From positions 1 to 44,327 of the forward strand of contig CAIRES010000032.1 of the NCBI GenBank assembly GCA_903877645.1: DNA of 44,327 bases, given 5' to 3'. The stretch is from an uncultured Bacteroidota bacterium (lineage in GTDB: Bacteria; Bacteroidota; Bacteroidia; Chitinophagales; Chitinophagaceae). Both the position numbers and the translations under genes were made by a program. Shown one piece after another: positions 1 through 44,327 of this stretch; position 1 is the stretch's first letter; the number at the start of each line of letters is the position of its first letter. The notes under the pieces are model-generated. The model did no database searches. It had not been told where the DNA came from and worked only from the letters and a program-made list of their open reading frames with translations.

Positions 1-1
1 A

Positions 2-292
2 GGCATTTTAAAAGGTGGCTCCCCAAGCGACTTTGATGGCAATTACACAATTGTGGGTCTAGAGGCCGGAGATTATGATGCAATAGCAATATACAACGGT
101 TATGACAGCGCTAAAACCGTTGTTAATGTTCGACTTGAAAATAAGACTGTTTTAAATTTAGTCCTAAACCGCCATGCAACTTCCATAACCGGCGTTATAA
201 CAATTATCAACTTCCGAAAACCCCTCATTGACATCGACAACCCCAGCAAACACACCTTCACCCGCGAAGACCTCAACCACATGCCTAACTAA
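2..292 (+). CDS. Carboxypeptidase-regulatory-like domain protein, 5' end outside window
   Basis: The reading frame is open from the first complete codon at position 2, so the gene starts upstream of the window. A GTG at 53 is in frame but lies inside the fold, so it is unlikely to be the start. The visible 96 residues contain the end of a beta-sandwich of the carboxypeptidase D regulatory-like type (DFDGNYTIVGLEAGDYDAIA, then a V-N-V-R-L strand). The tail KHTFTREDLNHMPN resembles the point where a TonB plug domain normally begins, but a stop follows at once. Its stop codon overlaps the next start (TAATG), which suggests translational coupling. The specific role is unknown. Confidence 0.7.
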   Translation, partial: GILKGGSPSDFDGNYTIVGLEAGDYDAIAIYNGYDSAKTVVNVRLENKTVLNLVLNRHATSITGVITIINFRKPLIDIDNPSKHTFTREDLNHMPN

Positions 293-1116
293 TGCCTAAA
301 CCCCAATCCATACAAATAAGCATCCCCACTCCCTGCTCACAAAGCTGGGAGGAGATGACGCCGTTTGGCGCTGGCCGTTTCTGCGCACATTGCAGCAAAA
401 CAGTAATAGACTTTACCACCTATAGCAACACTGCGCTGTATAATTTCTTTGCAAAGAACAACGATCATGTATGCGGCAGGTTCCTCAGCACGCAAATCAC
501 TAAACCGATACATGTACCCCACCAGCCGCATAGCAGGCTATACAGGCTTACAGTCGCCTTTGGGCTTACTTTATTATTTACCCAAGCGCCTGCACTGCTG
601 GCGCAAACAAGGCCACCTATTGTAGCGCAAACTGAAAAAGAATACAAAATAAAAAGCAGCGACCCATTCGGCCTGATAAAGGGCAACATCTTAGACCAGG
701 CGGCGCAACCCCTGCCTGATGTTGTGGTGCAGGTATATAAGGATGGGGCTTATAAAGCCGGCGCTATGACCGGCAGTGATGGCAACTTTTCAATACCCCC
801 GATCGATCCGGGCACCTATACTGTTATCTTCAGCCATCCCGGCCACGATACTATCACAGACATAAATACCATCGTTACTGCCGGGCAGGTCAGCATGCTC
901 TACCACCGGCTCAACCCTGCCGGAACAATTGCTTCTTCTGTTATTGCAGATCCTCTCATAGTAGACATTAATACACCCCGGGTAATAACAACGGGCAGCG
1001 CTGTCGCTTATTTCAACAATGATGTATCGTACTATTGCGTAACGGCACCTACTGTACACAAAAAACACAAACACCATCACAAGACCTCAGCAAAATCAAA
1101 ACCGGGTAAGAAATAA
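292..1116 (+). CDS. Membrane protein with N-terminal four-cysteine motif and carboxypeptidase-regulatory-like domain
   Basis: The 274-residue protein has three parts. Residues 8-64 hold a conserved-looking Cys motif: C15 (PCSQSW), C31 and C34 (FCAHC), and C61 (VCGRF), together with VIDFT. This spacing could bind zinc, and similar N-termini recur in Bacteroidota proteins. A single hydrophobic segment follows at about 85-104. A carboxypeptidase-regulatory-like sandwich spans about 128-205 (GSDGNFSIPPIDPGTYTVIF). The tail is rich in His and Lys (HKKHKHHHK). The likely topology is a cytoplasmic Cys module, one membrane helix and a periplasmic sandwich. The start overlaps the previous stop. A sensor or anchoring role is a guess; function is unknown. 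Confidence 0.8.
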   Translation: MPKPQSIQISIPTPCSQSWEEMTPFGAGRFCAHCSKTVIDFTTYSNTALYNFFAKNNDHVCGRFLSTQITKPIHVPHQPHSRLYRLTVAFGLTLLFTQAPALLAQTRPPIVAQTEKEYKIKSSDPFGLIKGNILDQAAQPLPDVVVQVYKDGAYKAGAMTGSDGNFSIPPIDPGTYTVIFSHPGHDTITDINTIVTAGQVSMLYHRLNPAGTIASSVIADPLIVDINTPRVITTGSAVAYFNNDVSYYCVTAPTVHKKHKHHHKTSAKSKPGKK

Positions 1117-1166
1117 AACACTTCAGCTCAACAATACATTCTACTCATTACCAAATTGCCGAATTA

Positions 1167-2249
1167 TCAACCCAACCATAGCGCACCACCCACACTATCG
1201 CGGCTTGCGCCTGTCACGCTGCTCAGCACATTCACTTCTTCGCGCCACCTCAGCGTACCTATCAGCGCCATCACCAGTGCTTCTTTGTACTTCACCACAT
1301 CAGGCTCAGGCACTACTACTGCAACATGATAAGGAGCCAGCACCCTTTCTATCTGCATCACCAGAAAGCTATTAAACGCACCGCCGCCTGTTATTAACAA
1401 TGTCGCCTGTTCTTTGTCATGAGGATATTGAGCAACCCCGGCGGCCACTTGCATGGCTATATGCTCCACCATAGTATGCAGCAGATCGTAAGTGCTATGC
1501 CCGCTTTCCAATAAGTGTGGAAAAGCGATATCCCTTGCAGCGTCATTACTTAGTGATTTCGGCGCGGGCTGTTTGTAATACGGTGCATCATTCAGTCCAT
1601 CCAGCACCTCCGGCAACAATGTGCCATGTGCGGCCATACTTCCTCCCTCATCCATTTTCTTGCCTTCCTTCATAGCCAGTGTGTTCAGCACCTGGTTGGC
1701 AGGGCATACGTCAAACGCCAAAACACTATCATTGCCGTGCACAGTTATATTTGCTATACCACCTATATTCAGCAGGTAATCGTACCCGGCAAAAAGTAAC
1801 TGATCCCCTATGGGCACTATCGGGGCTCCCTGTCCACCCAGCGCTACATCCATGGACCGCAGGTCACTGATCACCGGCAGCTGTACAATAGCCGCTATAG
1901 CAGCCCCATCCCCTATCTGGCACGTAGTGCTATTTTCCGGCTCATGAAACACAGTGTGCCCGTGGCTGGCTATAAAATGCACTTTATGCCCAAGATCGAA
2001 CCGGGCAATGAATTTGTTTACCTGCTCACCAAGATACTTGCCATACCGGGTGTTCAGCTTTAAAAAATCACTGACATTCACATCTGCCGCACGCCTGAGA
2101 TCACTTACCCAGCTTTCGGTATAGGGCAGACAATCTGCATGCAGTATGGTATAGCTCCATTGCCCGCGCACCTCTTCCAGTTGCACATAAGCTATATCCA
2201 GCCCATCCAGCGAGCTACCCGACATCAACCCTATTACTTTATAAACCAT
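1167..2249 (-). CDS. anmK: Anhydro-N-acetylmuramic acid kinase AnmK
   Basis: AnmK converts 1,6-anhydro-MurNAc, released by lytic transglycosylases, into MurNAc-6-phosphate, with ring opening and ATP use, in cytoplasmic peptidoglycan recycling. The 360 residues match the usual length of about 370. The N-terminal GLMSGSSLDGLDIA (7-20) is the family signature, followed by ASHGHTVFHEP (94-104), DLRSMDVALGGQGAP and NIGGIANIT. The catalytic Asp is D180. Its loop reads FDVCPAN instead of the proteobacterial FDTGPGN. The gene lies 47 bp downstream of surE on the same strand, so the two are probably co-transcribed. Identification is secure. Confidence 0.95.
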   Translation of the reverse strand: MVYKVIGLMSGSSLDGLDIAYVQLEEVRGQWSYTILHADCLPYTESWVSDLRRAADVNVSDFLKLNTRYGKYLGEQVNKFIARFDLGHKVHFIASHGHTVFHEPENSTTCQIGDGAAIAAIVQLPVISDLRSMDVALGGQGAPIVPIGDQLLFAGYDYLLNIGGIANITVHGNDSVLAFDVCPANQVLNTLAMKEGKKMDEGGSMAAHGTLLPEVLDGLNDAPYYKQPAPKSLSNDAARDIAFPHLLESGHSTYDLLHTMVEHIAMQVAAGVAQYPHDKEQATLLITGGGAFNSFLVMQIERVLAPYHVAVVVPEPDVVKYKEALVMALIGTLRWREEVNVLSSVTGASRDSVGGALWLG

Positions 2250-2296
2250 AGTCTAAATTCAGATCTCAAAATACAAATCCCACCCCGGCTTTCTAC

Positions 2297-3064
2297 TTAA
2301 AACTGCCATTCCCTTTCCATCCACTCCTTCATCTTCGTATCTGTAAAGTCTATTCTTATCGGCACTACAGATGCGTACCCCGCCTTCAAAGCTTCTACAT
2401 CCGTACCTGGGTCTTTATCCATGTTGATGAATTTACCCGTCATCCAGTAGTAGTCCTTGCCTCGTGGGTCTGTACGATGATCAAACTCCTCCGCCCATTT
2501 TGCATGCGCCTGCCTGCATATCTTCATTCCCTTAAAAGTCGCTGCTGTGGCTATAGGTATATTCACATTCAGCAGTATATGCTCCGGCAACTTGCCGGCC
2601 AGCATACGCACAGCAAGATCATGCACCACCTGCTTAGCGATCGTAAAGTCCGCCTCAAACCTATGATCCAGCAACGACACACCCATAGAAGGAACACTTT
2701 CTATAGCCGCCTCCATAGCAGCGCTCATTGTACCCGAGTAAATAACATTTATAGAATGATTAGCTCCATGATTGATGCCGCTGATACACAGATCCGGCTT
2801 GCGGTGCAGTATCTTATCTCTGGCCAGCTTCACACAGTCGGCAGGTGTGCCACTACATTGCCAGGATGCCACACCATCAAACACGTCTACTTTGTCCAGC
2901 CGCAACGGATCACCGATAGTTATCGCATGTCCCATCCCCGACTGCGGGCTGTCCGGTGCAACTACGATCACTTCTCCCAGGTCGCTTACAGCATCCACCA
3001 GCGCCTTTATTCCCGGCGATGTAATGCCATCATCATTTGTTATCAGTATTACCGGTCTTTGCAT
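2297..3064 (-). CDS. surE: 5'/3'-nucleotidase SurE
   Basis: SurE is a metal-dependent phosphatase acting on nucleoside monophosphates in the cytoplasm, linked to stationary-phase survival. The protein has 255 residues from the chosen ATG at 3064. The frame is open further, to a TTG at 3118, but that extension crosses a terminator-like hairpin and precedes the conserved N-terminus MQRPVILITNDD, so it was rejected. Metal ligands are D11 and D12 (TNDDG), S42 (SPQSGMGHA) and N98 (SGINHGANHS). A TATATTTG box lies only three bases before the ATG, so the mRNA may be nearly leaderless. anmK follows 47 bp downstream. Confidence 0.94.
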   Translation of the reverse strand: MQRPVILITNDDGITSPGIKALVDAVSDLGEVIVVAPDSPQSGMGHAITIGDPLRLDKVDVFDGVASWQCSGTPADCVKLARDKILHRKPDLCISGINHGANHSINVIYSGTMSAAMEAAIESVPSMGVSLLDHRFEADFTIAKQVVHDLAVRMLAGKLPEHILLNVNIPIATAATFKGMKICRQAHAKWAEEFDHRTDPRGKDYYWMTGKFINMDKDPGTDVEALKAGYASVVPIRIDFTDTKMKEWMEREWQF

Positions 3065-3106
3065 CTGCAAATATATAAAACCCCGAGAGTGTATAATGGT
3101 ATTATT

Positions 3107-3136
3107 AAAAAGTAGCAAGACAAAATGCCTTGCTAC
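3107..3136 (-). terminator. Intrinsic terminator after sppA
   Basis: Read on the minus strand, an 8-bp perfect stem (GTAGCAAG/CTTGCTAC, arms 3129-3136 and 3112-3119) with a 9-nt loop is followed by a run of five T (3107-3111). It lies between the end of sppA and the start of surE, both on this strand. It should therefore end sppA transcription and separate it from the surE-anmK unit. Confidence 0.6.
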
Positions 3137-3249
3137 GAAAATGAGTTAACCGAAATATTTGATACCCAATAAGCAGAAGCCCTCGACAAAATACCGCATT
3201 TACAGCGGGAGGGATTTGGAATTTGTTTATTGGAATTTGGGCTCTATTT

Positions 3250-5037
3250 TCAGTTTACTTTCATCACAAACGGCATCGCCATCAATGCCTTATTATTCAT
3301 CTTACGCAGGTTTTGCAACTGCTCATACCACTCGTATGCCTCACCTGTTTCTTCCTTGATCTCTGCTTTCACCAACGCGCTGGCGCTCATATTCATGTGC
3401 AGCTTGCGCATCAGGCTATTCAGCTTATCCTGCGGTTCAGGATACGTTACCACCTTATAATCTTTCAGCTTGGCCATTGATACCGCACTCGCTATCGCCC
3501 TGTCCAGGCCTCCGAGCCCGTCTACCAGCCCTATACCCAAGGCATCGGTCCCCGTCCATACACGCCCCTGCGCTATGCTGTCCACATTAGCCTGCGATAG
3601 CTTCCTGCCTTCGGCCACATGCCCTTTAAACAGCGCATAAATAGTATCCACCTGGTTTTGCATCCTCTGTGCCTCAAGTGCAGTGAGCGGGCGCGAAGAT
3701 GTAGGCACATCGGCGTATGGTGCGTTCTTCACCTCGTCAAACGTCACACCCAGCTTATTCTTCAATAATTTATCTGTGCTGAACATCATACTGAATACAC
3801 CTATGCTGCCGGTGATCGTATTCGGCAATGCAAAAATACTATCCGCCATGCTGGATATATAGTATCCGCCTGATGCTGCATAGTCACCCATAGAAACAAT
3901 GAGGTGCTTCTTTTGCTTCAGCAGCACCAGTTCACGCAATATCACATCGGATGCCAGCGCACTGCCACCCGGGGAGTTCACACGCAGCACTACTGCCTTT
4001 ATCTTATCGTTCTTAGCCACTTTACGTATCTCTTCGCAAATGGTTTGTGAGGCTATCTCCCTGTCGTCATTCTGTTCACCATCTACTATGTTACCTTCTG
4101 CAAAGATCACCGCAACACGGTTCTCCGATATCTTGCCATCTGCCTTATAGCCTTTGTTATCAGCAGCATAGTCATTCATACTCACATACTTGATGTCTTC
4201 ACTTTCCTTCACACCTGTCTTTGTTTTGATCCTTTTCTCCACTTCGTCCCAATACAGCAACCCTGCTACCATATTATGTTTCAACGCATCCGCAGGGAAC
4301 TGTATGCTGCCATTCACGGCCCATTCATTGATCGTAGCTTTATCAGCATGGGTGTATTGCGCCGCAGCGCCAAGAAACTCATTCCATATACCATTCTGGA
4401 ATGCCTGTATCTGCAACCTGTTCGGGTCACTGATCTTCTCAGCTCTGAAAGGCTCCGTAGCGCTTTTGAACTTTCCTGCGTAGAATATCTCCGGCTGCAC
4501 TTCCAGTTTTTCCAGCGTTCCTTTAAAGAACGCCAATACAGTAGCAAAGCCCTTTAGATCAATCCCCCCGGCAGGATTCAGGTAAATACTGTCTGCAACC
4601 GAAGACGCAAAATAAGCGCCCTGGGTGATGTCCTCTCCATAAGCATAAATAAATTTGCCCGAAGTCTTAAAGTCCTGCAGTGCCAGCCTCAGTTGCTGCA
4701 ATGTGGCCCAGCCATTAGGCGATGGCGCCGCTTTGATCAGAATGCCCTTTATAGCCGCATCCGTCTTCGCACTGCTGATGCCCTTCATGATGTCATAAAT
4801 ACCTCCCTGGTACGCACTACTTTTGTCAAAGAAGGCAAATGAGTTACTAGCGCCCTGCTCGTGTATGCTTTTAGACAGGTCTATCACCAGCACATTGCCA
4901 TTTGTTTTCTTGTCCAACTTATCTGTCACTGACTTCGACAGCCCTACTATCCCCGCGATCATAAACCCAACAGAAATAAAACCCATCACTATCATCGCCA
5001 GAAGCGATGCAAAAAACATCTTAAAGAATTGTTTCAT
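3250..5037 (-). CDS. sppA: Signal peptide peptidase SppA, 67K type
   Basis: SppA is a membrane-anchored serine protease (family S49) that degrades cleaved signal peptides. At 595 residues it has the long form with two tandem protease-like domains. A single N-terminal membrane segment covers about 8-33. By family knowledge the Ser-Lys dyad is split between the halves: Lys in AGKFKSATEPF (K191, matching the E. coli YKSAVEP lysine) and nucleophile Ser in GDYAASGGYYIS (S389). VNSPGGSA (353-360) is the usual oxyanion-side motif. The start at 5037 is ATG, with a perfect TATATTTG box about 25 bases upstream. A terminator lies downstream at 3107-3136. Confidence 0.95.
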   Translation of the reverse strand: MKQFFKMFFASLLAMIVMGFISVGFMIAGIVGLSKSVTDKLDKKTNGNVLVIDLSKSIHEQGASNSFAFFDKSSAYQGGIYDIMKGISSAKTDAAIKGILIKAAPSPNGWATLQQLRLALQDFKTSGKFIYAYGEDITQGAYFASSVADSIYLNPAGGIDLKGFATVLAFFKGTLEKLEVQPEIFYAGKFKSATEPFRAEKISDPNRLQIQAFQNGIWNEFLGAAAQYTHADKATINEWAVNGSIQFPADALKHNMVAGLLYWDEVEKRIKTKTGVKESEDIKYVSMNDYAADNKGYKADGKISENRVAVIFAEGNIVDGEQNDDREIASQTICEEIRKVAKNDKIKAVVLRVNSPGGSALASDVILRELVLLKQKKHLIVSMGDYAASGGYYISSMADSIFALPNTITGSIGVFSMMFSTDKLLKNKLGVTFDEVKNAPYADVPTSSRPLTALEAQRMQNQVDTIYALFKGHVAEGRKLSQANVDSIAQGRVWTGTDALGIGLVDGLGGLDRAIASAVSMAKLKDYKVVTYPEPQDKLNSLMRKLHMNMSASALVKAEIKEETGEAYEWYEQLQNLRKMNNKALMAMPFVMKVN

Positions 5038-5061
5038 AAACCGTTTTGATTAAATATTTTG

Positions 5062-5069
5062 CAAATATA
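5062..5069 (-). promoter_or_regulatory. -7 box upstream of sppA
   Basis: On the minus strand this reads TATATTTG, a perfect match to the Bacteroidota -7 consensus TAnnTTTG, 24 bases before the sppA ATG. No convincing TTTG -33 box stands 19 bases further upstream, so the assignment rests on the -7 box and its position. Confidence 0.45.
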
Positions 5070-5154
5070 CAATGGCTAAAACGAATACTATAGGTGATTT
5101 TAGAGGGATATAGTCAATTTGATCTTTTTAGCTTACCTATTAACATCATTACCC

Positions 5155-5185
5155 TTTAACCCAACCCTTACAAACCTTACATTTG
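5155..5185 (+). promoter_or_regulatory. Promoter of the murF-alr fusion gene
   Basis: TTTA (5155-5158), 19 bases, then TACATTTG (5178-5185) match the Bacteroidota TTTG-N19-TAnnTTTG pattern with one mismatch in the -33 box. The ATG at 5196 follows only 10 bases after the -7 box, implying a leader of a few bases at most. Confidence 0.55.
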
Positions 5186-5195
5186 CAATTCACTT

Positions 5196-7703
5196 ATGAA
5201 TACAATCGGGCAATTACGGATATGGAGCAACGGCACATGGATCACCGAAACTGACGCCAATGCGCAGGTCAAGGACCTTGATATCGACACGCGCAACATA
5301 GAACACCCTGAAAGCGCAATGTTCATCGCGCTAAAAACACCTATCCGCGATGGCCACACCTATTTGATGGATGCCTGGCAAAAAGGTGTGCGCAACTTCC
5401 TTGTATCCCGGCCCGTTGATACCACTGAATTACCCGCCAGCAACATCATCCTGGTAAAAGATACCCTGGCTGCCTTGCAACAAATTGCTGCTGCCCACCG
5501 CAAACAATTCAACATACCCGTCATCGGCATTACAGGCAGTAATGGTAAAACTGTTGTCAAAGAGTGGCTGTACCAGTTGTTGAGCAATGACTACAATATT
5601 ATCCGCAGCCCAAAAAGCTATAATTCGCAGGTGGGTGTACCTCTCTCTGTATGGCCCATGAGCAAGGAACATCAGCTCGCTATTCTCGAGGCAGGCATTT
5701 CTCAGCCCGGTGAAATGGAAAAATTGGAACGCATCATCCACCCTACCATCGGCGTTTTCACCAACATAGGCGAGGCACACAGCGAGGGCTTTATGAACGC
5801 CCGCCAAAAGATCAACGAAAAGCTGATACTCTTTCGACACACGAGGCAATTGGTGTATTGCTACGACCATGCTGAACTCAATGAATGTATCAGCCAATAC
5901 ATGCACCAGGTATGCAACAGCCGCAACGAAGAATCACTTGAACTCTTTACCTGGTCAAGAAAGAATGAAGCTACATTACGCGTTTCTCAGGTCAATCAAC
6001 TAGCCGGCAAGACAAATATATCGGCATTATACAAAGGCAAGGAGATCAGCATCACCATTCCATTCAGTGATGATGCCTCTGTGGAGAATGCCATCCACTG
6101 CTGGTGTGTATTGCTCATGATGGGTGTTGGTCATAAAGACATCAAAGCACGCATGGCCACCCTGCAACAGGTGTCTATGCGTCTGGAGCTGAGGCATGGC
6201 ATCAACGACAGCACAGTGATCAATGATGCCTATAACTCCGATCTCACCTCGCTGCAATTGGCGCTCAACTATCTCGAGCAGCAAAAACAACACACACAGC
6301 ATACGGTCATCATGTCCGACATCCTGCAGATAGGCCGTCGCGACCTGGACTTATATGATGAGGTGGCCGCATCTGTGAGCCGTCGCAATATCCAACGATT
6401 CATTGGCGTTGGCCCTGCACTCTATAAAAACAAAGCCGCATTTCGTAAGTACAAAAAATTACGCAGTATATTTTTCAAGTCCACTGATGATTTTCTGAAG
6501 AATTTTCACTTGCTCACGTTCACCAAAGAAGCAATACTGCTTAAGGGTGCGCGCGTATTTGCCTTCGAGAAGATCGGATTGCTGCTGGAGCAAAAGGTAC
6601 ACCAGACAGTAATGTCCATAGACCTCTCGGCCCTTACTCATAACTTTAATGTCTTTCGCGCAGAGCTGTCCCCGGGTGTAAAAACTATGGCCATGGTCAA
6701 AGCTTTCTCTTATGGCAGCGGCAGCTTCGAGATCGCTAACCTGCTTCAATACGCCGGCGTAGACTATCTGAGCGTCGCCTATACTGATGAAGGCATCGGC
6801 CTCAGGCGTTCCGGGATCAAGATGCCCACAATGGTCATGAGTCCGGATGCGTCATCCTTCGACCGCATGATCGCCTGGAAACTGGAACCCGAGCTATTCA
6901 ATTTCCGCTCACTCAACGAGTTCATTTCTATTGCCCGGACCTTTGAGGTAAAAGATTATCCCGTACATATCAAACTGGATACGGGCATGCACCGCCTTGG
7001 CTTCAACCCTGCAGATCTCGAAGAACTAAGCAAAATAATCAGTGAAAGTCCCGAAATAAAAATAGCCAGCATATTCAGCCACCTCGCAGCTAGCGAAGAT
7101 CCCGATGAAGACAACTTCACTGCTCAACAGGGCCACTTGTTCGAAGAAATGAGCGATAAGCTAATGAAACACCTTGCATACAAGCCTATGCGCCACCTGT
7201 GCAACTCTGCTGGAATTGTGCGTCACCATGGTTTACATTTTGATATGGTGCGCATTGGCCTTGGCCTTTATGGAGTGGATAGCAGCCATGCGCTCCACAA
7301 CAAGCTGCGCCAGATCAGCCAGCTAAAGACAAGCATAGCACAGGTACGCAATGTCCCCGCAGGCGACAGCATTGGCTACGGCCATCACACTATAGCCGAA
7401 CGTGATATGCGTATAGCTACCATTTGCATTGGCTATGCCGATGGATACCCGCGCTCACTTGGCAATGGCCGAGCCTATGTGCTCATACATGGCAAACCCG
7501 CAAAAACTGTAGGGTCTATCTGTATGGATATGTGCATGGTAGACATTACCCACATTCAGGAAGCACAGGAAGGTGATGATGCCATCATCTTTGGCAAAGA
7601 ACTACCTGTCACACAGCTCGCTTCATGGGCCGGCACTATCTCCTACGAGATCATGACCAGCATATCCCAACGCGTTAAAAGAGTTTATGTGAATGAAGAG
7701 TGA
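5196..7703 (+). CDS. murF-alr: Bifunctional MurF ligase / alanine racemase
   Basis: Two enzymes of the D-alanine branch of peptidoglycan synthesis are fused in 835 residues. Residues 1 to about 465 are MurF, which adds D-Ala-D-Ala to UDP-MurNAc-tripeptide. The Mur-ligase P-loop is GITGSNGKT (111-119, K118), followed by SYNSQVGVP and FTNIGEAHSEGF. From about 473 (MSIDLSALTHNF) the protein is a PLP-dependent alanine racemase. The PLP lysine is K502 in MVKAFSYGSG and the second catalytic base is Y728 in SIGYGHH. The usual racemase motif is VKANAYGHG, so this version is altered around the lysine. Such fusions are known in Bacteroidota. The stop lies 5 bp from the convergent DUF1223 gene. Confidence 0.95.
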   Translation: MNTIGQLRIWSNGTWITETDANAQVKDLDIDTRNIEHPESAMFIALKTPIRDGHTYLMDAWQKGVRNFLVSRPVDTTELPASNIILVKDTLAALQQIAAAHRKQFNIPVIGITGSNGKTVVKEWLYQLLSNDYNIIRSPKSYNSQVGVPLSVWPMSKEHQLAILEAGISQPGEMEKLERIIHPTIGVFTNIGEAHSEGFMNARQKINEKLILFRHTRQLVYCYDHAELNECISQYMHQVCNSRNEESLELFTWSRKNEATLRVSQVNQLAGKTNISALYKGKEISITIPFSDDASVENAIHCWCVLLMMGVGHKDIKARMATLQQVSMRLELRHGINDSTVINDAYNSDLTSLQLALNYLEQQKQHTQHTVIMSDILQIGRRDLDLYDEVAASVSRRNIQRFIGVGPALYKNKAAFRKYKKLRSIFFKSTDDFLKNFHLLTFTKEAILLKGARVFAFEKIGLLLEQKVHQTVMSIDLSALTHNFNVFRAELSPGVKTMAMVKAFSYGSGSFEIANLLQYAGVDYLSVAYTDEGIGLRRSGIKMPTMVMSPDASSFDRMIAWKLEPELFNFRSLNEFISIARTFEVKDYPVHIKLDTGMHRLGFNPADLEELSKIISESPEIKIASIFSHLAASEDPDEDNFTAQQGHLFEEMSDKLMKHLAYKPMRHLCNSAGIVRHHGLHFDMVRIGLGLYGVDSSHALHNKLRQISQLKTSIAQVRNVPAGDSIGYGHHTIAERDMRIATICIGYADGYPRSLGNGRAYVLIHGKPAKTVGSICMDMCMVDITHIQEAQEGDDAIIFGKELPVTQLASWAGTISYEIMTSISQRVKRVYVNEE

Positions 7704-7708
7704 TCGAA

Positions 7709-8473
7709 CTAATTTGAAGATGCTTGCGCCACACCCGTTATCGCCCAGGTATCTTTCTGCTGCGTATATGCAATAACTACAAAATCAGCAGCATTTAGCT
7801 GCGCCGGCAAGGCAAAAGTTGCTCTCCCCTTTGTAGCCTCCACAGTTTGCAGTTCTCTGACTATATTAATGTGTCTCAATTTCTTTCCTGAGTTTTCACC
7901 TCGCTTAACGTTACTTTCAGCCACTTTTTGAACCAATGCTATATTGAGTATCTGATTGGACGCATTGCTTACTGTATAATCAACTGATACATTATGCCCC
8001 TTGTTCATTGCGCTCACAGCTTGCATCATACCCAACTTCAAAGAAACTGAAGATTGCTTCTTCAGGCCATCATTCACACACTCATGTAGCCTCGCTTCGT
8101 CCGACCCTACCAGCTCCCTCTTTCCATTTACAATTGCCTGTGGCGTATAGGTAGATCCAAGATGAAACAGTTCAGCATAATGCTTTTGTCGTTTGGTATA
8201 TTCCGGGCTGCTATAAACATCCTTCCACCCTATATAATTCCAGTAATCAACATGGAATTCCATTACATACACACCCTCAGGGTATTCGCCATGTATTTTA
8301 GCCAATACGGCCTCCGCCGCCGGGCAACTGGAGCAACCTTCAGAGGTAAATAGCTCTACTACCGCAAAGCCTTTATTTACAGGTAGCGCTTTTACAGGCT
8401 TCTTACCACTACATGCAACGCAGAATACCAACACACAAAAAAGCACGGATGCTCCCGCTTTGTACATACTCAT
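7709..8473 (-). CDS. DUF1223 thioredoxin-like lipoprotein
   Basis: From the ATG at 8473 the protein has 254 residues. It opens with a lipoprotein signal peptide (hydrophobic LFCVLVFC, lipobox VACS), so it is predicted to be an envelope lipoprotein. The DUF1223 hallmark VVELFTSEGCSSCPAAE follows, with a CxxC pair, then FHVDYWNYIGWKD and STYTPQAIVNG. The fold is thioredoxin-like but no reaction is established for the family; a redox role is inference. The frame continues upstream to 8542, but that would place residues before the signal peptide. A second ATG at 8467 is also possible. It converges on murF-alr with 5 bp between stops. Confidence 0.85.
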   Translation of the reverse strand: MSMYKAGASVLFCVLVFCVACSGKKPVKALPVNKGFAVVELFTSEGCSSCPAAEAVLAKIHGEYPEGVYVMEFHVDYWNYIGWKDVYSSPEYTKRQKHYAELFHLGSTYTPQAIVNGKRELVGSDEARLHECVNDGLKKQSSVSLKLGMMQAVSAMNKGHNVSVDYTVSNASNQILNIALVQKVAESNVKRGENSGKKLRHINIVRELQTVEATKGRATFALPAQLNAADFVVIAYTQQKDTWAITGVAQASSN

Positions 8474-8621
8474 AAAAATTGTTTTGTAAAATATACGCAC
8501 ACTACCTGCCCATATATGATAAAGAAATCTTAAAAAAAACAATACACATCTATCAGATAGTCACCGAAAAGACCTATCAACCTACATCCCGCCGAAGCTT
8601 TAGCGAAGGAGGATCAACATG

Positions 8622-9476
8622 CTATCCGATCACCTTCTTATAATACTTCATCAGCCCTTCCATAGGGCTTTTCTCCACCTTGCCTATTTCCAGTTCGTAT
8701 TGTTGGCACAGATTATCCAGCACATCTTTGAATTCATAAGAAATAGAACCCGAGAAGTAAAGAGGTAGATTCCAGGTATGGCGATGCTTCAGTATGCTGG
8801 TATGAAAAAAATCATTGAGGCAATCTTCGATGATATTCTCCACCATGTAGTGGCCCCTGTTCTCTTTCAGCAAGGTCACAAATGATGCCAGGTATCTATT
8901 TGGATTCGGCTGATGGTATAGAGTATTGATGATCTCACGGATGTCAGTGCCAAACTTCATCTCGAAAGCCATGCGCAACTCTGCATCAAATGTACCATAG
9001 GCATAATACTGAAGTATGCGCTTGCCCATATAGTTGCCTCCGCCTTCGTCGCCCGCTATATAGCCCAGCGATGGGCGCTGCTCTTTTATCTTTTTACCAT
9101 CATAATAACAACTGGCGCTGCCTGTTCCCAGGATACATACCACACCTTTTTTATCGCCGCATAACGACCGGGCCGCGGCCACCATATCCCCCTGCACCTC
9201 GACTGTCTTTATCCTAAAATGTTTTTTGAGAATCTCTTCCAGGAAAGCCTGCTTCTCAATATTAGCAGCGCCTGCACCAAAGTAATGCAGCTTATCTGCC
9301 TTATATTCTTTATTATCCCATGGCAGTTCTTTCTTTAGCATTTCCGCTATAGCCTCCTTGTTTTGTAGGTACGGATTGATGCCCGTTGTACTGAACCGTA
9401 CCGGCTTTTTGCCCTTCCGCAAAAGGCACCAGTCTGTCTTGGTTGATCCGCTGTCTGCTACAAGGTAAGATGCCAT
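8622..9476 (-). CDS. BadF/BadG-type N-acetylglucosamine (amino sugar) kinase
   Basis: The 284-residue protein belongs to the BadF/BadG/BcrA/BcrD ATPase family of the actin-like ATPase fold. Motifs are VADSGSTKTDW (6-16, phosphate 1), a probable catalytic Asp D98 in VQGDMVAAARSLCG, LGTGSASCYYDG (116-127, phosphate 2) and GYIAGDEGGGNYMGKRIL (adenosine region). Family members phosphorylate GlcNAc, and clostridial MurK phosphorylates MurNAc and GlcNAc. A role in salvage of cell-wall sugars fits anmK 6 kb away, but the exact substrate cannot be read from the sequence. It is apparently monocistronic and divergent from the lpxR-like gene. Confidence 0.85.
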   Translation of the reverse strand: MASYLVADSGSTKTDWCLLRKGKKPVRFSTTGINPYLQNKEAIAEMLKKELPWDNKEYKADKLHYFGAGAANIEKQAFLEEILKKHFRIKTVEVQGDMVAAARSLCGDKKGVVCILGTGSASCYYDGKKIKEQRPSLGYIAGDEGGGNYMGKRILQYYAYGTFDAELRMAFEMKFGTDIREIINTLYHQPNPNRYLASFVTLLKENRGHYMVENIIEDCLNDFFHTSILKHRHTWNLPLYFSGSISYEFKDVLDNLCQQYELEIGKVEKSPMEGLMKYYKKVIG

Positions 9477-9612
9477 ATACTTATATTAGTAAACAAATAT
9501 GCGTTATTTGTTTTCAATTTCCTAATTACTTGTAAATAAAAAAGAAAAAATAATGGTTCCTTAAGTATACATAGATAAGAACTTTTACGCCAATATACTC
9601 GTATGTTATAGT

Positions 9613-10578
9613 ATGAAACGTACTGTATATTACTGCCTTTTTGCCTGCTTTGCACCCATGCTCATACAGGCACAGGCAATAGATAACACCTTGTCTTATA
9701 AGAACATAAACACTGATAGTTACTTCCGGCTCAACTACGAGAACGACTTCTTCTCTGCTTCAGATATTTACTATACACAGGGCATACATCTCGAATTGGT
9801 AGCGCCTTGGGTTGAAAAATTCCCGTTAAGTAAAATACTCATGCATCCACACTATGGCCATACAAGGTATGGTATTGCACTGGAGCATGATGGCTATACA
9901 CCCACCAGCATCAGCAGCGACCTGGCCCTGATCGGCGACAGGCCCTTTGCAGCCTGCATCTACCTCAAAACATTTGTAATAACGACAGATACCATTAAAA
10001 AGCAGCGCTTCTCCACCTCCATCAGTACAGGCCTCATAGGGCCGGGAGCAGGGGGCAAGGAAATGCAGCAGGGCATCCATATGTGGCTGCACGACACACG
10101 ACCACACGGATGGTCGAACCAGATACAGAATGATGCGATACTCAACTACCAATCCGAGTATGAAAAGCAACTCCTTTCTTATGGTCATGTATTTTCTTTA
10201 GATGCTGATGCTATGGCCCGTATAGGCACACTCAGCGATAAAGCCGCAATTGGCAGCTCCATCCTCATTGGTTATTTCGATTCTCCTTTCAGCTCTGCCA
10301 TCGCAGGCAAAAACAGTTTTCGCATTTTTGCCTACGAGCACCCGGAGTTTGATGTAATAGGATATGACGCTACAATGCAAGGAGGCCTATTCAATACGAC
10401 AAGCCCATACACCATCAGCGCATCAGACATTAGCCGTATCACCTTCCAGAATCGCTTCGGATTTGTCGTCATCTACCATCGTGTATACCTCGAATACTTC
10501 CAGTCCTATGTCAGCAATGAATTCAAAATGGGCAATTATCATGTTTGGGGTGGCATACAGATCGCTTTCGGCATCTAA
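9613..10578 (+). CDS. LpxR-family lipid A deacylase (DUF2219)
   Basis: The 321-residue protein starts with a signal peptide (about 1-20, ending IQAQA) and is predicted to be an outer-membrane beta-barrel. LpxR removes the 3'-acyloxyacyl chain of lipid A at the cell surface. The family's active-site Asn-Asp is visible as N44-D45 in YENDFFSASDIYYTQG. The second hallmark block, GIHMWLHDTRPHGWSNQ, contains the likely catalytic His (H160), and GDRPFAACIYL matches the usual DRPYAGW strand. The neighbour 58 bp downstream is a lipid A-type acyltransferase with its own promoter. Substrate in this organism is inferred from the family. Confidence 0.8.
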   Translation: MKRTVYYCLFACFAPMLIQAQAIDNTLSYKNINTDSYFRLNYENDFFSASDIYYTQGIHLELVAPWVEKFPLSKILMHPHYGHTRYGIALEHDGYTPTSISSDLALIGDRPFAACIYLKTFVITTDTIKKQRFSTSISTGLIGPGAGGKEMQQGIHMWLHDTRPHGWSNQIQNDAILNYQSEYEKQLLSYGHVFSLDADAMARIGTLSDKAAIGSSILIGYFDSPFSSAIAGKNSFRIFAYEHPEFDVIGYDATMQGGLFNTTSPYTISASDISRITFQNRFGFVVIYHRVYLEYFQSYVSNEFKMGNYHVWGGIQIAFGI

Positions 10579-10589
10579 ACGTAGTGACA

Positions 10590-10620
10590 TTTGCACCTTT
10601 GAGTGAAAAGCCTATTTTTG
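10590..10620 (+). promoter_or_regulatory. Promoter of the LpxL-like acyltransferase gene
   Basis: TTTG (10590-10593), 19 bases, TATTTTTG (10613-10620) is a full match to the Bacteroidota -33/-7 consensus. It sits 16 bases before the TTG start at 10637, and supports that start because no ATG is available nearby. Confidence 0.65.
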
Positions 10621-10636
10621 TTCAAAACCCACTCGT

Positions 10637-11527
10637 TTGGAAGCAATTGTATACTACATAGCGCTGCCGTTCATTTATCTGCTTTCATTGCTACCCTTCC
10701 CGGTACTTTACCTGCTTTCCGACTTTGTCTATTTTCTGTTGTATTACTGCATAGGCTATCGCAAAAGAGTAGTGCGGCAAAACCTTCGCAATGCTTTCCC
10801 TGGCAAATCAGAAAAGGAGATCAATGCCATCTGTAAAGGATTCTACCACTACCTGTGCGACTTTTTTCTCGAAACCTTCAAAACCCTTACTATCAGCAAA
10901 AAGACAATGCTGAAGCATTGCTACTTTCATCCGGACGCGCTGGCTCTTTTCGAAAAATTAAAAGCCGAAGGCAAAAGCCTCATCATGGTGATGGGGCACC
11001 AGGGACACTGGGAATGGGCGGGCAATACATTCGGCATCCAGGGACCGCACAAGCTATTCGTACTCTATCATCCGCTGCACAATAAGTATTTTGATGGCCT
11101 GATGCTCAAAATGCGTAGCCGCTTCGGCGCGCATATGATCCCTATGAAAAACACCTTCAGGGAAATGGTAGCCAACAGAAAAACGGTGAACGCCACAACC
11201 TTCATTGCAGACCAGACCCCCATGCCCGAAAGCGCATACTGGACGACATTCCTCAACCAGGACACCCCGGTATATAAAGGCACAGAGCTGATCGCAAAAA
11301 AAATGAACATAGCCGTGCTGTTTGCGAAATCATGGCGGGTAAAACGGGGATATTATGAGCTGCACGCCGAGATACTTACAGAAACTCCGGGCAACCTTCC
11401 TGATGGGCTACTCACCGAAATGCACACTAAAAAACTGGAAGAAGATATCATTGCACAACCGGAGACATGGCTATGGTCGCACAGAAGATGGAAGCATAAA
11501 CGACCTGCTTCCTACACCGGGTTTTAA
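10637..11527 (+). CDS. LpxL/HtrB-type lysophospholipid (lipid A) acyltransferase
   Basis: The 296-residue protein belongs to the LpxL/LpxM acyltransferase family, which adds secondary acyl chains to lipid A or related lipids at the inner membrane. An N-terminal hydrophobic region (about 5-38) anchors it. The catalytic HX4E motif is H121-Q-G-H-W-E126 in MVMGHQGHWEW. The block FIADQTPMPESAYWTTFLNQ and the substrate-side YKGTELIAKKMN are also typical, as is the terminal WLWSHRRWKHKR. The start codon is TTG, supported by the promoter just upstream. The stop is one base from the convergent OmpA gene. It may act together with the LpxR-like gene upstream in lipid A remodelling. Confidence 0.88.
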   Translation: MEAIVYYIALPFIYLLSLLPFPVLYLLSDFVYFLLYYCIGYRKRVVRQNLRNAFPGKSEKEINAICKGFYHYLCDFFLETFKTLTISKKTMLKHCYFHPDALALFEKLKAEGKSLIMVMGHQGHWEWAGNTFGIQGPHKLFVLYHPLHNKYFDGLMLKMRSRFGAHMIPMKNTFREMVANRKTVNATTFIADQTPMPESAYWTTFLNQDTPVYKGTELIAKKMNIAVLFAKSWRVKRGYYELHAEILTETPGNLPDGLLTEMHTKKLEEDIIAQPETWLWSHRRWKHKRPASYTGF

Positions 11528-11528
11528 G

Positions 11529-12413
11529 TCACTTATTTTCCATTACCCTTACTTCTACGCGCCTGTTTCGCTCCGCGTCTTCCTCACTCATTTCTTCTGC
11601 TATTATGGGCCTGCGCTTACCATAGCCTATATATTTAAGCCTTGTTGCATCAATACCCTTGCTCACCAGGTAGCCATAAATAGCCTTTGCCCTGTTAACA
11701 GATAATAAGAGCTCATGTGTATCATTATCCAGGGCATCAGGCTCGTCTTCCTGTATGCAGCATACATGCCCTTCTATGCTTATTTTCAGGCTCGGATTAT
11801 CTTTCATCACTTGGTACAGTTTCTCCAGCGTTTCTGCCGATTCCGGTTTCATCACATGGCTCCCTGCCGGAAAATATACATTCTTCAACAGAAAGGTCGA
11901 ACCCGGTTTCAAATTCTTCACCTCGTCAATGTTGTTAATGTTTACTTTATGCTCAACTACCGGCGCTTGCTTTTGCGGCTTTACAGGGGGTTTGTCGGGT
12001 TGTTTCCTTTTTATCTTGTTGTTCACTACTATGTCCACCCGCCGGTCTGTTGGGTAGCCTTCTTTAGTGGTTATGCCCCTTCGGGCTATCTCGCCTTTAC
12101 CTTCACACAATTTTATATCGTCTGCATTTAGTCCATAAGTAACGAGGTACTTTTTTACATTGGCTGCCCGCTGCATAGACAGGCTTTTATTACGCCCCTC
12201 AGTGCCCAGGAAGTCGGCATACCCTATGATCATCACTTCTGTGCCATTAATGATCTTGTCGTTATAAATTAGCAGGTCTATCTTCTTTTCTGACGCACTT
12301 GTAAGTGTCGGTATACCAAGGTCAAAATATAATTTAAATGTATCCCGCGCATGCTGTCCGAAAGCAGGCAGGAGAAGAAAAGAGAACAATATGGTCAGCA
12401 ATGTTTTCAACAA
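11529..12413 (-). CDS. Protein with two OmpA-like peptidoglycan-binding domains
   Basis: The 294-residue protein has a signal peptide (1-19, ending PAFGQ) and then two OmpA C-terminal-like domains without any beta-barrel. The first spans about 25-130 (IIGYADFLGTEGRNKSLSMQ RAANVKKYL, ending TDRRVDIVV). A Pro/Lys/Gln-rich linker covers about 134-155. The second spans about 163-294 (YFPAGSHVMKPESAETLEKL, SVNRAKAIYGYL, ERNRRVEVRVM). OmpA domains bind the diaminopimelate peptide of peptidoglycan in the periplasm. Two in one short soluble protein suggest a peptidoglycan cross-linker or clamp, which is inference. The start is TTG (12411-12413); no in-frame ATG precedes it. Confidence 0.85.
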   Translation of the reverse strand: MLKTLLTILFSFLLLPAFGQHARDTFKLYFDLGIPTLTSASEKKIDLLIYNDKIINGTEVMIIGYADFLGTEGRNKSLSMQRAANVKKYLVTYGLNADDIKLCEGKGEIARRGITTKEGYPTDRRVDIVVNNKIKRKQPDKPPVKPQKQAPVVEHKVNINNIDEVKNLKPGSTFLLKNVYFPAGSHVMKPESAETLEKLYQVMKDNPSLKISIEGHVCCIQEDEPDALDNDTHELLLSVNRAKAIYGYLVSKGIDATRLKYIGYGKRRPIIAEEMSEEDAERNRRVEVRVMENK

Positions 12414-12594
12414 AACAGGTTAAAATGATTTTAAATAACTACTTCCACACCATCATTTGGCGAATGCAGGTAAAACACACTTTGCGACCTGCATCTTAGG
12501 ATTTTGTATAGTAAAGTTAAAGCTAAACCTAATGAAATCTCAGAAGATATTTACAAATTTGCTAATAATAAATATAATTTGGCGGTTATCTTCT

Positions 12595-14502
12595 CTATTG
12601 CTGGTATTGATTGGCAAGGGTTTCATATTTTATCATCGAGTCTGTTTGCCCCATGGTCTTGTATATGGCACCGAGTATTTGGTAAGCACCCACGAATGAA
12701 GGATCTGTAGCAATGGCGCGGTGTGCGTAATAAATAGCTGAATCATTTACCGCAAGATATTGATAGCACAGGCCCGCATTGGCATAAGACATAGCCGAAT
12801 GTGGATCAATACTGATAGCCATCTCGTTATACCTGATCGCCTGCCGGTAGTCCTTCTTATAAGAGTATACCCGCGCCAAGTTGCGAAGCAGCTTCGCGCT
12901 TTTGTATTGTAATGCCACAGCCCGCTCATAATGGACTATTGCCGAATCATACTCCTTCAATGCTAAATATGCATTCCCGATGTCGGCATGTGCTTTCTTG
13001 TAGTCCGGGTAAATAGCAATGGCCTTTTTCAATAGATCAACAACATCCTTTGCCATATTGCCATATTGCACCATGTCTTTAACATCAAGCATAGACGTTA
13101 ATATGTTATCGCCCAGGTAATAATTAAGCCGGGCATCATCAGGTGCCTTCGCAAGGTCAGTCTTGAACAAAGTATAGTCGTCCACCCAATCACCATTTCT
13201 ATTGATCGTGATCGCCGCATAGATCAACCCTATCGAAATAACACAAATCTGCACTTTGCCATTTTTAAGAACAGACATACCTGTATCTTCCTTTCTCCAA
13301 ATCCATTGCTCTATAAACAAAGCGATGACCAAACAAAATCCTGCCGACGCAAAGAATACAAACCGCTCGGCCATTGTAGAACCTATCAGAAACAAAATGT
13401 TGGAGAACAGGGATATGCTGATGAGGAAAAAAATTATCCCGAAAGCATACGGGTCTTTTTTGTTCTTAAGTAACCTCCGAACGCTAAAAACAATCAGAAA
13501 AACATAAAATAGCAACGAGATCAATACGCCCGCGCCGTTAAAATGCGCACAGGGAATACTATTGTATGAATAATCACAACTGAGCGGATATGGCATAAAT
13601 AGCAGCCGGGCATAATACCCTAATATCAACACGGCAGTAGCCATCCGCGACTCAAAAGTAAGATGCGTGTTCGCCAGCGCATTCTCTATCATGTCGTTAT
13701 CTGCAATATTACCGGCATGATAAGCATTCAAAATACTGAACCGCGCGATAAGAAATATAACGGCAACAAGCACTGCGCAGGCAATAATGTATGCCGACCG
13801 CTTTTTATCTTCATTTCTATAAAAAAAGAAGACAAGCGGTATGATGGCCAGAAAAGTGATCACTGTTTCTTTGGAAAGTAATGCCAGCAGAAAGAACAAG
13901 GAACCTGACAACAACCCTGCTATTTTGCCCAACCTTGCATAGCGCATAAACGCCAGTAGACACAAGCAACCGAAAAAGAAACAAAGCAACTCATCCCTGC
14001 TCTTAATATTTGCTACTACCTCTGTGTGTATCGGATGCAACGCAAACAGCAGTGCGGCGATAAAGGCAACGGCCGTCTTTTTGCCGGCAAAAAGCCTATG
14101 GAGAAACAGGAACAGCACTATAACGCAACCGGCAAACAAAATAATATTGAAAAAATGACCCGACCGCGGATCCTGGCCAAATAACTGGTACTCTATAGCA
14201 AACGTAACCACTGACAATGGTCGGTAGAGGTCATTATCCAGGTGGGCCCATCCATACCTGTAGGGCGTGGCCAATATCTTCGGTATTGCCTGTATGCCGC
14301 TTTTCACCAGCGAATTATCCCTGATCACATTAATGTCATCAAGCACGTAACCGTTATTGTATGTATTTGCATAAACAAGAACGGCAATAAGCCCCAGCAG
14401 AAAAGAAAGCTTCCAATTCATGGTAAACCCGCTTTTCATCTGATCGCCTGTTATCGCCGTTGGGGCTCTTGCCGTTGGGTGCCGGTTCTTTTCCTTAGCC
14501 AT
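12595..14502 (-). CDS. Polytopic GT-C-like membrane protein with C-terminal TPR repeats (TMTC-like)
   Basis: The 635-residue protein has about ten hydrophobic segments between residues 30 and 440, then a soluble TPR region at about 475-630. Early DD residues (YVLDDINVI, D55-D56) and the block LFALHPIHTEVVANIKSRDE resemble the membrane glycosyltransferase (GT-C) and TMTC O-mannosyltransferase architecture. About four TPR units are readable, for example YKKAHADIGNAYLALKEYDS. A polyprenyl-phosphate-sugar dependent protein glycosylation role is an inference. Three start choices exist (M1, M22 and M28); the first is given. It is divergent from the queuosine-precursor transporter. Confidence 0.75.
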   Translation of the reverse strand: MAKEKNRHPTARAPTAITGDQMKSGFTMNWKLSFLLGLIAVLVYANTYNNGYVLDDINVIRDNSLVKSGIQAIPKILATPYRYGWAHLDNDLYRPLSVVTFAIEYQLFGQDPRSGHFFNIILFAGCVIVLFLFLHRLFAGKKTAVAFIAALLFALHPIHTEVVANIKSRDELLCFFFGCLCLLAFMRYARLGKIAGLLSGSLFFLLALLSKETVITFLAIIPLVFFFYRNEDKKRSAYIIACAVLVAVIFLIARFSILNAYHAGNIADNDMIENALANTHLTFESRMATAVLILGYYARLLFMPYPLSCDYSYNSIPCAHFNGAGVLISLLFYVFLIVFSVRRLLKNKKDPYAFGIIFFLISISLFSNILFLIGSTMAERFVFFASAGFCLVIALFIEQWIWRKEDTGMSVLKNGKVQICVISIGLIYAAITINRNGDWVDDYTLFKTDLAKAPDDARLNYYLGDNILTSMLDVKDMVQYGNMAKDVVDLLKKAIAIYPDYKKAHADIGNAYLALKEYDSAIVHYERAVALQYKSAKLLRNLARVYSYKKDYRQAIRYNEMAISIDPHSAMSYANAGLCYQYLAVNDSAIYYAHRAIATDPSFVGAYQILGAIYKTMGQTDSMIKYETLANQYQQ

Positions 14503-14607
14503 TTTGTTTGCGTAAAATAAACTACTTTCTTCAAATATCTATCCTTTATTGAACAATGAAAATTCCTTTTATCTGATCTGCTGCATTATGTGCAAACCTA
14601 TTTATAT

Positions 14608-14615
14608 TACTTTTG
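14608..14615 (+). promoter_or_regulatory. -7 box upstream of the queuosine-precursor transporter
   Basis: TACTTTTG matches TAnnTTTG perfectly and lies 42 bases before the ATG at 14658. No TTTG stands 19 bases upstream. The leader is about 36 nt, which is short for a riboswitch. Confidence 0.4.
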
Positions 14616-14657
14616 GGCAGTCTATCCCATTTATCATTTTATAATAGCCCGAGATAC

Positions 14658-15443
14658 ATGCTACAGAATATACTGAAAGACAAACCAACAAAGGTATTTG
14701 TATTTCTCACTTCCTTCTTCGTGGCCAATGCGCTTATTGCAGAGTGCATTGGCGGCAAGCTATTTTCCCTCGAGAAGGTTTTTAGTTTAGCGCCACATCC
14801 GTTCTCCTTACTAGGCGAGAGCGGACTTACCTTTACACTCACTTGCGGCGTGCTGCTGTGGCCATTAGAATTCATCATGACAGACATTGTCAATGAGTTT
14901 TTCGGGCCAAAGGCGGTACGCAGGATATCCTTTATTGCCATCGGGCTGATCTGTTATGCATTCCTGATGTTCTATTTAGCTATACAAATGCCACCAGACA
15001 CCAACTTCTGGCAGGGCAGCCAAAAGAGCTCAGGAGTGCCGGATATGCAGGCTGCCTTTTCCAATATCTTCGGGCAGGGCATGTGGATCATCGTGGGCAG
15101 CGTCATCGCCTTTCTTGTGAGCCAGCTTGTGGATGTATGGATCTTTCACCGGATCAAGCGGGTAACGGGCGAAAAGCATGTATGGCTGCGCTCCACAGGC
15201 TCTACAATTGCATCACAGCTTGTAGATAGCTTTATTGTGCTCTTCATAGCCTTCAAGATCGGCAAAGGATGGTCTTACCAGCGGGTGCTGGCCATAGGCC
15301 TCGTCAACTATGTGTATAAATTCACCATGGCCGTAGTGCTTACACCCCTTATCTACATCATTGAGCGCGCCATAGCACGTTATCTTGGCGAAGAAGACAC
15401 ACACAGGCTGAAGAATATAGCAATGGGCAAGGAGAGTGAATAG
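14658..15443 (+). CDS. Queuosine precursor transporter (YhhQ/VUT family)
   Basis: The 261-residue membrane protein belongs to the vitamin-uptake-transporter family that includes E. coli YhhQ, which imports preQ0/preQ1 for tRNA queuosine synthesis. About six hydrophobic segments are visible. Family motifs are NEFFGPKAVRRISFIAIGL after the second segment, QLVDVWIFHRIKRVTGEKH, and STIASQLVDSFIVLFIAFKI with the conserved Gln/Asp in the membrane. The frame is open from a TTG at 14613, but the ATG at 14658 (MLQNILKDKPTK) fits the family N-terminus better. A strong hairpin at 15512-15539 follows. Confidence 0.9.
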   Translation: MLQNILKDKPTKVFVFLTSFFVANALIAECIGGKLFSLEKVFSLAPHPFSLLGESGLTFTLTCGVLLWPLEFIMTDIVNEFFGPKAVRRISFIAIGLICYAFLMFYLAIQMPPDTNFWQGSQKSSGVPDMQAAFSNIFGQGMWIIVGSVIAFLVSQLVDVWIFHRIKRVTGEKHVWLRSTGSTIASQLVDSFIVLFIAFKIGKGWSYQRVLAIGLVNYVYKFTMAVVLTPLIYIIERAIARYLGEEDTHRLKNIAMGKESE

Positions 15444-15511
15444 TGGCTTAAATCCCATTGTACAAATTCCAAAACCCAAATCCCATCCGGATAGCGACCT
15501 CATTATACTAA

Positions 15512-15539
15512 CAAACCCTGAAGCTCGCTTCAGGGTTTG
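15512..15539. terminator. Bidirectional terminator hairpin
   Basis: A 12-bp perfect stem (CAAACCCTGAAG, 15512-15523, pairing with 15528-15539) with a CTCG tetraloop lies between the convergent transporter and barrel genes. T-runs on either side are poor, but stem strength and position support a shared terminator. Confidence 0.65.
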
Positions 15540-15567
15540 ACATTTATTATCAGCTAAAATATATTGC

Positions 15568-17676
15568 TTATTCCCCCCTGCCTCTTTTACCTAAGCGATA
15601 ATTGAGCGAGAACTGGAATGAAGGGCTTTTATACAACTGTGTAGATACCGACTTGGCGCCGCCGTCTTTCGCATTATCCCAGAATGACTGTACATCGCGC
15701 AGGTCAAGGGTTACATTAGGTGATACCTTGTATGCTACACCGAACAAATAACCTAAACCAAACCTTGAATTGAAGTCAGAAGTATTCAGCTTAGGTGCAT
15801 TGTCATTAGCCTGTGATGCCGGGATGCTTGTAGCCACCGGCCCTGTAGGCGATGCAATAGTAGCAGCGCCGGTATTGATGGAGAATGAATACACAATGTT
15901 ACCGCCTGCGATAAAGGTAAAGTTACCCTTGCTGTAACGAATGCTGATCGGCATCTCAAGGCTATGCAGGGTAGAGAAACTGTATGAGTTGAGCATCAGC
16001 TGCTTTGTACCGTTATTGAGGTAATTGTAGTAGTTATCATTTACCTGGTAATCGTTATTGATCCTGTGGAAGTATTTGAATTCTGTCATCAGGCCAAGGT
16101 CATCGTTAAAGAACAACTCGCCTGTAAGGCCAAACTGGAAGCCCTTAAAGCTGTTAGGACCAAAGAATGTACCGTTGATACCGGCAGTAAGGCCCGGCGC
16201 AAAACGCATCAGAGATACCTTGGTCTTTACATCATTAAATTCTTCTTTCAGCTTTTCAACAGGCGATACAGAACTGGTATTTTTAGTAGCAGTAGCAGTC
16301 TTAGTTGCTGCTCCAGGGGTATTTGCAGCATTTGCTGCTGCACCGGGTACTACAGGCGCATTATCTGCACCAACAGTATTGCTGATCATATTGCCGAGGT
16401 TTGATTTTTTAGCCACTGCCTCCGGCGAGCTGGCCGCAGGTGCATTCATACCCAGCTCTTCGGTAAGTGTTTCTATAGAGATAGTATCCACATGAAACTC
16501 TGTTGTTCTCTGCTCGGTTTTAATGCTGCGTTGCAACACGATCATCCGCTCAATTGTCCTTTTGCCCTTGCTGTTATTGACCATGCTGTTATTAGGCAGC
16601 TTGGTAGCAGCCATTTTCTGCTCAGCAGTACCGGTATTGTTGCCGGTTGTACCTTGTTTAGCCGAAGGCTTTCCTATGCTATTGCCGGGCATAGTTGCAT
16701 TGCCGGACACTTTTACCGCAGGAGCGCATGTCTTATTTGCCGTAGTAGCAGCAATAGATACAGGAGCATTATTAGCGGTATTGACTGAAGATGAACTACT
16801 GCTTAACGCCATAGTTTTCATATCCACACCTGCACCATTTGCTTTGCTCTTAGGTGTCTTATCAGCAGTGCCTGTGGTAGCTACTGATGATGGCTGAGCG
16901 GTTACCCTATTATTTTTTGCTTCATTCTTTACTGTTACAGCAGTAGTGTTTGCGGCTGTTGCATGTTTTGGCGCAGCAGCATTTTTATTACCGCGGTGCT
17001 GTACATCGGCAGGCACTGCTACTAAGGCTACAGGCTTATCTGCTTTGTTAGTTGCAGTGGCTACTGCGGCAGTAGCGGTGTGCTGTATTTTGCCAGCCAC
17101 ATCATTCGCCGGAGCGGCAGATGTGTTTGTATTCTTTTTGTTGTGAGCTTTTACATTACTTGCTGTAGGTTTACTATCAGTTGCATGACTGATAGTACCG
17201 GTAACAGCAGTTGATTTTGCTGAGTTTGCGTCTTTATTGTTTGTTTTATCGGTAGTTGCTGCTTTTTTATGTTCTGCTTTGCGCACAGGCATTACGTTTG
17301 CGTCACTATTCTTCATAGGAGCATCGTTCACACCGGCGGACGATAATTGATTGTTGGCGGCTACTTCAGCATTTAAGTTCTGTGTGTGTGCCATGCCTGT
17401 AGTACCCACAGTTGCGGCTGAAGCAACAGGAGCATTATTGCCAGTTTCTTTAAATGACGACAGCTCGTAGCCGCCCACGGTGATAAGCCCCAGCAGTACC
17501 AGGACCCCCACCGCACCAAACATGCGATTCCAGAAAAACGGCACAACCTTGCGCTGTGGCATTTCTTCATCCAGCAGTTCCCGCATGTTCAGCCATGCGC
17601 CGGAGGGCTCACGCTCCTCCCTGCCTTCGAGCCGCTGCCTTACCAGGTCATCGACTTTTATGAAATTTTTATCCAT
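15568..17676 (-). CDS. Dual-membrane-spanning anti-sigma-like protein with C-terminal outer-membrane beta-barrel
   Basis: The 702-residue protein has an unusual layout. Residues 1-50 are a charged cytoplasmic segment (VDDLVRQRLEGREEREPSGA), of the type found next to Bacteroidota sigma factors. One inner-membrane helix covers about 52-71. Residues 80-480 are a low-complexity region rich in Ala, Thr, Asn and Lys, long enough to cross the periplasm. Residues about 485-702 are alternating beta strands typical of an outer-membrane barrel (GFQFGLTGELFFNDDLGLMT; FQFSLNYRLGKRG). The gene begins 33 bp after the ECF sigma gene, so it is probably its anti-sigma partner. Proteins of this plan have been described in Bacteroides as dual membrane-spanning anti-sigma factors; assignment here is inference from architecture. 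Confidence 0.8.
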   Translation of the reverse strand: MDKNFIKVDDLVRQRLEGREEREPSGAWLNMRELLDEEMPQRKVVPFFWNRMFGAVGVLVLLGLITVGGYELSSFKETGNNAPVASAATVGTTGMAHTQNLNAEVAANNQLSSAGVNDAPMKNSDANVMPVRKAEHKKAATTDKTNNKDANSAKSTAVTGTISHATDSKPTASNVKAHNKKNTNTSAAPANDVAGKIQHTATAAVATATNKADKPVALVAVPADVQHRGNKNAAAPKHATAANTTAVTVKNEAKNNRVTAQPSSVATTGTADKTPKSKANGAGVDMKTMALSSSSSSVNTANNAPVSIAATTANKTCAPAVKVSGNATMPGNSIGKPSAKQGTTGNNTGTAEQKMAATKLPNNSMVNNSKGKRTIERMIVLQRSIKTEQRTTEFHVDTISIETLTEELGMNAPAASSPEAVAKKSNLGNMISNTVGADNAPVVPGAAANAANTPGAATKTATATKNTSSVSPVEKLKEEFNDVKTKVSLMRFAPGLTAGINGTFFGPNSFKGFQFGLTGELFFNDDLGLMTEFKYFHRINNDYQVNDNYYNYLNNGTKQLMLNSYSFSTLHSLEMPISIRYSKGNFTFIAGGNIVYSFSINTGAATIASPTGPVATSIPASQANDNAPKLNTSDFNSRFGLGYLFGVAYKVSPNVTLDLRDVQSFWDNAKDGGAKSVSTQLYKSPSFQFSLNYRLGKRGRGE

Positions 17677-17709
17677 ATGGATAAGTTTTATTTTTTTACT
17701 AAATGAGTT

Positions 17710-18282
17710 CTATATCTTAAAATGTAATTCTAATTTTTCTATTTTTTCTTTCAACACCTTTCGCCCTTCTGATAAATGCCACTTTGATGTTCCTTCGCTT
17801 ATCCCCAGTATGTTTCCTATCTCCCTGTGTGTGTAGCCTTCGAGTACATACATATTAAAAACCGTTCGTGTGGCATCGGGCAGCATCTGCACCAGTTCTA
17901 TCAACTGATCGTAATAGAGCTTGTCTGCGTGGTCCTTATGCACCATCTCGTCCTTCTCCACCAGCACTATATTGGTGCTGTAGCGGTTATTCTGCTTCAC
18001 ATAGTCTGCCACCGCATGAAAAACGATCTTTCTGAGCCAACCTTCAAAAGAACCCTGGAAATTATATTGCTTTATCTTCTGGAAGCCACGTAAAAAGCCA
18101 TTATTCAATACCTCTTCCGCCTGCATCTCCTGGTCTATATATCTGCGCACCAATGCCATCATCCTCGGGTAAAATAAATGGTATAGCTTCTCCTGTGCAG
18201 CGCGCTCGTTGCGAATACACCCCTGGATGAGGTGCTCAAGCTCACTGGCATGACCTGTAGTATATGCCAAAGCTATAGACAA
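17710..18282 (-). CDS. ECF-type RNA polymerase sigma-70 factor
   Basis: The 190-residue protein has region 2 at about 30-95 (LFYPRMMALVRRYIDQEMQA; FEGWLRKIVFHAVADYVKQN) and region 4 at about 130-180 (LPDATRTVFNMYVLEGYTHR; IGNILGISEGTSKWHLSEGR), the standard ECF pair without regions 1 and 3. It directs RNA polymerase to a dedicated regulon. The start is TTG, because an in-frame stop sits four codons upstream and no ATG is close. The following gene on the same strand is the anti-sigma-like barrel protein, so the pair is a likely envelope-signal module. An 89-bp inverted-repeat element lies just upstream and could influence its expression. Confidence 0.93.
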   Translation of the reverse strand: MSIALAYTTGHASELEHLIQGCIRNERAAQEKLYHLFYPRMMALVRRYIDQEMQAEEVLNNGFLRGFQKIKQYNFQGSFEGWLRKIVFHAVADYVKQNNRYSTNIVLVEKDEMVHKDHADKLYYDQLIELVQMLPDATRTVFNMYVLEGYTHREIGNILGISEGTSKWHLSEGRKVLKEKIEKLELHFKI

Positions 18283-18334
18283 GTATATTGGTTATTAAAC
18301 ACTAACATTGATATAAGACCGCTTTGCGATTAAA

Positions 18335-18423
18335 ATGGTTGGGTACCACTCCCCTATGTTATATAAAATTAACAAATTTCGGAGACATAATTAATCAACA
18401 GTTAAAAGAAATTACCCAACCAT
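18335..18423. repeat. 89-bp element bounded by 11-bp inverted repeats
   Basis: ATGGTTGGGTA at 18335-18345 and its exact reverse complement at 18413-18423 enclose 67 bp of AT-rich DNA upstream of the sigma gene. No target-site duplication is evident. It could be a small non-autonomous element or a pair of operator half-sites. Confidence 0.5.
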
Positions 18424-18662
18424 GGGGTGACTGCCTGCCATTATGGGGCTAAAGCGTTGATAGTAAATGGAGTAAAACCCCAAATCCCTAAAGCAAAAGT
18501 GGAACCTTGTCCGTGGGCTTCTCCTCACTTTTACAGACATAATATCGATTACTATTATTTGAAAAAGGTAAAAGAACCTTCCATTGGAGTAATCACCTAT
18601 GCCTTCTGCAAAAGGCATCAACCTTGAGAAAGCCCCAAAGGGCGAAATACAACACAACACAT

Positions 18663-18959
18663 GCCACGAAAGGGCACAATCACATAGAATTGAGCATCAA
18701 CCTATTATACGCTTTCAGGGCGTAACACAAACCACATAACACACGCCCTGAAAGGGCACAATCACATAGAATAGAGCATCAACCTATTATACGCTTTTAG
18801 GGCGTAACACAAACCACATAACACACACCCAGAAAGGGCACAATCACATAGAATTGAGCATCACCCTATTATACGCTTTCAGGGCGTAACACAAACCACA
18901 TAACACACGCCCTGAAAGGGCACAATCACATAGAATAGGGCATCGCCCTATTAAACGCC
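18663..18959. repeat. 82-bp tandem repeats with conserved hairpins
   Basis: Units begin at 18663, 18745, 18827 and 18909 with exact 82-bp spacing; the last is truncated at about 18959, and a decayed unit precedes the first (about 18610-18662). Across each junction, CTTTCAGGGCGT and ACGCCCTGAAAG form a 12-bp inverted pair with a 19-base spacer (perfect at the first and third junctions, degenerate at the second). The final unit also carries a perfect AATAGGGC-atc-GCCCTATT hairpin that the others have only in part. No gene is encoded. Confidence 0.85.
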
Positions 18960-19010
18960 CGATGAACAAAACCCGATAAACAAAACCGCATCACGCCAAA
19001 CACATAAGCA

Positions 19011-19958
19011 TTATTTCACTATCACATAACACTTCCTGTGCAGCTTGCCCTGGAAATCGAAGGGAGTTGTTTGGCCGGTAATGTCTTTGACAATGGTGGC
19101 AGGTATGCTGTCGCGGTCGAGTACAAAGTCTTTATAGTTGTTACTGAAGTATATCTTCCCGGTTTCGGTACAGCCCTTCAGTAGTTTTTTGAGCAGTGCT
19201 ACGTGGTCGCGCTGCACATCAAAGTTATCTTCCATGCGCTTGCTGTTGGAAAACGTGGGTGGATCACAGACTATAATGTCGTAGGCATCGGCAGGCATAT
19301 AATTGAGCCACTCCATCACGTCGCCATGTATAAAATCGTGCTGGGTGTCTTTATACAGCTTGTTGTACTGCATATTGCGCTTGGCCCAGTTGAGGTACGT
19401 TTTAGACAGATCCACTGAGGTGACGGTGGCAGCCCCACCCGCGGCTGCATACACACTAAAAGAACCAGTGTAGCAAAAGAGGTTGAGTACATTCATCCCC
19501 TTGGCCTCCTCGCGCACCATGCCGCGTGTAATGCGGTGATCGAGGAACAGGCCGGTATCGAGGTAATCAGTGAGGTTGATGATAAAGCTGAGGCCATTCT
19601 CCGGCACTATACGCTCCACCTTCTGTTCGTCAAACTTCTCGTATTGCCCCTGGCGGCCGGCTTTGCGCTGGCGTATCTTCATGAAGATGTTGTCGGGAGA
19701 TATTTCCAGCACAGCAGCCAATACCTCCTTGCAGCTTTGCAGCCACACTTCATGCTCGGCATCCTCCATACCGTGGCGGCGCTTGTACTCTGCGGCATGT
19801 ACTACCCCATTGTACCAGTCTATGGCAAAGGGAAATTCAGGCAGGTCGTGATCATAAAACCGGTAGCAGGCAATATTCTGCTTGCGGGCTATCTTGCTGA
19901 AGTGCTTGTACACCTTCAGCAGCCGGTTTTGGAACATGGAGAGTTTATCGTCGCTCAA
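19011..19958 (-). CDS. RlmK-like 23S rRNA (guanine-N7) methyltransferase
   Basis: The 315-residue protein matches the C-terminal (RlmK) half of E. coli RlmKL, which makes m7G2069 in 23S rRNA, as a standalone enzyme. Motifs are ENGLSFIINLTDYLDTGLFL then DHR, the SAM motif I NLFCYTGSFSVYAAAGGA, the acidic SVDLSKTYLNWAKRN, and motif IV VCDPPTFSNSKRM. The RlmL half is absent here. The TTG at 19958 overlaps the VapC stop (TTGA). An ATG at 19937 (MFQNRLLKVYKHFSK) is an equally good start and would remove the overlap. The exact target base is inferred from the family. Confidence 0.85.
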   Translation of the reverse strand: MSDDKLSMFQNRLLKVYKHFSKIARKQNIACYRFYDHDLPEFPFAIDWYNGVVHAAEYKRRHGMEDAEHEVWLQSCKEVLAAVLEISPDNIFMKIRQRKAGRQGQYEKFDEQKVERIVPENGLSFIINLTDYLDTGLFLDHRITRGMVREEAKGMNVLNLFCYTGSFSVYAAAGGAATVTSVDLSKTYLNWAKRNMQYNKLYKDTQHDFIHGDVMEWLNYMPADAYDIIVCDPPTFSNSKRMEDNFDVQRDHVALLKKLLKGCTETGKIYFSNNYKDFVLDRDSIPATIVKDITGQTTPFDFQGKLHRKCYVIVK

Positions 19959-20362
19959 GAAGAAGGAATTTGTGCTTTATCCCAGGGATTAATAAAATGT
20001 AAGTTTTCAACTCCCTTAAAATCTGCGACATTGCGGGTAACAATTGTCAAATCATTGATGAGCGCAGAAGCAGCGATGATCGCATCACCAAGTTTGAGCT
20101 TTTTATATTTCCGTTTTAATACAATAGTTTGTTGTACAACTGCATCATTTAAAGGAATTATTAAAGCTGCACGGATAAACTCTTCCATGTAGAGCTGCTT
20201 TTCAAAAGGATCGTCATATCCTAATACTTCAACCTTCACTACTACGGAGATCACAAACGCTCTATTGAAAACATCTTCTACAAAGTCACTTGCATGTTGA
20301 GGAAGAAGGCCGGAAGTATAATCAATTATTATGTTGCTATCTATTAAATACTTCTGTCCCAT
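19955..20362 (-). CDS. PIN-domain (VapC-type) toxin
   Basis: The 135-residue PIN-domain ribonuclease shows the four acidic positions expected for the active site: D8 (LIDSNIIIDY), E45 (VVKVEVLGY), D93 (KLKLGDAIIAASAL) and D114 (VTRNVADFKGV). VapC-family toxins are Mg-dependent endonucleases that cut tRNA or rRNA and stop translation. The start overlaps the antitoxin's 3' end by 19 bp, typical of a type II toxin-antitoxin operon. The stop overlaps the possible TTG start of the rRNA methyltransferase. All catalytic residues are intact, so the toxin should be active. Confidence 0.9.
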   Translation of the reverse strand: MGQKYLIDSNIIIDYTSGLLPQHASDFVEDVFNRAFVISVVVKVEVLGYDDPFEKQLYMEEFIRAALIIPLNDAVVQQTIVLKRKYKKLKLGDAIIAASALINDLTIVTRNVADFKGVENLHFINPWDKAQIPSS

Positions 20363-20577
20363 TCATTCCGGGCTTGTTTTAAATATTGATGATACTTTTC
20401 ACCCTCTTCTTTAGTAAACAATCCTTTAAATTTTGCCGCATTAAAATCCTTTTTCACGTTATCATCGGCAACTTCATCTTTCGCGTACAGCAAAACCTCA
20501 AGCTCCTTACCAATATAGTTGTTGGGAACAGATATCACTACGGTGTTATTATGCGGTGTTACAATTGCCTTTACCAT
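20344..20577 (-). CDS. Antitoxin of the PIN-toxin pair
   Basis: The 77-residue protein lies immediately upstream of the toxin and overlaps its start by 19 bp. The N-terminal half (VKAIVTPHNNTVVISVPNNY) is strand-rich, as in small DNA-binding antitoxins with a swapped-hairpin fold. The C-terminal half (residues 40-77) is charged and probably wraps the toxin. No specific antitoxin family can be named from the sequence, so the role is assigned from position and size. Autorepression of the operon is expected by analogy. Confidence 0.75.
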   Translation of the reverse strand: MVKAIVTPHNNTVVISVPNNYIGKELEVLLYAKDEVADDNVKKDFNAAKFKGLFTKEEGEKYHQYLKQARNEWDRSI

Positions 20578-20653
20578 AATAATTATCTTTTATTGCTTAA
20601 ATGTTTTATAAAGATACGAAACTTTTATCGATAGAGCAATCAGTCGCTATTTT

Positions 20654-21754
20654 CTATTGCTTGCTTACCCTATTAATAACCAACCCACATTTGCTGGTAT
20701 CATTGATCTTCAGGTTGGGGTAAATATCGTCTTTGGTATTGGCCAGGCTATCTGGCCCTACTGAGAACAGTGTGTATTTATTGCCGAGGTTTTGGTAATG
20801 AAAAATATCATTATAGTGCGTTTCCTTGTTGTAAGAATAATCATCGACAAATGCCGAGAGCCTGTATCCTGGCTTCAACATTTGTAGGTTATCCGGATAT
20901 CTACCGTTTTGCTCATGGTAAAATTCTAATTCTTTCACTGTGCTATTTAATGCAGAATACACCATTCGATCATATCTATGCGCATCATTTTTCTTGTCTC
21001 TTTCAAAATGACCTACAGTTGAAAAAAAAATAACGGTAACTACAATCCCACCGCAGCCCAAAAGAACAAGCTTTTTATCTTTAAACTCAGACAACCCACG
21101 AACTATGAAAATGTAACCTGCAATTGCACCAACCCCCGGGATAAATAAACTTGGCCACCAACTGTATAATTTTTTTGAGCCACTTGCTTGTGATCTGATG
21201 TTTTCCTGATTCCTATTTGACGACGAGTATTCGTTTTTTAATCCGCCAGAACGCCAACACGCTCCTTTTAGCTCACCGTAGAAATTTGTTGCGTCATTTA
21301 TCGTGCTAAAAGATCTGACAGGTATAATAAAAATGCCTAAATGCGGAAGAAGATAGTAAATACACTTCTTGTTCATACCAACAAGACTAATTGAATCATA
21401 TCGCCTCACAGCGACATCACCATCGGACAATAGGCTATGAACCCCATCATCACCCAAAGTCACCTTCTGCGAAGTATAAAATAATGCATTTTTTAAAACC
21501 GCCTTTTTAAGCCCATAGCGCATCCTGCCATAGGGAACAGCGAACAACAAAACTGATAGCGTGAGAAAAATAACCAAAAAACTATATATCACTATATGTC
21601 TGGTTGAGCCAACACACAGAATTTTCACGGAGATTGAGATAGAACAGCAAAGAAACGCAATCAAAATAAGTTTACTGATCAGCATTCTTTGAAAAGCATA
21701 ATACCTGAAAAACTCTAAATAATCTTCCCTCGTTAGCCGAAATTCTACTTCCAT
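20654..21754 (-). CDS. YcxB-like membrane protein fused to a GspG/pseudopilin-like C-terminal domain
   Basis: The 366-residue protein starts with a YcxB-like domain: two membrane segments (about 26-46 and 53-73) and a strand-rich soluble part (KVTLGDDGVHSLLSDGDVAV, then YDSISLVG and IIPVRSF). After a polar linker (170-195) come two more hydrophobic segments (about 200-218 and 228-247). The C-terminal 263-346 resembles the globular part of type II secretion major pseudopilins: ALNSTVKELEFYHEQNGRYP and the calcium-loop-like FSVGPDSLANTKDDI (330-344). No prepilin leader is present and no secretion genes are nearby. Base composition is more AT-rich than in the neighbours. Function unknown. Confidence 0.75.
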   Translation of the reverse strand: MEVEFRLTREDYLEFFRYYAFQRMLISKLILIAFLCCSISISVKILCVGSTRHIVIYSFLVIFLTLSVLLFAVPYGRMRYGLKKAVLKNALFYTSQKVTLGDDGVHSLLSDGDVAVRRYDSISLVGMNKKCIYYLLPHLGIFIIPVRSFSTINDATNFYGELKGACWRSGGLKNEYSSSNRNQENIRSQASGSKKLYSWWPSLFIPGVGAIAGYIFIVRGLSEFKDKKLVLLGCGGIVVTVIFFSTVGHFERDKKNDAHRYDRMVYSALNSTVKELEFYHEQNGRYPDNLQMLKPGYRLSAFVDDYSYNKETHYNDIFHYQNLGNKYTLFSVGPDSLANTKDDIYPNLKINDTSKCGLVINRVSKQ

Positions 21755-21830
21755 TTGGAATAAATTCTAAAAGCGATGGGCAAATATAAAAGAACTGACC
21801 AAGATCATCCCGCATTTTTTGGCAATTCAT

Positions 21831-21868
21831 TACCTTTGCGTATTCTCAAAAAAACAAAGAAGGTACAC
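21831..21868 (+). promoter_or_regulatory. -7 box and ribosome-binding site of trhO
   Basis: TACCTTTG (21831-21838) is a perfect -7 match. An AGAAGG Shine-Dalgarno-like sequence (21857-21862) stands 7 bases before the ATG at 21870. It is one of the few genes here with such a site and it decides the start against the upstream one at 21819. Confidence 0.5.
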
Positions 21869-21869
21869 C

Positions 21870-22940
21870 ATGCCAGTGCTACACAACCGCGTAAATAATG
21901 AGGAGCTGAAACAGCGTATGCTGGCCGAGACAGAGCCACGTACCACAGTGTCCTTCTACAAGTATTTCAAGATCGCCGATCCTGCCGCTTTCCGCGACGA
22001 ACTGTATATCAAATTTAATGAGTTGGGCGTCTTCGGGCGTATTTATATCGCCGGCGAAGGCATTAACGCGCAAATGAGTGTGCCTACGCACAATTATGAG
22101 GCATTCAAGGCTACACTATACAATTCGGCGCCCGAATTGAACGGCATCAGGATGAACATAGCTGTGGACGATGATGGTAAATCTTTCTGGGTATTGCGTA
22201 TGAAAGTGCGCGCCAAGATAGTTGCCGATGGACTGGACGATGCCACTTTCGACCCATCGCATACCGGTAAATACCTGAAGGCTAAAGAATATAACGAGCT
22301 CGCGGCACAGCCGGGCACTATAATAGTGGATATGCGCAACCACTACGAATATGAAGTGGGCCATTTTGAAAATGCCATAGAGATACCCTCTGACACCTTT
22401 CGCGACCAGCTACCTATGGCTGTAGATATGTTCAAAGACAAAAAAGACCAGAACATCATTATGTACTGCACAGGTGGTATACGCTGCGAGAAAGCCAGCG
22501 CCTACATGCTGCACAATGGCTTCAAGAATGTATTTCATGTGGAGGGCGGCATTATAGAGTATACCCGCAAGGCCAGGGAGCAGGAACTACCGATAAAATT
22601 CAAAGGAAAGAACTTCGTGTTTGACGAACGCCTGGGTGAGCGCATCACCGATGATGTACTGGCCACCTGCCATGTATGCGGCACACCCTGCGACACCCAT
22701 ACCAACTGCCTGAACGATGGCTGCCACCTGCTCTTCATACAGTGCGAAGCCTGTGCCATAAAACTGGAGGGCTGCTGCAGCCCGGAATGCATGGAAGAGA
22801 AAAACCTGCCGCCCGATGAGCAGCGCGCACACCGTGCCGGCCGGGAGAACGGCATGATGATCTTCAATAAATCTAAGGCACACCCCCTGCGCAAGCACAG
22901 AACCGAATGGGAGGAACAACGAAAAAAGGATACCGAATAG
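21870..22940 (+). CDS. trhO: tRNA uridine(34) hydroxylase TrhO (YceA, rhodanese family)
   Basis: TrhO uses oxygen to hydroxylate U34 of tRNAs (ho5U), the first step to cmo5U-type wobble modification. The protein has 356 residues from the ATG at 21870. The acylphosphatase-like N-terminal domain includes [14 protein letters not shown] (57-70). The rhodanese domain covers about 135-240, with [14 protein letters not shown] and the active-site Cys C200 in [13 protein letters not shown]. The C-terminal Cys-rich region has repeated Cys pairs ([30 protein letters not shown]). Length and order fit the family. It is divergent from the YcxB-fusion gene. Confidence 0.93.
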
Positions 22941-23028
22941 GTATTTTAATGCAACACCAAAGATTCAGGTCGATTTTTACGTCTATATGAGTAACTTAGA
23001 TTACTTATTCTCCTAAAAATCGCCCAAA

Positions 23029-24342
23029 ATGAAAAGAACATACCTGCTTTTTATTGTTGTATTGCTTTGCGGCAGCGCTTTCGCGCAGTCTGGTTCGCGA
23101 CTTACCTCGTTCGCCCAATTTGGTTATGATACCACAATTGGCTTTATTGATACCGGCAGGTGTTACTATTACTCCGCTGATCATGGTGGTGCAATAATGG
23201 GATATGAGGATGATGGTTATGAAATGCTGTGTAATTACCCCGTAATACCGAAGCCTGGCTTCGATCTCTTCATTGGTATACAGGGCGTTACTAATTTCGA
23301 TTCAACCTGGCAAGCAAATTCTTCTGGCACCGAGGCCACAACCCAAACATTCGATATCAACGGCAACAAAACAACTGTATTATGGAAACACAATGTGGCT
23401 GGCACATGGGTCATTGATGAAGGGCATTATTATTTATACGATGCCAATCATAATATACTTCAATATACAGATACTACATATACTGCTGGCGTAGCAACAC
23501 CTAAATACAACTATGCATATACTTATGATACATCCAACAGGTTATTAACACAGATGATACAAGGCGTATCAGGTGGAATGTGGCAAAATTTATTCTACTA
23601 CCACTATAGTTATGATAATAGCGGCAAATTAGTTCTGATCAGGCAACAGGATTGGGTATCTGCATCTTTGAGTTGGGAGGATGCAACAGAGATTGCCTAT
23701 CACTATCAAGGAGCAATACTCGACACCTCTTTCTCCAGTACTTCTTTTGGCTCCGGATTTATTCCTCAAACTTTTCAGACCCATTATTTTTCACCGGGCA
23801 ATGACACTATGATTACTAATGTATATGGCGGCGGTGACAATTACTTGCGGATGACCAACGTATACGACAGTCGTCACAATAAGGTACAATACCTTTTTAA
23901 GGTGCTTGATTCATCCGTGATACCATACGATTTAACACACGAGTACGAGTGGGCGTACAATTCGTATGATCAGGTAATCAATGAAAAAATATTCAATAAT
24001 GATCTTTCCGGAAATCTGCTGTTGAACGCAATGTTCCGCTTCTACTACGAGCTATACACCCCTGCATCCACCAAGCGGATCAGCATCGCTAACAACAATA
24101 TCGCTGCCTATCCTTCCCCTACAAAAAACCTAATTACCTTAAAACTGGAGTGGAATGACTCAAGGCCATTTTCCATAGGCATCTATGACATGAATGGCCG
24201 TATGGTGAAGCAATGGACCGAGAACGCAGCCAACAGCTTTGCGAAAACACTGCCTATACCCGGCCTTGCCGCGGGCAATTACATCATCAAAGCTACCAAC
24301 GGAGCGCAGGAGCAAACCGGCAGGTTTGTGGTAGGCAACTAA
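23029..24342 (+). CDS. Secreted T9SS-cargo protein, first of a tandem pair
   Basis: The 437-residue protein has a signal peptide (1-19, MKRTYLLFIVVLLCGSAFAQ) and a C-terminal T9SS sorting domain (about 355-437: AAYPSPTKNLITLKLEW, MNGRMVKQW, GNYIIKATNGAQEQTGRFVV). The middle is rich in Tyr, Asp and Asn with YD-repeat-like turns (YTYDTSNRLLTQ; YSYDNSGKLVLI), as in RHS/YD beta structures. It is predicted to be secreted or surface-bound, but no enzyme motif is visible. The next gene is a paralogue 21 bp downstream. The signal-peptide and C-terminal DNA of the two are nearly identical while the middles diverge. Confidence 0.85.
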   Translation: MKRTYLLFIVVLLCGSAFAQSGSRLTSFAQFGYDTTIGFIDTGRCYYYSADHGGAIMGYEDDGYEMLCNYPVIPKPGFDLFIGIQGVTNFDSTWQANSSGTEATTQTFDINGNKTTVLWKHNVAGTWVIDEGHYYLYDANHNILQYTDTTYTAGVATPKYNYAYTYDTSNRLLTQMIQGVSGGMWQNLFYYHYSYDNSGKLVLIRQQDWVSASLSWEDATEIAYHYQGAILDTSFSSTSFGSGFIPQTFQTHYFSPGNDTMITNVYGGGDNYLRMTNVYDSRHNKVQYLFKVLDSSVIPYDLTHEYEWAYNSYDQVINEKIFNNDLSGNLLLNAMFRFYYELYTPASTKRISIANNNIAAYPSPTKNLITLKLEWNDSRPFSIGIYDMNGRMVKQWTENAANSFAKTLPIPGLAAGNYIIKATNGAQEQTGRFVVGN

Positions 24343-24363
24343 CCTTAAAAAAACACCCAAAAA

Positions 24364-25680
24364 ATGAAAAGATCATACCTGCTTTTTATTGTTGTATTGC
24401 TTTGCAGTAGCGCTTTCGCGCAGTCTGGTTCGAGAGTTGTATCATTCCAGGAATTCAATACCGATACTACAGGAACGCCCCGATTTTTTGGAAACTATGT
24501 ATATTCTAATGGCAATGGTGGGCAGATGTTCATAGGAATGATAGAGCCTTGCATAGACTGCGATTATCCGATAACAGTTATCCCCCAATATGACTATACC
24601 GCAATTCATCCGGGATGCGTGATATTTGACACTGCCTGGCAGATCACAGATTCGGATACAGCGAGAACGATACACACTTTTGCCGGCCATAATATATCAT
24701 CCGGCCTGATACAAAATAGCTATGCAGGCAGCGGTGGAATATGGTACAACAATGCAACCTCTGCATATATTTATGATGTCTATAATAACATATTACAGCA
24801 AACAAACCAAGTTTGGTCATCTGGAACATGGGTAAATGCAGACCAATATATCTTTACTTACGACATTGCGAACAGGCCAATATCAGAAATATACCAAAGA
24901 TGGGATTCTACCGGTTGGAATAATGATTTCGAAACTTTATACACTTATAATTCTGATGGAGACCCTATAGTCTTTGAATATAAAAACTGGATATCCGGAA
25001 ACTGGCAGAAAGAAGAGAAAAGATGCTATTATTATACAACAGGCACGCTCGATTCATTTGTACGTTTTTTTGCACAGGTTATTGGAGGAGATACAATTTA
25101 TACGCATGAAAATGTGGGATACTATTATTATTCTTCTGCCGGTGATACCGTTATTCTAAATAACACTTATGGAACAGATACATTTTTCAGGGTAATCAAC
25201 ACCTATGACGCACATAAGAACACTACATTACGAGCTGAGTATGCCCTGGATCCTACACTAACAGGATATTCCTCAAACAAATGGGACTATTCATATAATG
25301 CCAATAACAAACTTACAACCGAATACTATTATGACATGGACACATCGGGCCGTTGGGCATTTTCCGGACTAAACAGATTTTCTTATGAAGCCTATACACC
25401 GGCAGGGATAAAAGCAATCAATGAAGATGCAGGGCATATACTCGTTTATCCTTCTCCCGCGCAAAATATGGTTACGATAAAACTCAATTGGGCAGAGTCT
25501 CTACCTTTCAGCATGTCTATATATGACAACATTGGCAGAGTAGTACGAGTGTGGAAGGAACCGGCAATGACTTCATGTACGAAGACAATTGTAACAGCCG
25601 GAATACCTAACGGCAATTACATCATCAAAGCCACCAACGGAGCGGAGGAGCAAACCGGCAGGTTTGTGGTGGGCAACTAA
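24364..25680 (+). CDS. Secreted T9SS-cargo protein, second of a tandem pair
   Basis: The 438-residue paralogue of the preceding gene has the same signal peptide (MKRSYLLFIVVLLCSSAFAQ) and sorting domain (LVYPSPAQNMVTIKLNWAES; GRFVVGN). The central region has related turn motifs (FTYDIANRPISEIY; YTYNSDGDPIVFEY; YSYNANNKLTTEYY) but a different sequence, with a CIDC pair near residue 60. The first 69 bases of the two genes differ at only three positions, and so do the last 66, which suggests duplication followed by central divergence or repeated gene conversion. Its stop is 2 bp from the stop of the small convergent gene. Confidence 0.85.
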   Translation: MKRSYLLFIVVLLCSSAFAQSGSRVVSFQEFNTDTTGTPRFFGNYVYSNGNGGQMFIGMIEPCIDCDYPITVIPQYDYTAIHPGCVIFDTAWQITDSDTARTIHTFAGHNISSGLIQNSYAGSGGIWYNNATSAYIYDVYNNILQQTNQVWSSGTWVNADQYIFTYDIANRPISEIYQRWDSTGWNNDFETLYTYNSDGDPIVFEYKNWISGNWQKEEKRCYYYTTGTLDSFVRFFAQVIGGDTIYTHENVGYYYYSSAGDTVILNNTYGTDTFFRVINTYDAHKNTTLRAEYALDPTLTGYSSNKWDYSYNANNKLTTEYYYDMDTSGRWAFSGLNRFSYEAYTPAGIKAINEDAGHILVYPSPAQNMVTIKLNWAESLPFSMSIYDNIGRVVRVWKEPAMTSCTKTIVTAGIPNGNYIIKATNGAEEQTGRFVVGN

Positions 25681-25682
25681 GC

Positions 25683-25877
25683 CTACAAATCCCTTGCCAT
25701 CCTCAGTATATTGGCTATTGCCTGCGGCCTCGGTTGCAGAAGGTCTGCTGCTGCTTCTTTGAGCAGGTTCACCTCATCGGCCATGCGGGACGACAGATCA
25801 CCTTTCGCAAACACAATGGTGTGTGCATGGTCGTAAAGGTGTTTTTCAGTAAGTTTCTTATGTAAAGTTTTGTTCAT
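25683..25877 (-). CDS. Small hypothetical protein
   Basis: The 64-residue reading frame (MNKTLHKKLTEKHLYDHAHT) is polar and mainly helical in composition, with a Leu/Ala-rich C-terminal half. It has no signal peptide, membrane segment or Cys pair. It is supported by an ATG start, by tight packing against the convergent T9SS gene, and by a 146-bp gap upstream that can hold its promoter. No family is recognised. Confidence 0.55.
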   Translation of the reverse strand: MNKTLHKKLTEKHLYDHAHTIVFAKGDLSSRMADEVNLLKEAAADLLQPRPQAIANILRMARDL

Positions 25878-26023
25878 TGAGTAAATGTGGTTTTAAAAAA
25901 AACGCACAAAGCGGCTGAATATTGTATAGGAAACAGAAAATAATGTTAAACCGCCATGTATTGGCAAAGTATTAGCAAATAAATTACATTTTCACTAATA
26001 TCTTTAACGTAAAATCGGGCTAT

Positions 26024-26941
26024 ATGAGCACAATAGGCATAACAGGGGGTACAGGGTTTGTGGGCCAACATTTATCGGCATTGCTGGTGAGCAAGGGCTA
26101 TAAGGTCATTATTTTCACCAGGGGTGATTCAAAAGCAGGGGCCGGCGACATCTCTTATGCCCACATGGATGCCACCCGGCAGGAATGCGACACTACTGCA
26201 CTCGGTAAAATAGATGCCATGGTGAATATGGCCGGAGCAGGTATAGCCGATGAGCGGTGGACGGAAAAAAGAAAACAGGAAATAGTGGAGAGCCGCGTGA
26301 ACCTGACCGGATTCCTGGTAGCACAGATGAAGCAGCATGCTACCGCTTGCAAAACCTTTGTGAGCGCTTCGGCCACCGGGTACTATGGCGGCGACCGCGG
26401 CGATGCCCGCTCATTCACAGAAACATCCATACCTGCCAGTAACTTCCTGGGAAATACGTGCAGGGAATGGGAGGACGAAGCTCATAAAGCCGAAGCATTT
26501 GCCCGCACAGTGATCTTGCGTTTTGGGATAGTGCTCGGCAAAGAAAGCGGCGCGTTCCCTATTCTGGCTAAGCCCTTGTCTTTCGGAATAAAACCCACCC
26601 TGGGCAGCGGCACACAAATAGTAAGCTGGATAGAGGTAGGCGACCTGGTGCGGATGATATTGTTTGCCCTTGAAAAGAAAGAGGTAACAGGCATTTATAA
26701 CGCAGTGGCGCCAAAACCTGTGACACATGGCACACTAATGGATACTATAGGCAAGGTAAAGGATGGCATTCATATACCCGTACCGGCCCCGGCATTTGCA
26801 CTCAAGATCATCCTCGGCGAGATGAGCATTGAAGTATTGCAAAGCTGCACCGTAAGCGCACAAAAAATACTGGATGCCGGTTTCACTTTCGATCATCCGG
26901 ATATACTTAGCGCAACAAAGGCTATCCTGGGTAAGAGATAG
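26024..26941 (+). CDS. TIGR01777-family epimerase (YfcH-like)
   Basis: The 305-residue protein is an atypical short-chain dehydrogenase/epimerase. The Rossmann motif GITGGTGFVGQHL is at residues 5-17. NMAGAGIADERWTEKRKQEI and SASATGYYGGDRGD are diagnostic of TIGR01777, as is the C-terminal DUF1731-like region (VPAPAFALKIILGEMSIEVL). E. coli YfcH belongs to the family; the substrate is not established. A TATCTTTA -7-like box lies at 25999-26006. The stop codon sits inside a strong hairpin (26916-26947) shared with the convergent protease gene. Confidence 0.92.
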   Translation: MSTIGITGGTGFVGQHLSALLVSKGYKVIIFTRGDSKAGAGDISYAHMDATRQECDTTALGKIDAMVNMAGAGIADERWTEKRKQEIVESRVNLTGFLVAQMKQHATACKTFVSASATGYYGGDRGDARSFTETSIPASNFLGNTCREWEDEAHKAEAFARTVILRFGIVLGKESGAFPILAKPLSFGIKPTLGSGTQIVSWIEVGDLVRMILFALEKKEVTGIYNAVAPKPVTHGTLMDTIGKVKDGIHIPVPAPAFALKIILGEMSIEVLQSCTVSAQKILDAGFTFDHPDILSATKAILGKR

Positions 26942-26947
26942 CCTTTG
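26916..26947. terminator. Terminator-like hairpin spanning the end of the epimerase gene
   Basis: CAAAGGCTATC (26916-26926) pairs perfectly with 26937-26947 around a 10-base loop. The last codons and the stop are inside the hairpin. Only a loose T-rich stretch follows. It sits between two convergent genes whose stops are 28 bp apart. Confidence 0.5.
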
Positions 26948-26969
26948 CACTCTTTATCTTTCCAGGCTT

Positions 26970-29255
26970 TTATTCTACAATAAATTTCTTCACTACCCTG
27001 TTACTGTTGGCATCAATGAGCTGCATATAGTAGATGCCTTTCGCCCATGATGATACTGATATATCAGATTGGCCATCTATACTACCCTTCCATACCTGCT
27101 GGCCTACTGTGTTATACACTTCGGCCTGCATAGCTGTGGATGCTGATACATGCAGTGTGTTGGCAGCAGGCACAGGATATACTTTTACATCGTTTGCTAC
27201 AGATGCCACCTGCTGCACACCGGTAGGGGATACCGGGTCTGCGGAATTATAAGTAACCGAAAAATTCTTACTGTTCACGTTAAAGAATACATTGCCCGCG
27301 CCTTTTACTTTAAAGCGACAAGTGGTGTGGGTAGCAGGGGGGTTAGGTACAGTGATTGTTGCCGAACCATTGTTGGTGAACGATCCTATATAGTAAGTCC
27401 AGGTATTACCGCCATCTATAGACATATAAATGTTCACATTCGCCGCGCTGATGGGCGAGGTGTTTGTATTCACTACGTTCCAGGTAATGGTCTGCGTACT
27501 GTGCCCGGCATAGGTGATCCCGGCAGTGTTCTGGCTGGTCACCACAAAGCCTGCGCCTGTATTGATCGCTGAGAGGGTAACCTGATCATCAGGAAAAGTG
27601 AAGCAGCCTAAATTATGGATGATGTCCCTGAAGGTGCACCTGAAGGTGAGGGTGCGTGCCACATCGGGCACTTTCTCGCCTTCGTTGCCTTCAATACCCG
27701 CGTTGCTGAGTGTACCGGACAGCACCATACTGTTCTTGGGGAATATGCGGGTAGCAGTGGTAACAGGATCGTAAGACCTGAATATAGGGCCTGTGGCATG
27801 TGTGTTCACCAGTTCATTTGCTGCACCGAGATCCCACTCTTCCCAGCAATAAAGCACGGTTGAGTCTGCAACAGAGTCGGTGAGCGCCGGGCCGGTCAGC
27901 TCGAATGGAGTAAGGTATGGAATAGAATAACTGGCTGAAAAAGCAGAGTAATTCACCAGTTTATTGCTGGTTGCAGTATGCGCCGCACATGTGTTGCCTT
28001 CTGCCGAAATGTACGTCTGTATCTGGCTGAGGCTCACCGCATGAAAGTAGGCATCGCTGTGGTATTGAAGATCATCAGGGCCGCAAATGCCTGCATAGGC
28101 CATAATAGTAGATCCGCTTCCCGGCTCATAGGCAATTGTGCCCGTCCTGTTGCCACCACCGCAGCTACCATCTGTACCGTTATTAAAGGGGTGGTCTGCA
28201 CCATATTCATGCCCCATTTCGTGAGCAGCATAATCCACATCAAATCCATCGCCTACAGGCGTTGAGCTACCTGTTTCGCTTTGTGCTTTATAGCCCGACT
28301 GACAGATGACCCCCTGTAGCGATAAGCCACCGCCGCCTGTAGTGAACACATGGCCTATATCATAGTTTGCGTTGCCTATAGCAGCATCACATTCGGTCTG
28401 GTTATCGGTAAGGAGGTTGCCGGCATTCAGGTTATCCGCGCTGTAGGGATCTCCCGCAGCCGTTACAAAAATGATCGAATTCTCAGCGCTCACAAAATTC
28501 ATGTGGATGGAGAACTCACGCTCATATATACCATTGATCCGGTTCATAGAAGTGGTCATCTTGCTGAATGCTTGTGCCACTGTTGGGGAGGCGAGGCCGG
28601 TAGCTGCCATTGCATATTGATTATCGCAGGCCAACGCAAGGCGGTAAGTGCGTAGCTGGTAGCCGTTCGTTTGTTTTTGCGCAGGGTTGCGCGAGGCATC
28701 GGTTGGCGCAACTACAGGGCCATGCTCACCGGAGCCCTGCACCTGGCATTTCATCCTGTCTGTGAAAGACCTTGTTTCGTCTCTTTTATAATGTACCATA
28801 TAAAAGCCATCGTGGTAGTTATCATACGGATCGATGAAAGAAGTATTTTCTCCGTCAAAGATCATGGCATGAAAACCATACATGGTAAAATCCAGTTTAG
28901 CGGTCACATTATGGTTATCCAGCGCTTCGGCAGAGAAAGTTTTAATTTCAGGATATTGTGCAGCCAGGTCATCGGGCATCATGGGTGCTTCCCACACATT
29001 AAAGTCGCGGGTGGTGCCATCCGGCATCGGCAGTGTCACGATCATGCCTTGTGCAGGATCCGTAGAAAGGGAGAACATCTGCAGCTTTAATGTAGCCTCA
29101 TCCATGGTGTATACGCTAAAGCTGGTTGGGTGCTGCCATTGTAGCTTTTGCGGAGCAGCGTCGTTGCCTACTTGCTGCCACATGCTGCCCGCTTGAGCAC
29201 ATACACTGCCCAGCAATGCTGCGCTTAATACTATTCCTGAAAATATCCTGTTCAT
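26970..29255 (-). CDS. Reprolysin-like zinc metalloprotease with T9SS sorting domain
   Basis: The 761-residue secreted protease has a signal peptide (1-20) and a propeptide-like region to about 195. The catalytic domain (about 198-420) carries the metzincin site AAHEMGHEYGADHPF (H345, E346, H349, H355) and a Met-turn (STIMAYAGICG), as in M12B reprolysin-like peptidases. A beta-rich region at about 430-670 includes FTFPDDQVTLSAINTGAGFV and TWNVVNTNTSPISAANVNIY. A T9SS sorting domain occupies the last 75 residues (KVYPVPAANTLHVSAS; GIYYMQLIDANSNRVVKKFI). All zinc ligands and the catalytic Glu are present. Target proteins are unknown. Confidence 0.92.
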   Translation of the reverse strand: MNRIFSGIVLSAALLGSVCAQAGSMWQQVGNDAAPQKLQWQHPTSFSVYTMDEATLKLQMFSLSTDPAQGMIVTLPMPDGTTRDFNVWEAPMMPDDLAAQYPEIKTFSAEALDNHNVTAKLDFTMYGFHAMIFDGENTSFIDPYDNYHDGFYMVHYKRDETRSFTDRMKCQVQGSGEHGPVVAPTDASRNPAQKQTNGYQLRTYRLALACDNQYAMAATGLASPTVAQAFSKMTTSMNRINGIYEREFSIHMNFVSAENSIIFVTAAGDPYSADNLNAGNLLTDNQTECDAAIGNANYDIGHVFTTGGGGLSLQGVICQSGYKAQSETGSSTPVGDGFDVDYAAHEMGHEYGADHPFNNGTDGSCGGGNRTGTIAYEPGSGSTIMAYAGICGPDDLQYHSDAYFHAVSLSQIQTYISAEGNTCAAHTATSNKLVNYSAFSASYSIPYLTPFELTGPALTDSVADSTVLYCWEEWDLGAANELVNTHATGPIFRSYDPVTTATRIFPKNSMVLSGTLSNAGIEGNEGEKVPDVARTLTFRCTFRDIIHNLGCFTFPDDQVTLSAINTGAGFVVTSQNTAGITYAGHSTQTITWNVVNTNTSPISAANVNIYMSIDGGNTWTYYIGSFTNNGSATITVPNPPATHTTCRFKVKGAGNVFFNVNSKNFSVTYNSADPVSPTGVQQVASVANDVKVYPVPAANTLHVSASTAMQAEVYNTVGQQVWKGSIDGQSDISVSSWAKGIYYMQLIDANSNRVVKKFIVE

Positions 29256-29443
29256 ATTCTTGTTTTTTTATAATGCTATTGGGTCGAAAAGATGAATAAT
29301 TGGTCGTTTTATAGATGAAACTGCTATGTAACCGGATGTAAATTACTGAATATGAATTGATGGTAAAAAAAATGTTGTGGATACGCTGAAAATCGTGGCG
29401 TTTATTACTAACACATGACATTTCGCCATAACGTATTATTCTT

Positions 29444-29474
29444 TTTAAAATCAGCCGTATTGCCTGTATCTTAG
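29444..29474 (+). promoter_or_regulatory. Candidate promoter of tsaE
   Basis: TTTA (29444-29447), 19 bases, TATCTTAG (29467-29474) deviate by one base in each box from TTTG-N19-TAnnTTTG. The ATG at 29479 follows after four bases, so the transcript would be essentially leaderless. Confidence 0.4.
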
Positions 29475-29478
29475 CCCC

Positions 29479-29949
29479 ATGGAAGGCAAGGTGATACTCC
29501 ACTTATCATATACATTAGATACTATAGCAGATGCCGCAAAGGAATTCTGGCAGGCGTTGAAAGGCAATAGCGTATTTGCTTTCAGCGGGGAGATGGGCGC
29601 AGGTAAGACCACTTTCATCCATTACCTGTGCGATCACCTGCAGGTGCAGGATGCAGTGAGCAGCCCCACATTTGCGCTCATCAATGAATATCATTACATA
29701 AGCGACAGCCAAAAGGAACAGGTCATATACCACCTGGACTGGTACCGCCTTCGGGATACTGCCGAAGCCATCAATGCAGGCATGGAAGACTGCATCATAC
29801 AAGCTAATGCAGGAAAAGCGATCTGCTTTATAGAATGGCCCGAGAAAGCAATGGAACTCCTACCCTCCCAATACCTCTGGATCGGCATCGAAACCATAAC
29901 CCCTACAGAAAGGGCCATGACGGTGAAAATGGCCAACACGCTCCCTTAA
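29479..29949 (+). CDS. tsaE: tRNA threonylcarbamoyladenosine biosynthesis ATPase TsaE
   Basis: TsaE is the small ATPase that works with TsaB and TsaD to place the t6A modification at position 37 of ANN-decoding tRNAs. The protein has 156 residues. The Walker A is SGEMGAGKTTFIHYL (36-50, K43). The family motif SSPTFALINEYHY and HLDWYRLRDTAEA (the usual H-x-D-x-Y-R block) follow, then ICFIEWPEKAMELLP. Length is normal. TsaB and TsaD are not in this window. Confidence 0.94.
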   Translation: MEGKVILHLSYTLDTIADAAKEFWQALKGNSVFAFSGEMGAGKTTFIHYLCDHLQVQDAVSSPTFALINEYHYISDSQKEQVIYHLDWYRLRDTAEAINAGMEDCIIQANAGKAICFIEWPEKAMELLPSQYLWIGIETITPTERAMTVKMANTLP

Positions 29950-30051
29950 AAAGGGTTTACCCCGGCATATCTGCTATTCGCCTGCGGGGTTGGGGTTTAC
30001 AACTATATTTATTACATTGCACTTGTATAATAACCAATAAATATCCCACAT

Positions 30052-33000
30052 ATGTATTTTAATGGTACAAAATGCGCTGCTCTTGTGTTTTGTTGTTCAC
30101 TTTCGTTGTCGCTAATGGCGAAAGACGCAAAGCCGGCAAAGGGAGGCAGCATGCACAAACCCCTCTGTTTTATCGAAAATAAGGGACAGGTATTGAACCA
30201 GGACAACGCTCCGAGGAATGATATACAGTACAAACTGTCTACTCCGGGTATGAACCTGTATGTAGGCAATGCACAGCTTCACTACCAGTTCAATAAAACG
30301 GAAGGTACTCCTTCGGCACCTTCTGCCAATACATCGGGCTACCGTATGGATGTGCAACTGCTGGGCGCTAACCCTTCAGCAAAAGTAACGGCTGATGGCC
30401 AACTGGGATATTGTGAGAACTACTACCTGCCACAACTTGGTGAAAGCGCGGTAACCGCGCACGCCTGGAGCAAGGTGACTTATAAAGACGTTTATCCTTC
30501 TATTGACTGGGTGGTGTACGTAAAGAACGACCAGGTTGAGTATGACTTCGTGGTGCGCCCCGGTGGTAATGTAGCCGATATCAGGATCGCGTATGACGGA
30601 GCAACTGCGCTGGGCCTCAATGCCGATGGCAGCCTCTACGCCAATACCCCAATGGGCAATGTTGCAGAAAAAACACCTTTAGCATTCGAAACAGGCACAC
30701 ACAAGGCCGTGGCCTCTAAGTTTGTATTGCATGACAACGTAGTGAGCTTTGAAACAGGTTCATACAAAGGCTCACTGACCATTGATCCATACCTTTCATG
30801 GAGCACCTACATAGGCGGTGGCAGCGAAGATGAGATCACCGGCGTGGCCATCAGCGGTGGCAATACTTATGTGGGCGGCTTTACGGCCAGTTCAGGTAGC
30901 ATAGCCACTTCAGGGTCTTTCCAGTCGGCTAATGCAGGCGGCGCTTTTGATGCCTTTATTGCCAAATATAATAATGTAGGCATCATCCAGTTTGCCACTT
31001 ACTTTGGTGGCGCCGGATCAGACCAGGCCACAAGCATAGCTGTAGACAACACAGGAGCCAACGTTTACCTTGCCGGTAATACATCATCACTTGCCACCGG
31101 GCTCATCACAGGCGGCGCTTATCATACCATCAACGAAGGCGGTGCATCAGATGGTTTCCTCATCAAATTCAATACCACTACCGGAGCCCGCGTATGGTGT
31201 ACTTTTTATGGCGGCACCGGCACAGATGTGATCAACGGAGTAGCGGTTGACGGATCTAATAATGTATACATCACCGGGCAAACCGCCAGCGCAACGCTGA
31301 TCGCGTCTTCCCTTACTGTATATCAACCATCTATCAATGGCACCAACGATGCATTCTTAGCTAAATTCAATGCTGGTGGCACAATACAGTGGTCGACCTA
31401 CTATGGTGGCACCGCACAGGATAACGGCATGGGCATTACCTGCGATGCATTGGGCAACGTGATCTTTACCGGGCAAACGAACAGCGTCATCAACATAGCA
31501 ACAGCAGGCGCTTTCCAAACTGCGCTGAGCGGCGTTACTGATGGCTTCATTGCCAAATTCAATTCGGCAGGCAGCAGACTGTGGGGTACTTACATCGGCA
31601 GCACCGGCGCAGAGCAGGTGAATGCAGTAGCCACCAACCCTTCCAATAACGACATCGTGGTAGGTGGTAACACAACCAGCACTACCGGCTTCTCTACAAC
31701 AGGCAGCGCGCAGACAACTTATGGTGGCGGCGTACAGGATGCATTTATAGCCTATTTCAACTCGGCAGGCACACATGCCTGGACCAGCTATTATGGTGGC
31801 ACATCACTCGATTACGGACAGGCAGTATGCTTTGATCCTTTTGGCAATGTATTGCTTGCAGGCGGCACATTCAGTAGCACAGGTATTGGTACTGCGGGCA
31901 GTTACCAGCCAGCTATCGCCGGTGACTACGATGCGTATGTGGTTAAACTGACCCCACTGGGCCAGCGTATATGGGGCACCTACTTTGGCGGCACCCTCTA
32001 CGACTACGCCAACGGCATAAAATGTGATGCCAATAACCAGATCACTATAGCCGGATATACCACCAGCACAGCAGGCGTGGCCACATCAGGCACCAGCCAA
32101 ACTGTTTACGGAGGCGGTGTATATGATGCCTTTGTCACACAGTTCAAAACAGATACTACAGTAATGCTGAATACGCCATTCACAGATACACTCGTTTGTG
32201 CAGGTGGCACATTAGTGGTCCCTTACACAGTTTATCCTGCAGGCGTCACCTTCATGCCCGGCAATGTATTTACCGTGCAGCTTTCCAATGCTGTGGGCAG
32301 TTTTGGCGCACCGGTGAACATCGGTACTGCTACTGCCATATCATCAGGCTCCGTCACCTGTACCATACCTGCGCTCACTGCTACCGGAACTGCATACCGT
32401 ATCCGCATAGTGGCCAGCAACCCCGCATTTACATCACCTGATGATTACCTCAACATTCACGTGGTCAATTCTATATCAGCCAGCGTCGCAACAGCGACCA
32501 CGCCTACCTGCGTAGGCCAAACCATCTATTTATTTGATGCTGCACCATATACTATAGCCTCTTACAGCTGGACAGGCCCTTCAGGCTTTACGTCAGCAGC
32601 ACAAAACCCTACAAGGGCAAGTGCATTGATAGCTTATGCGGGCATTTACTCAGTTACTACCCTGCATAACGGATGCCCTACCATGACCTCAACGGTGAAT
32701 GTAGTGGTGAATTCCACAATACCACCACCACCTATACCTACTGCCAGCGTAGGTTGTGCAGGCAGCAATATCAATCTTTTTGCCAACCCCGACACCACAG
32801 CGCTTGTCACTTACGGATGGGCGGGCCCTTCAGGGTTCACCTCTACCGATCAGAATCCGGTTGTCACATCTTCTACCACGGCTAATACTGGCGACTATTT
32901 TGTCTCCGATACGCTGCAGGGTTGTCCTTCTTTACAGACCCATGTACATGTGATCGTACAGCCGGTTATCCCTACTTCAGTATCTATTACGGTGAGCCCG

Positions 33001-33792
33001 TACGATACCGTATGTGCAGGCACAATGGTGAGTTTTGCTGCTGCACCGGTGAACGGGGGTGTATCACCTACCTACCAATGGATGATCGGCGCATCGCCTG
33101 TGGTAGGTGCCATATCGAGTACATGGGCTTCCTCTACACTGGCTACAGGTGATGATGTGTATTGCATCATGTCCAGCAGCGTTATTTGTCCGTCACCTGT
33201 CAACGCGATCAGCAATAACTTCCCTATGGAAGTAGTTGACAATTCGCCCGTTGTATATATCGGTGCCACTCCGGGCACACACGTAAGCCCGGGATCGTCA
33301 ATTACCTTCAACTCAGCGGTATATAATGGCGGCACAGGAGCTACCTACCAATGGTATGTGAATGGAGTAGCAGTGCATGGCGCAACCAACAGCACCTACA
33401 CCATAGCGGCTGTGAACCAGGTCGATACAGTGAGCCTGACCGTTGCCAGCACCATGATGTGTGCGGTACCGGGGTCTGGCACCAGCAATACGTTGATCGT
33501 TTCCACAACCGTAGGTGTTGCCAATGTTACCGCAGCACTTGAAAACATCGGGCTGTACCCTAACCCTAACAACGGCACGTTTACAATAAAGGGAGATATA
33601 TCAGGCACAGCTCCTATATCTCTTGAAGTGACCAATATAATGGGCCAGATCGTATACAAGGATGTAGCGACCGTGAGCCAGGGACAAATAACTAAAAACA
33701 TGGCATTACCGGCGGTTGCAGATGGCATTTACTTCCTTCGCCTGGTACAGGGCGGCGGAAGCAAGATCATGCGCTTCTCGGTACAACGCTAA
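30052..33792 (+). CDS. SBBP-repeat beta-propeller-like secreted protein with Ig-like domains and T9SS sorting domain
   Basis: The 1246-residue protein has a signal peptide (about 1-22) and an N-terminal region opening FIENKGQVLNQDNAPRNDI, typical of Bacteroidota SBBP proteins. Seven SBBP-type repeats lie at about 247-700, each marked by a WGTYFGG-like motif (STYIGGGSEDE, ATYFGGAGSDQ, CTFYGGTGTD, STYYGGTAQD, GTYIGSTGAE, TSYYGGTSLD, GTYFGGTLYD) with a period near 63 residues. Two PKD/Ig-like repeats (SWTGPSGFTSAAQNPT and GWAGPSGFTSTDQNPV) and further Ig-like domains follow. The last 80 residues are a T9SS sorting domain (NIGLYPNPNNGTFTI). An adhesive or matrix role is a guess. Confidence 0.9.
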   Translation: MYFNGTKCAALVFCCSLSLSLMAKDAKPAKGGSMHKPLCFIENKGQVLNQDNAPRNDIQYKLSTPGMNLYVGNAQLHYQFNKTEGTPSAPSANTSGYRMDVQLLGANPSAKVTADGQLGYCENYYLPQLGESAVTAHAWSKVTYKDVYPSIDWVVYVKNDQVEYDFVVRPGGNVADIRIAYDGATALGLNADGSLYANTPMGNVAEKTPLAFETGTHKAVASKFVLHDNVVSFETGSYKGSLTIDPYLSWSTYIGGGSEDEITGVAISGGNTYVGGFTASSGSIATSGSFQSANAGGAFDAFIAKYNNVGIIQFATYFGGAGSDQATSIAVDNTGANVYLAGNTSSLATGLITGGAYHTINEGGASDGFLIKFNTTTGARVWCTFYGGTGTDVINGVAVDGSNNVYITGQTASATLIASSLTVYQPSINGTNDAFLAKFNAGGTIQWSTYYGGTAQDNGMGITCDALGNVIFTGQTNSVINIATAGAFQTALSGVTDGFIAKFNSAGSRLWGTYIGSTGAEQVNAVATNPSNNDIVVGGNTTSTTGFSTTGSAQTTYGGGVQDAFIAYFNSAGTHAWTSYYGGTSLDYGQAVCFDPFGNVLLAGGTFSSTGIGTAGSYQPAIAGDYDAYVVKLTPLGQRIWGTYFGGTLYDYANGIKCDANNQITIAGYTTSTAGVATSGTSQTVYGGGVYDAFVTQFKTDTTVMLNTPFTDTLVCAGGTLVVPYTVYPAGVTFMPGNVFTVQLSNAVGSFGAPVNIGTATAISSGSVTCTIPALTATGTAYRIRIVASNPAFTSPDDYLNIHVVNSISASVATATTPTCVGQTIYLFDAAPYTIASYSWTGPSGFTSAAQNPTRASALIAYAGIYSVTTLHNGCPTMTSTVNVVVNSTIPPPPIPTASVGCAGSNINLFANPDTTALVTYGWAGPSGFTSTDQNPVVTSSTTANTGDYFVSDTLQGCPSLQTHVHVIVQPVIPTSVSITVSPYDTVCAGTMVSFAAAPVNGGVSPTYQWMIGASPVVGAISSTWASSTLATGDDVYCIMSSSVICPSPVNAISNNFPMEVVDNSPVVYIGATPGTHVSPGSSITFNSAVYNGGTGATYQWYVNGVAVHGATNSTYTIAAVNQVDTVSLTVASTMMCAVPGSGTSNTLIVSTTVGVANVTAALENIGLYPNPNNGTFTIKGDISGTAPISLEVTNIMGQIVYKDVATVSQGQITKNMALPAVADGIYFLRLVQGGGSKIMRFSVQR

Positions 33793-33817
33793 TCATCAAA
33801 CCAATGAATGATCCCCT

Positions 33818-33850
33818 CTTGCCCCGGCCACAAGCCGGGGCAAGCTTTTT
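33818..33850 (+). terminator. Strong intrinsic terminator after the SBBP gene
   Basis: An 11-bp perfect GC-rich stem (CTTGCCCCGGC, 33818-33828, pairing with 33834-33844) with a 5-base loop is followed by C and five T (33846-33850), 26 bases after the stop. Confidence 0.85.
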
Positions 33851-33881
33851 GTATGAATATCTGAACAAATGTCATCGTGAG

Positions 33882-33913
33882 CTTGTCGAACGGCAACCTA
33901 ACCCTTAACTTTA
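33882..33913 (+). promoter_or_regulatory. Candidate promoter of the CxxC protein-thioredoxin operon
   Basis: CTTG (33882-33885) and TAACTTTA (33906-33913), 20 bases apart, approximate the Bacteroidota consensus. The ATG at 33918 follows four bases later. The site is just downstream of the strong terminator, as expected for a new transcription unit. Confidence 0.4.
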
Positions 33914-33917
33914 CACT

Positions 33918-34229
33918 ATGCAAGAAATGACAACAGTAACCGAAGTGATCACCCACCTGCGTAAAGATGGGTACCTCGAAGACTTCAACCTGCAGCAGAA
34001 CTGCCTCGTATGCAGCAGCAAGAACTTCAGTGTGTTTCACAATGAGTTTGTGATAGACAAAGTGTATCGCTTTGAGGGCAACAGCGACCCTGCTGATGAG
34101 GCTACGGTATATGCGGTATCCAGCCCCAAATACGGCATCAAGGGCATACTGGTGAACGGCGCAGGCATATACACCGACGCCCTTACCGATGAAATGCTGA
34201 ATACACTACAGATGAACAAGAAAATATAA
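33918..34229 (+). CDS. Small conserved-looking CxxC protein upstream of thioredoxin
   Basis: The 103-residue soluble protein has a CxxC pair at C29-C32 (LQQNCLVCSSKNF), an acidic stretch DEFVIDKVYRFEG-like (here NEFVIDKVYRFEG) and a C-terminal KGILVNGAGIYTDALTDEML. Similar short proteins occur in Bacteroidota and are sometimes mislabelled as phosphoribosylpyrophosphate synthetase, but nothing here resembles a PRPP-binding motif. The thioredoxin gene starts 4 bp after its stop, so the two are co-expressed, and the CxxC could be a redox partner or substrate. Function unknown. Confidence 0.8.
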   Translation: MQEMTTVTEVITHLRKDGYLEDFNLQQNCLVCSSKNFSVFHNEFVIDKVYRFEGNSDPADEATVYAVSSPKYGIKGILVNGAGIYTDALTDEMLNTLQMNKKI

Positions 34230-34233
34230 AGCC

Positions 34234-34530
34234 ATGCAAAGCTTCAGCGAAATAATAAAATCTGACAAGCCCGTACTGGTAGACTTCACAGCTACCTGGT
34301 GCGGCCCCTGCAAAATGATGGCCCCGATATTGCACGAGGTAAAAGCAGCCATAGGCGACAAAGCCACCATCATTAAAATAGATGTAGACAAGAACCCCGA
34401 AGTATCGGGGCAATTCCAGGTACAGAGCGTACCCACCCTCATTATCTTCAAACAAGGCAAAGTAATGTGGCGGCAATCAGGCGTAGTGCAGGCAAAAGAA
34501 TTACAGCAAGTTTTGAATAATAATATGTAA
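34234..34530 (+). CDS. Thioredoxin
   Basis: The 98-residue cytoplasmic thioredoxin has the classic active site TWCGPCKMMAP (W22, C23, C26) and the cis-Pro loop VPTLIIFKQG. VDFTATWCGPC and KIDVDKNPEV match the canonical fold in order and length. It starts 4 bp after the CxxC protein gene and is probably translated from the same mRNA. It is a general disulfide reductase; why it is paired with the small CxxC protein is not known. Confidence 0.95.
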   Translation: MQSFSEIIKSDKPVLVDFTATWCGPCKMMAPILHEVKAAIGDKATIIKIDVDKNPEVSGQFQVQSVPTLIIFKQGKVMWRQSGVVQAKELQQVLNNNM

Positions 34531-34575
34531 ATACTTCTTAACTTTATAGTAGTACCACCTTCAAAATGTACCCGC

Positions 34576-36150
34576 ATGAAGAACACGCTACTCTTCTTCC
34601 TCTTCATTTTCTCCGTACAGTTTTCCCGTGCCCAAAACTATCAATGCCTGCAAAGCGGGGTGAAGCACTACTTCACAAACGGCGAAGGATATCTGCGCGG
34701 AATCAGAATTGACTCAATTCGGATAATGGGCAGTGATACTGTCTATTATCCGTACCGTACTGAAAGAATGCGAGACTATGTTATTTCATCAGGCATATCG
34801 CCGATTATCGACACAAATGGAAGCAGTTGGCTAGGAAAAAATGTCATTGAAAAACCTGACGGCACATTCATCTTCAATAATATGTGGGACACCATATTTA
34901 TTAAATCTCGTGCACAGCCTGGCGATTCCTGGATGTTTTTCAATGACACCACCCAACTTTACTATACGGCTACTGTATTATACGTAGATACGATGAGTAT
35001 ACTGGGATATCTAGATTCAATCAAAACAATCAATATTACAGCATACAAATCAGGTGTAGTTGACTCGATAGACCCCATGAATAATTTTCAAATTATTTTA
35101 AGTAAGAACAATGGATTCGTTCAGGTATTTGACTTGTATACATTTCCATACCGCGAGCCAGACTCAAATTCCTATGATTTTTCATCCAGGGAGGTCTCAT
35201 CCAGGTTTGATGATTATTATCTGGACGTTTTACTCGGAAACCTGGGAACATGTGATCTTGGGTGCATGCCGTTTGACAACCTTGCCGATTCTACTAATTC
35301 GATATTTCACCTGATCACAGTGCATGATCCGACCAAAACGGAACTGTATGATTTTGCACCCGGGGATGTTTATGAATATTATAATTATTTTCACTCAGAC
35401 GATGATCTGGTATTAGATTCTATTATTTCAAAGAACACCTCGACCTACCCAGAAACCTATTCCGTTCATGAACACCAAATGTATATGACGCCCAGATACA
35501 ACTCATCAGGTTTGATGGTGGGATACGATACGTCCTATTCTTCGGGCACAGTTACTTGGATTTATGATACAACACACCTTTTGAACCTAAATTATGCGAT
35601 GCCTGAAGAAACTTACAGAGGTGGCGTATATTACTATATTCCGGCCGACACTTCATTCTGTAATAATCCCGCCACATATAAAATTGATCAGGGGCACAGT
35701 TTCGTATACAATGGATATGCTTATCTACCTACATACTATACCCCGGGTTATACTATAGGATATGGTTATAGTAGCCTTTACGCTATAGATCCCCCCGATG
35801 TGTCATACGGACAAGATGAAGGACATAGATACACCTATATCTACAAAAACGGCTCTACTTGCATCGGAACGTACATTCCTGCTATCGCGGCTGTTAATAG
35901 CTTATCGATAGACAAGTATTTACAAATCTTTCCCAACCCCGCCAACAACGAACTAACAATAAAAACCACTAACACCCTACCCTATACCATCAGCATCTAC
36001 AACATGATAGGGCAACAGGTATACAAATCGCATACTACACTACAAGAGCAAACAATAAACACAAGTGAATTGCCTGCCGGGCTTTATAATGTCATTGTCA
36101 CGGATGCTGGCGGCAACAGGTACAACAACAAAGTAGTGATCACCCATTAA
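34576..36150 (+). CDS. Secreted T9SS-cargo protein, first of a second tandem pair
   Basis: The 524-residue protein has a signal peptide (1-19, ending FSRAQ), a large Tyr/Asp/Ser-rich beta region with no recognised domain, and a T9SS sorting domain (about 450-524: LQIFPNPANNELTIKTTNTL; MIGQQVYK; LPAGLYNVIVTDAGG). A CDLGC pair lies near residue 232 and GSTCIGTYIP near 434. It shares YQCLQSGVKHYF and LSKNNGFVQVFDLYTFPYRE with the next gene, of which it is a clear paralogue over its full length. A TAACTTTA box (34539-34546) may be its -7 element. Confidence 0.85.
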   Translation: MKNTLLFFLFIFSVQFSRAQNYQCLQSGVKHYFTNGEGYLRGIRIDSIRIMGSDTVYYPYRTERMRDYVISSGISPIIDTNGSSWLGKNVIEKPDGTFIFNNMWDTIFIKSRAQPGDSWMFFNDTTQLYYTATVLYVDTMSILGYLDSIKTINITAYKSGVVDSIDPMNNFQIILSKNNGFVQVFDLYTFPYREPDSNSYDFSSREVSSRFDDYYLDVLLGNLGTCDLGCMPFDNLADSTNSIFHLITVHDPTKTELYDFAPGDVYEYYNYFHSDDDLVLDSIISKNTSTYPETYSVHEHQMYMTPRYNSSGLMVGYDTSYSSGTVTWIYDTTHLLNLNYAMPEETYRGGVYYYIPADTSFCNNPATYKIDQGHSFVYNGYAYLPTYYTPGYTIGYGYSSLYAIDPPDVSYGQDEGHRYTYIYKNGSTCIGTYIPAIAAVNSLSIDKYLQIFPNPANNELTIKTTNTLPYTISIYNMIGQQVYKSHTTLQEQTINTSELPAGLYNVIVTDAGGNRYNNKVVITH

Positions 36151-36160
36151 ATCAGAGGGA

Positions 36161-37726
36161 ATGAAACGGCTACTATTCTTTATTGCTTTACTTAGCTCAC
36201 TGGCAACCCGTGCCCAAAACTACCAATGCCTGCAAAGCGGGGTGAAGCACTATTTTATCAATGGCGACAACTATGTGCGTGGCATAAGGATCGATTCCGT
36301 GAGATCAGGCGGAAGCGACATCATCTACTATCCCTACCATACTGAACGAATAAGTTATGTCCCGCTTGGAAGTACAACCGTAAGTGTTACAAAGCGGGGA
36401 AGTTGGCTCGGTGAAAAAGTGATACAAAAGCCCGACGGAACATTCCTTTTTGATAACCTTTGGGATACAGTTACCATTAATACACAGGCTCATTTAGGCA
36501 GTACCTGGATCATGTATAATGACACAGGCATTTTTTCCTATAATGCTACGGTGACGTCCATAGATACCATGACCATTCTCGGAGTTCTTGACTCTATAAA
36601 ACGAATAAACATTAAAGCTTTAAGGAATGGACTGAATGATACATTAGATCCTGTAAACAACTTCCAGATCATACTGAGTAAAAACAACGGATTTGTGCAG
36701 GCAATAGACCTCTACACTTTCCCTTATCACAAGCCAGACAGTATTTCCTTCACCCCTCCAAGAAGCTACGGCACCAGTGGGTTTGACTATTATCTGGATA
36801 ATCTACTAGGCAACCTCGGCAACTGCGATCTTTGCCCGCCAAATATCGTTCCGGATACGATCAACTCTGTTTTCCATTTACTCCCGTTCCATTACCCGAC
36901 AAAAATTGAACTTTATAATTTCGCAGCAGGAGATGTATATGAGTCCGGACACTCAATGGCACCTATGATGGGTGCTTATTATTTCAATAATATCATTTTG
37001 GATTCTATTATCAGTGTAGCCCGCACACCTTACTCTGTTACATATACAGTTGATGAATCCAGTATTCACCAAACACCCATCACAAATACCAGCGGGAGTA
37101 TCATTGGGCAAAACGACATATACTCCGGTGGCGTTACAACATGGACGTATGATACAACATCTCTTCTTGACCCCAACACCATGCCCGAAGAGACAGATTA
37201 TTTACTGCACTACTTCCCTCATGCTGATGGCTTTTGCGACAGCCCCGCGGAGTATGTAGTAGATGAGCCAATCGGGTTAGAATATGGCTATAATGGCACT
37301 AATCCCGTATCATCGTACAACACAAAAACATACGCCATAGGCTACGGATATACCCGCTTTGCATCATTAACCGCGATCAGCTTCGTTAGCGAAGACTACA
37401 GCTATAGTTACATCTACAAAAATGGCAGTAGTTGTCATGGCACTTATATTCCCATAGTAAATGCAGTCAAAAACATTACTTCACCCGCGGTAGAAATCCA
37501 AATATTCCCTAATCCCGCCAATAACGACTTAACAATAAAAACCACTAACACGCTCCCCTACACCATCAGCATCTACAACATGATAGGGCAAAAAGTATAC
37601 ATACTGCATACTACACAACTACAGCAAACAATAAACACGAGCGAATTACCGGCCGGGCTATACAACGTAATCATCACCGATAACGGTGGTAATAGGCAAA
37701 ACACAAAAGTGAGTATTGTACACTAA
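36161..37726 (+). CDS. Secreted T9SS-cargo protein, second of a second tandem pair
   Basis: The 521-residue paralogue of the preceding gene starts 10 bp after it. The signal peptide (1-18, ending ATRAQ) leads into the same NYQCLQSGVKHYF block, LGEKVIQKPDGTFLFDNLWD, LSKNNGFVQAIDLYTFPYHK and the CDLCPP pair. The T9SS domain is IQIFPNPANNDLTIKTTNTL to VIITDNGGNR. Cysteine positions are kept between the two, so the fold is probably disulfide-stabilised. Its stop overlaps the convergent Smr gene stop by 4 bp. Function unknown. Confidence 0.85.
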   Translation: MKRLLFFIALLSSLATRAQNYQCLQSGVKHYFINGDNYVRGIRIDSVRSGGSDIIYYPYHTERISYVPLGSTTVSVTKRGSWLGEKVIQKPDGTFLFDNLWDTVTINTQAHLGSTWIMYNDTGIFSYNATVTSIDTMTILGVLDSIKRINIKALRNGLNDTLDPVNNFQIILSKNNGFVQAIDLYTFPYHKPDSISFTPPRSYGTSGFDYYLDNLLGNLGNCDLCPPNIVPDTINSVFHLLPFHYPTKIELYNFAAGDVYESGHSMAPMMGAYYFNNIILDSIISVARTPYSVTYTVDESSIHQTPITNTSGSIIGQNDIYSGGVTTWTYDTTSLLDPNTMPEETDYLLHYFPHADGFCDSPAEYVVDEPIGLEYGYNGTNPVSSYNTKTYAIGYGYTRFASLTAISFVSEDYSYSYIYKNGSSCHGTYIPIVNAVKNITSPAVEIQIFPNPANNDLTIKTTNTLPYTISIYNMIGQKVYILHTTQLQQTINTSELPAGLYNVIITDNGGNRQNTKVSIVH

Positions 37727-38724
37727 TACCTGAAGTATATCTCGGTGGCGCCAAAGCCATACTTGCCGCTCCATTCGTTTTTGAATCGGGCGATCTCGGG
37801 TATTTTTTTGAGTACGGCATGTACTTCTTCGCGCAGGCGGCCCTTGCCCAGGCCATGTATCACTACCATACGTTCCTGCCGGTGTACAATGGCCAGTTGC
37901 ACATAATGCCGCAGGGTATCCATCTGTACGGTCAGCATTTCGGCATTAGTGAGGCCGCGCCTGTTCTCTATCAACTCCTCTATATGCAGGTCTATTTCGT
38001 ACTTGCCCGGTTCTATTGTTTTAGTGGTTATGACCTTTGGTGCAGCTTTGGGCGGCGGTGGGGGCTCCCATTTATCCATGTCATTCGCTTTCTTCTTTGC
38101 TGCAAATTCTTCGAGCAGCACATAGGCGAATGTGGGCTCATTGTTCTGCATCATACGGCTCACATGCTCAAACAGCTTTTGTGGTTTGACGCGCAATATA
38201 CCATCTGCTGTCTCCATAGCCTCGTTTGTGGCATCCGTAAGCTGCCAGTGAAAGCGGGGCTGGTCATTCATATCCGGGTAGGTGATGCTGTGGATGTAGA
38301 TGTTACCAAAACCATGCAGTGTGCCCTCATGCCTGAATTCGCTCTTGTGCGCAAACTTCACATCATACACAAACTTCACCGGCTGTGGCAGCTCATTAAG
38401 TATATGCACCTTCAGCAACTCCACCACATCCTCTATACCATCAAACTTATACACCGGCATAAAGGACAGGTACACGCCTTGCGCCAGCCGTTGCTTCCGG
38501 TCGGCTATGCGCTCTACAGGCAATTGCTCAGGTAGAGTTCCCTTTTTCTTTTTGGTCTTATCTGTAAACCATCTCAGGTAGGGATGGTCCACCTCATTCA
38601 TATGCACCGGGAAGGTGGTCTTGCCCACCTTCACCTCTATCATATCGTTGTTGATATAAGCAGTTACATGGCCTTCTTCTCCACTACGCAACAATACTAT
38701 CGGGTCCCCTATTGAGAATTTCAT
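37723..38724 (-). CDS. DUF2027/Smr-domain protein
   Basis: The 333-residue protein starts with a small beta domain (FSIGDPIVLLRSGEEGHVTA) typical of DUF2027, then a beta-sandwich-like region (about 75-205), a Pro-rich linker (WEPPPPPKAAPK) and a C-terminal Smr domain (about 243-333). The Smr motifs are EIDLHIEELIENRRGL and VVIHGLGKGRLREEVHAVLK, followed by YGFGATEIYF. Smr domains are nucleic-acid endonucleases or nicking modules, as in MutS2. The role of this architecture is not established. It lies downstream of rdgB on the same strand with 27 bp between, and is probably the last gene of the hbd-rdgB-smr operon. Confidence 0.88.
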   Translation of the reverse strand: MKFSIGDPIVLLRSGEEGHVTAYINNDMIEVKVGKTTFPVHMNEVDHPYLRWFTDKTKKKKGTLPEQLPVERIADRKQRLAQGVYLSFMPVYKFDGIEDVVELLKVHILNELPQPVKFVYDVKFAHKSEFRHEGTLHGFGNIYIHSITYPDMNDQPRFHWQLTDATNEAMETADGILRVKPQKLFEHVSRMMQNNEPTFAYVLLEEFAAKKKANDMDKWEPPPPPKAAPKVITTKTIEPGKYEIDLHIEELIENRRGLTNAEMLTVQMDTLRHYVQLAIVHRQERMVVIHGLGKGRLREEVHAVLKKIPEIARFKNEWSGKYGFGATEIYFRY

Positions 38725-38751
38725 ATCCTTATTATTATCCGGGAGCGATGC

Positions 38752-39330
38752 CTACTCCTCCAGCGCATTCAGCCACTCCACCATCTTCCTCACCGCCTTG
38801 CCCCTGTGGCTGATGCTGTTTTTGATATCAGAAGGCAGTTCGCCAAATGTTTCATCGTAGCCGGCAGGTATAAATATGGGATCGTACCCAAAGCCACGCT
38901 CCCCTCTCTTTTGTTCTATTATTTGTCCTTCGCAGATGCCTTCAAAATAATACACCTCCCCTTCCCACATCAGGCAGATGACAGCTTTGTAAAATGCGCT
39001 ACGGTCGTCTGATGCTTTTAGTTCACTCAGTGCCTTTTGCAGGTTTGCTTCATCATCGCGCTTGCCGCTGTAGTGGGCGCTATCCACTCCGGGCGCACCA
39101 TTCAGGGCATTGATGCACAGCCCACTGTCATCGGCAAATACATTCTTGCTAGTGGCGCTGTATATGGCAGACGCCTTGGCGAGTGCATTTTCTTCAAAAG
39201 TGTGAAACGGCTCAGGTATCTCTTCTGTAAAACCAATATCGCTGAGCGACAATAGTTCGATACCCCGCACCACCTCGCGGATCTCCCGGATCTTGCCGGG
39301 GTTATTAGATGCGATCACCAGCTCTTTCAT
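38752..39330 (-). CDS. rdgB: Non-canonical purine NTP pyrophosphatase RdgB/HAM1
   Basis: The enzyme hydrolyses ITP, dITP and XTP to monophosphates, keeping deaminated purines out of DNA and RNA. The 192 residues match the family. Signatures are VIASNNPGKIREI (5-17), the Asp-rich metal site FADDSGLCINAL, APGVDSAHYSGKRDDEAN and the C-terminal ERGFGYDPIFIPAGYDETFG with ISHRGKAVRKM. It begins 3 bp after the dehydrogenase gene's stop and is thus co-transcribed with it. Confidence 0.96.
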   Translation of the reverse strand: MKELVIASNNPGKIREIREVVRGIELLSLSDIGFTEEIPEPFHTFEENALAKASAIYSATSKNVFADDSGLCINALNGAPGVDSAHYSGKRDDEANLQKALSELKASDDRSAFYKAVICLMWEGEVYYFEGICEGQIIEQKRGERGFGYDPIFIPAGYDETFGELPSDIKNSISHRGKAVRKMVEWLNALEE

Positions 39331-39333
39331 ACC

Positions 39334-40245
39334 CTACCAGTTGATTGTTGCAAAACGGCTGCTCACCACCAGGTCTTTGCTGCCCGGTGTGTATTTATAA
39401 AACCCTTCACCCGTCTTCACGCCCAGGTAGCCAGCCTGCACCATATTCACCAACAGTGGAGATGGTGCATATTTAGGATTGCCAAAGCCATTGTGCAATA
39501 CATTCATAATAGAGAGACAGGTATCCAATCCTATAAAATCAGCCAGTTGCAGCGGCCCCATAGGGTGTGCCATACCCAGTTTCATTATAGTATCTATTTC
39601 CTGCACGCCTGCCACACCTTCATTCAGTGATATGATAGCCTCATTGATCATCGGCATTAGTATTCGGTTGGCCACAAAGCCGGGATAGTCATTAGCCACA
39701 CAAGGCACCTTGCCCAGTTTTTCAGATAGTTCATAAACCGTCTTCGTCACATCAGCATCGGTAGCATAGCCGTTGATCACCTCCACCAGCTTCATCACCG
39801 GCACGGGGTTCATAAAGTGTATACCGATCACCTTTCCCGGGCGCTTGGTCACAGATGCTATACGGGTGATGGATATAGAAGAGGTATTGCTCGCCAGTAT
39901 GCAATGCTCAGGGCAATGCTGATCGAGCTGCCGGAAGATGTTGAGCTTCAGGTCTATGTTCTCTGTAGCGGCTTCTACCACCAGGCCGGCATCGCTCACA
40001 GCGGCAGCCATGTCAGTGAAAGTTTTGATACGACCGAGTGCCTGGGCCTTCGTTTCTTCTGTAAGGGTGCCCTTGGCTACCTGGCGGTCCATATTCTTAC
40101 CTATAGTGGCTATTGCTTTATCTAAAGCGCCCTGGTTGATGTCCATCATATGCACATCAAAGCCGCTTTGCGCGAAAACGTGGCAAATGCCGTTACCCAT
40201 CTGGCCCGACCCTATTACTGTTACTGTTTTTATTTGCGAAGACAT
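39334..40245 (-). CDS. 3-hydroxybutyryl-CoA / 3-hydroxyacyl-CoA dehydrogenase
   Basis: From the ATG at 40245 the protein has 303 residues (MSSQIKTVTVIGSGQMGNGI). It is an NAD-dependent dehydrogenase that interconverts 3-hydroxyacyl- and acetoacetyl-CoA compounds. The Rossmann glycine motif is GSGQMG, the catalytic pair includes the His in GIHFMNPVPVMKLVEVI and the Glu six residues from its end, and LVVEAATENIDLKL and the C-terminal VQAGYLGVKTGEGFYKY are diagnostic. The frame is open to 40284, but that extension adds an unrelated 13 residues and was rejected. It is probably the first gene of an operon with rdgB and the Smr gene. Confidence 0.93.
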   Translation of the reverse strand: MSSQIKTVTVIGSGQMGNGICHVFAQSGFDVHMMDINQGALDKAIATIGKNMDRQVAKGTLTEETKAQALGRIKTFTDMAAAVSDAGLVVEAATENIDLKLNIFRQLDQHCPEHCILASNTSSISITRIASVTKRPGKVIGIHFMNPVPVMKLVEVINGYATDADVTKTVYELSEKLGKVPCVANDYPGFVANRILMPMINEAIISLNEGVAGVQEIDTIMKLGMAHPMGPLQLADFIGLDTCLSIMNVLHNGFGNPKYAPSPLLVNMVQAGYLGVKTGEGFYKYTPGSKDLVVSSRFATINW

Positions 40246-40397
40246 ATATAGATTGTTTCTTTTTGCAACCGCCAAGGTACGCATTGCCTATACAATATCA
40301 AAAAACCGGCACCTCTGCGCCACTCACATTTGTAATACCTTAATGATTACAAACACAATCATTAACTTCTTAATTTCGTATCCTAATATCAGCAACA

Positions 40398-40787
40398 ATG
40401 GAAAGGATACATGCCATCAATTGGTTTGAAATACCGGTAAGCGACTTCGACCGTGCCAAAAAATTTTATGAGACCATCCTCGATATAGAAATGGGGGTAC
40501 ACGAAGTGGGCACATCCCGCATGGCCATCTTCGATTACGACAATGAGAATGACGGTCGCGGCGGCGCTATTGTTTATGATCCCGGCTTCTACACCCCATC
40601 TGCCAATGGCCCGCTGATCTATCTTAATTGCGAACCGGATATTCAACTGGTACTGGATGCAGTAGAAGGCGCAGGTGGCAAAATATTGCAGGGCCGTACT
40701 GAAGTATCTATGTCTCGCGATATGGGCTACTGGGCGCTCATTATGGACAGCGAAGGCAACCGCATAGCGCTGCACGCCGAGGACTAA
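40398..40787 (+). CDS. VOC-family (glyoxalase/dioxygenase-fold) protein
   Basis: The 129-residue single-domain protein opens with the fold's signature INWFEIPVSDFDRAKKFYET and ends with WALIMDSEGNRIALHAED. Two beta-alpha-beta-beta-beta modules are apparent. Potential metal-side residues include H5 and the Glu of YLNCEPD, but the reaction and metal cannot be deduced. VOC proteins of this size include hydrolases, lyases and antibiotic-binding proteins. It stands 71 bp before pth, with the octamer-repeat stretch between. Confidence 0.88.
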   Translation: MERIHAINWFEIPVSDFDRAKKFYETILDIEMGVHEVGTSRMAIFDYDNENDGRGGAIVYDPGFYTPSANGPLIYLNCEPDIQLVLDAVEGAGGKILQGRTEVSMSRDMGYWALIMDSEGNRIALHAED

Positions 40788-40799
40788 TCGCGAGCCTCT

Positions 40800-40855
40800 T
40801 TAACCAATTAACCCTTTAACTAGTTACCCAATTAACCAGTTAACCTTTTAACTAC
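40800..40855 (+). repeat. Seven degenerate 8-bp tandem repeats forming the pth leader
   Basis: Octamers TTAACCAA, TTAACCCT, TTAACTAG, TTACCCAA, TTAACCAG, TTAACCTT and TTAACTAC run without interruption and stop two bases before the pth ATG. The first five bases (TTAAC) are kept in six of seven. Because the period is 8, the array cannot encode a repeated peptide. No Shine-Dalgarno sequence is left between the array and the start. Confidence 0.8.
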
Positions 40856-40857
40856 AC

Positions 40858-41421
40858 ATGAAGTTTCTTATCGTCGGACTGGGCAACATAGGCGCAGAGT
40901 ATGATGCTACGCGCCACAACATTGGCTTCGAGGTAGCTGATACTTTCGTGATCAAAAATGGCGGCAGCTTCGCGCTGGATCGGCATGCTTTTGTATCAGA
41001 GGTAAAATGGAAGGGCAAGACCTTCGTGGTCATCAAGCCCACCACGTTTATGAACCTCAGCGGCAAAGCCGTAAAATACTGGCTGGATAAAGAAAAAATT
41101 CTCGTCGAGAATATGCTGGTGATCGTAGACGATCTGGCACTGCCGCTGGGCACACTACGGGTACGCGCATCAGGCAGCGCTGCAGGGCATAACGGACTCA
41201 AAAATATAGAGCTGGTGCTACTTGGCAATCAATACCCCCGGCTGCGTTTCGGCATAGGCAGCGACTTCCCCAAAGGCCGGCAGATAGACTTTGTACTCGG
41301 CAAATGGAAACCGTCCGAAATGCCGGTACTCAAAGAGGCTATACTAAAAAGCGTTGATGCTATTGAGTGCTTTGCTACGCAGGGTATTGGTAAAGCGATG
41401 ACGGAGTTTAATAAGGGGTAA
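40858..41421 (+). CDS. pth: Peptidyl-tRNA hydrolase
   Basis: Pth frees tRNA from prematurely released peptidyl-tRNA. The 187-residue protein matches the bacterial family. Key residues are N10 (VGLGNIG), catalytic H20 (YDATRHNIGFEV), N66 (TTFMNLSGKAV), D91 (VIVDDLALPLG) and the Asn in SAAGHNGLKNI. The C-terminal helix KWKPSEMPVLKEAILKSVDA is also standard. The leader consists almost entirely of an octamer repeat. A long perfect inverted repeat follows the stop. Confidence 0.96.
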   Translation: MKFLIVGLGNIGAEYDATRHNIGFEVADTFVIKNGGSFALDRHAFVSEVKWKGKTFVVIKPTTFMNLSGKAVKYWLDKEKILVENMLVIVDDLALPLGTLRVRASGSAAGHNGLKNIELVLLGNQYPRLRFGIGSDFPKGRQIDFVLGKWKPSEMPVLKEAILKSVDAIECFATQGIGKAMTEFNKG

Positions 41422-41436
41422 TAGTCTAAAGTCGTT

Positions 41437-41498
41437 AGTAGAAAGTAGAAAGCTAATACGTCAAAACAGCTTTCTACTTTCTACTTATTACTTTCTAC
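41437..41498. terminator. 18-bp perfect inverted repeat with heptamer repeats between convergent pth and pruA
   Basis: AGTAGAAAGTAGAAAGCT (41437-41454) and its exact reverse complement (41468-41485) enclose 13 bases. The left arm contains AGTAGAA repeats and the right arm continues into further TTTCTAC heptamers (41471-41498, one of four degenerate). Position between two convergent stops suggests a bidirectional terminator. Confidence 0.65.
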
Positions 41499-41503
41499 CT
41501 TCT

Positions 41504-43138
41504 TTAATCTGCCTGGTGGAAAGAATACCTGTAATCTACCGGCGATACAAATGTTTCTTTTATTGTTCTTGCACTAAGCCAGCGATAGAGATTAAGAATA
41601 GAACCTGCTTTATCGTTGGTGCCTGATGCGCGGGCACCGCCGAATGGCTGCTGGCCTACTACTGCACCTGTTGGCTTGTCATTGATATAGAAGTTACCGG
41701 CGCTGTTCACAAATGCCTTGGTCATGTACTCTATCGCGTAGCGGTCTTGCGCAAAGATCGCACCCGTGAGCGCGTATGGCGATGTGCTGTCGGCAATAGC
41801 AATAGTTTGTATCCATTGATCTGGTTCGTATACATAGATGGTCAGTACCGGGCCAAATATTTCTTCGCACATGGTCACATAAGATGGGTCAGTGGCCTCG
41901 ATCACTGTTGGCTCTACGAACCAGCCTTTTGAGCTGTCGCACTTGCCGCCGCAAAGGATCTTTGCTGCGCCATTGCTGTTCTTTACACCATCAATGTATT
42001 TAGAGATACTATTGAATGATTTTTCATCGATCACCGCATTGATGAAGTTGCTAGGATCATCAACGATACCCATCTTCATGGTCTTTATTTCTGCAACGAG
42101 CTTTGTTTTTATTTCTTCTGCGATGTTGGCAGGGAGATAAGCGCGTGATGCTGCCGAGCACTTCTGGCCCTGGTACTCGAAAGAGCCGCGGGCAAGGCCG
42201 GCCACCACAGCATCTACATGGGCCGACGGATGAACGAATACAAAGTCCTTACCACCTGTTTCGCCCACTATGCGCGGGTATGATTTATAGCGGGCTATGT
42301 TGTTGCCTATGCTCTTCCACATGCTCTGGAACACGCCGGTAGAACCTGTAAAATGCACACCTGCAAAATAGGGATGCGCATAACATATCTCACCTACCAT
42401 AGGGCCGGGAGGGTAGATAAGATTGATCACGCCATTGGGCAGGCCGGCCTCCATGAGTATCTCCATGAACACACTGGCCGAGTATATCTGTGTATTGGCG
42501 GGCTTCCATACCACCACATTGCCGCACATAGCTGCAGATGTGGGCAGGTTGCCACCTATTGCAGAGAAGTTGAACGGCGTTACTGCCAGCACGAAACCTT
42601 CGAGCGGACGGTACTCCATCCTGTTCTCCATGCCCTGCGGGCTGATGGGTTGTTGCTTGTATATCTGGCTGAGGAAATGCACATTAAAACGCAGGAAATC
42701 TATCAGCTCACACGCGCTGTCTATCTCGGCCTGGTAGGCGTTCTTGCTCTGTCCCAGCATCGTAGCCGCATTCATACGAAAGCGATACTTGGTAGCCAGT
42801 AGTTCTGCGGCTTTTTGAAAAATTGCGGCGCGATGCTCCCAACTTGTTGCAGCCCAGCTTTCGCGGGCGCAGAGTGCTGCATCAATGGCATCATGTACGT
42901 GCTGCTCATCAGCTACATGGAAATGGCCCAGCAGGTGTGCCGTTTCGTGCGGCGGGCGTATCTCTACTTTTTTGCCGGTACGCACTTCCTGCCCGTTGAT
43001 GTACATCGGTATATCCCGCTGCTTGCTTTTCATTTCGGCAAGGGTTTTGTACAGTGCCTTGCGCTCATGGCTGCCGGGGGCATAGCCCAATACAGGTTCG
43101 TTCTTTGGTTCGGCGAAGTCGAAATAGGCGTTATTCAT
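41504..43138 (-). CDS. pruA: L-glutamate gamma-semialdehyde (1-pyrroline-5-carboxylate) dehydrogenase
   Basis: PruA oxidises L-glutamate-gamma-semialdehyde to glutamate with NAD, the second step of proline breakdown. The 544 residues match the single-function type found in Bacteroidota and mitochondria (ALDH4A1 class). Markers are FNFSAIGGNLPTSAAMCGNV, the general-base Glu in VGETGGKDFVFVHPSA (about residue 291), the nucleophile Cys in YQGQKCSAASRAYLP (about residue 325), EEIFGPVLTIYVYEPD and the C-terminal QQPFGGARASGTNDKAGS. No proline dehydrogenase gene lies nearby, so the pathway is split over the genome. Confidence 0.96.
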   Translation of the reverse strand: MNNAYFDFAEPKNEPVLGYAPGSHERKALYKTLAEMKSKQRDIPMYINGQEVRTGKKVEIRPPHETAHLLGHFHVADEQHVHDAIDAALCARESWAATSWEHRAAIFQKAAELLATKYRFRMNAATMLGQSKNAYQAEIDSACELIDFLRFNVHFLSQIYKQQPISPQGMENRMEYRPLEGFVLAVTPFNFSAIGGNLPTSAAMCGNVVVWKPANTQIYSASVFMEILMEAGLPNGVINLIYPPGPMVGEICYAHPYFAGVHFTGSTGVFQSMWKSIGNNIARYKSYPRIVGETGGKDFVFVHPSAHVDAVVAGLARGSFEYQGQKCSAASRAYLPANIAEEIKTKLVAEIKTMKMGIVDDPSNFINAVIDEKSFNSISKYIDGVKNSNGAAKILCGGKCDSSKGWFVEPTVIEATDPSYVTMCEEIFGPVLTIYVYEPDQWIQTIAIADSTSPYALTGAIFAQDRYAIEYMTKAFVNSAGNFYINDKPTGAVVGQQPFGGARASGTNDKAGSILNLYRWLSARTIKETFVSPVDYRYSFHQAD

Positions 43139-43517
43139 TTTTTGTAAGTCGTTTTTATATTTTTTAGCCCTGCCAAGTACAGGATTTATTGATAATCAAT
43201 CACTTAACTCATTTTCTACGAGCAATTACTACCCGGTTTTTGCTACATTCTTGCGCACTTTTGCGCAACTTTTGCACTCGGATTGTACTTTTTGCACACA
43301 TAGATTACATTTTAACGCAAAGGCGCAAAGGAACCGCAAAGGTCGCTAAGTGTGGTCTTTTGTGGCATAAAGGTCTAAAATAAAGTAATACGCTCCAAGA
43401 CCTTTTAGTTATAGGGTGTTTTATAAAATAGATATAGTGGTTTTTTACGGGCGTACATAGGTGCGCCACACTTTTGAAGTATGGCACACCTGCCCTATCT
43501 TTACCAAAACACCCACA
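43139..43517. other. 379-bp intergenic region with short repeats and a promoter
   Basis: No gene was seen. The pruA-proximal part should hold its promoter. Positions 43251-43300 contain repeated TTTTGCRC words (TTGCGCA, TTGCGCA, TTTGCAC, TTTGCAC). Positions 43316-43350 hold three CGCAAAGG octamers (two adjacent, one after 3 bp) ending in TCGCTAAG. A long dyad with an embedded promoter follows at 43449-43503. Confidence 0.6.
43459..43503 (+). promoter_or_regulatory. Promoter with a 33-bp imperfect dyad centred on the -33 box
   Basis: TTTG (43473-43476), 19 bases, TATCTTTA (43496-43503) fit the Bacteroidota consensus with one mismatch, 14 bases before the ATG at 43518. Around the -33 box, AGGTGCGCCA (43459-43468) faces TGGCACACCT (43482-43491) and ACTT faces AAGT, giving 13 Watson-Crick pairs of 16 about base 43475. 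GGGC (43449-43452) and GCCC (43492-43495) could extend it. It could be an operator or a dispersed hairpin repeat. Confidence 0.5.
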
Positions 43518-44327
43518 ATGTTTCAAAAATTAATAAAAGTAATTTTATTAATATCCGTTTGCGTACACCAATGCTACGGGGCCACAATCTCCGGCACGAT
43601 AGCCTCTTTGCCCGATTCCTATGTGACGCTGACGAGATACAGCGACCTGGCCCTGTTCAATAAGGCTGCCGGCATAGACATATACACCGACAGCTTAGGC
43701 CGGTTTGCATACAAACTGGATGTAACCGGCACCGAACTGCTTAAAATAACGAACGAAAAAGGCGAGGAGGTATCATTTTATTGCACCGATCGGTCCAACT
43801 GCATTATTACCGAACAAAAAGGCCAACTGATCATTGGCAGCAACACCCCCGATATCAATACTGTACTAAAATCCGCCGGTAACGACCTGGCCCTGTGGCG
43901 GAAGACATTTGTAACCGACAAGGGGGTATCTATTGCCGTTAAGCACCCTGCTGCCGTACTTGAAAAGATCAATAGCCTGAAGATTAAATACCGGACAAAT
44001 GACAGTGAGGTAAATACCGCCCTTTCCTATTACTTTGCCGGCCAGGCACTGGCCTTCATCACCACAGCTTATGTACGCGCAGATGAGGCGGGTGCAAAGA
44101 AAGCATTCGATACTATACAGCAAGACTACCTCATCAATAAGCAGGTAAAGACCAACGATCCTTTTTATATGCAGTTGCTTGAGGCTGATGTCTCTGCCCT
44201 TATTCACAACGCCAATTTCGAACGATCAAAGGCAACCGGGTTTGGGGCCAGGATAAAGGACCTTCGTTATTTTAAAAATGACACACTAAGGGAAATGGCC
44301 GAGGTATTGGCGGTCAAACACTACTAC
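43518..44327 (+). CDS. Secreted protein, 3' end outside window; possible TlpA-type disulfide reductase precursor
   Basis: The frame runs from an ATG at 43518 to the window end without a stop (270 residues visible). The N-terminus is a signal peptide (VILLISVCVHQCYGA). A strand-rich first domain of about 80 residues follows (SLPDSYVTLTRYSDLALFNK; IDIYTDSLGRFAYKLDVTGT), then helix-rich sequence from about residue 130. This resembles the DUF4369-like plus helical part that precedes the thioredoxin domain of Bacteroidota TlpA proteins, but no CxxC is in view, so the class is a guess. It is transcribed from the promoter within the dyad at 43459-43503. Confidence 0.7.
   Translation, partial: MFQKLIKVILLISVCVHQCYGATISGTIASLPDSYVTLTRYSDLALFNKAAGIDIYTDSLGRFAYKLDVTGTELLKITNEKGEEVSFYCTDRSNCIITEQKGQLIIGSNTPDINTVLKSAGNDLALWRKTFVTDKGVSIAVKHPAAVLEKINSLKIKYRTNDSEVNTALSYYFAGQALAFITTAYVRADEAGAKKAFDTIQQDYLINKQVKTNDPFYMQLLEADVSALIHNANFERSKATGFGARIKDLRYFKNDTLREMAEVLAVKHYY

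Follow-up and report, generated by a model that had tools for sequence, protein, structure and literature searches.

The locus considered here raises the question of whether one protein that may span both membranes could pass the state of the outer membrane directly to an ECF sigma factor, and of which genes such a pair would control. In cell-surface signaling of the FecI/FecR type, a signal at the outer membrane likewise reaches an ECF sigma factor, with the receptor and the anti-sigma factor being separate proteins. The pair described here is proposed to share this route, but with one chain instead of two proteins. The window, i.e. the whole stretch of 44,327 nucleotides that was analyzed, is contig C32 of a genome of 3.84 Mb on 88 contigs. 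Its minus strand encodes an ECF sigma factor of 190 residues with a TTG start (17710..18282) and, beginning 33 nt past the end of the sigma gene, a Dma-like partner of 702 residues that is presumed to be an anti-sigma factor (15568..17676). Both genes were thus found where the initial annotation had placed them, and the assignment of the first one as an ECF sigma factor agrees with matches above cut-off to both Sigma70_r2 and Sigma70_r4_2 in Pfam, meaning that the sigma70 regions 2 and 4 are present. Against TIGR02985, the sigma protein scored 77 bits, with a cut-off of 126. Just 3' of the partner gene, an inverted repeat at 15514-15540 was noticed by eye, which might act as a transcription terminator.

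The search for homologous pairs proposed in the initial annotation was productive. Full-length sigma orthologs were found in 33 of the 35 genomes of the genus, and an additional ortholog with 66% identity comes from G035, a genome of a different genus within the family. The ortholog of G006 is cut by a contig end, and none was found in G015, a genome that is 65% complete. The partner lies directly behind the sigma gene in all 34 genomes whose contig runs past the sigma gene, a count that leaves aside G022, in which the contig stops at this gene. Since the arrangement is kept in each of these genomes, it is not due to chance. The MAGs that contain named relatives of the partner carry the labels Flavipsychrobacter, Chitinophagaceae and Taibaiella, and Taibaiella and Flavipsychrobacter are assigned to Chitinophagales by NCBI. 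The TTG start is retained in all 34 sigma orthologs that have their 5' end. The DNA flanking this start (18280-18282) is also unusually conserved across the orthologs.

The layout of the partner was derived from an alignment of 34 sequences, of which 32 are complete with lengths of 637-1036 residues, and column identity was averaged per ten-residue block. Residues 1-45 (17542..17676, minus strand) form a cytoplasmic segment that is presumed to bind the sigma factor, with a column identity of 72-86% for residues 1-40. This segment follows the pattern D9 D10 L11 V12 R13 Q14 ... E20 E21 ... W28 ... M31 ... L34 L35, in which D9, L11, Q14, E20, E21, W28, M31 and L35 are invariant in all 34 orthologs. 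A search of known structures with a profile of the segment gave no relative (best E-value 0.3). Residues 47-70 (17467..17538, minus strand) were assigned by hydropathy to a single inner-membrane helix, placed at 45-64 in a low-confidence model, with a column identity near 58%. That the protein has only one such helix, as initially annotated, holds across the orthologs: the 702 residues contain one hydrophobic stretch (residues 44-74), hydrophobic windows are confined to residues 40-76 in 30 of the 34 sequences at a threshold of 1.6, and the remaining four show the same peak at 1.56-1.59, just below this threshold.

Residues 75-370 (16567..17454, minus strand) are rich in A, T, N, K and S and are presumed, from composition and variability, to be a disordered tether. 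The linker consists to 65% of these five residues, contains one W, F, Y or C among 355 residues, and shows a column identity of roughly 17-37% over most of its length. The low-complexity linker of about 400 residues described previously stands with regard to its composition, but it is interrupted by a conserved island at residues 371-410 (16447..16566, minus strand). This island has a column identity of 44-61% and a nearly invariant DTIS within the otherwise variable linker, and the low-confidence model places strands at 372-386 and 393-407. The great length of the linker, which had been named as a point worth comparison, is not peculiar to this protein, as linker length varies widely and freely between orthologs.

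The C-terminal residues 471-702 (15571..16266, minus strand) comprise a lead helix and a probable eight-stranded outer-membrane barrel, as judged from Pfam, conservation and a structure model. Column identity in the barrel is mostly 50-83% with a variable loop at 601-620, and the AlphaFold2 model of these residues has eight strands. The barrel of the initial annotation is retained as a probable one, with the confidence of the model being only middling (pLDDT 53.9) and the Pfam match to OMP_b-brl_2 (E-value 1.2e-5, 25.9 bits) lying just below the cut-off of 27. Foldseek returned no match for the barrel model at an E-value of 0.001 or better, and the model of the full-length partner was unusable (pLDDT 28.6).

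Alternatively, this chain could be cleaved during export, so that an anti-sigma stub and a barrel act independently and the single chain is a precursor. Cleavage would be easy, as the composition of the linker is that of an unstructured segment and its sequence is highly variable, and an AxA tripeptide occurs within residues 61-90 in six of ten proteins, comprising the partner of the window and nine orthologs. However, the tripeptide is absent from the other four proteins inspected, and each of the 32 complete orthologs encodes both ends of the partner within a single reading frame, which makes separate action of the two parts quite unlikely.

Further information on the N-terminal segment comes from the other sigma factors of the same genome. 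Sixteen matches to Sigma70_r2 were obtained, and all 15 besides the sigma factor of the window were inspected. Five of them are close to it (BLASTP E-value 5e-31 or better), and each has a membrane-anchored gene behind it. Three of these partners (L068, L069 and L070, with 520, 520 and 406 residues) contain a linker, and their C-terminal part appears barrel-like by eye; in Pfam, the partner of L069 has one weak match to OMP_b-brl_2 (16.8 bits, below cut-off) and those of L068 and L070 have no barrel match. The other two (L080 and L081) have partners of 172 and 258 residues, which is too short for a linker plus a barrel. The five partners share the N-terminal motif [I/V/F]DDL..R..L...E..P...W..[LMF]...LD, which is weaker in L080 and L081. 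As a similar motif and helix occur on both long and short partners, the N-terminus appears to travel with the sigma factor while the remainder changes, and this recurrence supports the presumed sigma binding by the N-terminus of the partner. It also bears on the possibility that the partner is an outer-membrane protein of the usual kind, with an unusual N-terminus but no part in sigma control. The C-terminal domain weakly resembles small barrels of the OmpA/OmpX type, as would be expected for such a protein. Nevertheless, the cytoplasmic 40 residues are conserved to the same degree as the barrel, and a similar segment stands behind other related ECF sigma factors even where the partner is too short for a barrel, so that this explanation is very improbable. 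Several more distant ECF genes of this genome have membrane-anchored neighbors of other kinds, as judged by eye.

This architecture corresponds to that of the dual membrane-spanning anti-sigma factors of Bacteroides, to which the partner had been compared in the initial annotation, and the comparison fits in layout. According to excerpts of the Dma report, these proteins begin with an anti-sigma domain, which is followed by a membrane helix, a disordered tether of great length and a barrel at the C-terminus; they are encoded beside a putative ECF21 sigma factor, and occur solely in Bacteroidota (PMC13088901). Three of them, Dma1, Dma2 (BT_1558) and Dma3, are described there for Bacteroides thetaiotaomicron together with the ECF21 sigma factors Das; Dma1 and Dma2 are reported to affect OMV biogenesis and Dma2 also PUL expression (PMC13088901). 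The partner of the window likewise adjoins an ECF sigma factor and has an N-terminal segment, one membrane helix, a long tether and a C-terminal barrel-like domain, which is a likeness in layout. The conserved island within its linker may be a point of difference from Dma1-3. A Dma-like role of the partner is likely. The lineage is different from Bacteroides, as had been pointed out, in that the pair belongs to Chitinophagales, but it is still within Bacteroidota like the Dma family. A further difference from Dma1 and Dma2 is the predicted regulon, which consists of T9SS cargo and PorP/SprF.

The prediction of this regulon starts from the promoter of the sigma gene. ECF promoters typically contain AAC in the -35 region and GTC in the -10 region, and boxes of this type are present ahead of the sigma gene, where they form a predicted autoregulatory promoter, ACCCAACC-N17-GTCT (18316..18344, minus strand; -35 at 18337-18344, -10 at 18316-18319). 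The same sequence was found upstream of the sigma gene in all 34 genomes with upstream DNA, where the spacer was read by eye in four of the 34 rows. In the window, the promoter ends 33 nt ahead of the TTG start, and this distance is about 32-35 nt across the orthologs; one value of 41 stems from a shorter upstream stretch. Without mismatches, the motif occurs in the window only at this site, and with three mismatches allowed it is at chance level (23 versus 27 expected). Three other sigma genes of the same genome have a different upstream sequence, as judged by eye.

Several forms of the motif were compared for the search beyond the operon. A first motif, CCCAACC-N14..17-CRGTC, yielded the operon alone in the genome of the window. 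A form requiring a purine before GTCT missed many sites, and with two mismatches it was at background in this genome, with 74 matches compared to 93 for the reversed pattern. Since a motif with two mismatches is no commoner than its reverse, only near-perfect sites were considered. In this exact form, ACCCAACC-N17-GTCT occurs 107 times in the 35 genomes of the genus compared to 13 times for the reversed pattern, with 33 of the 107 being the sigma promoters and 74 lying elsewhere. In 78 sampled genomes from other genera of the order, a set defined by genus and not by absence of the ortholog, the motif was found nine times and the reversed pattern 29 times. The excess thus goes with the genus that carries this sigma factor. 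With an 18-nt spacer, 50 sites were found compared to 23 for the reversed pattern; 17 of the 50 lie before PorP/SprF genes, and elsewhere such sites are little above the control.

Most of the 74 sites outside the sigma promoters precede genes for proteins with a predicted signal peptide. By a crude script rule, which also scores 45 of 110 background genes of the window's genome as positive, 53 of them are followed by an ORF with a signal peptide, compared to one of the 13 reversed control sites. The median distance between site and start codon is 55 nt for these 53 targets, and one more target (L218) was recognized by eye. The other 20 sites comprise six ahead of a second ECF gene and 14 without a convincing target. 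As the signal-peptide rule is crude, the enrichment was also assessed using sorting domains. For this, 46 complete proteins of the 54 targets were scanned, excluding eight that are cut by contig or stretch ends. At an E-value of 0.01 or better, 25 matched TIGR04183 (T9SS type A sorting domain), five TIGR04131 (type B) and three TIGR03519 (PorP/SprF), where the type A and type B counts may overlap and targets from close relatives such as G003 and G024 are not independent. NHL, SBBP, Big_2, PKD and delta-60 repeats were also detected among the targets. Because type A domains are common, with at least 150 in the genome of the window, a control with background genes is important here. A cruder type A motif was present in 19 of the 46 targets, compared to 6 of 82 background genes with a signal peptide (odds ratio 8.9, p 6e-6). 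The link to the T9SS suggested by these promoter statistics is well supported at the level of sequence. Only two exact N17 sites beyond the operon were found in the genome of the window, on C16 and C75, and the targets of both have a type A sorting domain. Two sites compared to at least 150 such domains indicate that the predicted regulon covers a small share of the T9SS cargo.

A second group of sites lies before a PorP/SprF gene that has orthologs in 30 of the 35 genomes of the genus. Here, CCCAAC[CT]-N17/18-GTCT occurs 56-82 nt before the start codon in all 30 loci, while the reversed pattern does not occur. The spacer has 18 nt in 25 loci and 17 nt in five. With a fixed spacer of 17 nt, only 5 of 35 upstream regions contain the motif at 0-1 mismatch; the count of 30 of 35 regions, which corresponds to the 30 loci, was obtained when spacers of 16-19 nt were allowed and the last base of the -35 box could be either C or T, a pattern that was widened after inspecting the sequences. 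This post hoc choice weakens the result but does not remove it, since the site is at nearly one position throughout. In the genome of the window, the site has an 18-nt spacer (C65:14617-14646), and the protein encoded behind it is PorP_SprF according to Pfam.

The sites before the second ECF gene point to another explanation, in which the pair is of the Dma type but the ACCCAACC regulon beyond the operon depends mainly on a different ECF sigma factor as its reader, for instance the second one (encoded on C51 in the genome of the window), with the window pair sharing or feeding the motif. An exact ACCCAACC-N17-GTCT lies 183-188 nt upstream of this gene in six genomes (L146, L152, L167, L184, L197 and L202), and the gene in the genome of the window (L079) has an upstream copy with two mismatches, as judged by eye. 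For the SM6 promoters of F. psychrophilum, excerpts of that report likewise regard recognition by several ECF factors as possible (PMC9723704). An exact motif was found before the second ECF gene in only these six genomes, compared to 34 of 34 for the sigma gene of the window, and a regulon read mainly by another factor is therefore considered unlikely. The second ECF and the window pair may also form a cascade.

Altogether, the locus probably encodes a sigma/anti-sigma pair of the Dma type, through which the level of some of the T9SS-dependent surface proteins is set. With its residues 1-45, the partner would keep the ECF sigma factor bound on the cytoplasmic side of the inner membrane. The partner would be anchored by its one helix, with the disordered linker spanning the periplasm and the C-terminal barrel inserted in the outer membrane. 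We infer that a change at the outer membrane would act as the signal, altering or cutting the chain and thereby freeing the sigma factor. The freed sigma factor would then transcribe the operon that encodes it, together with genes preceded by ACCCAACC-N17-GTCT or, in the case of PorP/SprF, by CCCAAC[CT]-N18-GTCT. Besides a PorP/SprF, its predicted targets would include lipoproteins and cargo proteins of the T9SS, and some relatives would have the second ECF sigma factor as a further target.

To our knowledge, little is understood of how Bacteroidota adjust their T9SS surface proteins to conditions at the outer membrane, apart from PorXY-SigP and the SM6 promoters. In Porphyromonas gingivalis, PorXY-SigP controls T9SS genes and sigP is autoregulated, as stated in the available parts of two reports (PMC4800418, PMC7712824). 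The window pair is similar in the predicted linkage of an ECF sigma factor to T9SS genes and in its predicted autoregulation. PorXY-SigP differs in using a two-component system, and the excerpts of that report name no Dma-like partner (PMC7712824). For F. psychrophilum, excerpts of the SM6 report describe promoters of a set that includes T9SS genes and one sigma/anti-sigma pair, with ECF control being inferred by its authors (PMC9723704). Both motifs have a -10 box of the ECF type (CGT in SM6) and T9SS genes among their targets, but the SM6 selection in these excerpts covers T9SS machinery such as GldN and PorU, while the motif described here precedes PorP/SprF and cargo genes (PMC9723704). 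In searches of the open-licence PMC literature, no report was found that connects a partner of the Dma type with T9SS genes, and none that deals with Chitinophaga together with an ECF sigma factor and an anti-sigma factor. The conserved promoter and the T9SS-linked predicted regulon are what adds to existing knowledge. The pair offers a short, testable path of one protein, one sigma factor and one promoter motif, and the targets predicted for the genus can be named one by one. The known scope of Dma proteins, which are linked to vesicles and glycan use in gut Bacteroides, would thereby be widened to surface secretion, and to a different class of Bacteroidota.

The window itself also contains a run of genes with T9SS sorting domains (23029-37726). 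Ten proteins of the window were compared with Pfam, and five of them match Por_Secre_tail, including a beta-propeller protein and a metalloprotease that is reprolysin-like; there is a sixth match at 37502-37714. No motif site with up to two mismatches was found near this run. A site with three mismatches (22956-22984) lies 44 nt ahead of the gene at 23029, which is within chance for the window. At 19955-20577, a PIN-domain protein and an upstream partner of 77 residues without a Pfam match possibly form a toxin-antitoxin pair of the VapBC type.
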